DNA from: Rhodospirillaceae bacterium
GTDB lineage: Bacteria > Pseudomonadota > Alphaproteobacteria > CACIAM-22H2
Direction of reading: 5' to 3'
Assembly (NCBI GenBank): GCA_022843945.1
Contig: JALHMR010000004.1
Location: 124,001-188,000 of the forward strand
DNA length: 64,000 bases
The position numbers were made by a program, and so were the translations under genes. Positions 1-64,000 of this stretch are shown one piece after another. The notes beneath the pieces were generated by a model. It saw nothing but the letters and a program-made list of their open reading frames with translations. It searched no databases and was not told the DNA's origin. How positions within the stretch are numbered: the stretch's first letter is position 1; the number at the start of each line of letters is the position of its first letter.

Positions 1-137
1 GCGTCGAAGGCGTTGCCGCCCTTTTCCAGGACCGCCATGCCGACCTGAGAGGCCAGCCAATGGGTCGATGCGACGACGCCGAACGTGCCGGAAATGACGG
101 GGCGGGTGGTAAAGGTCGGCGGCAGCGGCGGAGGCAT
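1..137 (-). CDS. gamma-glutamyltransferase family protein, N-terminal fragment
   Basis: This is the 5' end of a minus-strand gene whose remainder lies beyond the left window edge. About 45 residues are visible. They start at the ATG at 137 and include GVVASTHWLASQVG followed by VLEKGGNAFD, which is the conserved N-terminus of gamma-glutamyltransferases (the segment leading into GGNAxDAAVA). These enzymes are N-terminal-nucleophile hydrolases that cleave gamma-glutamyl bonds, usually of glutathione. The catalytic threonine lies outside the window, so activity cannot be judged. No signal peptide is visible before the family domain, which fits the many cytoplasmic GGT-like paralogues in alphaproteobacteria. 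The gene is divergent from the aldo/keto reductase at 302. Confidence 0.75.
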   Translation of the reverse strand, partial: MPPPLPPTFTTRPVISGTFGVVASTHWLASQVGMAVLEKGGNAFD

Positions 138-227
138 GGTGATATTCCGTATAAGGATTGTTCTGGCGACTATAGGCGGTTCCCGGCGGCTGCCGCAATG
201 TTGGGCAAGCCGGCCCATTAACCGGGT

Positions 228-254
228 TTGACAGCGCGACGGGGCTCATATTTT
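228..254 (+). promoter_or_regulatory. possible promoter of the aldo/keto reductase gene
   Basis: A perfect TTGACA at 228-233 is followed by TATTTT at 249-254. The spacer is only 15 nt, so the match to a housekeeping promoter is imperfect. It is the best candidate in the 164-nt gap between the divergent GGT-like and aldo/keto reductase genes. A good Shine-Dalgarno (GGGAGGAG, about 290-297) precedes the ATG at 302. Confidence 0.3.
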
Positions 255-301
255 GATGTGCCGCCGCGGTGAGGAATGCCGAGGGCACCGGGAGGAGTAC
301 C

Positions 302-1281
<980 letters not shown>

Positions 1282-1285
<4 letters not shown>

Positions 1286-2661
1286 CTGCCGCGATCGAGC
1301 GGCACGAGATCGAAAGCGATGCTGACGCGTGGACGGTCCCCGGTGAAGGGGATCGTCCGGTGCCAGATGTAAGAGGGGAAGAGGAGCATCAGCCCTTCTT
1401 CGGGGCGGATGCTGCGCATCTCCGTTGTCGCGGTCGTGCCGAAGAAGGGATCAGGCCGTCCGAATTCGATCCACCCGGCGGGGCCGCCGGCATCGATTTC
1501 AGCCGGAATCCGCACGTAGTAAACGCCACTGATCCAGCCGCTGGGATGGTGGTGCGGATCCTGGTGGCCGGACGAGCCGAGGACGGTTCCCCACACCCGC
1601 AGCCGCCAGCGCGCCGGCGGGCGGCCGACAGTGGCCCCGCGGGAAAACTCCTCGACCGCTGCCCTGATCATGTCGGCGAGGGCCGCAACCGGTCCCGGAT
1701 CGCTGTCGAGCAGCTCGCCGGTCTGCGAGCCCTTGCGCGTCGTCTTGCCCAGGCGTTCCCGGACCAGCGTGCGGTGGCCGGTGACATGATGGAACAGGGC
1801 GTCGTTGAACGCCGCCAGGTCGGGGAACCCGGCCGGTGCCTGGTCGTAGCGCCGCTGCCAGAGCATCGTGTCGAGATCGACGAGGCGCTTGCGCTCCGCC
1901 GGCCGGCCGAGCTCGTCGAGGATCATGGCCTTGAAGGCAAGCCCGCGCGTGTGCGCGGGATCGAGGGCAAGCGCCCGGTCGAGCGCCGGTTCGGCCTCGG
2001 GCCAGCGGCCGGCGCGCATCAGGGATGCACCCAGGCTGACCCAGTGATCGCTCAGGCCCGGCTGGGCTGCCGTGACACGGCGCAGATGCTCGGCCGCGGC
2101 GTCCGCCTGGCCGCCTTCCAGCAGCGCCCAGCCGAGATTGGCTTCGACGCGCGGATGGCCGGGCGCCAGGCGCAGCGCCTGGCGGAAGGCCGCGATCGCC
2201 TGCTCGTGTCGGCCCTGTCGCTGATGCACGATGCCGAGACATTCGTGGGCTTCCGGGAGCCCCGGATGTGACGAGAGCAACGGCTCGAGAACGGCTCGTG
2301 CGGCGTCCAGCCGGTCATCGTCCAGGAGCAGCCGGCCGAGATTGATGTGGGCCGGAAGATTGGCGGGATCGAGGCGGGCCGCCTCGCGATAGTCTGTTTC
2401 CGCGCGGTCGCGTCGCTCCAGGGCCATATGGAGAGCGGCGCGGTTGAAGAACAGTCGTGAATCGCCAGGGCGCGCGGCAATCGCCTGCGTCGCGAAGCCG
2501 ACAGCTTCGTCGAGGCGCCCGCTCTGGGCGCAGACCAGGGCGAGCAGGCCGAGTGCATCGGCGTTGGCCGGCTCCGTCCGCAGCAGGCGCCGGCAATGCT
2601 CCTCGGCGCGCTCGAGCCGTCCCGCCTGCAGGTCTTGGAATGCCAGGGCCAGATCGGACAT
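1282..2661 (-). CDS. TPR protein fused to a putative 2OG-Fe(II) oxygenase domain
   Basis: This 459-residue protein has two parts. Residues 1-260 are tandem tetratricopeptide repeats (for example [18 protein letters not shown] and [18 protein letters not shown]). The C-terminal ~200 residues resemble the PF13759-type putative 2-oxoglutarate/Fe(II) oxygenases. In that domain [18 protein letters not shown] supplies candidate iron ligands, IWHRTIPF gives the distal histidine (about residue 434), and RPRVSIAF contains a candidate 2-oxoglutarate arginine. Such proteins probably hydroxylate a protein or metabolite held by the TPR array; the substrate is unknown. The gene starts 9 nt after the GntR regulator stop on the same strand, so the two are probably co-transcribed and may belong to the same regulon. 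Confidence 0.75.
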
Positions 2662-2670
2662 GCGCTCTAA

Positions 2671-3396
2671 TTACACGATCTCGCTGATGTAGTGGTGCCC
2701 GGCCGTATCGCAGCGGCTGCGGCGCCATTCCACGGCCCGCCCGTCGACCGTGTAGGCCAGACGGTCGATCTCCAGCAGCGGCGCTCCGTTCTTCAATCCC
2801 AGCGGCTTTGCCTCATCCGGACGGGCCGCCACGGCCTTCAGCTTCTCGACGGCGCGCGCCACCGTGACGCCGTAGCGCTCTTCGTAATAGCGGTAGAGCT
2901 CGTTCGGCACGTCGACCGAAAGGCGATCGGTGAAGCCCGGAAACAGCGCGGCCGGCAGGACGATGCGCTCGTGGATCGCCACCCGCTGGCCGAGCAGCCG
3001 CAGGCGTTTCAGGCGGATCACCAAGCTGCCGGTTCTGAGGCCCAGCCGCATGGCCTCGCCGCGGTCGGCCTTGGCCTTGGCGAGTGAAAGCATGCGCGCC
3101 CCCGGCAGGGCGCGCTCGCCGGTGTCGGCGATGAGATGAAAGAAGTGGAACAGGGCGCGCTGCGCCGTGTGCTGCGCGACGAAGGTGCCCTTGCCCTGCT
3201 TGCGGTCGAGCAGGTTCTGCGCCGCGAGCTCGTCGAGCGCCTTGCGCACCGTGCCTTGGCTGACGCCGAACTCGTCCGCGAGCTGGAACTCCGAAGGCAG
3301 AGCCTCGCCCGGCCGCCAGGCGCCCGAGGCCAGACGCCGGACCATCAGGTCCTTCACCTGCAGGTAAAGCGGCTTGAAATCGGGCGTGCCGTCCAT
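2671..3396 (-). CDS. GntR/HutC-family (UTRA) transcriptional regulator
   Basis: This 241-residue regulator has an N-terminal GntR winged helix (LPSEFQLADEFGVSQGTVRKALDELA, split as residues about 34-59, then LLDRKQGKGTFVA). A C-terminal UTRA ligand-binding domain of the HutC type follows (VIRLKRLRLL, then ENELYRYYEE-like and LLEIDRLAYT segments). It is divergent from the suyA-led cluster, with 115 nt between the start codons. A perfect 12-bp palindrome in that gap is the likely operator. The most economical reading is a substrate-responsive repressor of the sulfonate/carboxylate cluster and of itself. The effector is unknown; in the family it is usually a substrate or early intermediate. Confidence 0.88.
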   Translation of the reverse strand: MDGTPDFKPLYLQVKDLMVRRLASGAWRPGEALPSEFQLADEFGVSQGTVRKALDELAAQNLLDRKQGKGTFVAQHTAQRALFHFFHLIADTGERALPGARMLSLAKAKADRGEAMRLGLRTGSLVIRLKRLRLLGQRVAIHERIVLPAALFPGFTDRLSVDVPNELYRYYEERYGVTVARAVEKLKAVAARPDEAKPLGLKNGAPLLEIDRLAYTVDGRAVEWRRSRCDTAGHHYISEIV

Positions 3397-3418
3397 CGTG
3401 CGAAGCTACCATGCCCAG

Positions 3419-3430
3419 TCTTATATAAGA
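3419..3430. promoter_or_regulatory. probable GntR operator, 12-bp perfect palindrome
   Basis: TCTTATATAAGA is a perfect dyad in an AT-rich patch between the divergent GntR gene (start 3396) and suyA (start 3512). GntR/HutC proteins bind short dyads of this size next to their own genes. It sits 23 nt from the regulator start codon, so it probably overlaps the regulator promoter. A TTGACT box at 3444-3449, pointing toward suyA, may belong to the cluster promoter. Assignment to this regulator is inference from position. Confidence 0.5.
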
Positions 3431-3511
3431 TAGAAGATAGGCGTTGACTCGGGGTTTGGCCGGGGCCTAGCCTCGGGCTCTGGTCCGGTTCGCGAGGCTC
3501 GGGGAGGAGCG

Positions 3512-3796
3512 ATGACGACGCATTTCATTGTCCACGACAAGGCCGACACTGTCGGCGTCGTGGTGGTCGAGACCGTGAAGGCGGGTGAGACGATCACCGG
3601 CTGGGTTCTCGAGGACGACTCGACGATCAAGATCAAGGCGCTGGATCCCGTTCCGCTGGGGCACAAGATCGCGCTGGGCGACATCAAGAAGGGCGACACC
3701 GTCGTCAAATACGGCCATGACATCGGCATGGCCTCGGCGCCCATCGGCAAGGGTCGCCACGCCCATATCCATAACATGAAGACGAAGAGGTGGTAG
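3512..3796 (+). CDS. suyA: UxaA-family SAF-domain small subunit, probable (2R)-sulfolactate sulfo-lyase alpha (SuyA)
   Basis: This 94-residue stand-alone SAF domain (the antifreeze-like/altronate-dehydratase N-terminal fold) includes [26 protein letters not shown] and ends IHNMKTKRW. The family forms the small subunit of dehydratases and lyases that eliminate a beta-leaving group from 2-hydroxyacids. Separate small and large subunits of about 94 and 400 residues, with this C-terminus, are what I recall of SuyA/SuyB, which cleave (2R)-3-sulfolactate to pyruvate and sulfite. Altronate or galactarate dehydratases are the main alternative. Support for SuyA comes from the TauE/SafE exporter and the SlcC/ComC-type dehydrogenases in the same cluster. 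A GGGGAGGAG ribosome site precedes the ATG. It is the first gene of the cluster. Confidence 0.7.
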
Positions 3797-3798
3797 CC

Positions 3799-5013
3799 AT
3801 GGCGCAGGGCAAGAAATCCATCGCTGCCGCGAAATCGAAGCGCAACGGCAGGAGCCTCGATTTCTGGGGCTACCGGCGTGAGAATGGCCGGGTCGGCGTG
3901 CGTAACCACGTCATCATCCTGCCGCTCGACGACCTGTCGAACGCCGCCTGCGAGGCGGTAGGCAACAACATCAAGGGCACGCTGGCCCTGCCGCATGCCT
4001 ATGGGCGCCTGCAGTTCGGCGAGGATCTCGAGCTCCACTTCCGCACCCTGATCGGCACGGGATCGAGCCCGAACGTCGCCGCCGTCGTGGTCATCGGCAT
4101 CGAGCCGCAATGGACGGCGCGCGTGGTCGACGGCATCAAGAAGACCGGCAAGCCGGTCGTGGGCTTCGCCATCGAGGGTACGGGCGACATCGGCACCATC
4201 GCCGCCGCCTCGCGCACGGCCCAGGAATTCGTGCAATGGGCCACCGAGAAGCAGCGTGAGCGCTGCACCATCGATGAGCTCTGGGTCTCGACCAAGTGCG
4301 GTGAGAGCGACACGACCTCCGGCCTCGCCTCGTGCCCGACCGTCGGCAACCTGATCGACAAGCTCGATCCGCTGGGCGCCACGACCTGCTTCGGGGAGAC
4401 CTCGGAGCTCACCGGCGCCGAAGTGGTGTGCGCGGCGCGCGCGATCGACAAGTCGGTCCAGAAGAAGTTCATGGCGACGTGGACCGCCTATAACGCCATG
4501 ATCGAGCGTCACAAGACCAACGACCTGCGGGATTCGCAGCCGACCAAGGGCAACATCGCCGGCGGCCTGACGACGATCGAGGAGAAGGCCTTCGGCAATC
4601 TCCAGAAGATCGGCCACAAGACCAAATTCATCGACGTGCTCAAGCCGGCGGAGGAGCCGACCAAGGGCCCGGGTCTCTACTTCATGGACAGCTCCTCGGC
4701 CGCGGCCGAGTGCGTGACCCTGCAGGCGGCGGCCGGCTTCGTCGTGCATCTGTTCCCGACCGGCCAGGGCAATGTCATCGGCAACCCTATCGAGCCGGTG
4801 ATCAAGCTCACGGCCAATCCGAAGACGGCGCGCGAGATGAAGGAGCACATCGATCTCGACGTTTCCGGCATCCTGCGCCGTGAGATGACGATGGACGAGG
4901 CGGGCGATGCGCTGATCGACATCACGATCCGCACCTGCAACGGGCGGCTGACCTGCGCCGAGGCGCTCGGTCATCGCGAATTCGTCCTGACCAAGCTCTA
5001 CCAGAGTGCCTGA
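3799..5013 (+). CDS. suyB: UxaA-family large subunit, probable (2R)-sulfolactate sulfo-lyase beta (SuyB)
   Basis: This 404-residue large subunit belongs to the altronate/galactarate dehydratase family, with the signature [20 protein letters not shown], then [12 protein letters not shown] and [12 protein letters not shown]. The cysteines and acidic residues of STKCGESD are probable metal or catalytic-site residues by family analogy. The middle part ([20 protein letters not shown] and [10 protein letters not shown]) resembles remembered SuyB sequences more than UxaA. With SuyA it would beta-eliminate sulfite from a 2-hydroxy-3-sulfo acid in the cytoplasm. The start is the ATG at 3799, two bases after the suyA stop; an in-frame GTG at 3790 lies inside suyA. 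The stop overlaps the GTG of the next gene by 8 nt, indicating translational coupling. Altronate-type dehydratase remains possible. Confidence 0.68.
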
Positions 5014-5728
5014 CGAGCGCACGCTCGAGGTGAAGGTCTGGCGCGGCGGCGAAAGCGGCCGCTTCCAGGCCTTCGCCGTACCGCGCCGCGCCAGCCAGAC
5101 GGTCCTCGACGTCGTCACCTGGATCCAGCGTCACCTCGATGCGACGCTGTCCTATCGCTATGCCTGCCGGGTCGGCATGTGCGGCTCCTGCGCCATGACG
5201 GTGAACGGCAAGCCGCGCTGGACCTGCCGCACCCATGTCGACAAGGTCGCCGACGGCGACACGCTGACCGTGGCCCCGTTGGCCAACCTGCCGGTGGTCA
5301 AGGACCTGGCCACCGACATGGCGCCTTTCTTCGACAAATGGGCGAAGGCCGAGGGGCGGTTCGTGCCAGCCGATGAGCGGCCGGCGGATTTCCATACGGT
5401 GCCGCCCGGCACGCGCGCCAGCCGCGCCGCCAATGCCGGCATCGAGTGCATCGGCTGCGGCATCTGCTACGCGGCCTGCGACATCGTGCGCTGGAACCGC
5501 GACTATCTCGGCCCCGCGGCGCTCAACCGCGCCTGGACCCTGGTCAACGACGTGCGTGATGCCGGGAACGACGTGCGGCTTGCCGCTGTCGCGGGCGATG
5601 CGGGCTGCCATGCCTGCCACAGCCAGGAAGGCTGCCGGACGCACTGTCCCAAGCAGATCAACCCCACCGCCTCCATTGCCGGCCTCAAGCGCGCAACGAT
5701 GGTGGCGGCCTTCAAGGGGCGGCTATGA
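5006..5728 (+). CDS. succinate dehydrogenase/fumarate reductase-type iron-sulfur subunit (SdhB/FrdB-like)
   Basis: This 240-residue electron-transfer subunit has every family cluster motif. The plant-type [2Fe-2S] ligands are Cys54, Cys59, Cys62 and Cys74 (CRVGMCGSC). The ferredoxin-like domain has Cys148, Cys151, Cys154 and Cys158 ([11 protein letters not shown]), and Cys204, Cys210 and Cys214-Pro complete the distal clusters. An additional Cys201 sits three residues before Cys204 and is not usual. It should carry electrons from the SdhA-like flavoprotein encoded at 11559 to the membrane anchors encoded next. It starts with GTG inside the suyB gene. Because suyAB directly precedes it, this is an accessory complex, unlikely to be the organism's TCA-cycle enzyme. 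Confidence 0.88.
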
Positions 5729-6081
5729 CGGGGCGGACGGAAACGCGGCTGTGGATCGCGCAGCGCGCCTCGGCCGCCGTGCTGGCGCTGTGCGTGATCG
5801 TGCACCTGGCGACGCTCATCTATGCCGTGCATGGCGGTCTCAGCGCCGCGGAGATCCTGGAGCGCACCCGCGGCTCGGCAGCGTGGCTGGGTTTCTATCT
5901 GCTCTTCGTCGTCGCCGCAGCCATCCACGCGCCGATCGGCGTGCGCACGGTGCTGCGGGAGATGACGTCGTGGCGCGGCCGGTCGCTCGATCTGGCCGCT
6001 GTACTATTCGGCCTGCTGCTCGCCATGTTGGGTGCGCGCGCGGCCCTTGCGGTGTTCGGATGGGGGGCGGTGTTCGCATGA
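5725..6081 (+). CDS. succinate dehydrogenase-type cytochrome b anchor subunit 1
   Basis: This 118-residue protein has three predicted membrane helices (about residues 14-36, 52-70 and 84-112). Histidines sit in the usual haem and quinone positions of SdhC/SdhD proteins (IVHLATL, AVHGG and AAIHAPIGVRTVL). It starts with an ATGA overlap at the end of the Fe-S subunit gene. Together with the next protein it should bind haem b and quinone and anchor the flavoprotein/Fe-S pair on the cytoplasmic side of the inner membrane. Assignment as C- or D-type is not clear from sequence. Confidence 0.8.
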   Translation: MTGRTETRLWIAQRASAAVLALCVIVHLATLIYAVHGGLSAAEILERTRGSAAWLGFYLLFVVAAAIHAPIGVRTVLREMTSWRGRSLDLAAVLFGLLLAMLGARAALAVFGWGAVFA

Positions 6082-6437
6082 GCCCGTTCAACCCGGTCTG
6101 GCCGGTGCGTTCGCATCGCGGCTACCTCGCCTTTGTCGTGCATCGGGTGTCGGGGGTCGGCCTGGCGGTCTTCCTGCCGCTGCATTTCCTGGCCCTGGGC
6201 ACGGCCATCGGCGGCGAAGCGGCGCTCGAAGGCTTCCTGCGCTGGACAGACCATCCGCTGGTCAAGCTGGCGGAGACGGGACTGGTGCTGCTGCTGGCCG
6301 CACACCTGGCCGGGGGCCTGCGCCTGCTGGCGCTCGAGCTCCTGGGCTGGCGCGACTGGCAGAAGAGCGCCGTCGCCGTCGCGGCCGGCTTCAGCCTCGC
6401 GGCCGGGCTCCTGTTCCTGCTCAATCTGGGACTTTGA
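6078..6437 (+). CDS. succinate dehydrogenase-type cytochrome b556 anchor subunit 2
   Basis: This 119-residue protein has three predicted membrane helices. It follows the SdhC cytochrome b556 pattern: YLAFVVHRVSGVGLAVFLPLH in helix I (histidines near the cytoplasmic end and the haem), and a helix II containing HLAGGLRLLALE, close to the family HxxGGxRHLxxD motif. The ATG at 6078 overlaps the stop of the preceding anchor gene by four bases. With the preceding gene it makes a two-subunit membrane domain. The final haem-ligand pattern would need alignment. Gene order here is SdhB, anchor, anchor, with SdhA 5 kb downstream, unlike a normal sdhCDAB operon. Confidence 0.8.
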   Translation: MSPFNPVWPVRSHRGYLAFVVHRVSGVGLAVFLPLHFLALGTAIGGEAALEGFLRWTDHPLVKLAETGLVLLLAAHLAGGLRLLALELLGWRDWQKSAVAVAAGFSLAAGLLFLLNLGL

Positions 6438-6438
6438 C

Positions 6439-7164
6439 GTGATCGCGACCGCCGACCTCTACCTTGCCGGCGCCAGCTTCGTGGCGGCGTTTGCTTCCGG
6501 CCTGGCGGGCTTCGCTTTCGCGCTCATCGCCTCGGGCGTCTACCTGCACGTGCTGGAGCCAACGGCGGCCGTGGCCCTGGTGCTGGCCGGCTCGCTGGCC
6601 ACCCAGTCGGTGACCATCTTCCGCCTGCGTGACGGTATCGTCTGGCGGCGCTTCTGGCCTTTCCTGGTCGGCGGAGTTGTCGGCGCGCCGCTCGGCGTGG
6701 CGCTCCTCGGCCGGCTCGATGGCGAAGCCGTGCGTCTGATCGTCGGCGCCTTCCTCGTCGGCTACAGCCTGCTGATGCTGGCCATGCGCCACCCGCCGCA
6801 GATCACCGGCGGCGGCCAGGCTGCCGACGGCGCGGTCGGCCTGATCGGCGGCATCATGGGCGGCTTTGCCGGGCTCTCGGGCGCCGTGCCGACCGTCTGG
6901 TGCAACCTGCGCGGCTGGCCCAAGGACGAGCAGCGCGGCGTCTACCAGCCCTTCATCGTCGCCATGCAGGGGCTGGCCCTCGCCACGCTGGCGGCCTCGG
7001 GCGGCGTCGGCATGGATACCTGGATCGCCTTCGCGGTTTGCCTGCCCGCGCTGTTTCTCGGCGCCTATGCCGGCCTCAAGCTTTATGCGCGGGTGGATGA
7101 CAAGGTTTTCCGGCGCATCGTCCTGAGCCTGCTGCTGCTGTCGGGTCTGGCCCTGCTTCTGTGA
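6439..7164 (+). CDS. TauE/SafE (TSUP) family permease, candidate sulfite exporter
   Basis: This 241-residue integral membrane protein has about eight hydrophobic helices and the duplicated TSUP pattern. The motif GGIMGGFAGLSGAVPTVW is the characteristic TauE/SafE loop, and VGGVVGAPLGVALL is the first-half counterpart. TauE/SafE proteins export sulfite, sulfoacetate or related organosulfur anions and recur in sulfonate-degradation operons. That matches a sulfite-releasing SuyAB. The start is a GTG at 6439, one base after the anchor-gene stop. It is followed by a 171-nt gap with a mini-reading frame and an inverted repeat. Transport of the organic substrate itself is an alternative role. Confidence 0.82.
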   Translation: MIATADLYLAGASFVAAFASGLAGFAFALIASGVYLHVLEPTAAVALVLAGSLATQSVTIFRLRDGIVWRRFWPFLVGGVVGAPLGVALLGRLDGEAVRLIVGAFLVGYSLLMLAMRHPPQITGGGQAADGAVGLIGGIMGGFAGLSGAVPTVWCNLRGWPKDEQRGVYQPFIVAMQGLALATLAASGGVGMDTWIAFAVCLPALFLGAYAGLKLYARVDDKVFRRIVLSLLLLSGLALLL

Positions 7165-7186
7165 TAGGATCGAAAGAAAGATAACT

Positions 7187-7227
7187 GGGAGGACAAAGAC
7201 ATGACCGAGCCCCGCGCCGCTCCTTGA
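7187..7227 (+). promoter_or_regulatory. candidate leader peptide with strong ribosome site
   Basis: A textbook Shine-Dalgarno GGGAGG (7187-7192) lies 8 nt before an ATG at 7201. That ATG opens only an 8-codon reading frame, MTEPRAAP, ending at TGA 7225-7227. It lies in the only sizeable gap between the TauE gene and the ABC substrate-binding protein, and an inverted repeat begins 6 nt after its stop. It could be a leader peptide for attenuation or coupling, or the relic of a lost gene start. Confidence 0.4.
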
Positions 7228-7233
7228 GCGTTC

Positions 7234-7264
7234 AGAATTTCTAACGGCTGGCGTTAGTAATTCT
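7234..7264. promoter_or_regulatory. 31-nt inverted repeat, operator or RNA hairpin
   Basis: The arms AGAATTTCTAACG and CGTTAGTAATTCT are 13 nt each, pair at 12 positions and enclose a 5-nt loop (GCTGG). They are AT-rich in otherwise GC-rich DNA. No uridine tract follows, so an ordinary terminator is unlikely. It could be an operator dyad for a second regulator of the transporter genes, or an RNA structure that adjusts expression or stability of the downstream substrate-binding protein message. Confidence 0.5.
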
Positions 7265-7335
7265 TACGCCCGCCGCCCGCAGTTTTTGCGTATGTCCGCG
7301 GTCTCTACCCCGGACCTGAGCAGGAGACAAAGGCG

Positions 7336-8352
7336 ATGACGAAGTTTGCGAAATTTCAAGCTGGCGCAATCGGTGCAGCCCTGGTGCTGCTCGCGGCCGA
7401 CCCCGCCGGGGCGCAGGAGCAGGGGCAGCTTCGCCTGGCCAAGCAGTTCGGCATCTCCTACCTGCCGCTCACCGTGATGGAGGAGAAGAAGCTCATCGAG
7501 AAGCATACCCAGGCCGCGGGCCTGGCCAACGTCAAGGTTGAGTGGTCTCAGCTCGCCTCGGGTGCGCCGATGAATGACGCGCTGCTCTCCGGCAATCTCG
7601 ACATCGCGGCCGGCGGCGTCGGTCCGCTGATGACCATCTGGGCGCGCACCAAGGGCAACATCAACGTCAAGGCCGCGGCCTCGATCAACTCGATGCCGCT
7701 CTACCTCAACACGATCAATCCCAACGTGAAGTCGATCAAGGATTTCACCGACAAGGACCGCATCGCCCTGCCGGCGGTGAAGGTGTCGATCCAAGCGGTG
7801 ACTCTGCAGATGGCGGCGGAGAAGGTCTTCGGCGTCGGCAAGCACGACACGCTCGACCGGCTGACCGTGTCGATGTCCCATCCCGATGGCATGAGCGCCA
7901 TGATGTCCGGCCGCACCGAGGTCACCGGGCATTTCAGCTCGGCGCCGTTCATGTATCAGCAGCTCGAGGACAGCCGGGTGAAGCGCGTGCTGTCATCCTA
8001 CGAGGTGCTCGGCGGGACCAGCACCTTCAACGTCGTCTGGACGAGCGCCAAGTTCCACGACCAGAATCCGCGACTCTATAAAGCGTTCCTCGCGGCTCTC
8101 GAAGAATCGATGACGATCATCAACGGGAACAAAAAGGCGGCCGCCGAGCTCTACATCGCCACCGAACGGTCGAAATCCCCGCTGCCCTTCATCGAGAAGA
8201 TCCTCAACGACCCCGAGAACGTCTTCACCACCACGCCCCAGAACGTGATGAAGTATGCCGAATTCATGCACCGGATCGGCTCGATCAAGGAGAAGCCCGA
8301 GTCCTGGAAGGACCTGTTCTTCCCCGAGATCCACGCCAAGAGCGGGAGCTGA
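7336..8352 (+). CDS. TauT/SsuA-type ABC transporter substrate-binding protein
   Basis: This 338-residue protein begins with a Sec-type signal peptide (MTKFAKFQAGAIGAALVLLA, cleavage probably after residue ~26). Its mature domain is of the NMT1/SsuA-like type used by nitrate, taurine, alkanesulfonate and aromatic-acid importers (GISYLPLTVMEEKKLIEKH, then the polar GAPMNDALLSGNLDIAAGGVG loop). It binds the substrate in the periplasm for the ATPase and permease encoded next. A GGAGACAAAGGCG ribosome site precedes the ATG. The ligand cannot be read from sequence; context suggests an organosulfonate or hydroxy-/dicarboxylate. Confidence 0.87.
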   Translation: MTKFAKFQAGAIGAALVLLAADPAGAQEQGQLRLAKQFGISYLPLTVMEEKKLIEKHTQAAGLANVKVEWSQLASGAPMNDALLSGNLDIAAGGVGPLMTIWARTKGNINVKAAASINSMPLYLNTINPNVKSIKDFTDKDRIALPAVKVSIQAVTLQMAAEKVFGVGKHDTLDRLTVSMSHPDGMSAMMSGRTEVTGHFSSAPFMYQQLEDSRVKRVLSSYEVLGGTSTFNVVWTSAKFHDQNPRLYKAFLAALEESMTIINGNKKAAAELYIATERSKSPLPFIEKILNDPENVFTTTPQNVMKYAEFMHRIGSIKEKPESWKDLFFPEIHAKSGS

Positions 8353-8377
8353 GCGAAAGGCGGCACGGATACCGGTC

Positions 8378-9190
8378 ATGGACGCCAATGGCACCGGCGG
8401 CGCGCGGCCTCTGCTCGAGGTCGACGGCGTCACCCTGCAGTACAAGACGCGCGAGCACCTGGTCACCGCGACCTACCGGGTGAGCTTCAAGGTCTGGCCG
8501 TCGGACCGTTTCGTCCTGCTCGGCCCGTCAGGCTGCGGCAAGTCGACCCTGCTCAAGGGCGTAGCCGGCTTCATGCGGCCGGTCGAGGGCACCATGCATC
8601 TCAACGGAAGGGACATCGATCGTCCCGGCCCCGACCGCATGATGGTCTTCCAGGAGTTCGACCAGCTCTTGCCGTGGAAAACGGTGCGCCAGAACGTCAT
8701 GTTCCCGATGCTGGTCTCCGGCCGCTTCGCGCGGGCGGAGGCCGAGCAACGGGCGCTGGCCTATATCGACAAGGTGAACCTGACCAAGTTCCGTGATGCT
8801 TACCCGCACACCCTGTCGGGCGGCATGAAGCAGCGCGTGGCTATCGCCCGCGCCATGGCCATGGAGCCGGACATCCTGCTGATGGACGAGCCCTTCGCCG
8901 CCCTCGATGCGCTGACCCGGCGCAAGATGCAGGAGGAGCTGCTGCAGCTCTGGGCGGACACCAGGTTCACCGTGCTTTTCGTCACCCACTCGATCGAAGA
9001 GGCGATCATCGTGGGCTCCCGTATCCTCGTCATGAGCCCGCATCCCGGCCAGGTGAAGGCCGAGCTCAATTCCGATGTCTTCGATCATGCGGCGCAGGGC
9101 GGGATCGAGTTCCAGGCGCTGCAGCAGCGTATCCACAACATGCTGTTCGCCGAGCGCATCGAGGAGGACAAGGCGGTGGCCCATGGCTGA
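8378..9190 (+). CDS. TauB/SsuB-type ABC transporter ATP-binding protein
   Basis: This 270-residue cytoplasmic ATPase is of the nitrate/sulfonate/taurine subfamily. It shows Walker A GPSGCGKST (49-57), Q-loop VFQEFDQLLPW, signature LSGGMKQR (146-153), Walker B LLMDEP (167-172), D-loop AALD and the switch histidine in LFVTHSIEEA. It lies 25 nt after the binding-protein gene. The start is the ATG at 8378; an upstream in-frame start would lie inside the preceding gene. It overlaps the permease gene by 8 nt and should power the importer with that permease. Confidence 0.93.
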   Translation: MDANGTGGARPLLEVDGVTLQYKTREHLVTATYRVSFKVWPSDRFVLLGPSGCGKSTLLKGVAGFMRPVEGTMHLNGRDIDRPGPDRMMVFQEFDQLLPWKTVRQNVMFPMLVSGRFARAEAEQRALAYIDKVNLTKFRDAYPHTLSGGMKQRVAIARAMAMEPDILLMDEPFAALDALTRRKMQEELLQLWADTRFTVLFVTHSIEEAIIVGSRILVMSPHPGQVKAELNSDVFDHAAQGGIEFQALQQRIHNMLFAERIEEDKAVAHG

Positions 9191-10073
9191 GGTCCGCGCC
9201 ATCCGCTCCGCTGCTCCGCCGGTTCGTCCCGAGTTCGAGACCAGGCCCGGCGAGGCGGCGCATATCGGCGACGCGGCCCGGCCCCTGACGCCCTGGGAGC
9301 GCCTGGTCAACGACACCACGGCGCGCCGCATCTTCATCCTGGTGGTGCTGGCCATCGCCTGGGAGCTCTACGCGCGCTGGGTGAAGAACCCGCTGATGTT
9401 CCCCTCCTTCCTCGACATGTCGGAGGCGCTCTACGACAATTTCGTCAATGGGCCGCTGATTGACCGCACGCTGACGACGATCAAGGTGCTGCTGCTGGGC
9501 TATACGGCGGGCATTGCCATCGCAGCCGTGCTCACCACCATCGCGGTGTCGACGCGGATCGGCACCGACCTGCTGTCGACGCTGACCGCCATGTTCAATC
9601 CGCTGCCGGCCATCGCCCTGCTGCCGCTGGCCCTGCTGTGGTTCGGACTCGGCATCCCCAGCCTGATCTTCGTGATCATTCATTCGGTGCTCTGGGCCGT
9701 GGCGCTCAACACCCATACCGGCTTCATGGCCGTATCGGAGACCCAGCGCATGGCCGGCCAGAATTACGGCCTGCGCGGCATCCGCTACGTCATGCAGATC
9801 CTGATCCCCGCCGCCTTCCCCTCGATCCTCGCCGGTCTCAAGATCGGCTGGGCCTTCGCCTGGCGCACGTTGATCGCTGCCGAGCTGGTCTTCGGCGTCT
9901 CGTCGCGCTCCGGTGGCCTCGGCTGGTTCATCTTCGAGAACCGCCAGCAGCTGGAGACGGCCAATGTCTTCGCCGGCCTGACCACGGTGATCATCATCGG
10001 CCTGCTGGTGGAGAGCGTCATCTTCCGCACGGCCGAGACCCACACCGTGCGCAAATGGGGCATGCAGCGATGA
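9183..10073 (+). CDS. TauC/SsuC-type ABC transporter permease
   Basis: This 296-residue permease has a polar N-terminal extension of about 45 residues, then six membrane helices. The EAA-type coupling loop reads AGQNYGLRGIRYVMQILIPAAFPSI (residues roughly 180-204). It belongs to the binding-protein-dependent transport family used for taurine, sulfonates, nitrate and phthalate-like acids. The ATG at 9183 overlaps the ATPase gene. Its own stop overlaps the start of the hydratase alpha subunit gene, so transport and catabolism are encoded in one translationally coupled unit. Confidence 0.92.
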   Translation: MAEVRAIRSAAPPVRPEFETRPGEAAHIGDAARPLTPWERLVNDTTARRIFILVVLAIAWELYARWVKNPLMFPSFLDMSEALYDNFVNGPLIDRTLTTIKVLLLGYTAGIAIAAVLTTIAVSTRIGTDLLSTLTAMFNPLPAIALLPLALLWFGLGIPSLIFVIIHSVLWAVALNTHTGFMAVSETQRMAGQNYGLRGIRYVMQILIPAAFPSILAGLKIGWAFAWRTLIAAELVFGVSSRSGGLGWFIFENRQQLETANVFAGLTTVIIIGLLVESVIFRTAETHTVRKWGMQR

Positions 10074-10951
10074 AGCTCCACGTCGACCCGCAGGCGGTCG
10101 AGGAAGCGGCGAAGCTGCTCTATATCCGCGCCCTCAAGGTGCTGCCCGACGACATCAAGCAGGGCTTCACGCGCCTCGATGCCGGCGAGGGCGACTCGAC
10201 CGCCAGGACCATCCTGGCGACGATGATCGAGAACATCGCGGTCGCCGAGCGCACCGACAACCTGCTCTGCCAGGATACCGGCATCCCGATCTACAACGTG
10301 GTCATCGGCTGCGATGTCGAGGTCGACGGGGCAGCGCTCAAAGCAGCCATCCGCCGTGGCGTTGAGCGGGCGACGCGCGAGCATCCCTTGCGCTCCTCGA
10401 TCGTGCACCCGATCACCCGCAAGAACGACCAGAGCTCGACCGGCCGCCTGGTGCCGGTGATCAACATCGATTTCGACGAGGCGCCGTCGACCCTGCGGCT
10501 GGAGATGATCCCCAAGGGCTCGGGCTCGGAGAACGGCTCGTTCCTGCGCATGCTGATCCCGGCCGACGGGCTCGACGGCATCAAGCGCTTCGTCATCGAC
10601 TGCGTCATGCAGGCCGGCGGCAAGGTCTGCCCGCCGACCATCGTCGGCGTGGGCGTGGGCGGCACCTCGGATCTCTGCATGCACCTCGCCAAGGTCGCGG
10701 CGACCCGGCCGCTGGGCTCGGCCTGCCCCGATCCGGAGGGCGAGAAGCTGGAGAAGATGCTGGCCGGGGCGGTGAACTCTCTGGGCATCGGCCCGCAAGG
10801 CCTGGGCGGGGACTCAACCGCCTTTGCCGTGCATGTCGAGACGGCGGCCACGCATATCACGATGAATCCGGTGGCGGTGAATATCCAGTGCCACTCGGCG
10901 CGGCGCGCCACGGCGACCTTCACACCGACCGGGATCGAGATCGGCTTCTGA
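10070..10951 (+). CDS. class I fumarase/tartrate dehydratase-type hydratase, alpha subunit
   Basis: This 293-residue protein is the N-terminal, [4Fe-4S]-binding half of two-subunit class I fumarases and L-tartrate dehydratases. Candidate cluster cysteines are in NLLCQDTGIPIYN, ADGLDGIKRFVIDCVM and QAGGKVCPPTIVGVGVGG. The family adds or removes water trans across fumarate-like C4/C5 dicarboxylates (fumarate, mesaconate, tartrate). It overlaps the permease gene by 4 nt and the beta subunit by 1 nt. Placement in a suyAB cluster between transporter and flavoprotein genes argues for hydration of the product of that flavoprotein rather than TCA duty. The exact substrate is not determinable here. 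Confidence 0.88.
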   Translation: MKLHVDPQAVEEAAKLLYIRALKVLPDDIKQGFTRLDAGEGDSTARTILATMIENIAVAERTDNLLCQDTGIPIYNVVIGCDVEVDGAALKAAIRRGVERATREHPLRSSIVHPITRKNDQSSTGRLVPVINIDFDEAPSTLRLEMIPKGSGSENGSFLRMLIPADGLDGIKRFVIDCVMQAGGKVCPPTIVGVGVGGTSDLCMHLAKVAATRPLGSACPDPEGEKLEKMLAGAVNSLGIGPQGLGGDSTAFAVHVETAATHITMNPVAVNIQCHSARRATATFTPTGIEIGF

Positions 10952-11562
10952 TGGCCCACCACGACTTCCACATGCCGGTCAGCGAGGCGCAGGTGCGGGC
11001 GCTGAAGGTCGGCGACACGGTGACCCTGCACGGCACCCTGTTCGGCATCCGCGACGCTACGCAGATCCACATGTTCGATCACGGCCGCAAGACGCATTTC
11101 GACATGAAGGGTCACGCGGTGATTCACACCGCACCCAACGTGAAGAAGATGCCGGTCTCCAACGAATACCCGGCCGGTTATGCCTCGATCTGCATCGGCA
11201 CCACGACCTCGGCGCGCATGGAGCGCTTCTCGCGGCCGCTGATGGAGCAGTACGGCGTGCGGCTGATCATCGGCAAGGGCGGGCTGGGCAGGGAGTCGCA
11301 GAAGGCCTTTGCCGATCTGGGCGGCGCCTATCTCGCCATCATCGGCGGCACGGCGGCGCTGGAGACCACCTGGATCACCGCGATCGAGGAGGTCGATCTC
11401 GACGACCTGAATCCGGAATCGCTCTGGCGCTTCGCCATCAAGGGCTTCGGGCCGCTGCTCGTCGCCATGGATTCGCATGGCGGCAGCTCCTACGACCGCG
11501 TGATGAAGGCCGCGGAAGGGCGCAAGGCCGCCGCTTTGGCCGCGATGGGCGTCAAGGCGTGA
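10951..11562 (+). CDS. class I fumarase/tartrate dehydratase-type hydratase, beta subunit
   Basis: This 203-residue protein is the C-terminal, swivelling-domain half of class I fumarases and TtdB proteins. It contains GDTVTLHGTLFGIRDA, HFDMKGHAVIHTAPN and GKGGLGRESQKAF (the phosphate/carboxylate-binding GKGG loop), with GGTAALETTWI. With the preceding alpha subunit it forms the active heterodimer; neither half is expected to work alone. Its start ATG overlaps the alpha stop by one base (TGATG). Its end overlaps the GTG of the SdhA-like gene by four bases. Length is normal for the family. Confidence 0.88.
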   Translation: MAHHDFHMPVSEAQVRALKVGDTVTLHGTLFGIRDATQIHMFDHGRKTHFDMKGHAVIHTAPNVKKMPVSNEYPAGYASICIGTTTSARMERFSRPLMEQYGVRLIIGKGGLGRESQKAFADLGGAYLAIIGGTAALETTWITAIEEVDLDDLNPESLWRFAIKGFGPLLVAMDSHGGSSYDRVMKAAEGRKAAALAAMGVKA

Positions 11563-13286
11563 CCTTGAAGCGACTGCAGACGGATATCCTGATTCTGGGC
11601 TCCGGCGGCGCCGGTCTGTTCGCGGCCCTCCACGCCCACAAGGCCAACCCCGCGCTGCACATCATCGTCGCGGTCAAAGGGTTGCTCGGCAAGTGCGGCT
11701 GCACGCGCATGGTGCAGGGCGGCTACAACGTGGCGCTGGCCCCCGGCGATTCGGCCGAGCGCCATTTCATGGACACGATCGAGGGCGGCGGCTGGCTCAA
11801 CGACCAGGACCTCGCCTGGACCTTGGTCACCCAGGCGCAGGTGCGCATCCGCGAGCTGGAGAATGAGCTCGGCTGCTTCTTCGACCGCAACCCCGACGGC
11901 ACGGTCCACCAGAAGGCCTTCGCCGGCCAGACCTTCGACCGCACGGTGCACAAGGGCGACCTGACGGGGATTGAGATCGTCAACCGCCTGGCCGAACAGG
12001 TCTGGGCGCGCCGAATCAGCCGGCTGGAGGAGCACCGCGCCGTCGACCTGATCAAGACGGCCGACGGCTCGGCGCTGGCCGGCGTGCTGATGATCGACAT
12101 GCGCACCGGCGGCTTCGTCTTCGTGCAGGCCAAGGCGGTGCTGCTGGGCACCGGCGGCGGGCCGACTATGTACAAGTACCACACGCCTTCCGGCGACAAG
12201 AGCTGCGACGGCATGGCCATGGCCTTGCGCGCCGGACTGCCGCTGCGCGACATGGAGATGGTGCAGTTCCATCCCACCGGGCTGCTTGCCGGTCCCGATA
12301 CGCGCATGACCGGCACCGTCCTGGAGGAAGGCTTGCGCGGCTCCGGCGGCTGGCTGCTCGACAAGGACGGCAGCCGCTTCATGGCCGAATACGACAAGCG
12401 CGGCGAGCGTGCCACGCGCGACATCGTCAGCCGCTCGGTGTTCGATGTCATCCGCAAGGGCCGCGGCACGCCGTTGGGCGGGGTCTACCTGCAGATGGGT
12501 CATCTCGGCCCGGATCGCGTGCGCAAGGAATTCAAGGGCATGGTCGAGCGCTGCGCCGATTGCGGCTTCGACCTAGCCGCCGGCCGCGTCGAAGTGGTCC
12601 CGACCGCGCATTACATGATGGGCGGTGTCGCCGTCCGCCAAGACTGCTCGACCGAGCTTGCCGGGCTGTTCGCGGCGGGCGAGGACACCGGCGGCGTGCA
12701 CGGCGCCAACCGGCTGGGCGGCAACGGTGTCGCCAACTCCACCGTGTTCGGCGGCATCGCCGGCGATGCGATGGCTGAATGGGTTAGCCGCGAGGGAACC
12801 TGGCGCGAGCCCGACGAAAAATCCCTGGCGGTCGCCGAGACGCGGGCCCGCGCGCCGCTGGACAAGCCGACCGGCCCCCTCGAGTCGGTGCGCGAAGGGC
12901 TCTACGACGGCATGTGGGAGGATGTCGGCATCGTGCGCGACACGGAATCGCTCGACCGCGGCGATGCGACCCTGCAGGATCTGGATCACCGGCTCGACGG
13001 CATGGGTGTGGTGACCAGCGATCTCGCCTTCAATCTCACCTGGCACGACTGGCTGAACCTCAAGAACCTCATCCTGGTCAGCCGCTGCATCACCGCGGCG
13101 GCCCGGGCCCGCGAGGATTCCCGTGGGGCCCATTTCCGCGCCGATTTCCCGCAGGCCTCCGACCTGGCGACTTCCCGATATACCACCGCTCGGCTGGCCG
13201 GCGAGGAGCTGCGCGTGACAATGGAGCCGGTTGCCTTTACCCGCGTGCGCCCCGGCGAGAGCCTGATCCGCGACGCCGCCGAATAG
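11559..13286 (+). CDS. SdhA/FrdA-like flavoprotein subunit without the flavinylation histidine
   Basis: This 575-residue FAD-dependent dehydrogenase/reductase of the succinate dehydrogenase family begins with the dinucleotide fold LILGSGGAGLFAALHA. Active-site residues of the family are present: the HPTG motif (His238, Thr240), Arg287 (ERATRD), His351 (HYMMGG) and Arg385 (HGANRLGGN). The position of the FAD-linking histidine (SHT..AQGG in SdhA) is Cys48 here, before QGG at 53-55, so covalent 8-alpha-histidyl FAD should be absent. That is common in fumarate-reducing or aspartate-oxidase-type relatives and suggests another substrate or direction. Its partners are the SdhB-like subunit and anchors encoded 5 kb upstream. 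GTG start. Confidence 0.87.
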   Translation: MTLKRLQTDILILGSGGAGLFAALHAHKANPALHIIVAVKGLLGKCGCTRMVQGGYNVALAPGDSAERHFMDTIEGGGWLNDQDLAWTLVTQAQVRIRELENELGCFFDRNPDGTVHQKAFAGQTFDRTVHKGDLTGIEIVNRLAEQVWARRISRLEEHRAVDLIKTADGSALAGVLMIDMRTGGFVFVQAKAVLLGTGGGPTMYKYHTPSGDKSCDGMAMALRAGLPLRDMEMVQFHPTGLLAGPDTRMTGTVLEEGLRGSGGWLLDKDGSRFMAEYDKRGERATRDIVSRSVFDVIRKGRGTPLGGVYLQMGHLGPDRVRKEFKGMVERCADCGFDLAAGRVEVVPTAHYMMGGVAVRQDCSTELAGLFAAGEDTGGVHGANRLGGNGVANSTVFGGIAGDAMAEWVSREGTWREPDEKSLAVAETRARAPLDKPTGPLESVREGLYDGMWEDVGIVRDTESLDRGDATLQDLDHRLDGMGVVTSDLAFNLTWHDWLNLKNLILVSRCITAAARAREDSRGAHFRADFPQASDLATSRYTTARLAGEELRVTMEPVAFTRVRPGESLIRDAAE

Positions 13287-13345
13287 TCGCACTCCCGCTT
13301 CTATGCTATCCCTCGGCGGCGTAGGTTTCGTCCAAGGTTCTGCCC

Positions 13346-14281
13346 ATGCCTGATGTCGTGGTTACGGAGTTCATCGAAGAGTCGGCGCTCGCCGCGCTGA
13401 GCCGCGAATTCAGCGTGGTCTACGATCCCGAGCTGGTGAACAGGCCGGACGACATCAAGCTGCTGGCCGCCGATGCGCCGGGACTGATCGTCCGCAACAT
13501 GACCCAGGTGCGCGGGGAGGTGCTCGATGCCTGCCAGGCGCTCAGGGTCATCGGCCGACTGGGTGTGGGCCTCGACAACATCGACATGGATGCCTGCAAG
13601 AAGCGCGGCATCCAGGTCTTTCCGGCCACCGGCGCCAATGCCCTGGCCGTCGCGGAGTATGTCATCGCCGCGACCCTGCTCGGGCTGCGCAACATCTGGA
13701 ACGTCACCGACAAGGTGACCTCCGGTTGGTGGGATCGGCAGACGCTGATCTTCCGCGAAGCCTCGGGCAAGACGCTCGGCCTGATCGGCTTTGGCATGAT
13801 TGCCCGCGAGGTGGCCAAGCGCGCCCGGGCGCTCGGCATGCGCGTTGGCGCCTTCGACCCCAACATTCTACCCGGCGATCCGGCCTGGACCGAGCTGGGC
13901 GTGGCGCACATGGATCTGCCCTCGCTCCTCGCGGAAAGCGACGTGGTCAGCGTCCACGCGCCGCTACTGTCCTCGACCCGTAACCTGCTCGACGCCAACG
14001 CCTTGTCGCTGATGAAGCCCGACGCGATCCTGATCAACACGGCGCGCGGCGGCATCATCGACGAAGCCGCGGTGGTCGCGGCTCTGCGCCTCAAGCGCCT
14101 GGGCTGCGCCATTCTCGACGTTCTCGACAAGGAGCCGCCGCCGGCCAATTCGATCCTGCGCGGCGTGCCGGGCCTGATCCTGACGCCGCATGTTGCTGGC
14201 AACACGGTCGAATCGAATGTCCGCGTCTCCTCTGTGACCGTCGCCAATGTGATGCGCGCCCTCAAGGCGCTGAAGAAATGA
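13346..14281 (+). CDS. slcC: D-2-hydroxyacid dehydrogenase, probable (S)-sulfolactate dehydrogenase (SlcC-like)
   Basis: This 311-residue NAD-dependent D-isomer-specific 2-hydroxyacid dehydrogenase has the nucleotide-binding segment TLGLIGFGMIAREVAKRA. The catalytic Arg is in NTARGGIID, the Glu in DVLDKEPP and the His in LTPHVAGNT. SlcC, a 3-phosphoglycerate-dehydrogenase-like enzyme, oxidises (S)-sulfolactate to sulfopyruvate and is paired with ComC and SuyAB in the known sulfolactate racemisation scheme. The same three partners are present here, which is the main reason for the name. Phosphoglycerate or another hydroxyacid dehydrogenase is the alternative. It lies 59 nt after the flavoprotein gene and overlaps comC by 4 nt. 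Confidence 0.62.
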   Translation: MPDVVVTEFIEESALAALSREFSVVYDPELVNRPDDIKLLAADAPGLIVRNMTQVRGEVLDACQALRVIGRLGVGLDNIDMDACKKRGIQVFPATGANALAVAEYVIAATLLGLRNIWNVTDKVTSGWWDRQTLIFREASGKTLGLIGFGMIAREVAKRARALGMRVGAFDPNILPGDPAWTELGVAHMDLPSLLAESDVVSVHAPLLSSTRNLLDANALSLMKPDAILINTARGGIIDEAAVVAALRLKRLGCAILDVLDKEPPPANSILRGVPGLILTPHVAGNTVESNVRVSSVTVANVMRALKALKK

Positions 14282-15282
14282 CCGCCAAGCTGTCCTTGAT
14301 GGCGGCGCGCGACCTCGCCAACCGCGTCTTGATTGCGGCGGGTGTGTCGGAAGCCAACGCCGCCTCGGTCGCGCGGGCGCTCGTTTCTGCCGAAGCTGAC
14401 GGGCTGGCGAGCCACGGCCTGTCGCGTCTCCCGGCCTACGCCGATCAGGCGAAGGCGGGCAAGGTGGTCGGCAATGCGGCGGCCAGCGTCACCGAAACGG
14501 CGCCGGGTGCCGTGCGTGTCGATGCACGCGACGGTTTTGCCTTTCCGGCGATCGAGGCTGGTCTCGCCTGCGCAGCCACGCTGGTTAAGAAATCGGGCAC
14601 GGTCGCGGTGGCGGTCGGCAACTCCCACCATTTCGGCGTCGCCGGCTATCACATCGAGCCGCTGGCCGAGCAGGGACTGGTGGCGCTGGCCTTCGGCAAC
14701 TCGCCCGCCGCGATCGCGCCCTGGGGCGGCTCGCGGCCGATCTTCGGCACCAATCCCATCGCCTTCGCCTGTCCGTGCCCGGGCCGCGAGCCGCTGGTCA
14801 TCGACCTCAGCCTGAGCAAGGTGGCGCGCGGCAAGATCATGGTCGCCGCCCAGAAGGGCGAGGCCATTCCCGAAGGCTGGGCGCTCGACAAGGACGGCAA
14901 GCCGACGACCGACGCCAAGGCGGCGCTGGGCGGCGCCATGGTCGCCATGGGCGACGCCAAGGGGACGGCGCTGGTGCTGATGGTCGAACTGCTGGCCGCG
15001 GCGCTCACCGGCTCCAATTTCGGCTACGAGGCCAGTTCGTTCTTCGACGCCAAGGGCCCGCCGCCGCGCGTCGGCCAGTTCTTCCTGGTCATCGACCCTG
15101 CGCGCTTCGCTGGCGATGCCTTCGCGGCCCGGGTCGGCACGCTGACCTCGGTGATGCTGGAGCAGGACGGCGCGCGCCTGCCGGGTGACCGGCGGCTGGA
15201 AGCCCGCCGCAAGGCACAGGCAGGCGGTATCACCATCTCGGACGATCTGCACGCCGAGCTGGTGCGCCGCGCCAGGTCGTGA
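14278..15282 (+). CDS. comC: LDH2/malate dehydrogenase-type oxidoreductase, probable (R)-sulfolactate dehydrogenase (ComC-like)
   Basis: This 334-residue NAD(P)-dependent 2-hydroxyacid dehydrogenase belongs to the non-Rossmann LDH2/MDH2 family (PF02615 type). Family landmarks are SHGLSRLPAY, the catalytic-site NSHHFGVAGYH, GTNPIAFACPCP and DLSLSKVARGKI. ComC of this family reduces sulfopyruvate to (R)-sulfolactate, the enantiomer that SuyAB cleaves. Adjacent to an SlcC-like gene it completes an oxidation/reduction racemase pair. Malate, ureidoglycolate or delta-1-piperideine-2-carboxylate reductases of the family are alternatives. It overlaps slcC by four bases and the next gene by three. Confidence 0.65.
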   Translation: MTAKLSLMAARDLANRVLIAAGVSEANAASVARALVSAEADGLASHGLSRLPAYADQAKAGKVVGNAAASVTETAPGAVRVDARDGFAFPAIEAGLACAATLVKKSGTVAVAVGNSHHFGVAGYHIEPLAEQGLVALAFGNSPAAIAPWGGSRPIFGTNPIAFACPCPGREPLVIDLSLSKVARGKIMVAAQKGEAIPEGWALDKDGKPTTDAKAALGGAMVAMGDAKGTALVLMVELLAAALTGSNFGYEASSFFDAKGPPPRVGQFFLVIDPARFAGDAFAARVGTLTSVMLEQDGARLPGDRRLEARRKAQAGGITISDDLHAELVRRARS

Positions 15283-15968
15283 TGCGCCTCGCTTTCTGCC
15301 TGGCGATCGGGCTCTGGGCGTCTGTTGCGACGGCGCAGACGACCGAGGATGCGCTGGAGCCGGCCTGGACGCATTGGCGGGCCGCGAGCTGGTACCTGCG
15401 CACCGATAACGCGGACGTCGCGGCGCTCGAGCTCGAGAGCTTCCGCGAGAAATGGCAGGCGCTCGGCGCCGCGGCGCCGGCCGGCATTGCCGGCCTGGCG
15501 GAGACGGCCTCGGTCGCCTTCAGCACCAACGACACGGTCACGGCCAACCGCACCCTGGGAGCGATCGGCGATACGCTGGCCGAGGCGCGCCGCCAGGCCG
15601 GGCAAACCGGTTTTCCCGAGGCGATTCGCCGCTACCGCGACGACCTCGAAGGCCTGGCCAGCCTCATGCGCATGAGCGACCAGCGCGGCAGCGACCGGCC
15701 GCTCGATCCTGCGTTGAAGGCCGATGTGCGCCGGGCCGCAACGGTGGTTGGCGAGGCCGCCAAAGCGCTTGTTCCCACAGTGCCGGCGCGCTGGAAGGAC
15801 GACAGCCAGCTGCGCACGCTGCTGGCCCAGAATGTCGATGGGATCGCTGGGCTGATCCAGGCCATCGATCGCACGCAACCGCCGCTGGCCTCCGGCCTGG
15901 AGATCGCCGGCCTGATCAGCGTGGCGCGAGCCAACTACAACCTGCTGTTCCTGAACTACGGATACTAG
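15282..15968 (+). CDS. exported helical protein of unknown function
   Basis: This 228-residue protein has a clear signal peptide (MRLAFCLAIGLWASVATAQT, cleavage near residue 19). The rest is predominantly helical and alanine-rich, with no CXXCH haem motif and no membrane segment after the signal. I do not recognise the family. The ATG at 15282 overlaps the comC stop, and the CoA-transferase gene follows within 6 nt, so it is firmly embedded in the cluster. A periplasmic role such as redox-partner folding or substrate handling is possible but unsupported. A GTG at 15279 gives one extra residue. Confidence 0.7.
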   Translation: MRLAFCLAIGLWASVATAQTTEDALEPAWTHWRAASWYLRTDNADVAALELESFREKWQALGAAAPAGIAGLAETASVAFSTNDTVTANRTLGAIGDTLAEARRQAGQTGFPEAIRRYRDDLEGLASLMRMSDQRGSDRPLDPALKADVRRAATVVGEAAKALVPTVPARWKDDSQLRTLLAQNVDGIAGLIQAIDRTQPPLASGLEIAGLISVARANYNLLFLNYGY

Positions 15969-15974
15969 TTGCCG

Positions 15975-17093
15975 ATGTCGAAACCCCTCGAAGGCATTCT
16001 CGTCGTCGCCCTCGAACAGGCCGTCGCCGCGCCCTACTGCTCCTCGCGCCTGGCGGATGCCGGGGCGCGGGTGATCAAGATCGAGCGCCCCGAGGGCGAT
16101 TTCGCCCGCGGCTACGACAAGGCGGCCAAGGGCCAGGCCAGCTACTTTGTCTGGCTCAACCGCGGCAAGGAATCGCTGGTCCTCGACATCAAGGACAAGG
16201 ACGATGCGGCGCTGCTGCACCGGCTGCTGGCCAAGGCCGACGTCTTCATCCAGAACCTGCTGCCGGGTGCGGTGGGACGGGCGGGTTTCGGCAGCGAAGA
16301 GCTGCGCCGCCGCCACAAAAAGCTGATCACCTGCGACGTCAGCGGCTACGGCGAGGACGGCCCCTACGCCGCGATGAAAGCCTACGACATGCTGGTCCAG
16401 TGCGAGACGGGCATCGCCTCGGTCACCGGCGTGCCGGAAACCCCGGGCCGGATCGGCGTCTCGGTCTGCGATATCGCCGCGGGGATGTACGCCCACCAGG
16501 CGATCCTCGAGGCCCTGATCCAGCGCGGGCGCACGGGCGAGGGGGCGGGCATCGCCGTTTCGCTGTTCGATGGCATGGCCGACTGGATGGCCGTGCCGCT
16601 GATGCAGCACGATGGCGGCAAGGCGCCGACGCGCGTCGGCCTGATGCATCCGACCGTGGCGCCCTATGAAGCCTATCCAGCCAAGGACGGCATCCCGATC
16701 GTCATCTCGATCCAGAACGAGCGCGAATGGGCCCGTTTCTGCGCCGAGATCCTGGAAGATGCGTCGCTCGCCACGCATCCGGACTTCAACAGCAACGTGC
16801 AGCGCGTCGCCAACCGCCCGGCGATGATGGCTATCATCGGGAAAGTCTTCGCGCGCGACGCCTCGGCCAGACTGGCGGAGAAGCTGTTGAAGGCCGGCGT
16901 CGCCTTCGGCCGGGTCAACGGCGTGGCGGAATTCGCCAGCCATCCACAATTGCGCCGCGCCACGGTGCAGACGCCCAACGGCGCCGTGACAGTCCCCGCA
17001 CCGCCGCCACGCTTTGCCGGCCAGACCGTGGCGCTTGGCCCGGTGCCGGCCATCGGCGAGCACAGTGAGCGCATCCGCCGGGAGTTCGCATGA
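15975..17093 (+). CDS. family III (CaiB/BaiF) CoA-transferase
   Basis: This 372-residue CoA-transferase has the family N-terminus GILVVALEQAVAAPYCSSRLADAGARVIKIERPEGDFAR and a catalytic aspartate probably in VSVCDIAAGMYAHQAILEAL. Family members transfer CoA between carboxylates, often with succinyl-CoA as donor; mesaconyl-CoA C1-C4 CoA transferase belongs here. The next gene encodes a mesaconyl-C4-CoA-hydratase-like protein, so a C4/C5 unsaturated dicarboxylate thioester is a plausible substrate. The ATG at 15975 was chosen; a TTG at 15969 is in frame. The stop overlaps the next start by 4 nt. Confidence 0.85.
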   Translation: MSKPLEGILVVALEQAVAAPYCSSRLADAGARVIKIERPEGDFARGYDKAAKGQASYFVWLNRGKESLVLDIKDKDDAALLHRLLAKADVFIQNLLPGAVGRAGFGSEELRRRHKKLITCDVSGYGEDGPYAAMKAYDMLVQCETGIASVTGVPETPGRIGVSVCDIAAGMYAHQAILEALIQRGRTGEGAGIAVSLFDGMADWMAVPLMQHDGGKAPTRVGLMHPTVAPYEAYPAKDGIPIVISIQNEREWARFCAEILEDASLATHPDFNSNVQRVANRPAMMAIIGKVFARDASARLAEKLLKAGVAFGRVNGVAEFASHPQLRRATVQTPNGAVTVPAPPPRFAGQTVALGPVPAIGEHSERIRREFA

Positions 17094-17950
17094 GCCAGGA
17101 CTGGTCGCGTCTGCAGGAATGGGTCGGCCGCACCGAGGCCCGCGAGGACGTGGCCGCGGCGGACCGGGTCAAGGCGCTGGCCGCAACCTTCGATCTCGAC
17201 AAGGCCCCACGCCCCGGTGAGCCGCTGCCGCCGGGCTGGCACTGGATGTTCTTCAACACCGCCTCGGCAGCCCTGGCCCGCGACATCGGCGCCGACGGGC
17301 ACCCGAAGCTCGGCGGCTTCCTGCCGCCCATCGCGTTGCCGCGGCGCATGTGGGCCGGGGGCCGCCTGCGCTACAGCGACAAGGCGGTGAAGGTCGGCGA
17401 AGCCATCCGCCGGGTTTCGGAGATCGCCAAGGTCGAGGTCAAGCAGGGCCGCAGCGGCACGCTGGTTTTCGTGCTGGTCAAGCACCGCATCGAAGGGGCG
17501 GGCGGCGGCACGATCGAGGAGGAGCACGATATCGTCTACCGGGAAGCCCCGGCCAAGGACGCGCCGGCGCCCAAGCCGACTCCGGCGCCGGCCGGAGCCG
17601 TCTGGACCCGGGCCATCCGGCCGGATCCGGTCCTGCTCTTCCGCTATTCGGCCCTGACCTTCAACGGCCACCGCATCCACTACGACCAGCCCTACGTGAC
17701 CCAGGTCGAGGGCTACCCGGGGCTGATCGTGCACGGGCCGCTGATCTCGACCCTGCTGCTGGAACTGCTGCGGCGCGAAACGGCGGGCCGGCGGCTCGAC
17801 CAGTACAGTTTCCGGGCGGTGTCGCCGCTGTTCGACACTGCCGGTTTTTCGGTCAATGGCGTCCCCGGCCCCGATGGCCGTTCGGCCAGGCTTTGGGCGA
17901 CCGGTCCGGAGGGCCAGCTGGCGATGGAAGCGACAGCCGTAATTGCCTGA
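17090..17950 (+). CDS. double-hotdog acyl-CoA dehydratase, mesaconyl-C4-CoA hydratase/HTD2-like
   Basis: This 286-residue protein has two hotdog halves. The N-terminal FAS1-like dehydratase half includes GGFLPPIALPRRMWAGGRL and the VKQGRSGTLVFVLVKHRI strand pair. The C-terminal MaoC-like half includes FRYSALTFNGHRIHYDQPYV, carrying the catalytic Asp/His-type hydratase motif, and YPGLIVHGPL. A proline-rich linker (about residues 160-175) separates them. This architecture matches mesaconyl-C4-CoA hydratase and related acyl dehydratases. It overlaps the CoA-transferase gene, and the pair likely activates then hydrates one carboxylate. It is the last gene of the cluster; 73 nt follow before the DnaJ-like gene. 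Confidence 0.8.
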   Translation: MSQDWSRLQEWVGRTEAREDVAAADRVKALAATFDLDKAPRPGEPLPPGWHWMFFNTASAALARDIGADGHPKLGGFLPPIALPRRMWAGGRLRYSDKAVKVGEAIRRVSEIAKVEVKQGRSGTLVFVLVKHRIEGAGGGTIEEEHDIVYREAPAKDAPAPKPTPAPAGAVWTRAIRPDPVLLFRYSALTFNGHRIHYDQPYVTQVEGYPGLIVHGPLISTLLLELLRRETAGRRLDQYSFRAVSPLFDTAGFSVNGVPGPDGRSARLWATGPEGQLAMEATAVIA

Positions 17951-18023
17951 AAATATAAGGGTTTTGGTGTCTTTCGAGGGTCGCTTGCCTGGGGTGGGCG
18001 CGTCCCCCATACTTCAACGTGCC

Positions 18024-18614
18024 ATGCCTCGTGTTCGCACCCGCACCTACGATCGTTCGCAAGCTCCGCCGGGAGCCGCCCAGCGCGCCTGCGATCATCC
18101 GCAGTGCCAGGAGTTCGGCGAGTATCGGGCGCCGCGCTCGCGCGAGACCCTGAACGAGTACTACTGGTTCTGCCTGGAGCACGTGCGCAGCTACAACGCC
18201 GGCTGGGATTTCTACCGCGGTATGCCGCCGGCCGAGATCGAGCGCTGGCGGCGCGCCGACGTGGTCGGCGGGCGGCCAAGCTGGCCCCTTGGCGCGCGCG
18301 GCCCGCGCGTGTATCAGCTTGGTTCTGAAGAGATTCGCGACGCGATCAAACGCTTCTTTGTCTACGCCGAGGATGAGCCTCGGGTCCGCCGGCCCCCGAC
18401 TCCCGAGGAGGAGGCCCTGGCGGTCCTCGAACTCGACTCCCGGGCGACACCGGCCGAGATCAAGACGCGATACAAGCAACTCGCGAAACGACATCACCCT
18501 GACGCGAATGGCGGCGACAAGGCCGCGGAAGACCGGCTCAAGATCATCAACCAGGCTTATACTTTCCTGAAGACAGTGCGAACGCCGAGCGCCCGATCCG
18601 ACGCGGCAGACTGA
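18024..18614 (+). CDS. J-domain (DnaJ-like) protein
   Basis: This 196-residue protein has a C-terminal J domain (about residues 134-186) with the Hsp70-stimulating motif HPD at 158-160, in KQLAKRHHPDANGG. The N-terminal half carries cysteines 23, 28 and 50 plus His53 (CDHPQCQEFG and FCLEHV), which look like a small zinc site. There is no G/F-rich or central zinc-finger region, so it is not a canonical DnaJ. It lies directly upstream of cobS-cobT, a neighbourhood common in alphaproteobacteria, although no role in cobaltochelation is established. The start at 18024 (MPRVRTRTYDRS) is preferred over an upstream in-frame start at 17943. Confidence 0.85.
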   Translation: MPRVRTRTYDRSQAPPGAAQRACDHPQCQEFGEYRAPRSRETLNEYYWFCLEHVRSYNAGWDFYRGMPPAEIERWRRADVVGGRPSWPLGARGPRVYQLGSEEIRDAIKRFFVYAEDEPRVRRPPTPEEEALAVLELDSRATPAEIKTRYKQLAKRHHPDANGGDKAAEDRLKIINQAYTFLKTVRTPSARSDAAD

Positions 18615-18674
18615 TTGCCCCGCCCAGCGCCTCACGCGTTTCGCCCGAACCCCAGAACGGAGCAGCACCCGACC

Positions 18675-19670
18675 ATGGCCTCGACCGCAACCGCCGCGGA
18701 CCCCCTTGCCGCCATCCCCGACATCAAGGTGAAGGTTCGCCAGACTTTTGGTATCGACAGTGATTTCGAAGTCCCCGCCTTCTCCAAGCCGAGCGAGCAC
18801 GTGCCCGATCTCGACGAGGCGTATCACTTCGATCACGACACCACGCTCGCCATCTGCGCCGGCTTCGCCTTCAACCGCCGTGTGATGATCCAGGGCTACC
18901 ACGGGACCGGCAAATCGACCCATATCGAGCAGGTCGCGGCCCGGCTCAATTGGCCCTGCATCCGCGTCAACCTCGACAGCCATATCAGCCGTATCGACCT
19001 CGTCGGTCGTGACGCCATCGTGCTGCGCGACGGCAAGCAGGTGACCGAGTTCCGCGAGGGCCTGCTGCCCTGGGCGATCCAGCGCGCCTGCGCCCTGGTC
19101 TTCGACGAGTACGATGCCGGCCGGGCCGACGTCATGTTCGTCATCCAGCGCGTGCTCGAAGTCGACGGCAAGCTCACCCTGCTCGACCAGAACCGCGTGC
19201 TGCGCCCGCATCCGAGCTTCCGCCTGTTCTCGACCGCCAACACGGTCGGGCTGGGCGATACCAGCGGCCTCTATCACGGCACGCAGCAGATCAACCAGGG
19301 CCAGATGGACCGCTGGAGCATCGTCACGGCGCTCAACTACCTGCCGCACGACGAGGAGATGAAGATCGTGCTGTCGAAGTCGCCGGGCTACGACACCAAG
19401 GAAGGCCGCGAGAAGATCTCGGCCATGGTGGCGCTCGCTGATCTGACGCGCGCGGGCTTCATGGCGGGCGACATCTCGACCGTGATGTCGCCGCGCACCG
19501 TGATCACCTGGGCGGAGAATTCACGGATCTTCAACGACATCGCCTTCGCCTTCAAGCTCACCTTCCTCAACAAGTGCGACGAGGTCGAGCGCTCGACCGT
19601 GGCTGAGTACTACCAGCGCTGCTTCGGCACCGAGCTCACCCTCGGCACCGTGCGCGCCGGCCGAGCGTAA
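18675..19670 (+). CDS. cobS: aerobic cobaltochelatase subunit CobS
   Basis: This 331-residue AAA+ ATPase subunit belongs to the ATP-dependent cobaltochelatase that inserts Co2+ into hydrogenobyrinic acid a,c-diamide in aerobic B12 synthesis. Walker A is [10 protein letters not shown], Walker B is LVFDEYDAG, and the sensor region is [18 protein letters not shown]. The N-terminal [21 protein letters not shown] segment is typical of CobS. The ATG at 18675 was chosen because the preceding 20 codons are out of family and overlap the dnaJ-like end. It is followed 23 nt later by cobT; the third subunit gene cobN is not in the window. Confidence 0.96.
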
Positions 19671-19693
19671 CGGCGAGGTCGTAGCGCCGCCCA

Positions 19694-21583
19694 ATGCCCA
19701 AGCCCAACGACGGTCCGGTCGAGGCCTTCCGCCAGATCACGGCCGCCACCATGCGCGCCGTTGCCCACGAGCCGGGTGTCACGGTCGCGTTCTCGCCCGA
19801 AGGGGTGGCGCTGCGCGGCACGGATGCGCGGTTGCCGGTCCCATCGCGCGACCTGCCGCCGGCCGAGGTGGCGATCGTGCGCGGCGAGGCGGATGCCATG
19901 GCGCTGCGCCTGCGTCACCACGACGCCGAAGTGCACGCCAAGCGGGCGCCGCAGGGCCAGATGTCACGGGCGATCTTCGAGGCCGTGGAGCAGGTGCGCT
20001 GCGAGGCGCTGGGCGCCAAGAAGATGGCCGGTGTGGCGCGCAACCTGTCGGCGGCGCTCGACGAGCGTTGCCGGGCGCAGGGTTTCGCCCGCATCGCCGA
20101 CCGTGAATCGGCGCCGCTGCCTGAGGTCGTCGCCCTGCTGGCCCGCGAAGCGATGGGGGTGGCCTCTCCGCCCGAGGGCGCCAAGCGGATGGTCGATCTC
20201 TGGCGGCCGTGGATCGAGGCGCGCGCCGGCAAGGATTTCGCCACCCTTCACAAGGTGCTGGAGGACCAGGACGCATTCGCCGACGCGGCGCGCCAGCTGA
20301 TCAAGGATCTCGACCTCGGCGAGGACGAAGCGTCGGCCACCGACAGCGACGCGAGCGAGGCCGAAGGCGAGGACAACCAGTCCGGCGACGAGGCCGGCGA
20401 GGGCACCGAAGGGGCCGAGTCCCAGGCCGAAGCCCTGGCCGGAGGCGAGTCGCGCGAGACCGAGGCCGCCGACGGAGCCGACGCCGGCGCCGAGGACGCC
20501 GATGGCGAGCAGGCCGTGGGGATGGGCGAGGACGGGCCGGAGCGCCCGGGCCGTCGCTGGCGGCCGCATGGTCCGTTCACCAACGAACCCGACGAGCCGC
20601 TTTACAAGGCCTTCACTACGGCCTTCGACGAGACCGTCGACGCCGACGCGCTGTGCGACGCCGATGAGCTGGCGCGCCTGCGCCTGCATCTCGACCAGCA
20701 GCTCGGCCATCTCCAGGGCGTGATTGCGCGCCTGGCCAACCGACTGCAGCGCCGCCTGATGGCGCGCCAGAACCGCGCCTGGGAGTTCGACCTCGAGGAA
20801 GGCATGCTCGACGCGGCGCGCCTGTCGCGCGTCGTCACCAACCCAGTCTTCCCGCTGTCCTACAAGCGCGAGAAGGACACCAAGTTCCGCGACACCATCG
20901 TGTCACTGCTCATCGACAATTCAGGCTCGATGCGCGGCCGGCCGATCACCGTGGCGGCGATGAGCGCCGATATCCTGGCGCGCACGCTCGAGCGCTGCAG
21001 CGTCAAGGTCGAGATCCTGGGCTTCACCACCCGCGCCTGGAAGGGCGGCCAGTCCCGCGAGAAGTGGCTGACCGCCGGCAAGCCGGCGGCCCCGGGCCGG
21101 CTCAACGACCTGCGCCACATCATCTACAAGGCGGCGGATGCGCCCTGGCGTCGGGCGCGCAAGTCGCTCGGCCTGATGCTGCGCGAGGGCCTGCTCAAGG
21201 AGAACATCGACGGCGAGGCGCTGCTCTGGGCGCACAACCGCCTGATCGCCCGGCCGGAGCAGCGCAAGATCCTGATGGTCATTTCCGACGGCGCGCCGGT
21301 CGATGACTCAACGCTTTCAGTGAACCCTGGCAACTATCTCGAGCGTCACCTGCGCGAGGTCATCGAGTACATCGAGAACCGTTCGCCCGTAGAACTGCTG
21401 GCCATCGGCATCGGCCACGACGTGACCCGCTACTATCAGCGCGCGGTGACCATCGTGGACGCCGAGCAGCTCGGCGGCACGATGACCGAGAAGCTGGCGG
21501 AGCTGTTCGACGACGAGTGGGCGATGACCTCCCAGGGCGGCCGCGTGGCGCAGCGCCCCCGGCCGGAGCGCAAGACCGGCTAA
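19694..21583 (+). CDS. cobT: aerobic cobaltochelatase subunit CobT
   Basis: This 629-residue partner of CobS forms the CobST chaperone-like ring that works with CobN. It has an N-terminal helical domain, a long acidic linker of about 100 residues rich in Asp, Glu, Ser and Gly (encoded around 20320-20530), and a C-terminal von Willebrand A domain. The MIDAS motif DNSGSMRG is encoded near 20920. The C-terminal half ends with [18 protein letters not shown], and length is normal for CobT. The stop overlaps the convergent DUF805 gene by four bases. Confidence 0.96.
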
Positions 21584-21936
21584 GGTGCTGTTTGCAGCGG
21601 GCCTGGGCCGAAGCGGTTCGGGCCGGCGGTCCCGGGCCGGCAAGCCCAGATCAGCAGCACGATCCAGCCGACAATCGGAATCATCCACAGAAGCAGGAGC
21701 CAGCCCGTTTTGTCGATGTCGTGCAGACGGCGGATGCCCACGGCTACGCTGGGCAACAACAGTGCCAGGGTGACGACGATCGCGATCACGGATCGCTCGG
21801 ATCCGGTGGCGATATCGGTCGCTACCTGAGCAAGCGTGGCGAACAGCGTCCAGTACCAATACTCGGAACGGCTGGCCCGCCCGCTGCCGTTCGCGTAGTT
21901 GCGGAATCCCGCCTGGATCGCCTGCCCAAAGTTCAT
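21580..21936 (-). CDS. DUF805 membrane protein
   Basis: This 118-residue inner-membrane protein has three hydrophobic helices. It carries the DUF805 signature: an N-terminal amphipathic segment [17 protein letters not shown], then [22 protein letters not shown] and a terminal [13 protein letters not shown]. The family is of unknown function. The gene is convergent with cobT, overlapping its stop, and divergent from the dienelactone hydrolase. The 177-nt gap on that side shows no clear promoter or structure. Confidence 0.9.
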
Positions 21937-22113
21937 ACAGCTGTCCCCGCGCCATAGCCGCCCTGGGACCGTATCGCGGCTGGGCCGGACCGGCCAGACC
22001 GGGGCGGGTGTTTGCGTCCCCGTGCGGGTGATGGAATAATCCGCCGAACCGGTTGTTCATGTTGCGGGTGGGTCTAAACGGCTGAAAGCAGCCATTCACG
22101 GGAGGGATAAGAA

Positions 22114-23019
22114 ATGCCGGATGACAGCAAGATGATTGCCGATGCCATTGGCCTGAGCCGCCAGATGCCGCCGCTCGGCCGGCGTGGCTTTATGACCGCA
22201 GCCGCGGCTGCCGCGGCCGGCTACACCATGGCCGCCGGGCCGATTCAGGCCCAGAGCATCGTCACCACGGACACCGCCGGCCTGACTGCCGGGATGGTGA
22301 CCATCAAGGTGCCGGACGGCGACATGCCGGCCTACCGGGCGAAGCCCGCGAACGTCTCCAATCCGCCGGTCGTGATCGTGGCGATGGAGATCTTCGGCCT
22401 GCACGAATACATCAAGGATGTCTGCCGCCGGGTGGCCAAGGCCGGCGCGCTTGCCGTGGCCCCGGACTACTACTTCCGTCATATGGATCTCACCAAGGCG
22501 ACAGGCGGCATGCCGCAGATCCTGCCGGTGGTCAACGCGAAGAGCGACAAGGAGATGTTCGCCGATCTCGACACGACGGTGCGCTGGGCCAAGGCCGACG
22601 GCGGCAACACCGATCGCCTGGGCATCACCGGCTTCTGCCGCGGCGGCCGGACCTCGTGGATGTATTCCGCCCATAACCCGAACGTGAAGGCCGCCGTGCC
22701 GTTCTACGGTCCGGTCGTCGGCGCCAAGAATCCGGTCACGCCGGAGCAGGCTTCGGACGTGGTGCCGAAGATCCGTGCCGCGGTCCTCGGTCTTTACGGC
22801 GGCAACGATCCGGGCATCCCGAACGACACCGTGGAGAAGATCCGCGATGCCATGAAGGCCGCCGGCAAGACGGTCGAGATCATCATCTATCCGGACATGC
22901 CGCACGGCTTCCACGCCGACTACCGTCCGAGCTACCGCAAGGAGACGGCGGAGGACGCGCAGCGCCGGATGATCGCCTGGTTCCGCCAGCACGGCGTGCT
23001 GAACGCGACCGGCGCCTGA
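22114..23019 (+). CDS. dienelactone hydrolase family protein, exported
   Basis: This 301-residue alpha/beta-hydrolase has the DLH catalytic triad: Cys in GFCRGGRTS, Asp in YGGNDPGIP and His in PHGFHADY. Residues 23-48 form a twin-arginine-like export signal (GRRGFMTAAAAAAAG, then AQS). A periplasmic location is therefore likely, and a DLH with a Tat-type leader is common in alphaproteobacteria. The substrate is unknown and need not be dienelactone. GGGAGGG at about 22100 serves as ribosome site. A strong terminator follows the gene. Confidence 0.9.
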   Translation: MPDDSKMIADAIGLSRQMPPLGRRGFMTAAAAAAAGYTMAAGPIQAQSIVTTDTAGLTAGMVTIKVPDGDMPAYRAKPANVSNPPVVIVAMEIFGLHEYIKDVCRRVAKAGALAVAPDYYFRHMDLTKATGGMPQILPVVNAKSDKEMFADLDTTVRWAKADGGNTDRLGITGFCRGGRTSWMYSAHNPNVKAAVPFYGPVVGAKNPVTPEQASDVVPKIRAAVLGLYGGNDPGIPNDTVEKIRDAMKAAGKTVEIIIYPDMPHGFHADYRPSYRKETAEDAQRRMIAWFRQHGVLNATGA

Positions 23020-23038
23020 ACAGACGCTATAGTCGGGA

Positions 23039-23072
23039 AGGCGCGGCGCCCGCGGGCGCCGCGCCTTTTTTT
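23039..23072 (+). terminator. rho-independent terminator after the dienelactone hydrolase gene
   Basis: The 13-nt arms AGGCGCGGCGCCC (23039-23051) and GGGCGCCGCGCCT (23054-23066) are perfectly complementary, and a run of seven T follows (23066-23072). This is a textbook intrinsic terminator. It abuts the start region of the next gene on the same strand, so that gene needs its own promoter or read-through. Confidence 0.9.
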
Positions 23073-23084
23073 ATGGGGTCAGGG

Positions 23085-24080
23085 ATGATGAGGGACATGG
23101 GGCGGATCCTAGCGCTGCTGGTGCTTCTGATCGTTGCTGGCCCTGTCGGCGCGTCGGAAGCCATCCAGGTCCGGGTCACGCCCGTGCCGCTGGAAGCCAA
23201 CAGCGACCGCGACCGGGTCGGCCGGCTCCTCTATCGCGGCGGCTTCGCCCTGTCGTCACCCGATGCACGCTTCGGCGGGCTTTCCGATCTCAACCTCGAC
23301 GCCGAAGGTAAGCGGCTGCTGGCCATCAGTGATCGGGGTGGCTGGTTCTCCACGGAGCTGCGCTACGACGAGAAGGGGTGGCTGGCGGGCCTGGCCGATG
23401 CGCGGATCGGTGCCCTGATCGGTTCGTCGGGGCGGCCGTTGCGCGGTACAGCGGGTGATGCTGAAGGCATGGCCGTCTATCCCGACGGCTCGATCCTGGT
23501 TGGCTTCGAGCGCCAGCACCGCCTGTGGCTCTATCCACCGGCCGAGCCACCCTTCACACGCCCGCCCCGGCCGGTGCCCAATCCGCGGCGGGCCGGTGAG
23601 ATGCCGTCCAATGGCGGGTTCGAAGCGATGCTTCGCCTGTCCGGCGGCCGCCTCTTCGTGTTGACCGAGGAATTGCAGGATGGGCCTGACCACGTCGGCT
23701 GGATCGGCGACGGACTCTCCTGGGATGAGCTGCGCTGGAAGACCACCAGCGACTTCAAGCCAACCGGCGCCGCGCAGTTCCCGGCTGGCACGACACGCGC
23801 TGGCGACGTGCTGGTGCTCGAGCGGCGCTACACCGTGCTCGACGGGCCTGGAGCCCGGATCAGCCTGGTGCCGCGCAGCGCCATCCGCGCCAATGCCAGG
23901 CTGGAAGGCCAGGAGCTGGGGGTGATCCGCCCGCCGCTGGCGGTCGACAATTTCGAAGGCATCGCCATCGCCCGGGGTCCGCGCGGGCAGTCGCTGGTCT
24001 ATCTGCTGTCCGACGACAATTTCTCGGTCTTTCAGCGCACGCTGCTGCTGATGTTCGAGCTCGGCGGCGAGCCGAAATAA
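23085..24080 (+). CDS. exported esterase-like phytase family protein
   Basis: This protein of about 331 residues has an N-terminal signal peptide (RILALLVLLIVAGPVGASE). Its beta-propeller-like domain matches the esterase-like activity of phytase family (PF13449 type): GGLSDLNLDAEGKRLLAISDRGGW, GDAEGMAVYPDGSILVGFER and VDNFEGIAIARG. It is probably periplasmic, possibly with phosphomonoesterase activity, but metal and catalytic residues are not obvious. The start is uncertain: in-frame ATGs occur at 23073, 23085, 23088 and 23097, and none has ideal ribosome-site spacing. The ATG at 23073 would touch the upstream terminator. Confidence 0.8.
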   Translation: MMRDMGRILALLVLLIVAGPVGASEAIQVRVTPVPLEANSDRDRVGRLLYRGGFALSSPDARFGGLSDLNLDAEGKRLLAISDRGGWFSTELRYDEKGWLAGLADARIGALIGSSGRPLRGTAGDAEGMAVYPDGSILVGFERQHRLWLYPPAEPPFTRPPRPVPNPRRAGEMPSNGGFEAMLRLSGGRLFVLTEELQDGPDHVGWIGDGLSWDELRWKTTSDFKPTGAAQFPAGTTRAGDVLVLERRYTVLDGPGARISLVPRSAIRANARLEGQELGVIRPPLAVDNFEGIAIARGPRGQSLVYLLSDDNFSVFQRTLLLMFELGGEPK

Positions 24081-24108
24081 AAAAGCCCGCCGGAGAGGCG
24101 GGCTTTCT
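24080..24108. terminator. bidirectional terminator between phytase-like gene and rpmB
   Basis: An A-run is followed by AAGCCCGCC, loop GGAGA and GGCGGGCTTTCTT. The 9-nt GC-rich stem carries T residues on the plus-strand exit and the complementary A-run (T-run on the minus strand) on the other side. It lies exactly between the convergent ends of the phytase-like gene and rpmB, so it can stop both transcripts. Confidence 0.85.
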
Positions 24109-24128
24109 TGTCGGCCGAAGCCTGCGGA

Positions 24129-24422
24129 TCAGGCGGCGCGCTTCTCCAGCGCCTTCTTGACCCGCTTCTTGAGACGCTTGGTCTCGATGTCGAGCTTGGC
24201 GTCCGGGGTCTTGAGCAGCCAGGCGTCGAGGCCGCCGGCATGCTCCACCGTCTTGATGCCGCGCGAGGACAGGCGCATCCGGATGGACTGGCGTAGCGCG
24301 TCCGAGAGCAGCGAGGTGACCTGCAGGTTGGGCAGGAACCGGCGCTTGGTCTTGTTATTGGCGTGGCTGACGTTGTGCCCCACAAGGACACCCTTGCCGG
24401 TCACGATGCAACGACGGGACAT
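24129..24422 (-). CDS. rpmB: 50S ribosomal protein L28
   Basis: This 97-residue basic ribosomal protein opens [20 protein letters not shown], followed by [14 protein letters not shown] and the lysine/arginine-rich end [17 protein letters not shown]. It is a large-subunit component near the E-site region. Length and motifs are those of alphaproteobacterial L28. It is monocistronic, with a shared terminator at its 3' end and a 211-nt gap upstream toward the divergent small gene. Confidence 0.97.
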
Positions 24423-24567
24423 AACGAAATCCTTGATTCAAAACAACAAAATTCGGCCGCGCGAGCCGGGCCCGGCGGGAAGGCGTCTTTCTAAGGGTTG
24501 GGTCAGGCCCCGTCAAGCGTCCCGAAACCGCCGATTCAGCCCCCCTTAAGCTTCACCCGCTACAACC

Positions 24568-24615
24568 ATGACGATGGGCCAGAAGGCCCGCTAACGAAAC
24601 GGGCCAGAAGGCCCG
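24568..24615 (+). repeat. two tandem GGGCCAGAAGGCCC hairpins with a mini-ORF
   Basis: The 14-nt element GGGCCAGAAGGCCC occurs at 24576-24589 and again at 24601-24614. Each copy is a 5-bp stem with an AGAA tetraloop. The first copy lies inside an 8-codon reading frame MTMGQKAR (ATG 24568, TAA 24592-24594). The second lies just upstream of a 63-codon gene. The pair could form leader structures in that gene's mRNA. No uridine tract follows either copy. Confidence 0.5.
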
Positions 24616-24633
24616 ATGCAAAGGACCCGACCC

Positions 24634-24825
24634 ATGGACACCCTCTCGAATCTCGGCACGGCCGCGGCGGCCGCTGTGGCGTCCCGCCCGAGCCCTGAAA
24701 TCGCCGCCCGCACCACCCGGGACGACGACAAGGCCAACGAGGCCCCTGCTTTCGCCAAGAGCGAGGTCGCCGCCACCCCGCCGCCCAAGAAGGGCCTCGG
24801 GGCGTCACTCGACCTGTTCGCCTAG
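24634..24825 (+). CDS. small alanine/proline-rich hypothetical protein
   Basis: This 63-residue protein has low-complexity composition and reads MDTLSNLGTAAAAAVASRP at its start, with a lysine/proline patch (TPPPKKGLG) and a C-terminus ASLDLFA. No membrane segment or known domain is visible, and it is probably intrinsically disordered. AAAGGA, seven to nine bases before the ATG, may be a ribosome site; an ATG at 24616 adds six residues. It ends convergently with meaB, sharing two stop-codon bases. It is a coding candidate by spacing and ribosome site only, and I do not recognise it. Confidence 0.45.
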   Translation: MDTLSNLGTAAAAAVASRPSPEIAARTTRDDDKANEAPAFAKSEVAATPPPKKGLGASLDLFA

Positions 24826-25862
24826 CGCGCGCGGAAATCGTCGAGGATCGTACGGGCCGCGGCCGTCGGGGTCAGTTCCCCGGCCGCGACCTTCGCCTCA
24901 AGGTCGTTGAGGCGGCTCGCCACCTGCGGGTGGCTGCGCAGGGCCGCCACCAGCCCTTCTTCGATCTCGTTCCACATCCAGGCCCGTGCCTGGCGCGCCC
25001 GCTTCTCCGCCAGGCGGCGCTCGCCCGTCGTGGCGCGAAAGCGGCCGATCTCGCTCCACACCTTGTCGAGGCCGCGCCGGTGAAGGGCGGAGACCTTCAG
25101 CACCGGTGTCATCCAGCCGGCATTTGACGGGCGCAGCATATGCACCGCGGCAAGATACTCCGCCACGGCGCGGTTGGCCGCCGGCTCCAGATCGCCGTCC
25201 GCCTTGTTGACCAGGATGAGGTCGGCGAGCTCGACGATGCCCTTCTTGATGCCCTGCAGCTCGTCGCCGCCGGCCGGCGGCAGAATCAGAACAAACAGAT
25301 CGACCATGTCGGCGACGGCGGTTTCCGACTGGCCGACGCCGACCGTTTCCATCAGCACCACGTCGAAGCCCGCGGCTTCGCAGGCGAGCCCGGCTTCGCG
25401 GGTGCGTCGGGCCACGCCGCCCAGCGTGCCGGCCGTTGGTGACGGCCGGATGAAGGCGCGCTCGTCGCGCGCCAGTTCCTGCATGCGCGTCTTGTCGCCG
25501 AGGATCGAGCCGCCGGAAAGCGGCGAGGAGGGATCGACGGCCAGCACCGCGAGGCGGTGGCCCTGCTCCAGCAGGTAGAGCCCGAACGATTCGATGAACG
25601 TGGATTTGCCCACACCCGGCGCACCGGAGACGCCGATGCGCACGGCCTTGCCAGTCCTGGGCAGCAGCAGGGCCAGCAGTTCCTCGGCTTCGGCCCGGTG
25701 ATCGCTGCGGGTCGATTCGATAAGGGTGATGGCCCGGGCCAGGGCGCGCCGGTCGCCGCCGGTGAGGGCTGAGGCGAGTGCCGCAGCCGTCGGGTACTCC
25801 GGAGCGGCGCCTGGTGCGGATTTCCCGGGCGCTGATCTGCCAGACGCGGATTTGCCGGGCAT
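24822..25862 (-). CDS. meaB: methylmalonyl-CoA mutase-associated GTPase MeaB
   Basis: This 346-residue G3E-family GTPase has the P-loop GAPGVGKST, the metal-site DPSSPLSGGSILGDKTRM, the switch METVGVGQSE and the base-specificity NKAD. MeaB protects and reloads adenosylcobalamin-dependent methylmalonyl-CoA mutase. The mutase genes are not in the window, but cobS/cobT show that the organism makes B12. The ATG at 25862 gives an Ala/Pro/Ser-rich tail of about 25 residues before the conserved domain. It lies 14 nt downstream of accA on the same strand and is likely co-transcribed with it. Confidence 0.95.
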   Translation of the reverse strand: MPGKSASGRSAPGKSAPGAAPEYPTAAALASALTGGDRRALARAITLIESTRSDHRAEAEELLALLLPRTGKAVRIGVSGAPGVGKSTFIESFGLYLLEQGHRLAVLAVDPSSPLSGGSILGDKTRMQELARDERAFIRPSPTAGTLGGVARRTREAGLACEAAGFDVVLMETVGVGQSETAVADMVDLFVLILPPAGGDELQGIKKGIVELADLILVNKADGDLEPAANRAVAEYLAAVHMLRPSNAGWMTPVLKVSALHRRGLDKVWSEIGRFRATTGERRLAEKRARQARAWMWNEIEEGLVAALRSHPQVASRLNDLEAKVAAGELTPTAAARTILDDFRAR

Positions 25863-25876
25863 CGCGCCGAAGCCGC

Positions 25877-26830
<954 letters not shown>

Positions 26831-26904
26831 GGCGGGGCCTATCTAGCACGCCTCGCGCCTCGAGGCGACGGCCGATTTGTGCGCCGCAGCAATGACTTGG
26901 GAAA

Positions 26905-26933
26905 GCCCTTGAACCGGTTGGCGGCTCAAGGGC
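26905..26933 (-). terminator. stem-loop downstream of malate synthase gene
   Basis: The 12-nt arms GCCCTTGAACCG and CGGCTCAAGGGC pair with one G-T wobble around a 5-nt loop. It lies 11 nt beyond the malate synthase stop codon. Only a short T-stretch (CTTTCCC) follows in the direction of transcription, so it may be a weak intrinsic terminator or an mRNA 3'-end stabiliser. Confidence 0.5.
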
Positions 26934-26943
26934 GTCCGTCGGG

Positions 26944-28635
<1,692 letters not shown>

Positions 28636-28702
28636 GGCGGGATCCCTTCGCAGATGCAGCATGAACTATTTAAACCGCGGCGGCGGTCTATGCAACTGCG
28701 GG

Positions 28703-28727
28703 AAAACCCTAAGTCTTTCGGGTTTTT
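28703..28727. terminator. possible weak terminator overlapping the xerD stop
   Basis: AAAACCC (28703-28709) and GGGTTTT (28720-28726) can pair across a 10-nt loop, with T-runs forming part of the stem. It overlaps the xerD stop codon (28709-28711). The stem is only 7 bp with four A-T pairs, so it is marginal. Confidence 0.3.
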
Positions 28728-29683
28728 GCGCCTGCGAGACCGGATTTTGCGGTCGCGAGAGGATGCTTCTCCCGGACCAGCCGCGTGAGCCGTTCGCGCG
28801 CCACATGCGTGTAGATCTGGGTCGTCGCGATGTCGGCGTGGCCGAGCATCTGTTGCACGCTGCGCAAATCGGCACCGTGATCGACGAGATGGCTCGCGAA
28901 GGCATGGCGCAGCACGTGGGGCGACAGGCGGCGCGGATCAATACCCGCGGCCGGCGCCAGCGCCTTGAGAAGCTGCGCGATACGCGCAGGAGTCACGTGA
29001 CCTGACCGTCCGTGGGAGGGAAACAGGAAGGACGAGGTACCTCCTTCGGGCAGCAGCGTCTCCCGAACGCGCAACCAGGTGACGATAGCCTCGTGCGCCG
29101 GCGCGCTCAACGGCACGAGCCGTTCCTTGCTGCCCTTGCCGCGCACGGTGAGAAAGCGGCCATCGCGCGCCAGCGCCGAGAGCGGCAGCCCGGCCAGTTC
29201 CGAGACGCGCAAGCCGGCGGCGTAGAAAACCTCGAGCATGACGACGAGGCGCTCGCGTTCCGGCGAGGGGAGTTCGCCGGCGGCGGCGATCAGCGCCGTG
29301 ACTTCGGCCTCGGACAGGGTCTTGGGCAACGGGCGACCGAGACGCGGCGCGTCGATCCGCGACATCGGATCGTCTTCCCGTATGCCTTCGGCAACCAGGA
29401 AGCGGTGGAACTGGCGCAAGGCCGACAGGCGGCGTGCCGCGGTGCGCGGGCTCAAGCCGCGCTCGGTCGTCTGCACGAGATAGGCGCGCACGCTGGCTTC
29501 GTCGGCATCGTGGACGCTATGGCCGCGCTTGCCGACGAAGCCGCCGAAATCGGCGAGGTCGCGCGCGTAGGCACGCAAGGTATGTGGCGAGGCGTTGCGC
29601 TCGGCTGCCATCATCTCGAAGAAGGCCTCGGCGTGGCGATAGGCCGAGGCGATACCACGCGGCTTCGGGCCGCCGCCAGCCAT
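28709..29683 (-). CDS. xerD: site-specific tyrosine recombinase XerD
   Basis: This 324-residue recombinase resolves chromosome dimers at dif together with XerC. The N-terminal SAM-like core-binding domain includes ERNASPHTLRAYARDL. The catalytic domain carries Arg in AAGLRVSELAGL, Lys in RGKGSKER, His/Arg in SPHVLRHAFASHL, His in LGHADIATTQ and the nucleophile Tyr in QIYTHV. Length and motifs fit XerD, though XerC is a close paralogue. The ATG at 29683 overlaps the stop of the preceding exported-protein gene (ATGA), showing co-transcription. The C-terminal tail is basic. Confidence 0.93.
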   Translation of the reverse strand: MAGGGPKPRGIASAYRHAEAFFEMMAAERNASPHTLRAYARDLADFGGFVGKRGHSVHDADEASVRAYLVQTTERGLSPRTAARRLSALRQFHRFLVAEGIREDDPMSRIDAPRLGRPLPKTLSEAEVTALIAAAGELPSPERERLVVMLEVFYAAGLRVSELAGLPLSALARDGRFLTVRGKGSKERLVPLSAPAHEAIVTWLRVRETLLPEGGTSSFLFPSHGRSGHVTPARIAQLLKALAPAAGIDPRRLSPHVLRHAFASHLVDHGADLRSVQQMLGHADIATTQIYTHVARERLTRLVREKHPLATAKSGLAGAKTRKT

Positions 29684-31527
29684 CACAGGCCGGCGGCGAT
29701 CGCCGTTTCGACGGCCAGCGCCCGCGCGTCAGCATCGAGGCCGACGGCGCGCAGCGCATCGAGGACCAGGGCTACCGTATGAGGGGCGGCACCCGCGGCA
29801 CCGTCGCCGCCGAGCAGCGACAGGGAGAACAGGGCCGTCTCTCCGGTGCGCCCGGATTCGAGGGCCGCGCCCAGGCCCAGCCACAGGCCGAGATTGGGCA
29901 TCGGCATGCTGTCCCGGCCCAGGCTGCCCGAGAGCAGCGAAGCCACGAGGCCGACATCCGGCCGTTCGCCCGATGAGGCGAGCAAGGTCGCCAGAAGGGC
30001 GGCGCGGCTGTTGGTGCTCGCGGTGCCGGCTTTCTCCTGCGCCTCGCGCCAGGCGGCAAAGCGCGCCGCGACCGGGGTCTTGTCGGTGGTCCGTTCCTGG
30101 CTGTCGGCCAGCCAGACGATCGGCCAGAGCAGGGTTTCGGCGGTGGTCGCCAGTTCGTTGCCGGTGGCGGCCTCGGCCCGCAGCACGGTGCGCCACGCCC
30201 GCGCCTCTTCGAGCCGGCCGGCGAAGGTCAGGGCACGCACCGCATCGGGCGCGAAGAAGACGAGTTCCTGCGAGGGCTGCATGTCGGCGAGCAGCGGCAA
30301 GGCCACGCGCACGGCGGTGGCATAGCCGCCGCGCTCACGCGCCAGGCGCCAGCTGCGCTGCAGCGCCTCGGCACGCCCCACGGCGACCGTCTGCGCCTTG
30401 GCGGCGCGATACATGACGGCGCGGCCGCGCGGCCCCTTGTCACCCTGGGCGAAGGTCAGCGCATTCGCCAACTGGTCGGGATTGAAGGTCACCGAATCGT
30501 AAAGTTGCCCCAGAGCTTCCGCGGACAGGGAGCCAAAAGCCTCGGCGCGCTCCGCCGCAATCAGCCTTGTGTCGGCCGTGGCATTGGGCGTGGTGGCAAT
30601 CATGCGCAGGAGCACCGGATCGCCGGAATTCGCCAGATCCGGCGGTACGTTCTGGCGCGTGGCGCGCAGCATCGCCAGGTGAAGCGGCGTGGCCTCGGGC
30701 AGGCCGGTGACGGTCGAGCGAGCGTCGCCGCCGAGATTGGCGATCAGGCGCGCGAATACCGGATCATCCGGCGCGTTGGTCTCGCGCAGCATCGTCAGGC
30801 CGAGCTGGGCGCGGCCATGTTCGTTGGCCAGGGCCTGGCAGAAGATGAACGCCTTCTGCCAATAGGCGTCGTTCAGCCGGTCGAGGCGGCCACGGGTGAG
30901 GGTGCAGGCGCCTGAATGGTCATAGGCGGCGAAGGCGGCATCGAGCAGCACGCGGGAGAGCTCGTCGTCCTCGAGACGCTGCGGCACCAGCCGGGCGAGG
31001 TTGGCGGCCGCTTCGCTATCGCCGATGGCCATGACCTTCGTCGCGCGCAGCCCGACGAAGGTCGGGGTCTTGGCCTTGGTCTCGGGTGTCGTGGTCGAGG
31101 CCGGTGGGTCGGCCGGCGGCGGGCCGGAGACCAGCAGAATCCGCTTGGCCAGGTCGCGGGCCGGCATCGAGACGACGGGGCTGGGCAGGGCGACGATCAG
31201 GCGGTCGATAAGGTCGCGGCGCGAGCCGTCCCAGGCGCCGCCGCCCGGCGGCAGGCCGGCTTTGCCGGGTTCGTGCAGCCCGACCGAATCGGTGGCGATC
31301 GGCGCCGTCCGGCCGACCTCGATCAGCGGTGCCGGCGTTTCGCTCGGCCGTTCCGATCCGGCCGCCGGAGCGGGCGCGGGCGGGGCGGCGTCGCGGGTGA
31401 CCATCGGCGGCGGGGTGAGCCGGACCGGAGGCCCGGCCTGGGCCAGGGCTTCGCCGGCAAGGGCGATCAGCAACGGCCCCGTAAGCGCGGCCGTCAGGCA
31501 CCGCGCCTTAGCGCGAGAACCGATCAT
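29683..31527 (-). CDS. exported alpha-helical-repeat protein of unknown function
   Basis: This 614-residue protein has a signal peptide (CLTAALTGPLLIALAGEALAQA, cleavage near residue 32). A Pro/Ala/Thr-rich low-complexity stretch of about 60 residues comes next, then a long helical region suggestive of TPR- or HEAT-like repeats (LDRLNDAYWQKAFIFCQALA and repeated ALxxL patterns). No enzymatic motif is visible. It sits between a 50-aa membrane-protein gene and xerD in an overlapping three-gene operon. A periplasmic scaffold role is possible. The ATG at 31527 was chosen because it starts the signal peptide. Confidence 0.82.
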   Translation of the reverse strand: MIGSRAKARCLTAALTGPLLIALAGEALAQAGPPVRLTPPPMVTRDAAPPAPAPAAGSERPSETPAPLIEVGRTAPIATDSVGLHEPGKAGLPPGGGAWDGSRRDLIDRLIVALPSPVVSMPARDLAKRILLVSGPPPADPPASTTTPETKAKTPTFVGLRATKVMAIGDSEAAANLARLVPQRLEDDELSRVLLDAAFAAYDHSGACTLTRGRLDRLNDAYWQKAFIFCQALANEHGRAQLGLTMLRETNAPDDPVFARLIANLGGDARSTVTGLPEATPLHLAMLRATRQNVPPDLANSGDPVLLRMIATTPNATADTRLIAAERAEAFGSLSAEALGQLYDSVTFNPDQLANALTFAQGDKGPRGRAVMYRAAKAQTVAVGRAEALQRSWRLARERGGYATAVRVALPLLADMQPSQELVFFAPDAVRALTFAGRLEEARAWRTVLRAEAATGNELATTAETLLWPIVWLADSQERTTDKTPVAARFAAWREAQEKAGTASTNSRAALLATLLASSGERPDVGLVASLLSGSLGRDSMPMPNLGLWLGLGAALESGRTGETALFSLSLLGGDGAAGAAPHTVALVLDALRAVGLDADARALAVETAIAAGL

Positions 31528-31660
31528 TGGGAATGACCTTTTCAATTTTGGCGGACGGGGCTGGGATATCCCAGGCAGCGAGAAAGATCCCGAGCCCTCC
31601 GATGATGACAACGATGAGGACCAGGACAAGGATAACGAGGGGACGCTGGAGCGCGTTCAT
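31508..31660 (-). CDS. 50-residue single-pass membrane protein
   Basis: This reading frame is too short for ordinary gene callers. It encodes MNALQRPLVILVLVLIVVII, then GGLGIFLAAWDIPAPSAK and a polar end IEKVIPNDRFSR. Residues 8-30 form one strong transmembrane helix, with a basic N-terminus inside and an IPAP motif after the membrane. Its stop lies 20 nt inside the start region of the 614-residue exported-protein gene in another frame, so translation is coupled. The hydrophobic composition and clean start in the gap toward divergent aroK make it a convincing real gene. It may tether its exported neighbour to the inner membrane. Confidence 0.72.
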   Translation of the reverse strand: MNALQRPLVILVLVLIVVIIGGLGIFLAAWDIPAPSAKIEKVIPNDRFSR

Positions 31661-31837
31661 GGCCTTATTTCAGGGGAAGAAGGGACCGTGCCGGACGCCC
31701 GGGCAGGCGGCGCGGCTCGCGGATTTCCTTCTAAGTGGCGGATTCTGCTAAACTATGAGTATGGCAATTCCACGGCAGTCTATCGGGTCACCCGGCCCCG
31801 ATCAATTCGGCCCGTTCGGCATTCGGTCCTGACTGCC

Positions 31838-32443
31838 ATGAACGCGTCAACCACGTTACCGCCCGAACCGGCGGCCGCGGCGGATATCCTGCAGGCCGGG
31901 CGCCCGGGACGGACCATCGTCCTCGTCGGATTGATGGGGGCCGGCAAGAGCTCGATCGGCCGGCGCCTGGCCCAACGCTTGAGCCTGGCCTTTATCGACG
32001 CCGACAAGGAAATCGAGTCCGCGGCCGGCTGCTCGATCGAGGAAATCTTCGAACGGCTGGGCGAACAGGCCTTCCGTGACGGCGAGCGCCGGGTGATTCT
32101 GCGCCTGCTGGACGATCCGCCGCATGTGCTGGCGACGGGCGGCGGGGCCTTCATGGACCCCCTCATCCGCGCCCGTATCAAGGAACGGGCGGTCTCCGTC
32201 TGGCTGCATGCCGATCTCGATCTGCTCGTCCGCCGGGTGAGCCGGCGCAGCAACCGCCCCCTGCTCAAGAACGGCAATCCGCGTGATGTCCTGGCGAGCC
32301 TGATGGAACGGCGCTACCCCGTCTACGCCGAGGCCGATATCCGGGTCGACAGCGCCGACGGTCCGCCCGAGCAGACGGTCCAGCGCGTCGCCGATGCCCT
32401 GTCGCGCTTCACGCAGCGCCCGATGAACGGGACTTCGACATGA
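31838..32443 (+). CDS. aroK: shikimate kinase
   Basis: This 201-residue kinase phosphorylates the 3-hydroxyl of shikimate in the aromatic amino-acid pathway. It has the P-loop GLMGAGKSS, the Asp/Arg shikimate-binding DADKEIE, FRDGERR, the ATGGGAF motif and the lid RRSNRPLL. An N-terminal extension of about 25 residues precedes the P-loop domain. The ATG at 31838 is the first plausible start after a 177-nt divergent spacer. The stop overlaps the aroB ATG (ATGA), giving an aroKB operon as in many proteobacteria. Confidence 0.95.
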   Translation: MNASTTLPPEPAAAADILQAGRPGRTIVLVGLMGAGKSSIGRRLAQRLSLAFIDADKEIESAAGCSIEEIFERLGEQAFRDGERRVILRLLDDPPHVLATGGGAFMDPLIRARIKERAVSVWLHADLDLLVRRVSRRSNRPLLKNGNPRDVLASLMERRYPVYAEADIRVDSADGPPEQTVQRVADALSRFTQRPMNGTST

Positions 32444-33552
32444 GCGCCGGAGCCGACCAGATCCGGGTCGATCTCGGCCAGCGCGCCTACGACGTGATCG
32501 TGGGTGGCGGCCTGTTCGAGCGGGCGGGAGAGCTCGTCGTACCCCATGTGAAGCGCAAGCGCGTGTTCGTCATCACCGATGCGAATGTGGGGCCCAAGCA
32601 TGGTCCCCGGCTGGAACAGAGTCTGCGGGCGAGCGGCCTTGCCGTGTCGACCATCGTGCTGCCGCCGGGCGAAGGCTCGAAGAGCTGGCAGCAGCTCGGT
32701 CTTTTGCTCGACCAGATTCTCGATCAACGCCCCGAGCGCGGCGATGTTCTGCTGGCGCTGGGCGGTGGGGTGATCGGCGATCTCGTCGGCCTGGCCGCCA
32801 GCCTGGTGCTGCGCGGCATCGATTTCATCCAGGCGCCGACGACCCTGCTCGCCCAGGTCGACAGCTCGGTCGGCGGCAAGACCGGGGTCAATACGCGCCA
32901 GGGCAAGAATCTGGTCGGTGCGTTTCACCAGCCCCGTTTGGTGTTGGCCGATCTCGATGCTCTCGGCACGTTGCCGAAGCGCGAGCTGCTTGCCGGCTAT
33001 GCCGAAACCGTGAAGTACGGGCTGATCGACGACCCCGCCTTCTTTGCCTGGTGCGAGGCCAATGGCGCGGCCCTGCTGGCCGGCGACGTCGCGGCACGGC
33101 AATACGCCGTCGCTTATGCGGTGCGCTCCAAGGCCCGCAGCGTGGCGGCGGATGAGCGCGAAACCGGTGTCCGCGCGCTGCTCAATCTCGGTCACACCTT
33201 CGGCCATGCGCTGGAGGCCGCTCTCGGCTATTCCGACGCGCTGCTGCATGGCGAGGGTGTCGCCATTGGCATGGTGCTCGCGCATGAACTGTCGGTGCGG
33301 CTTGGCTTGTGCCCGGCCGAGGATGCGGCGCGTGTGCGGCGCCATCTGGCGTCGGTCGGCCTGCCGGTGGCGCCGCCGGCGCGGCTCGGCAATACCGCCA
33401 GCCAGCTCGTCGATCTGATGGGCCAGGACAAGAAGGTGCGCGATGGCCGGATCACCTTCATCCTGACGCGCGGGATCGGACGCGCCTTCATCGAGCGCGA
33501 TGTCGACACGGCGGTAGTGCGCGACATTCTGGATCGAGCGCTCGCGGCATAG
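32440..33552 (+). CDS. aroB: 3-dehydroquinate synthase
   Basis: This 370-residue NAD- and metal-dependent enzyme cyclises DAHP to 3-dehydroquinate. The NAD-binding stretch is VLPPGEGSKSW followed by LALGGGVIGDLVGLAAS. Substrate- and metal-site segments are TTLLAQVDSSVGGKTGVN, AETVKYGLI and LNLGHTFGHALE, followed by HGEGVAIGM. It is translationally coupled to aroK through a 4-nt overlap. The next gene starts three bases after its stop. Confidence 0.97.
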   Translation: MSAGADQIRVDLGQRAYDVIVGGGLFERAGELVVPHVKRKRVFVITDANVGPKHGPRLEQSLRASGLAVSTIVLPPGEGSKSWQQLGLLLDQILDQRPERGDVLLALGGGVIGDLVGLAASLVLRGIDFIQAPTTLLAQVDSSVGGKTGVNTRQGKNLVGAFHQPRLVLADLDALGTLPKRELLAGYAETVKYGLIDDPAFFAWCEANGAALLAGDVAARQYAVAYAVRSKARSVAADERETGVRALLNLGHTFGHALEAALGYSDALLHGEGVAIGMVLAHELSVRLGLCPAEDAARVRRHLASVGLPVAPPARLGNTASQLVDLMGQDKKVRDGRITFILTRGIGRAFIERDVDTAVVRDILDRALAA

Positions 33553-33555
33553 CGC

Positions 33556-34875
33556 ATGGAGCCATCGTTCGACCTTGGCCTGCCCCTCTGGCTAGCCGCC
33601 ACCATCATTATCCTGCTGCTGGCGGTCTCGGCGCTGCTGTCCGTCTCGGAAACGGCGCTGACCAGCGCTTCGCGTCCCCGGCTGTTCGGGCTGGCGCGCA
33701 AAGGCAATCGACGGGCGCAGCGGGTCAACCGGCTGCGCGAGAAACAGGACCAGGTTCTGGCCTCTATCCTGCTCGGCAATAACCTGGTCAATATCGTCGC
33801 CTCGGCGCTGGCGACCGGCCTGCTCGTCGACCTGTTCGGCGATGCCGGCGTCGCCTATTCGGCGCTGGCTATGACCGTGCTGATCGTGATTTTCGGCGAG
33901 GTCCTGCCCAAGACCCTCGCCGTCAACCGGCCGGTGCGCACCATTCTCGCCTTCGTGGGCTTCGTCGAGATCACGTTCAAGGCCCTGGCGCCGGTCAGCC
34001 GCGCCATGCAGTGGGTGGTAGGCCATGTCCTGCGGATGTTCGGCGTGCATCTCGGCCGCGGCGCCAGCGTTTCCGAGGAGGAGCTGCGCGGCGCCATCGA
34101 GCTGCATGGCGGCCCGGACGCCGACGAGAAGCGGGAGCGCGCCATGCTGCGCTCGATCCTCGATCTCGCCGAGGTCGAGGTCGGGCAGATCATGATCCAC
34201 CGGCGCCAGGTCGCCTCGATCGACGCCGATCAGAAGCCTTCGGCGATTCTCGAGCAGGCCCTGGCGAGCCGGCACACCCGCATCCCGATCTGGCGCGGAC
34301 AGCCCGACAATGTGATCGGCGTGCTGCACGCCAAGGCGATGCTGCAGGCGCTGCGCGCGCATCGCGGCGATCCCGATGCAATCAATGTCCTGGAAGTGGC
34401 GACCCGGCCCTGGTTCATTCCCGAGTCGACCCGGCTGCTGGATCAGCTCGAGGCATTCCGGCGGCGGCACGAGCATTTCGCCCTCGTGGTCGACGAGTAC
34501 GGGGCGTTGCTCGGCGTGGTCACGCTCGAGGACATCCTCGAGGAGATTGTCGGCGACATCGCGGAGCGGCATGAGTACCGCATGCCGGGCGTGCGTCCGC
34601 AATCCGATGGAAGCTATATCCTCGACGGCCATGTGACGATCCGCGAGCTCAATCGTGAATTCGACTGGCATCTCCCCGATACAGCGGCCGACACCATCGC
34701 CGGGCTCGTGCTGCACGAAGCCCGCCGCATCCCCGATGTTGGCCAGATATTCAATTTCTACGGTTTTCGCTTCGAGATCCTGCGGCGGCGGCGCAACCAG
34801 ATCCAGGCCCTTCGCCTGACTCCGCCGACGAGCAAGACCGCGGCGCCGCTCGCCGTTGGTGCAATGGCTGAATAG
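33556..34875 (+). CDS. HlyC/CorC (DUF21-CBS) family membrane protein
   Basis: This 439-residue inner-membrane protein has four domains in order: an N-terminal CNNM/DUF21 transmembrane domain (about residues 10-190, including LLSVSETALTSASRPRLFGLA and FGEVLPKTLAVNRP), two CBS domains (about 215-335) and a C-terminal CorC_HlyC domain (FDWHLPDTAADTIAGLVLHE). Family members are linked to Mg2+/Co2+ homeostasis; direct transport by this protein is unproven. It directly follows aroB by three bases. The name hemolysin-related is historical. Confidence 0.92.
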   Translation: MEPSFDLGLPLWLAATIIILLLAVSALLSVSETALTSASRPRLFGLARKGNRRAQRVNRLREKQDQVLASILLGNNLVNIVASALATGLLVDLFGDAGVAYSALAMTVLIVIFGEVLPKTLAVNRPVRTILAFVGFVEITFKALAPVSRAMQWVVGHVLRMFGVHLGRGASVSEEELRGAIELHGGPDADEKRERAMLRSILDLAEVEVGQIMIHRRQVASIDADQKPSAILEQALASRHTRIPIWRGQPDNVIGVLHAKAMLQALRAHRGDPDAINVLEVATRPWFIPESTRLLDQLEAFRRRHEHFALVVDEYGALLGVVTLEDILEEIVGDIAERHEYRMPGVRPQSDGSYILDGHVTIRELNREFDWHLPDTAADTIAGLVLHEARRIPDVGQIFNFYGFRFEILRRRRNQIQALRLTPPTSKTAAPLAVGAMAE

Positions 34876-34892
34876 TCCCGCTTGCGGGGCGT

Positions 34893-34921
34893 TTGGGTCT
34901 GCCGGCATTCCGCTCTATAAT
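34893..34921 (+). promoter_or_regulatory. promoter of the CBS-domain gene
   Basis: TTGGGT (34893-34898), a 17-nt spacer and a perfect TATAAT (34916-34921) form a good sigma-70-type promoter. It begins 17 nt after the upstream gene stop and lies 55 nt before the ATG at 34977, pointing the right way. Confidence 0.65.
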
Positions 34922-34976
34922 GCTTCGGGGAGCGTTCGTTCCAAGGCCCACTCAGGCCGGAGCGGTGGAGGATCCG

Positions 34977-35426
34977 ATGAAGGCAAAGATCATTCCCGAC
35001 GTCATCGGCAAGCAGGATCTGGTCCTGGTCAGCGGCGATACGACCGTACGCGAGGCTGCCAAGCTCATGGCTTCGCGTAAGATCGGCGCGGTCATGGTCG
35101 GCGAGGGCCAGACCATCGATGGGATCTTCACCGAGCGTGACCTTGCCACCAAGGTCGTGGCTCCCGGGCGCGACCCGGAAAAGGTCCGGCTCTCGGAGGT
35201 CATGACCAACAAGCCCGACACGATCCGGCCCGACGAGACGGCCGGCGATGCGCTCGAGCGGATGAGCCGAGGAAACTACCGCCACCTGCCGGTCGTAGAC
35301 CAGGGCAAGCTCGTCGGCATGGTTTCGGTGCGCGACATCTACGCGGCCGTCCTGAATGAGCTCAAGGATGAGCTGCATGATCGAGAGGCCTTCATCCAGG
35401 GCTCGGCGGGCTACGGCCTGAACTGA
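34977..35426 (+). CDS. two-CBS-domain protein
   Basis: This 149-residue protein consists of a tandem CBS pair: TVREAAKLMASRKIGAVMV with GIFTERDLATKVVA, and ETAGDALERMSRGNYRHLPVV with GMVSVRDIYAAV. CBS pairs sense adenine nucleotides. Stand-alone versions of this size are common in alphaproteobacteria and generally lack a known partner. The ATG at 34977 has a GGTGGAGG ribosome site and a recognisable promoter upstream. No other domain is visible. Confidence 0.92.
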   Translation: MKAKIIPDVIGKQDLVLVSGDTTVREAAKLMASRKIGAVMVGEGQTIDGIFTERDLATKVVAPGRDPEKVRLSEVMTNKPDTIRPDETAGDALERMSRGNYRHLPVVDQGKLVGMVSVRDIYAAVLNELKDELHDREAFIQGSAGYGLN

Positions 35427-35516
35427 TCCCGCCACGGGGTCCGGGCCCCTCGGGTTTCGGTTCGGCGCGTCCGGCGCTAGAGTGCGGGTTCGCGCAACCC
35501 GCACCTGGATCACTCT

Positions 35517-36080
35517 ATGCCGTTATCGCCTCCCGTCGACCGTGAGCCTCTGCACCGCCGTCGCGTCGAATGCCGCGGCTACCGCCGCAAGGACGGGCTC
35601 TGGGATATCGAGGGCCATATCGTCGACATCAAGACCTACAGCTTCCCCAACGATTTTCGCGGCGAGATCCGGGCCGGCGAGCCACTGCACGAGATGTGGA
35701 TCCGCCTGACGGTGGACGACAACATGATGGTGCACGACATCGAAGCGGTGACCGATGCCAGCCCGTACCGGATGTGTCCGGACATCACGCCGGCCTTCGC
35801 CGTGCTCAAGGGTCTGAGGATCGCGCCTGGCTGGACGCAGGCCGTGAAGGACCGTTTGGGCGGGCCGCAGGGCTGTACGCATCTGGTCGAGCTGCTGGGC
35901 CCGGTGGCGACGGTGGCCTATCAGACCATGGTGGCGGTGCGGAAGCAGAAGCTGGCGGAGACTCCGCGCGGCAAGCGGCCGGGCGTGCTCAACAGCTGTT
36001 ATGCCTATCGCAGCGAGAGCGAGATCGTGCGCGAGCGCTGGCCGGATTTCTATACGGGACCGAAGGAAGCCAGCCCTTAG
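35517..36080 (+). CDS. DUF2889 family protein
   Basis: This 187-residue cytosolic protein matches the DUF2889 family. It shows LHRRRVECRGYRRKDGLWDIEGHIVDIKTY, EPLHEMWIRLTVDDNMMVHDIEAVTDASPY and GCTHLVELLGPVATVAYQT. Cysteines and histidines in GCTHL may be functional. The family function is not established. An upstream gap of 90 nt separates it from the CBS protein gene. It ends convergently six bases before the RHH gene end. Confidence 0.88.
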   Translation: MPLSPPVDREPLHRRRVECRGYRRKDGLWDIEGHIVDIKTYSFPNDFRGEIRAGEPLHEMWIRLTVDDNMMVHDIEAVTDASPYRMCPDITPAFAVLKGLRIAPGWTQAVKDRLGGPQGCTHLVELLGPVATVAYQTMVAVRKQKLAETPRGKRPGVLNSCYAYRSESEIVRERWPDFYTGPKEASP

Positions 36081-36086
36081 GCGCGC

Positions 36087-36374
36087 TCAGTCGCCGGCGA
36101 TCGCGGATTGCTGCGGGGGCGAGTTGTCGGCGCCCGGCTCCTGCGTATCGCTGCCGTTGCCGGCAAGGCCGCGATAATAGTCCATCATCGCCACTCGGAC
36201 GGCCGAACTCAGGTTTGCGTGACGGGCCCGTTTGGCGATGCGGGTGCAGATCTCGCCGATATCGGCGTGTTCGCGCTCGGCGACATCCTTGAGCGCATCC
36301 CAGAATTGCGTCTCGAGCCGCATACTGGTGCGGCGGCCCGCGATGCGCACGCTGCGTGGTGCGTTACTCCCCAT
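36087..36374 (-). CDS. ribbon-helix-helix (RHH_4-type) DNA-binding protein
   Basis: This 95-residue protein carries a PF13467-type ribbon-helix-helix domain at residues about 7-65: the SVRIAGRRTSMRLETQFW strand, then ALKDVAEREHADIGEICTRIAKRARHANL (helices). A disordered Asp/Ser/Gln-rich tail follows. The family is typical of alphaproteobacteria and presumably regulates genes, possibly its own. The ATG at 36374 was chosen over upstream in-frame codons because a consensus -10 box ends 7 nt upstream, which excludes longer forms and implies a leaderless transcript. Confidence 0.87.
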   Translation of the reverse strand: MGSNAPRSVRIAGRRTSMRLETQFWDALKDVAEREHADIGEICTRIAKRARHANLSSAVRVAMMDYYRGLAGNGSDTQEPGADNSPPQQSAIAGD

Positions 36375-36381
36375 GGGTCGT

Positions 36382-36410
36382 ATTACAATCAAACGGCGTG
36401 AGTTTGTCAA
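36382..36410 (-). promoter_or_regulatory. strong promoter of the RHH gene, probably leaderless
   Basis: Read on the minus strand, TTGACA (36410-36405) is followed by a 17-nt spacer and TGTAAT (36387-36382). The expected start point, about 7 nt after the -10 box, falls on or next to the A of the ATG at 36374. No Shine-Dalgarno can fit in between. The upstream 70 nt are AT-rich. Confidence 0.65.
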
Positions 36411-36491
36411 CATCACACGCATAAAGTGTAACTAAATTTCTAAATAAATTCCGTGGGTTGGTTGGTTAAGTTAAGGCACTGGTAATGTTGC

Positions 36492-36773
36492 TTAACCGCG
36501 CGGCGGGTCCTCTGCCGGGGTGCGGGTTTGCAGGGCCAGGGCGTGAACCCGGTCGCTAAGCTCGGCCGCCAGGACTGAATAAACCAGGCGTTGCCGCTCG
36601 ACTCGCGTCTTTCCGGCAAAGGCGGCGGCGACGATTTCGACACTGAAATGGGTCTCGCCCTCCGGCCGCGCTCCCGCATGGCCGGCGTGCTTGTGCGAAT
36701 CATCAACGATCTCCAGCCGCGTCGGCCGGAAGGTTTCGGTGAGCTTGCGGCGCATCGTCTCGGCAACGGTCAC
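36492..36773 (-). CDS. bolA: BolA family protein
   Basis: This 93-residue BolA-like protein has the RPTRLEIVDDSHKHAGHAG core with the invariant histidine region, then THFSVEIVAAAFAGKTRVERQRLVYSVLAAEL. BolA proteins partner monothiol glutaredoxins in iron and redox sensing and affect envelope genes. It starts with GTG at 36773, overlapping the stop of the PadR-like gene by 4 nt; an internal ATG at 36755 is less likely. A 7-bp inverted repeat (36464-36470 with 36491-36497) overlaps its stop codon. Confidence 0.92.
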   Translation of the reverse strand: MTVAETMRRKLTETFRPTRLEIVDDSHKHAGHAGARPEGETHFSVEIVAAAFAGKTRVERQRLVYSVLAAELSDRVHALALQTRTPAEDPPRG

Positions 36774-37345
36774 GGTTTTGGCTCCTGTAGCGCATCCAGG
36801 CGCTGCTGGTACCAGCGGCGCCGGTCCTCGGTTTGCGACAGCTCGTGATCCAGCCAGTCGCCCAGCGCCGCGCCGGGGCCTGCGTCGTGGCGGCGAAGGT
36901 CCGTCAGGCGCGCGAGCTCTGCGGTTGCCAGCTCGATCAGGCTCTCAAACTGGGTCCGCTGGTCGTCGAGGGACAGAAGATGGAGGAAGCGAAGCTTCAG
37001 CGCCACGACCATGCGGGTGAGGTCTGTCATGGGGGCGCGAACGCGGCTGGTGAGGAGCTCGTGCAGGGCGGCTCGCCCGGCCTCGGTCAGGCGTACGCGG
37101 GTGTCCGCCCGGAGGCTGTGGCTGGGGCCGGCGCGCACGTCGATCGGCTCGATCAGGCCCTCATGGCGCAGCAGCTCGATGGAGGTGCCCAGGACGTCGA
37201 GCGTCGGGCCCAGCATGCGGCTGACGAAATGCCGGACATCGACCGCCAGGTCGCCGTAAGGGCGTTCCCCGTTGGCCAGAATGCCAAGCGCGGCGAGGCG
37301 TACCGCCTCCGTGGGGATCAGCGAGTGATCGCGAAACTTCGGCAT
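36770..37345 (-). CDS. PadR-like winged-helix regulator
   Basis: This 191-residue protein has an N-terminal winged helix (LIPTEAVRLAALGILANGERPYGDLA, then SIELLRHEGLIEP and VRLTEAGRAALHELL) and a C-terminal helical dimerisation domain (LKLRFLHLLSLDDQRTQFESLI). This layout is like Vir/PadR-family repressors, whose effectors are often phenolic or antibiotic-like. The match is by architecture, so confidence is moderate. It overlaps bolA by four bases and lies 63 nt downstream of the hemA end, so it may be co-transcribed with both. Confidence 0.72.
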   Translation of the reverse strand: MPKFRDHSLIPTEAVRLAALGILANGERPYGDLAVDVRHFVSRMLGPTLDVLGTSIELLRHEGLIEPIDVRAGPSHSLRADTRVRLTEAGRAALHELLTSRVRAPMTDLTRMVVALKLRFLHLLSLDDQRTQFESLIELATAELARLTDLRRHDAGPGAALGDWLDHELSQTEDRRRWYQQRLDALQEPKP

Positions 37346-37408
37346 CGACCTTCAATGTCAGAATTCAACCCGGCGCTTGCAAGCCCCGGTCGGTGCAGGC
37401 AAAAAGCC

Positions 37409-38626
37409 CTAGGCCGCGCGGCGGATCTGCAGCCGGTCCCACACGTCACGCAGCGCCTCCACCAGCCGGTTCATCGCATCGTCGCCGTGGAACGGCGTCG
37501 GTGTGATCCGCAGCCGCTCCTGGCCACGCGGAACGGTCGGGTAGTTGATCGGCTGCAGGTAGATATGGTGCCGGGCCAGCAGTTCGTCGGAAGCGAGCTT
37601 GCACAGCCGCGCGTCGCCAACGAAGACCGGTACGATATGGCTCGGGCTGTCCATCACCGGCAGGCCGGCTTCCGCCAGCAGGCGCTTGAGCCGTGCCGCG
37701 CGCTCCTGGTGGCGGGTGCGCAGCTCGCTGCCGTTGGCCTTGATGTGCTTGACGCTGGCCAGCGCCCCGGCCGCGATCAGCGGCGGAATGGCGGTGGAGA
37801 AGATGAAGCCGTTGGCGAAGCTGCGCACCGTGTCGATCAGCGCCGTGGAGCCGGTGATATAGCCGCCGACGACGCCGAAAGCCTTGGCGAGCGTGCCCTC
37901 GATGACGGTGAGCCGGTGCATGACACCGTCGCGCTCGGCAATGCCCGCTCCGCGCGCGCCATACATACCGACGGCGTGGACCTCGTCCAGGTAGGTCAGG
38001 GCGCCGTAGCGCTCGGCCAGGTCGCAGAAGGCGCCGATCGGGGCGATGTCGCCATCCATCGAGTAGACCGATTCGAAGGCGATGATCTTGGGCCGCTCCT
38101 TGTCGACGAGGCGCAGGCGGCGCTCAAGGTCGGCCGGATCGTTATGCTTGAAGATCTGCTTCTCGGCGCCGCTGTGGCGGATGCCCTCGATCATCGAGGC
38201 ATGGTTGAGCGCGTCGGAGAAGATGATGCAATTCGGCAGGAGCCGGGCGAGGGTCGAGAGAGTCGCCTCGTTGGAGGCGTAGCCCGAGGTGAAGAGCAGG
38301 GCGGATGGCTTGCCGTGCAGGTCGGCCAGCTCGCGCTCGAGCAGCACGTGGTAGTGGTTGGTACCCGCGATGTTGCGCGTGCCGCCGGCACCCGCACCAC
38401 ATTCGCGCAGCGCCTGTTCCATGGCCGAGAGGACAGCGGGATGCTGACCCATGCCGAGATAGTCGTTGCTGCACCAGACCGTAACTTCCTCGGCCGTGCC
38501 GGCCATGTCGCGGAAGGTGGCTTCGGGGAAGCGGCCGGCGTGGCGCTCCAAATCGGCAAAAACCCGATAGCGGCCTTCGGCCTTGAGGCCGGCAATGGCC
38601 TCGGCAAAGAAACGATCGTAATCCAT
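37409..38626 (-). CDS. hemA: 5-aminolevulinate synthase
   Basis: This 405-residue PLP enzyme condenses glycine and succinyl-CoA to 5-aminolevulinate, the first step of haem and corrinoid synthesis in alphaproteobacteria (Shemin pathway). Motifs are [34 protein letters not shown] (split residues about 85-105), [10 protein letters not shown] and the PLP-lysine motif [17 protein letters not shown] (Lys near residue 245). The ATG at 38626 gives the normal [11 protein letters not shown] start; longer in-frame extension would run into the promoter. The gene has a perfect FNR/FixK box, implying oxygen-responsive control. Confidence 0.97.
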
Positions 38627-38635
38627 GACGCCCTG

Positions 38636-38675
38636 ATTATACGCCGAAGCCGGCCTTACCATTGATGTGTATCAA
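38636..38675 (-). promoter_or_regulatory. hemA promoter with FNR/FixK box
   Basis: TTGATGTGTATCAA at 38662-38675 is a perfect TTGAT-N4-ATCAA dyad recognised by FNR/FnrL/FixK-type activators. On the minus strand a perfect TATAAT (38641-38636) lies downstream. The dyad centre (38668.5) is about 40-42 bp from the start point expected 7-9 nt after the -10 box, the classic class II activator position. The transcript leader would be only a few bases before the ATG at 38626. Confidence 0.75.
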
Positions 38676-38698
38676 CAGTTTAGCCGCCTGCCGACGCC

Positions 38699-38736
38699 CC
38701 CGCCAAGTCTGTGTATTCAATATACACAAAGGCGGG
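38699..38736. repeat. composite inverted repeat upstream of the hemA promoter
   Basis: CCCGCC (38699-38704), TGTGTAT (38710-38716), loop TCAAT, ATACACA (38722-38728) and GGCGGG (38731-38736) form a nested dyad. It lies between the aminotransferase stop (38748) and the hemA FNR box. It may be a second regulator site for hemA or the transcription end of the aminotransferase gene. There is no U-tract. Confidence 0.5.
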
Positions 38737-38747
38737 TGGATTCTTCC

Positions 38748-40151
38748 TTAAGCCGCCGGGGAGAGGCCCTTTTCCCGGACCATCGCCGCCGTGTCGTCCA
38801 GGGCAGCCGCGAAACGCCGGAAAAGCTCGTCTATCTGGGGCTCGGTAATGATCAGGGGCGGGCAGAGGGCGACCCGGTCGCCATAGAGGCCGCGGACGAT
38901 CAGCCCGTGCTCCTGGCTGCGCTTGGCGAAATACTGAGCTACCGTCAGCGTCGGTTCGAACAGGGTCCTGGTCTTTTTGTCCCTGACCAGCTGGATGGCG
39001 CCGATCAGGCCGACCCCGTCGGCCTCGCCGATCAGGGGATGGTCGGCGAATTTGCGCAAGGCCGCGAGGAAGCGGGGCGAGACCTTGCGCACATGGCCGA
39101 GAATGTCGCGCTCCTCGTAGATCTTGAGGGTCTCTATCGAGACGGCGGCGGCCACGGGATGGGCCGAATACGTGTAGCCATGTCCGAAGGTGCCGATGCG
39201 GGCACTCGCCTCGACCATCACTTGCCAGATCGGCTCGGAGATCATCAGGGCCGAAATCGGCAGGTAGGCCGAGGACAGGGCCTTGGCGACGGTGATCATG
39301 TCGGGCTTGAGGTCGTAGGTCTGGCTGCCGAACATGTTGCCGGTGCGGCCGAAGCCGCAGATGACTTCGTCTGCGACGAACAAGATGTCGTGCTTCTTGA
39401 GGATCGGCTGCAGGCGTTCGAAATAGCCCTTGGGCGGCAGCAGTACGCCGCCCGCACCCATCACCGGCTCGGCGATGAAGGCGGCGATGGTCTCCGGCCC
39501 TTCGCGCGCGATCAGCGCTTCGAAATTGGCGATCAGGCGGTCGACGAACTGGGCCTCGCTCTCGCCGGGCAGCCCTTGCGTGTAGTAGTGCGGGCAGTCG
39601 GCATGCAGGATGCCGGGCAGCGGCAGGTCGAAGTCGCGGTGATTGGCTGGCAGGTGGGTCAGGCTTGCGGCGGCGATGGTGACGCCGTGATAGGCGCGCA
39701 CGCGCGAGATGATCTTCTTCTTCTGCGGCTTGCCGCGGGCGTTGTTGTAGTACCAGGCCAGCTTGATGACCGTGTCGTTGGCCTCCGAGCCGGAGCTCGA
39801 GAAGAACGCCTTCGACATCGGCACGGGTGAGAGGGCCAGCAGGCGCTCGGCCAGCTCGATCCCGGGCTCGTGCGACTTGCCGGCGAAGACGTGATAGGTC
39901 GGCAGAGTCTGCATCTGCTTCGTGGCGGCCTCGACCAGCCGCTTCTCACTGAAGCCCAGCGAGGTGCACCACAGCCCAGCCAGGCCCTCGATATATTCCT
40001 TGCCGGTATCGTCATAGACATGGATGCCCTGGCCGCGGGTCATCACCACCGGGCCTTCGGTCAGGTGGGTCTTGAGATTGGTGTAGGGGTGCACGAGGGA
40101 CGCGATGTCCCGGCTGGCCAGCGAATTTCCCCGCCGCGGCAGGTCATCCAT
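38748..40151 (-). CDS. class III (omega) aminotransferase
   Basis: This 467-residue PLP-dependent aminotransferase belongs to the omega-amino acid:pyruvate group. It shows GLWCTSLGFSEKRLVEAATKQ, PLP-phosphate-site SSSGSEANDTVIKLAWYY, RAYHGVTIAAASLT, the DEVICGFGRTG motif and the PLP lysine in MITVAKALSSAYLPISA. Candidate substrates in this family are beta-alanine, GABA, putrescine, taurine or similar amines; sequence alone does not decide. The ATG at 40151 begins MDDLPRRGNS. The downstream side toward hemA is a 121-nt regulatory gap. The TRAP transporter genes upstream on the same strand may supply its substrate. Confidence 0.9.
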   Translation of the reverse strand: MDDLPRRGNSLASRDIASLVHPYTNLKTHLTEGPVVMTRGQGIHVYDDTGKEYIEGLAGLWCTSLGFSEKRLVEAATKQMQTLPTYHVFAGKSHEPGIELAERLLALSPVPMSKAFFSSSGSEANDTVIKLAWYYNNARGKPQKKKIISRVRAYHGVTIAAASLTHLPANHRDFDLPLPGILHADCPHYYTQGLPGESEAQFVDRLIANFEALIAREGPETIAAFIAEPVMGAGGVLLPPKGYFERLQPILKKHDILFVADEVICGFGRTGNMFGSQTYDLKPDMITVAKALSSAYLPISALMISEPIWQVMVEASARIGTFGHGYTYSAHPVAAAVSIETLKIYEERDILGHVRKVSPRFLAALRKFADHPLIGEADGVGLIGAIQLVRDKKTRTLFEPTLTVAQYFAKRSQEHGLIVRGLYGDRVALCPPLIITEPQIDELFRRFAAALDDTAAMVREKGLSPAA

Positions 40152-40244
40152 GATCGGTCTCCGCTCGCCCAAGGCGAAATAAATAGGGTCTACCCAGAAG
40201 GTAGGCGCGCCGCCGCCCGGGAGCAATGCCCCAACGGCCGGGCC

Positions 40245-41549
40245 CTACATCTTCAGAAGCTTGGGCAGCCAGGAGACGAGTTGCGGCGCGGCAATCAGGA
40301 TGCCAACGAGCACGAAGTCGGCCACCAGGAAGGGCAGCGTGCCGGCATAGATGCGTTTGACCGGGATCTCGGGGTGCTGGGCCTGGATGACGAACACGGT
40401 CATGCCGGTCGGCGGGCTGATCAATCCGATGGTGCACATCACCGTGACGAAAATCCCGAACCACACCGCGTCGTAGCCGATGCCCAGCACGAGCGGCAGC
40501 GTGACCGGCACGGTGATCAGGATGGTGCTGACCTCGTCGAGGAAGGTGCCGAGCAGGAAGTAAAGCGCCGCCACCGCCAGAAGAATGATGGCGGGCGAGA
40601 GACCGGCCTGCTGCACCCAGCCGGCAAGCAGCGGTGGGAACTGGGTGAGGACGATGAAGCGGGCGAAGATGAAGGCGCCGACCACAATGAAGAACACCGC
40701 GGCGGTCGTGTAGGCCGTCTCCAGCAGCGCATCGACCAGGCCGCGCCAGCCCATGGCGCCGGTGCCGAAGGCGATGAGGATAGCGGCGAAGGCGGCCACG
40801 GCCGCCGCCTCGGTCGGCGAGAACCAGCCCAGATAGATGCCGAAGACGGCGAGGACCGAGAGGATGACGATCTTCCACATGCCGATGGCCGAGCGCAGCC
40901 GCTCGCCCAGCGTCATTGACGGCACCCTGGGCACCGCTTCCGGTCGGCGCCAGGCGAAGGCAAAGACCGCCAGCACGTAGAGGCCGGCCAGCAGAAACCC
41001 GGGCACGAAAGCCGCGGCGTAGAGCTTGGGCAGCGATTCCTCGGCGACGATGGCGTAGATGGCGATAAGCACCGAGGGCGGGATGAGCACGCCGAGCGTG
41101 CCGGCGGAGGCCACCGCCCCGGCGGCGAAGGCCGGGTCGTAGCCATGCCGCTCCATCTCGGGGATGGCCACGCGAGAGAAAGTTGCAGCCGTCGCTATCG
41201 ACGAGCCGCAGATCGAGCCGAAGAGCGCGCAGGAGCCGATTGTGGCGTTGGCCAGCGCGCCGCGCACGCCCGAGAACAGGCCGTTGGCCGCCTGGAACAG
41301 CTCGCTCGCCATGTTGGCGCGCGAGGCCACGGCACCCATCAGGATGAACAGCGGCACGACCGACAGGGAATAGGCGCTGGCCAGCTGGAAGGGCACCGTG
41401 CCGAACATCTTGAGCGCCGTGTTCCAGCCGTCGAGGGCGGCATAGCCGATGAGACCGCTCGTGGCCAAGGCAATCGCAATAGGCACGCGCAGGAAGATCA
41501 GCACCAGCAGAAGCACGACGCCCAGCGTTCCAATCAGGGCGACGCTCAT
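40245..41549 (-). CDS. TRAP transporter large permease subunit (DctM type)
   Basis: This 434-residue integral membrane protein has about 12 hydrophobic helices. It carries the DctM signatures: VVPLFILMGAVASRANMASELF, ALFGSICGSSIATAATFSRVAIPEM, SAGTLGVLIPPSVLIAIYAIVAEES and TIGLISPPTGMTVFVIQ. It forms the Na+-driven translocation channel of a tripartite periplasmic transporter. The ATG at 41549 overlaps the end of the small-subunit gene by four bases. With the two upstream genes it makes a complete DctPQM system for an organic acid. Confidence 0.95.
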   Translation of the reverse strand: MSVALIGTLGVVLLLVLIFLRVPIAIALATSGLIGYAALDGWNTALKMFGTVPFQLASAYSLSVVPLFILMGAVASRANMASELFQAANGLFSGVRGALANATIGSCALFGSICGSSIATAATFSRVAIPEMERHGYDPAFAAGAVASAGTLGVLIPPSVLIAIYAIVAEESLPKLYAAAFVPGFLLAGLYVLAVFAFAWRRPEAVPRVPSMTLGERLRSAIGMWKIVILSVLAVFGIYLGWFSPTEAAAVAAFAAILIAFGTGAMGWRGLVDALLETAYTTAAVFFIVVGAFIFARFIVLTQFPPLLAGWVQQAGLSPAIILLAVAALYFLLGTFLDEVSTILITVPVTLPLVLGIGYDAVWFGIFVTVMCTIGLISPPTGMTVFVIQAQHPEIPVKRIYAGTLPFLVADFVLVGILIAAPQLVSWLPKLLKM

Positions 41550-42028
41550 CGGCGGCGTTCGGGGCGTTCGGCGTCGGGACGGATGGCCATGGCCGCGGCG
41601 GCGATGCCGCTGCCGATCAGGCCGGCCAGCACCGGGATCCAGTACCAGATGCGCGGCAGCTCGAGATCGGAGGTTACGTCGCCGAAGACCAGCGTGTCCC
41701 TGGCCGCCTTCCAGCCCTGCCAGGCCATCACCGCGATGATGACGACGGCGACGAGCTCGCCGGCCCGCTTGAGCATCGTCACCCGCCGCCCGACGATCGG
41801 GTCGATCAGGTCGACGACGATATGCTCGCCGCGCAGGAAGGCCGCGGGCAGGGCCAGGAAGAAGGTGGCGGCGAGCAGCAGCTCGATGATCTCGAGGGTG
41901 CCGCGAACCGGCAGGTTGAAGAAGCTCCGCAGGACCACGTCGGTGACGGTCAGCATCATCATGCCGGCCAGCGCCACGGCGGCGAGGCCGCCGCACAGGC
42001 GCACGGCGAGCGACCGCCAGCGTGTCAT
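41546..42028 (-). CDS. TRAP transporter small permease subunit (DctQ type)
   Basis: This 160-residue membrane protein has four predicted helices. Family features are MLTVTDVVLRSFFNLPVRGTLEIIELLLA and AFLRGEHIVVDLIDPIVGRRVTML. It pairs with the large permease in a TRAP transporter. The gene lies 43 nt after the periplasmic receptor gene and overlaps the large-permease gene by an ATGA. Confidence 0.92.
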   Translation of the reverse strand: MTRWRSLAVRLCGGLAAVALAGMMMLTVTDVVLRSFFNLPVRGTLEIIELLLAATFFLALPAAFLRGEHIVVDLIDPIVGRRVTMLKRAGELVAVVIIAVMAWQGWKAARDTLVFGDVTSDLELPRIWYWIPVLAGLIGSGIAAAAMAIRPDAERPERRR

Positions 42029-42071
42029 GCGGTCGCCCCCCGTGGCCTCATCCTGCAGTCCGGGCGGCTGG

Positions 42072-43121
42072 TCAGTTCCAGAAGTTCTTCGACGTCGGCG
42101 CGTGCTTGGCGGTCAGGGCGCGCATCATGTCATAGACCTGGCGGGCCGGCAGGCCCTTGCCTTCGAGCTCCTTGATCTTTTCCTCCGAGACCCTGGCGCC
42201 GATCTCTCGCACCTTGGCGTTCTCGGCCGGGGTGAGCTTGATCGCCTCGCCGCCGCCGTCCATCAGCAGCTTCTTGCCCGGCACGTCGAGCGCGTCCCAG
42301 GCTTCGCCAACCTCCTTCTCCTTGCCGGTGACGCTCTTGGTCACCAGCTCCTTGAGGTCGGGCGGCAGCTTGGCCCAGAAATCCTCGTTCATGCCGATGC
42401 CGAAGCTGGTCACGTAGGCATAGAGCTCGGTCGAGTACTTGACGGTGCCGGCGAGGCGGAAGGCGATGCCGGCGCCGCCGTAATCGATGAAGGCGCCGTC
42501 GATCGTGCCCTTCTGCAGCTGCTCCGAGATCTCGGTCGGCGGCACGCCGACTGGCGTGGCGCCGAGCGCCGCCACCAGGTCGCGCACCGTGGGCGAGGCG
42601 AAGCGCAGGCGCAGGCCCTTGAAATCGTCGAGCGTGCGGATCGCCTTCTTGGTCGTGTGCGGGCCACCCGGCTGGTGGGTGAGCAGCATCAGCATCTTGA
42701 GGCCGCGATGCTCGGCATCGAGGTATTTCGAGCGCAGCTCGGCGTCGTTGATCACCTTGGTGCCGATCTCGGCGCTGCCGACCATGAAGGGCAGGTTGAC
42801 AATCTCGGTGAGCGGGAAGCGCCCCGGCGTGCCGCCATGCAGGAACCAGGCGACGTCGGCCTGGCCGGTGCGGGCGAAATCATAGTGCCCGGGCGTCGGG
42901 CCCATCTGGGCATTGGGGAAGCGCTTGACCGTGATACGGCCCCCGGAATCCTTCTCCAGCCCCTCCGACCATTTGATCAGCCATTGCGACATGGCGTGCT
43001 GGTCGCCCACGAAATAGGCGAGCTTCATTTCGAATTTCTGTTGCGCCAGGGCGCTGTCACCGGTGCCGGCCGCTGCCGCCAGGGCCGCCGCGCCAACCAG
43101 CGCGCGAGTCAGGAATTTCAT
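42072..43121 (-). CDS. TRAP transporter substrate-binding protein (DctP type)
   Basis: This 349-residue periplasmic receptor has a signal peptide (LVGAAALAAAAGTGDSALAQ, cleavage near residue 27). It includes the DctP-type segment LDDFKGLRLRFASPTVRDLVAALGATPVGVPPTEI, where the conserved arginine that binds the ligand carboxylate is expected, and EISEQLQKGTIDGAF. The ligand class is most likely an organic acid. It is the first gene of the TRAP operon and is divergent from the MetE-like gene across a 90-nt gap. Confidence 0.93.
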   Translation of the reverse strand: MKFLTRALVGAAALAAAAGTGDSALAQQKFEMKLAYFVGDQHAMSQWLIKWSEGLEKDSGGRITVKRFPNAQMGPTPGHYDFARTGQADVAWFLHGGTPGRFPLTEIVNLPFMVGSAEIGTKVINDAELRSKYLDAEHRGLKMLMLLTHQPGGPHTTKKAIRTLDDFKGLRLRFASPTVRDLVAALGATPVGVPPTEISEQLQKGTIDGAFIDYGGAGIAFRLAGTVKYSTELYAYVTSFGIGMNEDFWAKLPPDLKELVTKSVTGKEKEVGEAWDALDVPGKKLLMDGGGEAIKLTPAENAKVREIGARVSEEKIKELEGKGLPARQVYDMMRALTAKHAPTSKNFWN

Positions 43122-43211
43122 GAGATCGTTCCTCCCCAGTTTTTAATTATCGCCAAATAGCTGTTGCCACTCTAGCCTTTGGCACAAGTTCGCGAAAGGG
43201 AGGCCGTCGCC

Positions 43212-44261
43212 ATGTCCCATCCCGGCCTGCTCCATCTGGTGGGCAGCGTGCCGCTGCCCGATTGCGAGCAGGTCTTCCGCCGGCTGGGGGGCGCGCTCGG
43301 GCCTTGGCTCAGCCGAATTCCGGACGGCGAGACCGGCGAGCGGGCGCGCTGGATTTATTTCCAGCGCACCATGCTGGAGCGCCATCCGGCCATGGAGATC
43401 GACCCCACGGTGCCGAAGCTGCGGCTCACGCAGTGGGATGGCAAGCTGCTGCGCGAGACCCCGTTGCTGCGCTTCAGGCCGGGCATCGACCCCGACGGCG
43501 TGCGTTTCGATACCGGCTACGACGAGGCGGCGAAACAGTCCTATGCCGTGTTCCGGCGCCTGCGCGACGAGGGCGTCATTCCGCCCGGCATGCGTTTTCA
43601 GGTGGCACTGCCGACACCGGTGGCCAGCGGCACCATGTATGTGAGCCCGAAGGCCCGCGAGGCATATCTGCGTGTCTACGAGCGAGCCCTGCTGGAGGCG
43701 CTGGCTGGCATCGTGGCGGCGATTCCCGCAGCCGATCTCACCGTTCAGATCGATGTCTGCCAGGAGGTGCTGGTCTTCGAGAACTATTTTTCCGAGCGGC
43801 CGGCGGACTACAAGGAGCAGATCATCGCCGGGCTTGGCCGCCTCGGCGACGCGGTTCCGGAAGCGGTCGAGCTGGGCTTTCATCTCTGCTACGGCTCGCC
43901 TTACGACGAGCATCTCGTGCAACCGAAGGACATGGCCATCCTGGTCGAGCTGATGAACGGCATCGGGGCGGCGGTGAAGCGGCGGCTCGATTTTCTTCAC
44001 GCACCCGTGCCCAAGCCCCGCAGCGACGACGCCTATTTTGCGCCGCTCCGGGAATGGCAGCGCCGGCCGGAAACGCGGCTTTACCTGGGCCTGCTCCATC
44101 ACCAGGACGAGGCGGGCGATGCGGCGCGTATCGCGGCGGCGCGGCGGGTTGTGCCGGAGTTCGGCGTGGCTAGTGAATGCGGTTGGGGGCGGACCGATCC
44201 CGCCCGGCTCGAGGGCCTGCTCGCCGGCCACCGCGCGGCCGCGCAGTCCATGAAGTTCTAG
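43212..44261 (+). CDS. MetE/UROD-superfamily zinc protein of unknown function
   Basis: This 349-residue protein has the fold pattern of the C-terminal catalytic half of cobalamin-independent methionine synthase. Apparent zinc ligands are conserved: a His-x-Cys pair in GFHLCYGS and a late cysteine in SECGWGR, which correspond to the HxC and C of MetE. The MetE N-terminal half and folate-loop features are missing. Relatives use zinc to activate a thiol for alkyl transfer (methionine synthase, coenzyme M methyltransferases, epoxyalkane:CoM transferase). Substrate unknown. The start MSHPGLLHLVG at 43212 was chosen over an in-frame start at 43179. Confidence 0.75.
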   Translation: MSHPGLLHLVGSVPLPDCEQVFRRLGGALGPWLSRIPDGETGERARWIYFQRTMLERHPAMEIDPTVPKLRLTQWDGKLLRETPLLRFRPGIDPDGVRFDTGYDEAAKQSYAVFRRLRDEGVIPPGMRFQVALPTPVASGTMYVSPKAREAYLRVYERALLEALAGIVAAIPAADLTVQIDVCQEVLVFENYFSERPADYKEQIIAGLGRLGDAVPEAVELGFHLCYGSPYDEHLVQPKDMAILVELMNGIGAAVKRRLDFLHAPVPKPRSDDAYFAPLREWQRRPETRLYLGLLHHQDEAGDAARIAAARRVVPEFGVASECGWGRTDPARLEGLLAGHRAAAQSMKF

Positions 44262-44749
44262 GCGGGCGGCACGGGGCGGGTGAGCAGAACCTGGCGCTGC
44301 TGATCCTCGCCGGTCTCGCCGATGATCGAGAATCCGACGCGCTGGTGGAAGGTGATGCTCGCCAGGTTGCCGGGCATGACGTCCGAGGCGAGAGCGCCGG
44401 CGCCCTGCGCGCGCGTCCAAGCCGCCGCCGCGTCGATCAGCGCCCGGCCGAGGCCTCGCCGCTGATGCCGCGGCTCGACATAGACGCCCTCGACGTATCC
44501 GACGGGGCGGCCGCCGAACTCCTCCACGTCATCGCGCAGCGACACTTCGACGAAACCGATCGCCCGGCCGCCCTCGAGGGCCAGCAGGACGCCGTAGACC
44601 AGGGCGCCGAACCGTTGCGGCTCACTCAGCAGCGTCCCGTCCGCAGCGGCGCGCGTGGTGGCGTCGCTGCCCATCCACAGCGCCTGCCGCAACCCGATCC
44701 ACGCCGGCCGGTCGGCATCGCTCAGGGCACGGACTATCCATGACGTCAT
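44258..44749 (-). CDS. GNAT family acetyltransferase, AAC(6')-like
   Basis: This 163-residue GNAT enzyme has the acetyl-CoA pyrophosphate-binding loop in PRHQRRGLGRALI. A layout reminiscent of aminoglycoside 6'-N-acetyltransferases is also visible: WIGLRQALW near the start, VGYVEGVYVEP, ALASDVMPGN, and FHQRVGFSIIGE near the end. Chromosomal homologues with this layout may acetylate small amines or peptides, and resistance activity cannot be inferred. It overlaps the MetE-like gene stop by four bases (convergent). It is divergent from the Dpp-type operon. Confidence 0.82.
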   Translation of the reverse strand: MTSWIVRALSDADRPAWIGLRQALWMGSDATTRAAADGTLLSEPQRFGALVYGVLLALEGGRAIGFVEVSLRDDVEEFGGRPVGYVEGVYVEPRHQRRGLGRALIDAAAAWTRAQGAGALASDVMPGNLASITFHQRVGFSIIGETGEDQQRQVLLTRPVPPA

Positions 44750-44788
44750 CCGAGTATGCTAACCGGTTCGCTTCAATCGGGCGAATTA

Positions 44789-44816
44789 TTGACACGCCCG
44801 GCCAGTGCCTTAAGGT
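44789..44816 (+). promoter_or_regulatory. candidate promoter of the Dpp-type operon
   Basis: A perfect TTGACA (44789-44794) is followed after 16 nt by TAAGGT (44811-44816), in the 176-nt gap upstream of the binding-protein gene at 44926. The -10 match is partial. Position and direction fit a promoter for the five-gene ABC operon. Confidence 0.45.
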
Positions 44817-44925
44817 CTGGCTCAGGCAGGGTACAAGCGGGCGTGAAGCCGGCCCTGCGTGTGAACTGGGGAGACAGGCTGCGCTGCCGGGTCCGGCAGC
44901 GGCGCCGATAACGAGGGAGATCACG

Positions 44926-46512
44926 ATGACCAAGAAATGGGCGGCTGTTGCCGTCGTGGCGGCGCTTGCCGCCGGTCTGGCCGCATCGGCCGAGGCCAAG
45001 ACGCTACGTATGTCGGTGGCCGGTGACGCGAGCACCATGGACCCGCATGCCAACAACGCCGGCAATACCACACTGATCCTGAAGCAGATCTATGAGCCGC
45101 TGATCGACCGCAACCAGAAGCTGGAGAAGGTCCCGGGCCTGGCCCTCGAATGGTCGAATCCGGAGCCCAATACCTGGCGTTTCAAGCTCCGCCAGGGCGT
45201 CAAGTTCCACGACGGCTCGCCCTTCACCGCCGATGACGTGGTCTTCTCGATCACCCGCGCGCTGGCGCCGACCTCGGATTTCAAGCTCTACGTGAATGGC
45301 ATCAAGGAAGCCAAGAAGGTCGACGACTTCACGGTCGATCTGATCACCACCGCGCCGAACCCGATCGTGCCCGATGGGCTGCCGCGCGTACACATCATGA
45401 GCAAGGCCTGGGCGGAAAAGAACAGCGTTCAACAGCCGCAGAATTTCCGCCAGAAAGAAGAGACCTTCGCCGTGCGCAATGCCAACGGCACGGGTCCCTT
45501 CAGCCTGCGCAGCCGCGAGCCTGATTCCAAGACCGTGCTGGCGCGCAACACCGCCTGGTGGGGCTGGAGCCAGCAGGGGGCGGGCAACCTGACCGAAATC
45601 GTGTTCACGCCGATCAACAACGACGCCACGCGCTTCAGCGCGCTGATGTCGGGTGAGATCGACTTCGTGCTCGATCCGCCGGTGCAGAATCTCGAGGCGC
45701 TCAAGCGCAATCCGAAGATCAAGGTTCTGGAAGGCCCCGAGAACCGCACGCTCTACCTGGCGATGGACCAGAAGCGCGACGAGCTTCTCTACTCCAACGT
45801 CAAGGGCAAGAATCCGTTCAAGGACGTGCGCGTTCGCCAGGCGGTCTATCATGCGATTGACGCGGAGGCGATCAAGACCCGTGTGATGCGCGGCCAATCG
45901 GTGCCCACGGGCTCGATGTGGACGCAATTCGTCAACGGCTATAGCGAAGGGAACGACAAGCGTCTGCCTCTGGACCGCGACAAGGCCAAGAAGCTGCTCG
46001 CCGAGGCCGGCTATCCTGACGGCTTCGAGGTGACGTTCGACTGCCCCAACAACCGCTACATCAACGACGAGCAGATCTGCATCGCTATCGCCGGCATGCT
46101 GGCGCAGGTGGGCATCAAGGCGACCGTTGCGGCCCAGCCGTTCACGCAATTCCTGCCCAAGGTTCAGCGCACCGAGACCAGCTTCTATCTGCTGGCCTGG
46201 GGCGTGCCGACCTTCGATGCGCTTTATACCTTGCAGGCGTTGATCCGCAGCAAGGGTGAGGGTGCCGATGGCAGCTTCAACTACGGCAACTTCTCGAACG
46301 CCAAGATCGACGCGCTGATCGACGGCGTGAAGAGCGAGCTCGATCTCAACAAGCGGCGGAACATGATGATCGAGGCCCTCAAGCTGCATAACGACGAGGT
46401 CGGCAATATTCCGATCCACCACCAGATGATCCCCTGGGCGATGGCCTCGAACGTCTTCGCCCACCACCAGGCGGAGAATCAGCTCGACGCCAAGTGGGTC
46501 AAAGTCGACTGA
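44926..46512 (+). CDS. family 5 (DppA/OppA-type) ABC substrate-binding protein
   Basis: This 528-residue periplasmic peptide- or opine-type binding protein has a Sec signal peptide (AAVAVVAALAAGLAASAEAK). The SBP_bac_5 hallmarks are STMDPHANNAGNTTLILKQIYEPL, LRQGVKFHDGSPFTADDVVFS and FKDVRVRQAVYHAID. Ligands in the family range from di- and oligopeptides to glutathione and opines. The ATG at 44926 has GAGGGAGA upstream. It leads a complete operon with two permeases and two ATPases. A strong hairpin separates it from the permease gene. Confidence 0.94.
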   Translation: MTKKWAAVAVVAALAAGLAASAEAKTLRMSVAGDASTMDPHANNAGNTTLILKQIYEPLIDRNQKLEKVPGLALEWSNPEPNTWRFKLRQGVKFHDGSPFTADDVVFSITRALAPTSDFKLYVNGIKEAKKVDDFTVDLITTAPNPIVPDGLPRVHIMSKAWAEKNSVQQPQNFRQKEETFAVRNANGTGPFSLRSREPDSKTVLARNTAWWGWSQQGAGNLTEIVFTPINNDATRFSALMSGEIDFVLDPPVQNLEALKRNPKIKVLEGPENRTLYLAMDQKRDELLYSNVKGKNPFKDVRVRQAVYHAIDAEAIKTRVMRGQSVPTGSMWTQFVNGYSEGNDKRLPLDRDKAKKLLAEAGYPDGFEVTFDCPNNRYINDEQICIAIAGMLAQVGIKATVAAQPFTQFLPKVQRTETSFYLLAWGVPTFDALYTLQALIRSKGEGADGSFNYGNFSNAKIDALIDGVKSELDLNKRRNMMIEALKLHNDEVGNIPIHHQMIPWAMASNVFAHHQAENQLDAKWVKVD

Positions 46513-46522
46513 ACGTGCCCTA

Positions 46523-46549
46523 GGCCGGCCCGTCTTTGACGGGTCGGCC
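46523..46549 (+). other. intergenic stem-loop after the binding-protein gene
   Basis: GGCCGGCCCGTC, loop TTT and GACGGGTCGGCC form a 12-bp stem with one G-T wobble, located 10 nt after the binding-protein stop. No T-run follows. Such hairpins commonly protect the abundant binding-protein mRNA segment and lower downstream permease expression. Confidence 0.7.
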
Positions 46550-46560
46550 ATTCCGTTCCG

Positions 46561-47550
46561 ATGATTGCCTATATCGTCCAGCGTTTCCTGCAATCCGTCC
46601 TCGTCATGGCGGCGGTCGGCTTCGTCGCCTTCTCGCTGTTCGCCTATGTTGGCGATCCGATCACCATCATGCTCGGCCAGGACTACAACGAGACCGAGCG
46701 CGCCCGGCTCGCCGCCCAGCTCGGCCTGGACCGGCCGTTCTATGTGCAGTTCTTCAAGTTCGCCGTGAACGCGATGCAGGGCGATTTCGGCATCTCCTAC
46801 CGGCTCGCCCGGCCGGTCAGCGCCGTGATCCGCGAGCGCCTGCCGGCCACTCTCGAGCTCTCGCTGGTCGCGGCGATCCTGGCCCTGGCCGTCGGCCTGC
46901 CGATGGGGGTGTACACGGGCCTGCGCCGCGATTCCTGGCTGTCGCGCGTCTTCCTCACCGTTTCGCTGATCGGTGTCTCCCTTCCGACTTTCCTGATCGG
47001 CATCCTGTTGATCCTGGTCTTCGCCGTCATTCTCGGTTGGCTGCCTTCCTTCGGGCGCGGCCAGACGGTGATGCTCGGTTGGTGGTCGACCGGCTTTCTC
47101 ACCGCCTCGGGGCTGAAGGCTCTGATTCTACCCTCGATCACGCTGTGCCTGTTCCAGCTCACGCTGATCCTGCGCCTCGTGCGCTCGGAGATGCTGGAGG
47201 TGCTGCGCACCGACTACATCAAGTTCGCACGCGCCCGCGGCCTGCGGGACCGCGCCGTGCATTTCCGGCACGCCCTGCGCAACACGCTCGTGCCGGTCAT
47301 CACCATCGCCGGCCTGCAGCTCGGCGCCATCATCGCCTTCGCCATCATCACCGAGACGGTGTTCCAGTGGCCGGGCATGGGGCTGCTCTTCATCCAGTCG
47401 GTGTCGGCGACCGACATCCCGGTGATGGCCGCCTATCTCTGCCTGATCTCGTTCGTCTTCGTGGTGATCAACTTCATCGTCGACCTGCTCTATTACGTGG
47501 TCGATCCGCGCCTGCGCATCGACCGGGGAGCCGTGGGCGGCCATGGCTGA
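46561..47550 (+). CDS. DppB/OppB-type ABC transporter permease
   Basis: This 329-residue inner-membrane permease has six helices. The family N-terminus is MIAYIVQRFLQSVLVMAAVGF, and LGLDRPFYVQFFKFAVNAMQGDFGISY is the periplasmic gate region. The EAA coupling loop is YIKFARARGLRDRAVHFRHALRNTLVPVI (residues about 220-248). It overlaps the next permease gene by eight bases. Confidence 0.95.
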   Translation: MIAYIVQRFLQSVLVMAAVGFVAFSLFAYVGDPITIMLGQDYNETERARLAAQLGLDRPFYVQFFKFAVNAMQGDFGISYRLARPVSAVIRERLPATLELSLVAAILALAVGLPMGVYTGLRRDSWLSRVFLTVSLIGVSLPTFLIGILLILVFAVILGWLPSFGRGQTVMLGWWSTGFLTASGLKALILPSITLCLFQLTLILRLVRSEMLEVLRTDYIKFARARGLRDRAVHFRHALRNTLVPVITIAGLQLGAIIAFAIITETVFQWPGMGLLFIQSVSATDIPVMAAYLCLISFVFVVINFIVDLLYYVVDPRLRIDRGAVGGHG

Positions 47551-48505
47551 GGCGACGGAATTCTCAGCCCGCCAGGGCGTGGCCACGCCGCCGCCCGGCG
47601 TGCTGAAGCGCGCCTTCGATTCCGACGTCTTCTACAGCTTCCGCCATTCGCCGATCACCATGCTGGCGGCGGCGATCACGCTGCTCGGCTTCATCGGGGC
47701 GATCTTCGCGCCCTGGCTGGCCACCCAGAATCCCTTCGATCTGCGCACCCTCAACCTCATGGATGCGTCGCTGCCGCCCGCCTGGATCGAGGGCGGCGAA
47801 GCCAAGTACCTGTTCGGCACGGACAACCAGGGCCGCGATGTTTTCTCGACTATCCTCTACGGCTCGCGCGTCTCGCTGTTGGTCGGGGTCGGCTCGGTCC
47901 TGCTGGCGCTGGTGCTCGGTGTCGGCCTGGGTCTGCTGAGCGGCTATGTCGGCGGCACGATCGACGCCTTCATCATGCGCGTGGCCGACGTGCAGCTGAG
48001 CTTCCCGGCCATCCTCATCGCCCTGCTGATCGACGGCATCACCCGCGCCATCCTGCCGCGCGAGGCGCATGACGCGGCGGCGGTCTACGTGCTGATCCTG
48101 TCGATCGGTGCATCCGGCTGGGTGCAGTACGCGCGCACCGTGCGTGGCTCCACCATGGTCGAGAAGAACAAGGAATACGTCCAGGCCGCCCGCGTCATCG
48201 GCCTGCATCCCGTGGCCATCATGCTGCGCCACGTCCTGCCCAATGTCATGGGGCCGGTGCTGGTCATCGCCACGATCCATCTGGCGGTCGCCATCATCAC
48301 CGAGGCGACGCTGTCCTTCCTCGGCGTCGGCGTGCCGCCGACCCAGCCGTCGCTCGGCACGCTGATCCGCATCGGCAACAACTTCCTGTTCTCCGGTGAA
48401 TGGTGGATCACGGTGTTCCCGGGTGCTGCCCTGGTGATCATGGTCCTGGCGGTCAATCTCCTGGGCGACTGGCTGCGTGACGCCCTGAACCCGAAGCTGA
48501 GATGA
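47543..48505 (+). CDS. DppC/OppC-type ABC transporter permease
   Basis: This 320-residue permease has the N-terminal OppC segment (FYSFRHSPITMLAAAITLLGFI), the FGTDNQGRDVFSTILYGSRVSL periplasmic motif and the EAA loop EYVQAARVIGLHPVAIMLRHVLPN. It pairs with the preceding DppB-type subunit as a heterodimeric channel. It overlaps the following ATPase gene by an ATGA. Confidence 0.95.
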   Translation: MAEATEFSARQGVATPPPGVLKRAFDSDVFYSFRHSPITMLAAAITLLGFIGAIFAPWLATQNPFDLRTLNLMDASLPPAWIEGGEAKYLFGTDNQGRDVFSTILYGSRVSLLVGVGSVLLALVLGVGLGLLSGYVGGTIDAFIMRVADVQLSFPAILIALLIDGITRAILPREAHDAAAVYVLILSIGASGWVQYARTVRGSTMVEKNKEYVQAARVIGLHPVAIMLRHVLPNVMGPVLVIATIHLAVAIITEATLSFLGVGVPPTQPSLGTLIRIGNNFLFSGEWWITVFPGAALVIMVLAVNLLGDWLRDALNPKLR

Positions 48506-49512
48506 GCGCACCCGCCACCCGTGCCAACCGGCCGCTGCTCGACGTGCGCAACCTGCACGTCGAGTTTCCCACCCGGCGCGGGCGGCTGGTCGCGGTCGAC
48601 GACGTGTCGTTCCATATCGACGCGGGCGAGGTCCTCGGCGTGGTCGGCGAGTCCGGCGCCGGCAAGTCGCTGACCGGGGCGGCGATCATCGGGCTCCTGG
48701 AGCCGCCGGGACGGATCGCCGGCGGTGAGGTGCTCCTCGACGGCAAGCGCATCGACAACCTGCCGGCCGAGCAGCTGCGCCGCATCCGCGGCCGCCAGAT
48801 CGGCGCGGTGTTCCAGGATCCGCTGACCTCGCTCGACCCGCTGTTCACGGTCGGCCAGCAGCTGACCGAGACCATCACCACCCATCTCGATCTCTCGGAA
48901 AGCGAGGCTCGCAACCGTGCGATCGAATTGCTGCGCGAGGTCGGCATCCCCGGCGCCGAGCGCCGCATCGATCACTACCCGCACCAGTTCTCCGGCGGCA
49001 TGCGCCAGCGGGTGGTCATCGCGCTGGCGCTGTGCGCCCAACCGCGCCTGATCATCGCCGATGAGCCGACCACCGCCCTCGATGTCTCGATCCAGGCGCA
49101 GATCATCACGCTGCTCAAGCGGCTGTGCCGCGATCACGGCGCTGCCGTGATGCTGGTGACGCACGACATGGGCGTGATCGCCGAGACCGCCGACCGCGTC
49201 GCGGTCATGTATGCCGGCCGCATCGCCGAGATCGGGCCGGTCGCCGACGTCATCCAGCGGCCCAGGCATCCTTATACGGTGGGCCTGATGGGCTCGATCC
49301 CCAAGCTCGACCGCGCGGTGCCGCGCCTGGTCCAGATCGAGGGCTCCATGCCGCGGCTCAACGCCATCCCGACCGGCTGTGCCTTCAATCCGCGTTGCCC
49401 GAAGGTCTTCGAGCGCTGCCGCATCGAGCGGCCCGAGCTCTTCCCGGTCGGTGGCAGCGCCGCGGCCTGCTGGCTGCATGCGACCACGCTGGCGGAGGCC
49501 GCCCGTGGCTGA
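48502..49512 (+). CDS. DppD/OppD-type ABC ATPase
   Basis: This 336-residue ATPase has Walker [12 protein letters not shown], signature [15 protein letters not shown], Walker [14 protein letters not shown] and a C-terminal oligopeptide-transporter extension. That extension carries cysteines in [14 protein letters not shown], the region that holds a [4Fe-4S] cluster in some DppD proteins. It forms a heterodimer with the next ATPase. Confidence 0.95.
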
Positions 49513-50572
49513 CGGCGCCGCCCCGGCCCGCGACCCGAACGCAGGGCCGTTGCTCTCGGTGCGCGACATCGCGCGCAGCTTCGACGTCTCGCGGCCCTGG
49601 CTGGCCCGCATGCTGGAAGGCCAGCCGCGCCTGCTGCTCAAGGCGGTCGACGGCGTGTCGTTCGACATTCCCCGCGGCGAGACGCTGTCGCTGGTTGGCG
49701 AGTCCGGCTGCGGCAAGTCGACCGTGGCGCGGCTGGTGGTCGGGCTCTACCGGCCGTCGCGCGGCACGATCAATTTCGACGGGGTGAACGTCACGGCGCT
49801 GCGCACCCGCGCCGCGCTCAAGCCGGTTCGCCGCCGCTTCCAGATGATCTTCCAGGATCCCTACGCCAGCCTCAATCCGCGCTGGCGGGTGCGCGACATC
49901 ATCGCCGAACCGATCCGCGCCCACCGCCTGATGAAGGACAACCAGGAGATCGGCCGGCGGGTCGACGAGCTCCTGCGCCTGGTCAGGCTCTCGCCGGCCG
50001 ACGGCGAAAAGTACCCGCACGAATTCTCCGGCGGCCAGCGCCAGCGCATCTCGATCGCCCGCGCCCTGTCGAGCAATCCCGATTTCCTGGTCTGCGACGA
50101 GCCGACCTCGGCACTCGACGTCTCGGTGCAGGCGCAGATCCTCAACCTGATGAAGGACCTGCAGCGCGAGCTCGGCCTGACCTACCTGTTCATCTCGCAT
50201 AACCTGGCCGTGGTCTTCCACATCTCGGACCGCGTCGGCGTCATGTATCTCGGCCGCATCGTCGAGCTCGCCGACGTCAAGGCGCTGTTTGCCAGCCCGC
50301 AGCATCCCTACACGCGGCTGCTGCTCGACGCGATCCCGGACCTGGAGATGAGCGGTCGCGGCCGCACGCCGGTGGCGGGCGAGGTGCCCAATCCCCTCGA
50401 TCCCCCCACGGGGTGCGCCTTCCATCCGCGCTGCCCATGGGCGAACGAGCGCTGTCGGCGTGAGACTCCGGTGATGAAGCCGGTACCGGGCGGCGCCTCG
50501 TCTTCAGGGACAGTGGCCGCCTGCCACGCGGTGGAAGAAGGCCGGATCGGCCCCGGACCGACGCAGAAGTAA
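49505..50572 (+). CDS. DppF/OppF-type ABC ATPase
   Basis: This 355-residue ATPase has Walker [16 protein letters not shown]-loop [14 protein letters not shown], signature [15 protein letters not shown], Walker [13 protein letters not shown] and the C-terminal [14 protein letters not shown] extension. It starts with GTG at 49505 inside the end of the preceding ATPase gene, so the operon is translationally coupled throughout. It is the last operon gene; base composition drops sharply just afterwards. It could also serve the ATPase-less transporter at 58-63 kb. Confidence 0.94.
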
Positions 50573-50586
50573 CGGCAACTTGAGAC

Positions 50587-51261
50587 ATGGCAGCACTCGG
50601 AATTGCTTCAAGCTGCGAAGCCTTGCTTTTCGACTTCGATGGCGTCCTTGTTGAATCTGTGGACATAAAGCGCAGAGCTTTCCGCACTCTGTTCGAATCT
50701 CAGAATAAGCATCTGCCCGAAATTGAAGCGCTGGACGAGCGGCTTGGGGGTATCAGCCGCCTCATAAAGATAGAAATGGTTTATCAGGAAATATTGAAGC
50801 AGCCCGCGTCTAAACGGAAGATCCATGCTTTAGCGGGCCGCTACGGAGCACTCGTTGTCGATGGCGTTATCAAGTGTCCGGCCGTTGCTGGTCTTGAGCG
50901 AATAGTAGGCGAGTTTTACTCAATTGTTCCTCTAGGAGTGATATCGGGAACTCCCAGCGAGGAGCTTGACCACATCCTGCGTGAACGCGGCCTTTCCCGT
51001 TTTTTTGCAGCCATACACGGCAGTCCGCCGGGCAAGGCAGAAACGCTACTTAATCTTCTTTCCACGCACGGCTGGACCCGTGAAAACGTTGTTTACGTGG
51101 GCGATGCCTGGTCTGATTTCGAGGCGGCAGCGCAGACCGGTATCAATTTCATCGGGCGCGTGCCGCATGGAAAAGCGAGTCCGTTTCCGCAGGAAACGTC
51201 GCTTATAGGGGACCTCACCGAGCTGCCCGCAGCGATCGAAGCGGTCCTGGGCGGCCGTTAA
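50587..51261 (+). CDS. HAD-superfamily hydrolase (beta-phosphoglucomutase-like)
   Basis: This 224-residue HAD phosphatase or phosphotransferase has motif I in LLFDFDGVLVES (nucleophile Asp17 and Asp19), motif II threonine in GVISGTPSEEL, a lysine in PPGKAETLL and motif IV in VYVGDAWSDFEAA. The helical cap lies between residues about 28 and 95. It probably dephosphorylates a small phospho-sugar or related metabolite. It is the first gene of a lower-GC island: the 60-base row at 50641 is 50% G+C against 65% for the row at 50041. It is convergent with the kinase gene, sharing stop-codon bases. Confidence 0.85.
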   Translation: MAALGIASSCEALLFDFDGVLVESVDIKRRAFRTLFESQNKHLPEIEALDERLGGISRLIKIEMVYQEILKQPASKRKIHALAGRYGALVVDGVIKCPAVAGLERIVGEFYSIVPLGVISGTPSEELDHILRERGLSRFFAAIHGSPPGKAETLLNLLSTHGWTRENVVYVGDAWSDFEAAAQTGINFIGRVPHGKASPFPQETSLIGDLTELPAAIEAVLGGR

Positions 51262-52208
51262 GCGACTGTGCGGAATTCCCTGTCGGGGCTCGTAACGCTC
51301 TGTGTTGTAGCCCAATGAGGACCACCCAGCGACGAAATGGCCTTTGCGGCCGCGCGGCTGCCGGCGGCGGCTGCATCCACCAAATTATGACCGGCGCCCA
51401 ATGCTAGTGCGACGCCGGCCGCCACTGCATCTCCCGCTCCGGAAACATCGACCGGCTGGAGGTTCTCGGCAGGGAAGAATTGCTGCTCTACGGCGCCCTC
51501 CGACGATAGAACCATCCCACCGGCGCCAAGTTTGAGCAGGATGTTGCGAAGCTTGTACCGCGCGCGCAGGCCGCGAATGAGTGCGGCGGGTGCATCATCC
51601 GGGGATGCGTCGCCTAAGGCTCGCGCCGCCTCATACCTATTGGGGAGCACGACGGTCGCTTCCGAGAAATCGCTGTAGTCTTCTTTGCGGGAATCCACGA
51701 CCACGGGGGCGTTCCTGAGTAAGGCGAGCATAGATATCTCGAGAATGATCGCGCGCGTGACGACACCCTTGCAGTAGTCGCTGATGACGACTGCATCAAA
51801 TGCTAGCTCTCTCAGTTTCTCAATAAGCTGTGAGTAAGCTTCTGGCTCCGGTCCCTGATCCGGCTCCTGGTCCATGCGCAGAAGCATATGCTTATCGCTC
51901 ACCACCCGGGTCTTCGTAACCGTCGCTTGTGTCTTGGAGCGGATAACCGGCTGAGTGTTTACGCCACTGTCATTCAGCAGGCCTAATAGCATCCCGCCAG
52001 CTGCATCGGCGCCGCATACGCCTGCCAGGATCGCTCGGCCCCCGCCGTGCTGAATGTTTCGTGCAACATTGGCCGCCCCACCTGGACGGTGCCATGCGCG
52101 CTGGCGCCGATGGACAAGCACCGGTGCGTCAGAGGCTATTCGGTCGACTACCCCGTCGACATACTCGTCCAGCATTAGGTCACCAACGACCAGCACTGAG
52201 CGCGGCAT
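51258..52208 (-). CDS. PfkB-family kinase resembling the HldE/RfaE sugar-kinase domain
   Basis: This 316-residue ribokinase-fold kinase has an HldE-like N-terminus SVLVVGDLMLDEYVDGVVDR, the glycine pair GGAANVARNIQHGGG and VVISDYCKGVV. The catalytic anion-hole motif is DVSGAGDAVAAGVALALG. HldE domain I phosphorylates D-glycero-D-manno-heptose 7-phosphate; the nucleotidyltransferase domain of HldE is absent here. A heptose or other phospho-sugar is therefore a guess. The start MPRSVLVVGD at 52208 was chosen, overlapping the upstream FAD-gene end by 29 nt; longer in-frame starts exist (for example 52250). Confidence 0.8.
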   Translation of the reverse strand: MPRSVLVVGDLMLDEYVDGVVDRIASDAPVLVHRRQRAWHRPGGAANVARNIQHGGGRAILAGVCGADAAGGMLLGLLNDSGVNTQPVIRSKTQATVTKTRVVSDKHMLLRMDQEPDQGPEPEAYSQLIEKLRELAFDAVVISDYCKGVVTRAIILEISMLALLRNAPVVVDSRKEDYSDFSEATVVLPNRYEAARALGDASPDDAPAALIRGLRARYKLRNILLKLGAGGMVLSSEGAVEQQFFPAENLQPVDVSGAGDAVAAGVALALGAGHNLVDAAAAGSRAAAKAISSLGGPHWATTQSVTSPDREFRTVA

Positions 52209-53424
52209 GCGTCTTCCCCTTGGACTGCGCGCTGAACTCAGCGCCGTCATAGTGTTGCCATTCGAAGCGATCCCACGGACATGGCGCCACACGGGGTGTC
52301 TCGACATCCCCGGGCCGATGAAGAACGCTCGATATGCCCGCTGGCTTAGGCAATAGGGCATGAACCTTCTCCGCAAGCCGAGGAGTAAGGCCGAACTTTG
52401 CCGGCCATACCGTCATGACATTCGTCTCGGCGACGACCGTTGCATCGTCCGGCCGCGCGCTGCTCCTCGCGGCTGGCTCGAAGCGGCTTATGAAATAGGT
52501 CGACCAGAGAAACCTGTGTGGCTGGAAGCCGGGTATGACCTCCTGGAGGAGCTCACCCGCACCTCGAATCCTTTCACTACCGCTTCGGTAACTACGGTCT
52601 TCGGAGATATCGCCTCCGAGAAGCCAGACCGGTTGGTCCAGTTTGCTAGTGACGGCCGTAATGGCAACCTGCTGGCGTCCCTTCCGGAAATAGTTGCCGT
52701 AGACTTCGGGCAGAGCGCCTGCCAACAGCACCATATCGAGAGGCCGCAGCTGGATCGGCAGCGGGTTGAGATTGAGACGGTGACGCAAGAAGGGGATACC
52801 GGCCCCAGCGGCGAGAATGACGGTACGAGGCAGGATCCTCACCCTCCTGCGCGAAAGGTGTACCTCTGTAACCGCCCCGTCCCGGCCCTTGAGGAGGGCC
52901 AGTTCTGCCGGGTCATATAGCCAGATGCGCTCCCTGTAATCCTCAGCCAACGCCGAGAGCACCGACGGAACATCGAATATCGGCTCATCCACTCGATACG
53001 AGTAGCTTGCCACCGGTATACCAGCCCCACTGTCAACGACGGGCTCTGCAGACCGGCTACAGCCTGTCTGCTTGGCGTAGGCCTCGATGGCGGCGTCTAA
53101 CGGCTCGTCCGACCAGAAGCGGTTTGTCCGCGAGCGTAACGAAACGCCGCGTAGGTCGAGCGGGCCATCACCCGCCAAGCAGTGGCGCCACACCGCCGGC
53201 ATGGCGGCAAGATGTTGTCCTAGTTTCGCGGGAGCATGCGCACAAGTGTATTTCAAGCCGCTATGGATGACGCCTTGGCATGCGATCGTCTGGCCAGCGC
53301 CGATGGAGTGCGCTTCGAGAGCGATGACCGAATAGCCGGCCTTGCTAAGAGAATTCAAAAGCCACAGGCCGGAGATGCCGCATCCGAAGATGAGAACATC
53401 GCACTCGTAGGAAGCGGAATTCAT
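52180..53424 (-). CDS. DAO-family FAD-dependent oxidoreductase
   Basis: This 414-residue flavoenzyme has the FAD dinucleotide motif DVLIFGCGISGLWLLNSLSK and the DAO/GlpD-like segment IGAGQTIACQGVIHSGLKYT. The substrate domain includes PLDMVLLAGALPEVYG. It resembles glycerol-3-phosphate dehydrogenase and L-2-hydroxyglutarate oxidase relatives, so the substrate is likely a hydroxyacid, polyol phosphate or amine. Base composition is lower in GC than the flanks. It is probably co-transcribed with the overlapping sugar kinase and divergent from the MFS gene. Confidence 0.78.
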   Translation of the reverse strand: MNSASYECDVLIFGCGISGLWLLNSLSKAGYSVIALEAHSIGAGQTIACQGVIHSGLKYTCAHAPAKLGQHLAAMPAVWRHCLAGDGPLDLRGVSLRSRTNRFWSDEPLDAAIEAYAKQTGCSRSAEPVVDSGAGIPVASYSYRVDEPIFDVPSVLSALAEDYRERIWLYDPAELALLKGRDGAVTEVHLSRRRVRILPRTVILAAGAGIPFLRHRLNLNPLPIQLRPLDMVLLAGALPEVYGNYFRKGRQQVAITAVTSKLDQPVWLLGGDISEDRSYRSGSERIRGAGELLQEVIPGFQPHRFLWSTYFISRFEPAARSSARPDDATVVAETNVMTVWPAKFGLTPRLAEKVHALLPKPAGISSVLHRPGDVETPRVAPCPWDRFEWQHYDGAEFSAQSKGKTHAALSAGRW

Positions 53425-53518
53425 AGTGGATCAGGAAAATTCATCGGCGGCACTACTAACGTAATTGGATATTTGCGTTGATTGACAGCTCGTATAGGTT
53501 GTAGGGTGCGGCTTGTAA

Positions 53519-54835
53519 TTGATTTGTCACAATCGTGTCAACGAGACTTGTTTGAATTCTTCGTTATCTGACTCTCCGCCCTCCACCACAGCCGAATTCA
53601 AGCTAGGCCCCCTCCGTATCGACCTCTGGAGCGTCCGGGAGTCAAATCCACGCTGGCTCTGGGTCGGTCGGCTCGCCGTCTTTCTTGCTGAATCAGTGCA
53701 GGACGTCGCACTGATCTGGATTGCCTGGGAGCTCACCCAGTCTTCCGCGGCGATGGCTGCCATGACGCTGGCAAGCAGAGTTCCGCTCTGGCTTTTCGGC
53801 TTGGTCGGTGGCATCTGCGCGGACGGCGGTTCTCCTCGACGAATCGTTCTCGCGGCTAACCTGATCGCTGCGGTCGCGGCACTGGCCGTCCCCCTGCTGC
53901 ACAGCCTTTCGCTCATGAACGTCGTGCTTCTTGGCTGTGCCGCCTTCACCATAGGGATCGCCCGAGCTTTCGAAGCCCCGGCGCTATACGCACTCATCAA
54001 GGCTTTGGTTGAGGACAGCAGATCCCAAGCCCTAAACGGCATTACCGATACAAGTAAGCGTACGGCGCGTCTGGTCGGGCCAATGCTGGCCAGCGCGGTG
54101 AAAGCCGTCGCGCCTGTCATGTGGTGCTACGCAGCCGTCGGAGCGGGCTTCCTGCTGATGGCCGCAGCGGTCACGCGGTTCCGGCTCCGCGAAATCGAAG
54201 ACCGGCCGAAGCGCTCGAGCATCGTCTCCGATATTCGTGCGGCGGTCCGAGTGGTGCAGTCACGCCAAATCCTGCTGTTCATCATTCTTATGGATGTGCT
54301 TTTTAGCCTTACCTATGGCGCTTGCTATTGGGTCTTCGTGCCGCGCCTGGTGATCGACATCTTGGGGGGCGGAACGCAAGGTTACGCGTTCGTGGCATCA
54401 GCATTTGCGGTCGGGGGGCTGACCGGAGGGTTTGCCGGGACTGCGTTTCGAGTCGGCAACAAGCTTTGGCTGGCGGCCGGAGGACTGATCGTTGCGGGGC
54501 TGACGTTTGGCCTGATAGCACTTCTTCCGAATGTCTCTGCCGTGGCTGCAGGCGCTGCTTTGATCGGGGCTTCCCTCTCAGTACAAAGCATTTCTCTACA
54601 GAGTGTGCTCCATGAGCGCTGCCCCACCGAGCACCTAGGCAAGCTGTACTCATCTTGGCGCTTCGGAAATGAGATCGCTGGCAGTCTGGGCGTGTTTGCC
54701 GCGGGCCTGATCGTGGACAATTGGGGTGTCTCTGGACCGATGCTGGCGGTCGCAGTCTATTCACAGCTCGTGGTCCTGTACTGCCTGCTGTCGGCATTGA
54801 AGGCTCCCTTGCCTGCAACGCAGGCGGCACCTTGA
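53519..54835 (+). CDS. MFS transporter (EntS/MFS_3-like), uncertain start
   Basis: This membrane protein of about 438 residues has roughly 12 hydrophobic helices and the MFS loop GGICADGGSPRRIVLAANLIAA. The second-half repeat SVLHERCPTEHLGKLYSSWRFGNE is typical of MFS_3/EntS-like exporters. No ATG lies near the start of homology. TTG at 53519 opens the frame and TTG at 53552 is an alternative, both with weak ribosome sites, so either an unusual start or 5' damage is possible. The stop overlaps the next ATG (TGATG). It may export or import the compound handled by the island enzymes. Confidence 0.75.
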   Translation: MICHNRVNETCLNSSLSDSPPSTTAEFKLGPLRIDLWSVRESNPRWLWVGRLAVFLAESVQDVALIWIAWELTQSSAAMAAMTLASRVPLWLFGLVGGICADGGSPRRIVLAANLIAAVAALAVPLLHSLSLMNVVLLGCAAFTIGIARAFEAPALYALIKALVEDSRSQALNGITDTSKRTARLVGPMLASAVKAVAPVMWCYAAVGAGFLLMAAAVTRFRLREIEDRPKRSSIVSDIRAAVRVVQSRQILLFIILMDVLFSLTYGACYWVFVPRLVIDILGGGTQGYAFVASAFAVGGLTGGFAGTAFRVGNKLWLAAGGLIVAGLTFGLIALLPNVSAVAAGAALIGASLSVQSISLQSVLHERCPTEHLGKLYSSWRFGNEIAGSLGVFAAGLIVDNWGVSGPMLAVAVYSQLVVLYCLLSALKAPLPATQAAP

Positions 54836-55530
54836 TGGTCTGCACTTCATCGGACGAGCAACGGCTGGCCATCTTCGACTGTGATGGCACTCTGGTGGAT
54901 AGCCAGGAGGGCATTGTCGCCGCGATGAATAGTGCCTTCGAGACAGTCGGCGCTTCTCCACCAGCGGCAGATGACATCCTCCGTGTCGTCGGACTGCCTC
55001 TTGCAGAGTGCTTACGCAGGCTTTCACCCTCGCTCTCTGACAACCAGCAGCGCATCATGGCGGAAACCTACAATCGGTCGCGAACCGAGCAGCGGCGGCG
55101 TGGAGACCTTCTCGAGCGGGTCTTTGTGGGTGTTGCCAGCACACTGACGGCTATGAAAGGGGATGGCTGGAAGTTAGCCGTTGCGACTGGAAAGTCATCC
55201 GCGAGCGTCGCCCTGGTCCTGGAGCGTCACCAGCTTAGCGGGTTATTCGATGCCGTCGCCTCTGGTGACCAAGGGCGCGGCAAACCGCATCCCGACATGA
55301 TCCACCAAATCCGCTCGAAGATTGACGCACCAAGCCATCGAACCATGATGATCGGCGATACAACATTCGACATGAGGATGGCTGTTGCGGCCGGCGTGCA
55401 TCCCATCGGGGTGAACTGGGGCTATCACGCGTCAGGGGAGCTTAAACTTGCCGGAGCTCACAGGGTTGTCTTGGCTTTCGAGGACATACCACGGGCGGCG
55501 GTTGAGTGTTTGGCGCCTGGTTGCCAGTGA
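54835..55530 (+). CDS. HAD hydrolase, phosphoglycolate phosphatase-like
   Basis: This 231-residue HAD phosphatase is of the Gph type. Motif I is IFDCDGTLVDSQEG (Asp nucleophile near residue 17), motif II lies in LAVATGKSSASV, the lysine is in GRGKPHPDMI and motif IV is MMIGDTTFDMRMAVAAG. It is likely a small-metabolite phosphatase. The ATG at 54835 overlaps the MFS stop by one base. It is the last gene of the lower-GC island, 44 nt before the end of the convergent mannose-1-phosphate guanylyltransferase gene. Confidence 0.87.
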   Translation: MVCTSSDEQRLAIFDCDGTLVDSQEGIVAAMNSAFETVGASPPAADDILRVVGLPLAECLRRLSPSLSDNQQRIMAETYNRSRTEQRRRGDLLERVFVGVASTLTAMKGDGWKLAVATGKSSASVALVLERHQLSGLFDAVASGDQGRGKPHPDMIHQIRSKIDAPSHRTMMIGDTTFDMRMAVAAGVHPIGVNWGYHASGELKLAGAHRVVLAFEDIPRAAVECLAPGCQ

Positions 55531-55574
55531 GGCATCGGCCCCTCATCAAGCATTCGGCCAACGTAATCCGTCAG

Positions 55575-57002
55575 TCAGCTGCGCCCGTAAGTGTCCTCGA
55601 TGCGGACAATGTCGTCCTCGCCGAGATAGCCGCCGGACTGCACCTCGATCAGGTGCAGGTCGTCGCTGCCGATATTCTCCAGCCGGTGGACCGTGCCGAC
55701 CGGGATGTAGGTCGACTGGTTCTCGCGCAGCACGAGAAAGTCCTCGCCGCGCGTGACGCGGGCCGTGCCTTGCACCACCACCCAGTGCTCGGCGCGCTGG
55801 GCATGCTTCTGCAGCGAGAGCTTGGCACCCGGCTTGACCACGATGCGCTTCACCTGGAAGCGCGCCCCGGCATCGACGCCGGTATAGCTGCCCCACGGAC
55901 GATGGACCGTCTTGTGGATCGTCGCCTCGCTGCGGCCCTTGGCCTTGAGCGTGTCGACGATCTTCTTGACGTCCTGGGCGCGATCCTTGGCTGCCGCCAG
56001 CACCACGTCGTCGGTGACCACGACCACGATGTTGTCGAGGCCGACCGTCGCCAGCAGCATGCCGTTGGTGGTCCGGAGGTAGGCGTTCTTGGTGTCGTGG
56101 GCGATGACGTCGCCCACCGTGACGTTGCCGTCGGCATCGCGCTCGCCCACATCCCAGAGCGCCGACCAGGCGCCGACGTCGTTCCAGCCGAGATCGGCGG
56201 GCACCACCGCGGCGCGCTTGGTCTTCTCCATCACGGCGTAGTCGATGGAGATCGACGGCGAGGCGGAAAAGGCATCCTTGTCCAGGCGCAGGAAGTCGAG
56301 ATCGCCCGCCGCGCCCTCGATCGCCTTGCTGGCTGCCTCGGCGACCTTGGGCTGGTGTGCCTTGAGCTCGTCGATATAGAGCCGCGCCGGGAACAGGAAC
56401 ATGCCGGAGTTCCACGACCAGATGCCTTCGGCGAGATAGGTCTTGGCGGTGGCCAAGTCGGGCTTCTCGACAAAGCGCTCGATGCTGTAGGTGTCGTTCG
56501 CGCCGTCGAGAGCCGGTCCGCGCTTGATGTAGCCGTAGCCGGTCTCGGGTGTCTTGGGCACCAGGCCGAAGGCGACGAGACGCCCTTTGCGCGCGGCGGC
56601 GGCGGCCGTCTCGATCGCGCGCCCGAAGACCGCGACGTCACGAATAATGTGATCGGAGGGCAGGACGAGCAGCAGCGCGTCGGGATCCTCGCGCAGGATG
56701 AGGATGGCGGCGGCGGCGACCGCCGGTGCCGTGTTGCGCGCCGCCGGTTCGAGGACGATGGCGCGCGGCTTCATGTCGAGCTGGCGCAGCTGCTCGGCGA
56801 TGATGAAGCGGTGGTCGTCATTGCACACCACGACGGGGGCGGCGAAGCCGTTGCCCTTGACCCGGCCCAGCGTGTCCTGGAGCAGGCTCTTTTCGCTGAC
56901 CAGCGGCAGGAGCTGCTTGGGATAGAGCTCGCGCGACAGGGGCCAGAGCCGGGTGCCCGCACCCCCCGACAGAATCACCGGCCAGATCGAACCTTTTGCC
57001 AT
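55575..57002 (-). CDS. manC: mannose-1-phosphate guanylyltransferase/mannose-6-phosphate isomerase (ManC/AlgA type)
   Basis: This 475-residue bifunctional type II enzyme makes GDP-mannose for polysaccharides. The N-terminal nucleotidyltransferase carries ILSGGAGTRLWPLSRELYPKQ (pyrophosphorylase signature, split residues 10-30) and LLLVLPSDHIIRD, with FVEKPDLATAKTYL as the sugar-binding loop. The C-terminal cupin-type isomerase domain carries VHRPWGSYTGVD, QKHAQRAEHWVVVQG and YIPVGTVHRLEN. Length is normal. The gene has normal high GC, unlike the island it borders, so it belongs to the resident genome. Confidence 0.95.
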   Translation of the reverse strand: MAKGSIWPVILSGGAGTRLWPLSRELYPKQLLPLVSEKSLLQDTLGRVKGNGFAAPVVVCNDDHRFIIAEQLRQLDMKPRAIVLEPAARNTAPAVAAAAILILREDPDALLLVLPSDHIIRDVAVFGRAIETAAAAARKGRLVAFGLVPKTPETGYGYIKRGPALDGANDTYSIERFVEKPDLATAKTYLAEGIWSWNSGMFLFPARLYIDELKAHQPKVAEAASKAIEGAAGDLDFLRLDKDAFSASPSISIDYAVMEKTKRAAVVPADLGWNDVGAWSALWDVGERDADGNVTVGDVIAHDTKNAYLRTTNGMLLATVGLDNIVVVVTDDVVLAAAKDRAQDVKKIVDTLKAKGRSEATIHKTVHRPWGSYTGVDAGARFQVKRIVVKPGAKLSLQKHAQRAEHWVVVQGTARVTRGEDFLVLRENQSTYIPVGTVHRLENIGSDDLHLIEVQSGGYLGEDDIVRIEDTYGRS

Positions 57003-57190
57003 CGTCTTCCGTACCTTGCGAACCGCTTCAACGCAACCGGCGGCCCCCGATCATTCCCTCATCTTGAGGCGAAATGATGGTGCGGGGCTAGGCGGGCGCC
57101 CAGGGAGGGTCGGGATATTCCGGCCTACGCCGATCGTTCCGCCGCCTTACCGTTTGGACGCTGGGCGCTCTTTGCCGCTAGGATGACGTC

Positions 57191-58081
57191 GTGATTCTGG
57201 TTTTCGGCTCGATCAACGTGGATCTCGTCTTCGCCCTGCCGTCCCTGCCGCGGCCGGGCGAGACGGTGCTGGGCACGGGCTATCGCTCGGTTCCTGGCGG
57301 CAAGGGCGCCAACCAGGCCGTGGCCGCCGCCCGGGACGGGGCCAAGGTCGCCATGGTCGGGCGGGTCGGCCGCGACCCGTTCGGCGCGATGATGCGCGAG
57401 AGCCTGCGCGAGGCCGGTGTCGATGCCGCGGGCGTGCTCGACAGCGAAGCGCCGACCGGCTGTGCCGCCGTGTGCGTCGACGCCGAGGGCCGCAACCTGA
57501 TCGCCGTGGCCGGCGGCGCCAACCTGCTGGCCCGGGCCGCCAACGTGCCGGACGCGCTGCTTGGGCCGGAGACCACCGTTCTGCTGCAGATGGAAGTGCC
57601 CGTCGCCGAGGTCCAGGCGATCGCCCGCCGCGCCAAGGCGAAGGGGGCGCGGGTCGTGCTCAATCTCGGGCCGGCGCTGAAGCTGCCGCTGGACACGTTC
57701 CGCGACATCGACGTGCTGGTGGCCAACGAGATCGAGGCGACGACGCTGCAGGCCGGAGACGCCTCGGCGCTGGCGCAGGCCCTGTCGACGACCGTCATCG
57801 TCACCCTGGGCGAGAAAGGGGCGGTCGCCGCAACCCCGCAGGAAGGCTGGACGATCGGCGCGCTGCCGGTCAAGGCGGTGGACACCACGGCGGCCGGCGA
57901 CAGCTTCTGCGGCGCGCTGGGAGCCGCACTCGATCGGGGTGCCACGCTGCCCGAGGCGCTGCGCCGGGCCAGTGTCGCGGCCGGCCTCGCCTGCCTGGTG
58001 CCCGGCGCCCAGCCGAGCCTGCCGGCGACCCGGGACATCGACAAGCGGCTGAACGACTTAGCGCCGGCGCGCCGTCTCTGA
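57191..58081 (+). CDS. rbsK: ribokinase
   Basis: This 296-residue PfkB-family sugar kinase opens MILVFGSINVDLVFALPSLP. Diagnostic ribokinase features are VPGGKGANQAVAAARDGAKV, MVGRVGRDPFG, the potassium-site region and the catalytic DTTAAGDSFCGALGAAL. It phosphorylates D-ribose or a related pentose at O5 with ATP. It starts with GTG at 57191. No ribose transporter is beside it. Its end overlaps the end of the convergent permease gene by 24 nt. Confidence 0.92.
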   Translation: MILVFGSINVDLVFALPSLPRPGETVLGTGYRSVPGGKGANQAVAAARDGAKVAMVGRVGRDPFGAMMRESLREAGVDAAGVLDSEAPTGCAAVCVDAEGRNLIAVAGGANLLARAANVPDALLGPETTVLLQMEVPVAEVQAIARRAKAKGARVVLNLGPALKLPLDTFRDIDVLVANEIEATTLQAGDASALAQALSTTVIVTLGEKGAVAATPQEGWTIGALPVKAVDTTAAGDSFCGALGAALDRGATLPEALRRASVAAGLACLVPGAQPSLPATRDIDKRLNDLAPARRL

Positions 58082-58930
58082 GCGCGCGCGCGGATCGAGA
58101 TGCGCCTGCAACGCGTCGCCCAGCAGGTTGCAGGCGGCCACCGTCAATAAAATCAACAGGCCGGGCCAGATCGCCAGCATCGGCGCCGTGCCGATCACCT
58201 CCTGGGCGTTGGTCAGCATGTTGCCCCAGCTCGGCACCGGCGGCTGGATGCCCAAGCCTAAGAAACTCAACACCGATTCGAAGAGGATGACGCCGCCCAC
58301 GGCGAGCGTGGTGGCGACGATGATCGGCGTCACCGCATTGGGCAGGATATGGACGAACATGATGCGTGGCGCGCTGGCTCCTAAGGCCATGGCGGCGCGC
58401 ACGAAATCCTGGCCGAGCAGGCTTAAGGTGGCGCCGCGCACCAGCCGCGCCACGGTCGTCCAGCCGACCAGGGTGATGATCAGGATGATCCTGTAAAGGC
58501 TGGCCGATTCCGACTGCGCCAGGGAGGTGAGACCGAGCTTGGAGAAATCGACAGCGGCCAGCACGATGAGCAGCGGCAGAAGCGGCAGCGCAATCACCCC
58601 ATCCGTCAGCCGCATCAGAATCCCGTCGAGCCGGCCGCCGAAATACCCGGCGAGCAGACCCACGAGAGTGCCGACGAGCGCAGCCGCGAGAGCCGCGACG
58701 AGACCCACAGAGAGCGAGACACGTCCGCCATACAGCAGCCGCAGGAGCACGTCGCGTCCCAGGTCGTCGGTGCCCAACGGGTGCGACCACGAAGGAGATT
58801 CAAAACGCGCCAGCAGATCGACCTCCTCGGGATTGTGACCGAGCCCCCAGGCGATCAGCGGAGCGGCCAGCGACAGCACCGCCAGCGTCGCGATCACCGC
58901 CGCCGCCGCCCAGGTCAGCCGGCGGTTCAT
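58058..58930 (-). CDS. DppC-type ABC transporter permease
   Basis: This 290-residue permease has six helices. The HPLGTDDLGRDVLLRLLYGGRVSL periplasmic motif and the EAA loop DFVRAAMALGASAPRIMFVHILPNAV (residues about 165-190) mark it as a DppC/OppC homologue. It overlaps the upstream DppB-type gene by an ATGA. No ATPase gene follows; the next gene is the convergent ribokinase. It must therefore borrow ATPases from elsewhere or be paired with distant genes. Confidence 0.93.
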   Translation of the reverse strand: MNRRLTWAAAAVIATLAVLSLAAPLIAWGLGHNPEEVDLLARFESPSWSHPLGTDDLGRDVLLRLLYGGRVSLSVGLVAALAAALVGTLVGLLAGYFGGRLDGILMRLTDGVIALPLLPLLIVLAAVDFSKLGLTSLAQSESASLYRIILIITLVGWTTVARLVRGATLSLLGQDFVRAAMALGASAPRIMFVHILPNAVTPIIVATTLAVGGVILFESVLSFLGLGIQPPVPSWGNMLTNAQEVIGTAPMLAIWPGLLILLTVAACNLLGDALQAHLDPRARSETARRR

Positions 58931-59907
58931 CGCGGCCGCTCCAGGCCGCCCCATTCCGCACCGCCAAAGCCGATGCGCGGGTCGAGCCAGGCGTAGGCGA
59001 GATCCGCCGCCAGATTGCCGATCAGGGTAAGCAGGGTGGCGAAGAGCAGCCCGACCAGCGCCAGGTTGTAGTCGTTGCCCATCACCGCGTCGAAGATCAG
59101 CTTGCCCATGCCGGGATAGGCGAACATCGTCTCGGTGACCAGCGCCCCCGAGAACAGCCCGCCGAAGCCCAGCGCCACGATGGTGGTCACCGGGATCATG
59201 GCGTTGGGCAGCGCGTGGCGCACCAGCACGCGCGGCAGGCTTGCGCCCTTGGCGTGGGCGGTGCGCACCCAGTCCTGGCGCATGGCCTCGAGCATCGCCG
59301 CGCGGGTGTAGCGCGCATAGATGCCGGCCTCGACCACGGCCAGCGTCGCCACCGGCAGAATGAGATGCCGCAAGCCCTCCCAGAAGCCGCCGCTGGTGGC
59401 GATGCCGCCCGCCGGCAGCCAGCCCAGGGTCACGGCGAAGACCAGGATGAAGATCAGCGCCAGCCAGAAGGTCGGCGTCGACACCGCCAGGAAGGCATAG
59501 AGATTGACCAGGCCGTCGACCAGGCCGCCGGGCCGCGCGGCGCCGATCACGCCCAGCGGAATGCCGATGGCCAGGGCCAGGAGAAAGGCGGCGGTCATCA
59601 GCGCCGCGGTGTTGGCCAGGCGCGGGCCGATGACCTCGAGCACCGGCCGGGAGAAGCCGCGGCTGTAGCCGAAATCGCCGGCGAGCGCGTCACCCGCCCA
59701 GGCGGCGTAGCGCGCCAGCAGCGGCCGGTCGAGGCCGTAGACTTCGCGCAGGCGCTGGGCGTCCTCGGCGGTGAGGCGTGGGTTGGAGTTGATCATCAGG
59801 TCGATGGGATCGCCCGGCATCAGCCCGATCAGCCCGTAGACCACGAAGGACATCGCGGCGAGCACGACGAGGCTCTGCAGCGCGCGATGGACGAGGAAGC
59901 GGATCAT
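58927..59907 (-). CDS. DppB-type ABC transporter permease
   Basis: This 326-residue permease starts MIRFLVHRALQSLVVLAAMSFVV and contains YGLDRPLLARYAAWAGDALAGDFGYS and the EAA loop DWVRTAHAKGASLPRVLVRHALPNAM. The ATG at 59907 was chosen from the family N-terminus. It pairs with the overlapping DppC-type gene. Its binding-protein gene (61009-62667, same strand) is separated from it by about 1.1 kb holding an opposite-strand gene. Confidence 0.93.
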   Translation of the reverse strand: MIRFLVHRALQSLVVLAAMSFVVYGLIGLMPGDPIDLMINSNPRLTAEDAQRLREVYGLDRPLLARYAAWAGDALAGDFGYSRGFSRPVLEVIGPRLANTAALMTAAFLLALAIGIPLGVIGAARPGGLVDGLVNLYAFLAVSTPTFWLALIFILVFAVTLGWLPAGGIATSGGFWEGLRHLILPVATLAVVEAGIYARYTRAAMLEAMRQDWVRTAHAKGASLPRVLVRHALPNAMIPVTTIVALGFGGLFSGALVTETMFAYPGMGKLIFDAVMGNDYNLALVGLLFATLLTLIGNLAADLAYAWLDPRIGFGGAEWGGLERPR

Positions 59908-60366
59908 CGCGTCAACATAGCCTTCGCGGCGTTGATCCGCCAATTGCGGCAATCAAGACGCGCATCCGTCGGCGGTACGCGTTTATGGTACAGATGCGAT
60001 ACATTTGGGATAGGTTGAGATACGGGTGGTTCGCAAATTGCCGTATGCGTTCAACGGTCTGCAAGCCCCCTTCGGAGATGCCGAATGAAAGACACAAAGC
60101 CACTGTCTCGCCGTAATGCCACGAAAACCGGGCCTAAGTAGCATGCCGGCGGCTGGCGTACCGGGCAAAAAGCAGCGTCCCGGCGGGCCGCCGACCCGCC
60201 GGAGACGAGGAACAGGAGTTCACCATGTCAAAGAGCCAACCCAGACATATGGAAGACAATTTGGCTATTACAAGCCCCTGAGCAGCAGCGGGAAGACGGT
60301 GCTGAGCGTCACCGGCAGTTCGGCTCGTGCTAGTCTGCCCGCCGCGACTCGTTGCCGGGGGCGCGA
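59908..60366. other. 459-nt interval without a convincing gene
   Basis: The interval lies between the DppB-type permease start and a plus-strand unknown gene. It holds an 18-codon frame MKDTKPLSRRNATKTGPK (60085-60141), a GC-rich hairpin with arms CCGGCGGG and CCCGCCGG (60180-60202, extended by CGTC/GACG), and a second 18-codon frame at 60225-60281 with a good ribosome site. An 89-codon frame over 60116-60385 has no recognisable homology. The interval probably belongs to inserted or decayed DNA. No promoter could be assigned confidently. Confidence 0.5.
60225..60281 (+). other. 18-codon reading frame with good ribosome site
   Basis: ATG at 60225 is preceded by AGGAACAGGAG and encodes MSKSQPRHMEDNLAITSP before TGA. 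The start resembles small basic bacterial proteins that begin MxKxQxR, but the rest does not continue that pattern, so it may be a frameshifted remnant. It follows a stable hairpin by 22 nt. Coding status is uncertain. Confidence 0.3.
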
Positions 60367-60999
60367 ATGTTTAATCCGAGTCTGATGATCGCGCTGGGGA
60401 CGGTCTTCGGTGCCGTGTTTGTGCTCGTTAGCGCACCATGGCTCGGCGTCCTTTCCAAAGACGGCGCATGGGTCGGCCTCGGCGGGTGGGCGCAGGCTAT
60501 CGGCTCTGTGATCGCCGTTCTCGCTGCTGCCTATGTGCCATGGCGCATCGCTAAAGAGCGTGCCGCCGCCGCCGAACAAGAACGACGTTTCAAAGCGCGC
60601 AGCCTTGCAATCGCGCTTTATCCAGAATTGACGGAGCTTAAGGAAAAGCTACGCGCGGCTACCACGGCCCTCGATCTTATCGGAAGCGACTTACCGCTCA
60701 GCGTTTTTGATCCTCGCACTAAGCTAGCTGTTGAAATACCGCCGGTGATTACCGGGTGCATTTTTGAGTTCTACCTCTTACGTGAAGTAGGGGACGAAAT
60801 TCAGCAGGTGCTGGCATTCGTCCGGCAGTTCAATCGAATGGTTGCACAATGGGACAACACGAAAGTTCCCAAGAAGGCGAGCGTGCAGGAGGCGCGGCAG
60901 TTTATGTACGAAACTCTGGAGCCTCATCTGAGACAAGCCCGGGAGCGCTGCAACGGCGCGATCAAGGGACTTGCCCCCATTCACGACCAACCCGCCTAG
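60367..60999 (+). CDS. membrane-anchored hypothetical protein
   Basis: This 210-residue protein has two N-terminal transmembrane helices (about residues 5-24 and 37-56, including GWAQAIGSVIAVLAAAYVPW). A basic, coiled-coil-prone segment (RIAKERAAAAEQERRFKAR) follows, then a cytosolic helical domain. No known enzymatic motif is visible. The overall plan of two helices plus a helical cytosolic part resembles many accessory-region hypotheticals. Base composition is lower than the flanks (row 60601 is 52% G+C). It lies in opposite orientation within an ABC transporter gene set, suggesting insertion. Confidence 0.7.
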   Translation: MFNPSLMIALGTVFGAVFVLVSAPWLGVLSKDGAWVGLGGWAQAIGSVIAVLAAAYVPWRIAKERAAAAEQERRFKARSLAIALYPELTELKEKLRAATTALDLIGSDLPLSVFDPRTKLAVEIPPVITGCIFEFYLLREVGDEIQQVLAFVRQFNRMVAQWDNTKVPKKASVQEARQFMYETLEPHLRQARERCNGAIKGLAPIHDQPA

Positions 61000-61008
61000 C
61001 CTAATCAG

Positions 61009-62667
61009 CTACCGCGCCCGCCAGTTCTCGATCCACTGGGTGGTCGTGATCTGGTGTCCCGTGGGCTCGATGCCGGTCAGCCACTTGGGCGTCACGAAGG
61101 GATCGGAGCGGAAGAAGAGCGGCAGGACCGCGATCTCCTGCATGTAGATCTCCTGCACCCGCCGCCACAGGCCACGGCGTGCCTCGCGGTCGAGCTCGAC
61201 CTCGATCCGCTCGATCAGCGAATCCATCTCCGCGTTGCGCAGGGCCGGATTGTTCTGGCCCGAGTAGTTGTTCTCGGCCGTCGGGATCGAAGCGGAATGC
61301 AGGGTCGAGCGCGGCACGCTCTCGGGGCTGCTCAGCCAGGCGTACATGACCATCGCGCTCCAGGTCCGCCGCCGCACGGTCTCGCCGAAGAGCACGCGCG
61401 GCGGCTCATTGCGCAGCCGCACGTCTATGCCGACCCGCCGCCACTGGCTCTGCAGCACCTGCTGCACGGCCTCGCGCGTACGGTTGCCGGCCGTGGTCAT
61501 CAGCTCGAAGATCAGGCGCTCGCCCTTGTCGTTGTGGCGGAAGCCGTTCTGCATCTTCGACCAGCCGGCCTCGTCGAGCAGACGGGCCGCGCGCGCCGCG
61601 TCGAACGGATATCCAGGCAGGTCGGTCGCGGCGATCCAGTCGAGCGGGTTGACGAAGGAGTGGGCCACCGGCTGCTTGCCCTCGAAGAGCTGGCGGGCAA
61701 TGGCGGCGCGGTCGATGCTGACCAGCAGCGCCTCGCGCACCCGCCGGTCCTTGAGGATCGGGTTGTCGAGGTTGAGGTCGATATGCTCGTAGATCAGCCC
61801 GGGCTTGTAGCGGATGTCGAAACGCGCCGCATGGCGCTTCTCGAAGGCCAGCCCCTGGTCCAAGGACAGGCCCAGCTCGCCAGCGATGTAGTCGATCGAG
61901 CCCGAGAGCAGGTTGGCCTCGAGCGCCGCGGTGTTCTCGATGGCGCGCACCGTGATCTTGTTGAAATAAGGCCTGGTGCCGTACCAGGTCGGGTTGGGCT
62001 CCAGCACCACGTGCGAGCCGAGCGCCACGCTCGTGATGCGGTAGGGCCCGTGATAGAGGCCGGGATTGGTGGTGTCGGAATCGTAGGCGGTGCGCCGCCG
62101 ATAATTCTCAGGATCGGAAAAATGTGGCCGCTCCAGGTGGGCGGGCAGCGGCTCCAGCGCGAAGTACGAGTTGTAGTCGAAGCGCACCTTGTCGACATGG
62201 ACGGTGAAGCTCTTGCGGTCGTGAGCTTCGATGCGCTGGATGCGGCGGAACGGCTCGCCCTCGGGGACGCCGCTCCTGGGATGGCGACCGACTTCCCAGC
62301 CGAAGACGATGTCGTCGACACTCACCGGCGTGCCGTCGCCCCATGTCGCCTCGGGCTGGATTGTGTAGCGGATGGTCATGCCCTTGCCGCCTTCCGGCAG
62401 GTCCACGACCTTGGCCAGGCCGTTCTCGATGGTCGGCAACTCGGTGCACAGCAGGCAGACGAGCTTCCAGTCCTTGTCGTAGACGATCATCGGCTTACGC
62501 GTCATCGCCAGGATGTAGCTCTTGGCGGCCATCGACTCGATGTAGGGATTGAAATTCGCCGGGAACTGGGTGATGCCGATGACCAGCTCGTCCTTGGCGC
62601 CCGGTGTCTGCGCGGCGGACGGCCCGTTCAGTGCGGCAAGGACGGCGAGAGCGGCAAGAAGGCGCAT
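61009..62667 (-). CDS. family 5 ABC substrate-binding protein
   Basis: This 552-residue periplasmic binding protein has a signal peptide (MRLLAALAVLAALNGPSAAQ). SBP_bac_5 hallmarks are GITQFPANFNPYIESMAAK, TIQPEATWGDGTPVSVDDIVFGWE and LKDRRVREALLVSIDRAAIA. Two cysteines in LVCLLCTELPT are unusual for the family. It directly overlaps the cupin gene by one base and belongs with the DppB/DppC permeases further along the same strand. The ligand is unknown; linkage to hydroxypyruvate isomerase and cupin genes hints at a carbohydrate-related compound. Confidence 0.92.
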   Translation of the reverse strand: MRLLAALAVLAALNGPSAAQTPGAKDELVIGITQFPANFNPYIESMAAKSYILAMTRKPMIVYDKDWKLVCLLCTELPTIENGLAKVVDLPEGGKGMTIRYTIQPEATWGDGTPVSVDDIVFGWEVGRHPRSGVPEGEPFRRIQRIEAHDRKSFTVHVDKVRFDYNSYFALEPLPAHLERPHFSDPENYRRRTAYDSDTTNPGLYHGPYRITSVALGSHVVLEPNPTWYGTRPYFNKITVRAIENTAALEANLLSGSIDYIAGELGLSLDQGLAFEKRHAARFDIRYKPGLIYEHIDLNLDNPILKDRRVREALLVSIDRAAIARQLFEGKQPVAHSFVNPLDWIAATDLPGYPFDAARAARLLDEAGWSKMQNGFRHNDKGERLIFELMTTAGNRTREAVQQVLQSQWRRVGIDVRLRNEPPRVLFGETVRRRTWSAMVMYAWLSSPESVPRSTLHSASIPTAENNYSGQNNPALRNAEMDSLIERIEVELDREARRGLWRRVQEIYMQEIAVLPLFFRSDPFVTPKWLTGIEPTGHQITTTQWIENWRAR

Positions 62668-63143
62668 CAGTAGGGCGTGCCGTCGCGGCGCGTGGCGACG
62701 TATTTGCCGTCGATCTGGCTGGCCCGCATGTCGACGTCGGGATACTCGGCCCCGTCACCCGGCGTGCGGTCGCCGACCTCCAGGTACTTCGCGGTCTTGC
62801 CGCTCTTGTTGATCAGGTGATGGCCGTCGGGTTTGCCGGCGGGAAAGCCGGCGCACATGCCGGGCCTGAGCAGGGTCTCGCCGGCATCGGTGACCAGGGT
62901 GATCTCGCCCTCGACCACGTAGACGAACTCGTCCTGCCTGTGGTGCCAGTGGCGCTGCGAGGACCAGCAGCCGGGCGGCAACTCGGTGAGATTCACCCCG
63001 AAATTGGTGAGGCCCGCGGCGTTGCCGAGTGCGTATTTGACGCGGTTGGCGCAGGGGCCGGCGAATTCGGGCGGATAAGCGGAACCGATCCGTTTGGGCG
63101 CGGTTTGCGGATCGATGACGGGTGACGAGGGCTTGGCGGTCAT
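62667..63143 (-). CDS. cupin domain protein
   Basis: This 158-residue protein has one cupin_2 barrel. The metal-binding first motif is WHHRQDEFVYVVEGEITLV (His, His and Glu ligands), and the second motif is PDGHHLINKSGKTAKYLEVG with the fourth-ligand histidine. The family includes sugar isomerases, dioxygenases and sensors, and this one resembles small-molecule-handling single-domain cupins. It sits 68 nt after the hydroxypyruvate isomerase gene and overlaps the binding-protein gene, so the three are probably one transcript. Confidence 0.88.
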   Translation of the reverse strand: MTAKPSSPVIDPQTAPKRIGSAYPPEFAGPCANRVKYALGNAAGLTNFGVNLTELPPGCWSSQRHWHHRQDEFVYVVEGEITLVTDAGETLLRPGMCAGFPAGKPDGHHLINKSGKTAKYLEVGDRTPGDGAEYPDVDMRASQIDGKYVATRRDGTPY

Positions 63144-63211
63144 GTCAGCTCCCTGCTCCTTCGCCGAGCGTAGCGAGCCAGGGAAGGGGTCACAAGCCGC
63201 CTTTGGGGTGA

Positions 63212-63991
63212 TCAGCGCCGATAGGGCGCGAACCAGTCCAAGGTCTCAGCCGTCGGTTTGCTCGGCGTGTATTCGGCGCCCGTCCAGCCGGTATAGGCGC
63301 TGCGCTCGATGCAGGCGAAGATCGAGGCGTGGTTGATCTCGCCGGTCCCCGGCTCGTGGCGGCCGGGTGTGTCGGCGAACTGCACATGGGCGATGCGCGG
63401 CAGCAGGCGCTCGAAGCTGGGGATCAGCTCTCCCTGCATGCGCTGCATGTGATAGAAATCGAACTGCAGCGCGACGTTCTTTTCCCCGCATTCGTCGATC
63501 AGCGCCAGCGCTTCGGCCGGGCGCGAGAGGAAGAAGCCGGGGATGTCCCAGGTGTTGATCGGCTCGAGGCACACGGTGAGGCCGATATCGGCCATGAGAC
63601 GCGCGGCGCGGCGGATATTCTCCAGGAAAGTGTCGCGCGCGGCCTTGAGGTCCGCCCCCGGCGCGTGGCGCCCCGCCACCAGATGCATGCGCTTCGCCCC
63701 CAGGGCCGCCGCATAGCGCTTGGCCGTCTCCAGCCCGGCCTTCATCTCCTCCACCCGGTCGGGCAGCGAAGCGATGCCGCGATCGCCCTTGGCGCCGTCG
63801 CCGGCCGGCGAGTTGATCAGCACTGTTTCGACGCCGGCCTTCATTTGCGCGGCGACCACATCCTCAACGGGAAACGCGTAGGCGTACTGGATCTCCACGG
63901 CCTTGAAGCCGTGGCCCGCCGCCGCGCCGAAGCGCTGCAGGAACGGGATCTCCTGGTACATCGTCGAGATATTGGCGGAGAAGCGGAGCAT
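63212..63991 (-). CDS. hyi: hydroxypyruvate isomerase (Hyi/OtnI family)
   Basis: This 259-residue xylose-isomerase-like TIM barrel starts MLRFSANISTMYQEIPFLQRF. It carries the Hyi signature GHGFKAVEIQYAYAF, CLEPINTWDIPGFF, QFDFYHMQRMQGEL, HVQFADTPGRHEPGTGEI and GWTGAEYTP. The metal-binding Glu, Asp, His and Glu are in these segments. It interconverts hydroxypyruvate and tartronate semialdehyde, or acts as 2-oxo-tetronate isomerase in relatives. It is the first visible gene of the minus-strand transporter operon; the promoter would lie past the right window edge. Confidence 0.93.
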   Translation of the reverse strand: MLRFSANISTMYQEIPFLQRFGAAAGHGFKAVEIQYAYAFPVEDVVAAQMKAGVETVLINSPAGDGAKGDRGIASLPDRVEEMKAGLETAKRYAAALGAKRMHLVAGRHAPGADLKAARDTFLENIRRAARLMADIGLTVCLEPINTWDIPGFFLSRPAEALALIDECGEKNVALQFDFYHMQRMQGELIPSFERLLPRIAHVQFADTPGRHEPGTGEINHASIFACIERSAYTGWTGAEYTPSKPTAETLDWFAPYRR

Positions 63992-64000
63992 GGCGACGGC

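Follow-up and report, generated by a model that had tools for sequence, protein, structure and literature searches.

A laterally acquired five-gene island in a Rhodospirillaceae bacterium places a PA4991-type flavoenzyme beside a kinase resembling HldE domain I

Background

The flavoenzyme PA4991 of Pseudomonas aeruginosa, a member of the GR2 family, was reported in its structure paper to be necessary together with its operon partner PA4992 for growth in cystic-fibrosis sputum (PMC4741190). The same paper names His53, Arg316, and Lys345 as lying near the flavin, reports that the assays done detected neither glycerol-3-phosphate dehydrogenase nor amino-acid oxidase activity in PA4991, and gives its authors' expectation of a substrate bearing a phosphate or carboxylate, the substrate being not yet known at the time (PMC4741190). 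According to a second paper, the P. aeruginosa core cluster begins with PA4996, which lies a few genes beyond PA4991-PA4992 (PMC8005017). Our literature search, judged by titles and abstract openings, found no paper tying PA4991/PA4992 to heptose or inner-core metabolism.

Here, we describe an island in a Rhodospirillaceae bacterium in which a PA4991-type flavoenzyme (DAO) lies beside a lone kinase resembling the first domain of the heptose kinase HldE (KIN). We tentatively favour, with somewhat less than even confidence, the reading that this island is a laterally acquired module whose kinase and flavoenzyme act in turn on one heptose-type sugar phosphate.

Results and discussion

Gene content and composition of the island

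The window analysed here is the whole 64,000-nucleotide stretch of DNA, in which the island and its neighbours are arranged as follows.

49379..50572, + strand: dppF, native left flank (ABC_tran and oligo_HPY; protein 86% identical in the same-genus genome G001)
50573..55574, no strand: acquired island, filling the gap between the stop codons of the convergent dppF and manC
50587..51261, + strand: HAD1, HAD-IA phosphatase-like protein, 224 aa (Pfam HAD_2 3.9e-16)
51258..52208, - strand: KIN, PfkB-type kinase like HldE domain I, 316 aa (PfkB 3e-37; TIGR02198 249 bits; HldA 4e84 2.1e-40)
52180..53424, - strand: DAO, PA4991-type FAD-dependent oxidoreductase, 414 aa (5ez7 7.3e-51; His54, Arg314, Lys343 kept)
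53519..54835, + strand: MFS, carrier of the H+-antiporter/Mef/EntS kind, 438 aa (MFS_3 4.6e-22; 2A0121 1e-42; EntS 5.4e-18)
54835..55530, + strand: HAD2, phosphoglycolate-phosphatase-like HAD protein, 231 aa (HAD_2 2.2e-35; PGP_bact (TIGR01449) 98.5 bits, under the curated phosphoglycolate phosphatase cut-off of 180)
55575..57002, - strand: manC, native right flank (NTP_transferase and MannoseP_isomer; protein 86% identical in G001)

All five island genes are intact and belong to the classes (HAD, PfkB/HldE-domain-I kinase, DAO, MFS, HAD) assigned to them in an earlier, sequence-only reading of this DNA. HAD1 lies tail to tail with KIN-DAO, which in turn diverges from MFS-HAD2, where the MFS stop and HAD2 start share bases (TGATG at 54833-54837). 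The open reading frame listed for KIN (372 aa) is over-long, with PfkB homology beginning only at residue 60, and the likely start codon, at 52208, gives the two genes an overlap of 29 bp. Promoter- and terminator-like sites were no commoner than chance.

The island, 5,002 bp in length, has 59.3% G+C against 66.6% for the whole window, and GC3 values of 0.556, 0.647, 0.677, 0.672, and 0.651 (HAD1, KIN, DAO, MFS, and HAD2) against 0.84-0.92 in nine flanking genes. Both shifts coincide with the gene borders of the island, which bears out the abrupt change after dppF and return at manC described earlier, while the drop to 50% G+C described with it was too low, the lowest 500-base row in the island being 54%. 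A repeat search of the borders found no notable direct or inverted repeat flanking the island, and the ORF list and Pfam showed no integrase gene among its five genes, as the sequence-only reading had it, such that the integrase and repeats of an integrative genomic island are missing here.

The flavoenzyme is an outlier of the PA4991 family

DAO aligned with PA4991 (PDB 5ez7) at 7.3e-51 over 360 residues (7-366 of 414), a near full-length homology that places a protein first called simply "DAO-family" more exactly in the PA4991 family. With PA4991 it shares the GxGxxG FAD-binding motif and the His/Arg/Lys active-site trio; His54, Arg314, and Lys343 align to His53, Arg316, and Lys345 of PA4991, given one extra residue at the PDB chain start, and are invariant in 109/109 other aligned family members (the alignment count of 110 minus one copy of the window gene itself, L100). 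Decay of the gene was rejected, since the frame is open and the active-site residues are kept. Unlike PA4991, DAO sits on a long branch (27-33% identity to eleven aligned relatives) and has no PA4992-like partner, either beside it or elsewhere in the genome, where the best aldo-keto reductase (AKR) match reached only 2.5e-12. It also carries Asn at position 244, where 109/109 others have His, along with further changes at near-invariant sites, and its substrate may therefore differ. The missing partner and these substitutions both count against the reading that we favour.

The kinase appears to lie outside canonical HldE

HldE is the nearest NCBIfam model to KIN, and HldA (4e84) the nearest solved structure. 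KIN shares with both the GAGD and N-x-x-E motifs. It differs from them in scoring 249 bits against TIGR02198 (heptose-7-phosphate kinase, HldE domain I), under the curated cut-off of 345, in missing domain II and a nucleotidyltransferase (adenylyltransferase) domain, and in branching outside the canonical HldE clade (support 92, SH-aLRT), on a long branch that the tool flagged as unsure. This clade holds HldE of the host family and of other proteobacteria; because the tree puts the host HldE with its family and KIN elsewhere, KIN was rejected as a duplicate of host HldE, and a recently truncated HldE is not favoured on the same placement. The closest KIN match among 298 other genomes had 40% identity. 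The score under cut-off, the missing nucleotidyltransferase domain, and a canonical hldE-gmhA pair already present in the host genome all count against the favoured reading.

The flavoenzyme family is linked to HldE and LPS-core genes

We compared 80 flavoenzyme loci, the best 80 of 537 alignment-scan matches, of which 46 were from Pseudomonadota and 34 from Planctomycetota/Sumerlaeota. Among these best 80, a PA4992-type AKR follows the flavoenzyme gene, adjacent and on the same strand, in 46/46 Pseudomonadota loci and is adjacent in 77/80 overall, a usual though not strictly defining family trait that the island is missing. HldE lies near the flavoenzyme in 38 of the same 46 Pseudomonadota loci (36 within 2.5 kb), with WaaA in 25, lipid A acyltransferase in 24, GT9 in 22, Kdo/WaaP kinase in 20, GmhA in 16, and at least one LPS-core marker in 45, counts in which the loci of related gammaproteobacteria cannot each be taken as separate evidence. 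Of 11 alphaproteobacterial loci, 7 have HldE directly next to the flavoenzyme gene on the same strand, and 10 have the AKR so placed. Within Planctomycetota/Sumerlaeota, an LPS-core marker was near the flavoenzyme in 2/34 of these best-80 loci, which counts against the favoured reading, and the family is therefore not tied to LPS everywhere; neighbours of the Planctomycetota pair showed no common theme in ten proteins scanned (one from a gammaproteobacterium). As in the HldE-PA4991-PA4992 group that these loci define in alpha- and gammaproteobacteria, the flavoenzyme gene of the island adjoins an HldE-type kinase gene on the same strand, whereas the island order is reversed (flavoenzyme first), its kinase is single-domain, the reductase is missing, and two HAD genes and a carrier are present in addition.

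A possible pathway, and how far the other genes belong to it

With DAO and KIN as the putative core of the module, their shared substrate would be a sugar of heptose type, with seven carbons or at least a phosphate. KIN would phosphorylate this sugar, perhaps at the anomeric position by analogy with HldE, and DAO would then oxidise one of the alcohol groups of the resulting sugar phosphate, with the conserved Arg314 presumably holding a phosphate or carboxylate. Dephosphorylation might fall to one or both HAD proteins, and export or detoxification of a product to the carrier. The sequence-only reading had proposed a single pathway for one compound, running from phosphorylation through oxidation and dephosphorylation to export. 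Outside support extends only to its kinase-flavoenzyme pairing, in that many genomes have HldE next to a member of this flavoenzyme family; relatives of HAD1, HAD2, and MFS occurred in 0/80 flavoenzyme loci (best 80 of 537 matches), which likewise counts against our favoured reading.

These three genes also bear on a possible, if somewhat doubtful, alternative, an acquired patchwork of genes of different origin, in which only KIN and DAO (or none) are linked and MFS-HAD2 is a separate efflux/phosphatase unit. HAD2 has its best match in an own-genome paralogue (51%) and is common in the class (61/240 genomes at 1e-40, its own included). MFS had no match at 1e-40 among 209 other class genomes, and HAD1, with relatives at E<=1e-18 in 3/209 of them, has these in sugar-nucleotide loci that contain neither KIN nor DAO. 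The island genes, moreover, are transcribed in two directions. Against such a patchwork stand the similar GC3 (0.65-0.68) of KIN, DAO, MFS, and HAD2, the overlapping or abutting of island genes, and an intermediate form of the island in 0/9 dppF-manC junctions.

The HAD1 relatives also adjoin cytidylyltransferase, epimerase, HpcH aldolase, or 2-hydroxyacid dehydrogenase genes, with a CTP_transf_3 cytidylyltransferase in 2/3 loci, and the MFS protein resembles Mef/EntS-type small-molecule exporters. Both would suit a surface-glycan or small-molecule module for a sugar acid, in which an oxidised sugar of ulosonic or aldonic type is the substrate of HAD1 and DAO and the carrier exports a product, heptose playing no part. 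We consider this distinctly unlikely, given that the ORF list and Pfam showed no nucleotidyltransferase, aldolase, or glycosyltransferase gene within the island and that KIN is closest to HldE among NCBIfam models.

Lateral acquisition

In G001 (locus L208), ManC (1587-3068) and DppF (3065-4156) overlap tail to tail by 4 bp, a clean empty site in a close relative. Conserved location in close relatives would have spoken against the transfer proposed earlier; island genes were absent from the dppF-manC junction in 9/9 fetched relatives, and 0/22 family relatives had a DAO match better than 1.1e-5 (above noise). One genus (g5) has an extra gene at this junction, which, judged by eye, may be a threonine dehydratase. 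Lateral acquisition of the 5.0-kb segment, inserted harmlessly between the two stop codons, is well supported because the exact empty site, the nine island-free junctions, the GC3 drop, the absence of DAO from family relatives, and the apparent position of KIN outside the host-family HldE clade all point to it. That the genes are instead native, lost in all relatives and drifted in composition, or an assembly or binning artefact, is already disfavoured and highly improbable: a single genome of the species is available, as a draft of 82 contigs, yet host genes lie on both sides within one contig, dppF and manC overlap in the same genus, island GC3 is far from that of the flanks, and estimated contamination is 0.47%.

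As for a donor or carrier, a scan of genome contigs with the single DAO protein found no relative, and a scan with the DAO alignment found relatives at 30-36% only (best 80 of 537 matches). Plasmid carriage was rejected after a tblastn search with DAO found nothing in 72,556 plasmid records. Viral carriage was rejected too: in viral contigs, the DAO alignment picked up 29 pattern stretches but no relative, and KIN found one distant lone HldE-like kinase on a 236-kb viral contig (L189), single-domain like KIN and 37% identical to it, whose neighbours, unlike those of KIN, are methyltransferase, PhoH, and amidase genes, with no flavoenzyme or other island gene.

Conclusions

A broader and rather unlikely proposal is that PA4991 and PA4992 carry out an unrecognised redox step of heptose/inner-core LPS metabolism in Proteobacteria, of which the island would be a mobile, stripped-down offshoot, its flavoenzyme rewired to a private heptose-type kinase and the oxidised heptose dephosphorylated and exported. 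The neighbourhood counts give PA4991/PA4992 a specific, testable setting in heptose and inner-core metabolism, and the island shows that the flavoenzyme can occur apart from the reductase and be paired with an enzyme resembling a heptose kinase.

The dppF-manC island is laterally acquired

Five open genes were found as open reading frames in the window between the end of dppF (50572) and the end of manC (55575). Pfam matches and nearest NCBIfam models are given below; no island protein passed an equivalog cut-off in the NCBIfam table.

Genes of the island (window positions, strand, description)
50587-51261, +: HAD1, HAD phosphatase-like protein (Pfam HAD_2)
51258-52208, -: KIN, HldE-domain-I-like kinase (Pfam PfkB; nearest model rfaE_dom_I, 249 bits vs cut-off 345)
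52180-53424, -: DAO, PA4991-type flavoenzyme (Pfam PF01266)
53519-54835, +: MFS, carrier (Pfam MFS_3; nearest model 2A0121, 146.8 bits vs cut-off 319.6)
54835-55530, +: HAD2, HAD phosphatase-like protein (Pfam HAD_2; nearest model PGP_bact, 98.5 bits vs cut-off 180)

In the host genome (G000, 5.38 Mb in 82 contigs; window at C4:124001-188000), the dppF-manC stretch has 59.3% G+C, and the lowest 5-kb window stepped across the 64 kb (59.4%; mean 66.6%, SD 1.9%) starts at 50501. G+C per 500-base row changes from 0.64-0.72 left of the island to 0.54-0.64 within, and GC3 is 0.56-0.68 in island genes vs 0.84-0.92 in the nine flanking genes measured; the borders proposed in the sequence-only reading are therefore correct, while its 50% G+C was too low. 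A further lower-GC stretch (56-61%) lies at 60000-61000, past adjacent dpp-type permease genes, and contains a 215-aa frame (60352-60999) with a membrane-like segment at its start.

Searching with window 45000-60000 against 23 genomes of the host family yielded matches in all 23 (own included). The aligned flanks are separated by 45 bp in a same-genus genome (G001), where the 3' ends of ManC (L208, 1587-3068, +) and DppF (3065-4156, -) overlap by 4 bp. Across nine dppF-manC junctions (L202-L210), both genes were present and convergent in 9/9, and at 1e-4 the island's five genes gave no match in any junction. In the two other-genus junctions examined in full, one or two different genes lie between dppF and manC, so the site tolerates insertions. 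Both belong to genus g5 (L202 1411-3592; L203 about 1917-3119), one gene there being, as judged by eye, presumably threonine dehydratase-like, and the junction thus changes repeatedly. No repeats were found at the island edges, as the first reading had noted. Its proposal of transfer likewise held, given the foreign GC3, the empty site in G001, and the relatives' junctions. The island is real and laterally acquired, but does not represent a new type of mobile element.

DAO is a divergent PA4991-type flavoenzyme

The best solved structure for DAO was 5ez7 (PA4991 of Pseudomonas aeruginosa; phmmer, 7.3e-51), with no other solved structure better than 7e-4. According to PMC4741190, PA4991 forms one operon with PA4992, and both are required for growth in sputum; PA4991 has His53, Arg316, and Lys345 close to the flavin and showed neither glycerol-3-phosphate dehydrogenase nor amino-acid oxidase activity in assays. 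The DAO residues aligned with this trio are His54, Arg314, and Lys343, which are retained in 109/109 other aligned family members (DAO's own copy excluded). The family-invariant His244 (109/109 others) is Asn in DAO, which deviates at fourteen more positions conserved in at least 90% of the family, shares 27-33% identity with eleven aligned relatives, and forms the longest terminal branch on the family tree.

Family matches occurred in 19 of 397 other genomes of the phylum at 1e-15 (16 from one family) and, with the alignment of DAO relatives as query, in 12 of 384 others of the class at 1e-20; none of 22 host-family relatives gave a match better than 1.1e-5.

In Pseudomonadota, PA4991-type flavoenzymes are typically paired with an aldo-keto reductase near LPS-core genes

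Scanning genome contigs with the DAO-family alignment gave 537 relatives, of which the best 80 (L109-L188) were sorted by record title into 46 Pseudomonadota and 34 Planctomycetota/Sumerlaeota loci. Neighbours are a separate observation because loci were picked by the flavoenzyme alone, though related genomes among them are not mutually independent. Neighbour families were assigned by Pfam on representatives, with GmhA, GmhB, WaaA, and LpxL being names we presume for the matches. Of the 46 Pseudomonadota loci among these best 80, all 46 have a PA4992-type aldo-keto reductase gene on the same strand no more than 300 bp away. HldE occurs in 38 (36 within 2.5 kb, nine directly adjoining and co-oriented), WaaA in 25, an LpxL-type acyltransferase in 24, GT9 in 22, a WaaP-type kinase in 20, GmhA in 16, and a GmhB-like gene in four. 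At least one LPS marker was present in 45/46, the exception (L118) being a 3.4-kb contig, and the Planctomycetota/Sumerlaeota loci of the same best 80 had the reductase in 31/34 and a marker in 2/34.

In the same-class set (L089-L099), which we take from the host's gene content to be alphaproteobacteria, HldE abuts the flavoenzyme gene in 7/11 loci and the reductase occurs in 10/11. The sequence of a twelfth genome (G068) stops at the DAO gene. In G746 the gene is split over two contigs, with an HldE-like frame directly upstream of the fragment on L088, and counting it would give HldE abutting in 8/12. In G501 (L097 9569-12313; L084), the DAO open frame spans 914 aa and overlaps an HldE frame, which may reflect either a gene fusion or a misassigned start. 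The phylum set (L042-L053; G068 together with 11 loci from other classes) had HldE in 7/12 and the reductase in 11/12. Across all three sets, the flavoenzyme and reductase are a near-obligate pair; in Pseudomonadota, LPS-core genes such as HldE, WaaA, or GmhA nearly always lie close to the pair, whereas in Planctomycetota they are mostly absent.

Kinase, phosphatases, and carrier

In a 73-row tree KIN, which lacks domain II, is placed outside the HldE proteins from the host family and from the flavoenzyme loci (support 92), although its long branch makes this position less certain. The host carries a canonical hldE (contig C1; both domains above cut-off) adjoining a GmhA gene and, on contig C9, a second, divergent HldE-like gene; KIN is therefore its third HldE-I-like protein. 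The C9 gene (L212, G000:C9:62000-81900, about 5011-11361) encodes a bifunctional protein near GmhA- and GmhB-like frames, possibly a second heptose (capsule-type) cluster. A lone HldE-like kinase also occurs on a 236-kb viral contig (IMGVR_UViG_3300045125_000168; L189 7983-9011), with a methyltransferase gene and a weak match to a glycosyltransferase nearby.

HAD1 relatives occurred in 3/209 other class genomes at 1e-18, with a cytidylyltransferase gene beside two of the three and an epimerase gene beside two. HAD2 is common (61/240 class genomes at 1e-40, own included), its closest match being the host's own second copy (51%), and MFS had no match at 1e-40 among 209 other class genomes.

Proposed function

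The acquired segment carries an intact PA4991-type flavoenzyme gene overlapping an HldE-like kinase gene. Since these two enzyme families also occur together in many other genomes, KIN and DAO may act on one common phosphorylated sugar, with a heptose or something closely analogous as the most likely candidate, and the HAD proteins and carrier might finish and export the product. Of the single five-gene pathway first proposed, other genomes back the pairing of HldE-type kinase and flavoenzyme; HAD1, HAD2, and MFS had no relatives in the best 80 of 537 flavoenzyme loci at 1e-6. The missing PA4992-type partner, the change at His244, the below-cut-off kinase score, and the lack of LPS genes in Planctomycetota loci all weigh against this mechanism.

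Functionally, the island represents an unusual variant centred on an orphan family of enzymes. Titles and abstract starts, with subscription journals mostly outside coverage, showed no published link of PA4991/PA4992 to heptose, and we regard the linkage of this pair to heptose and LPS-core genes as the most useful result.
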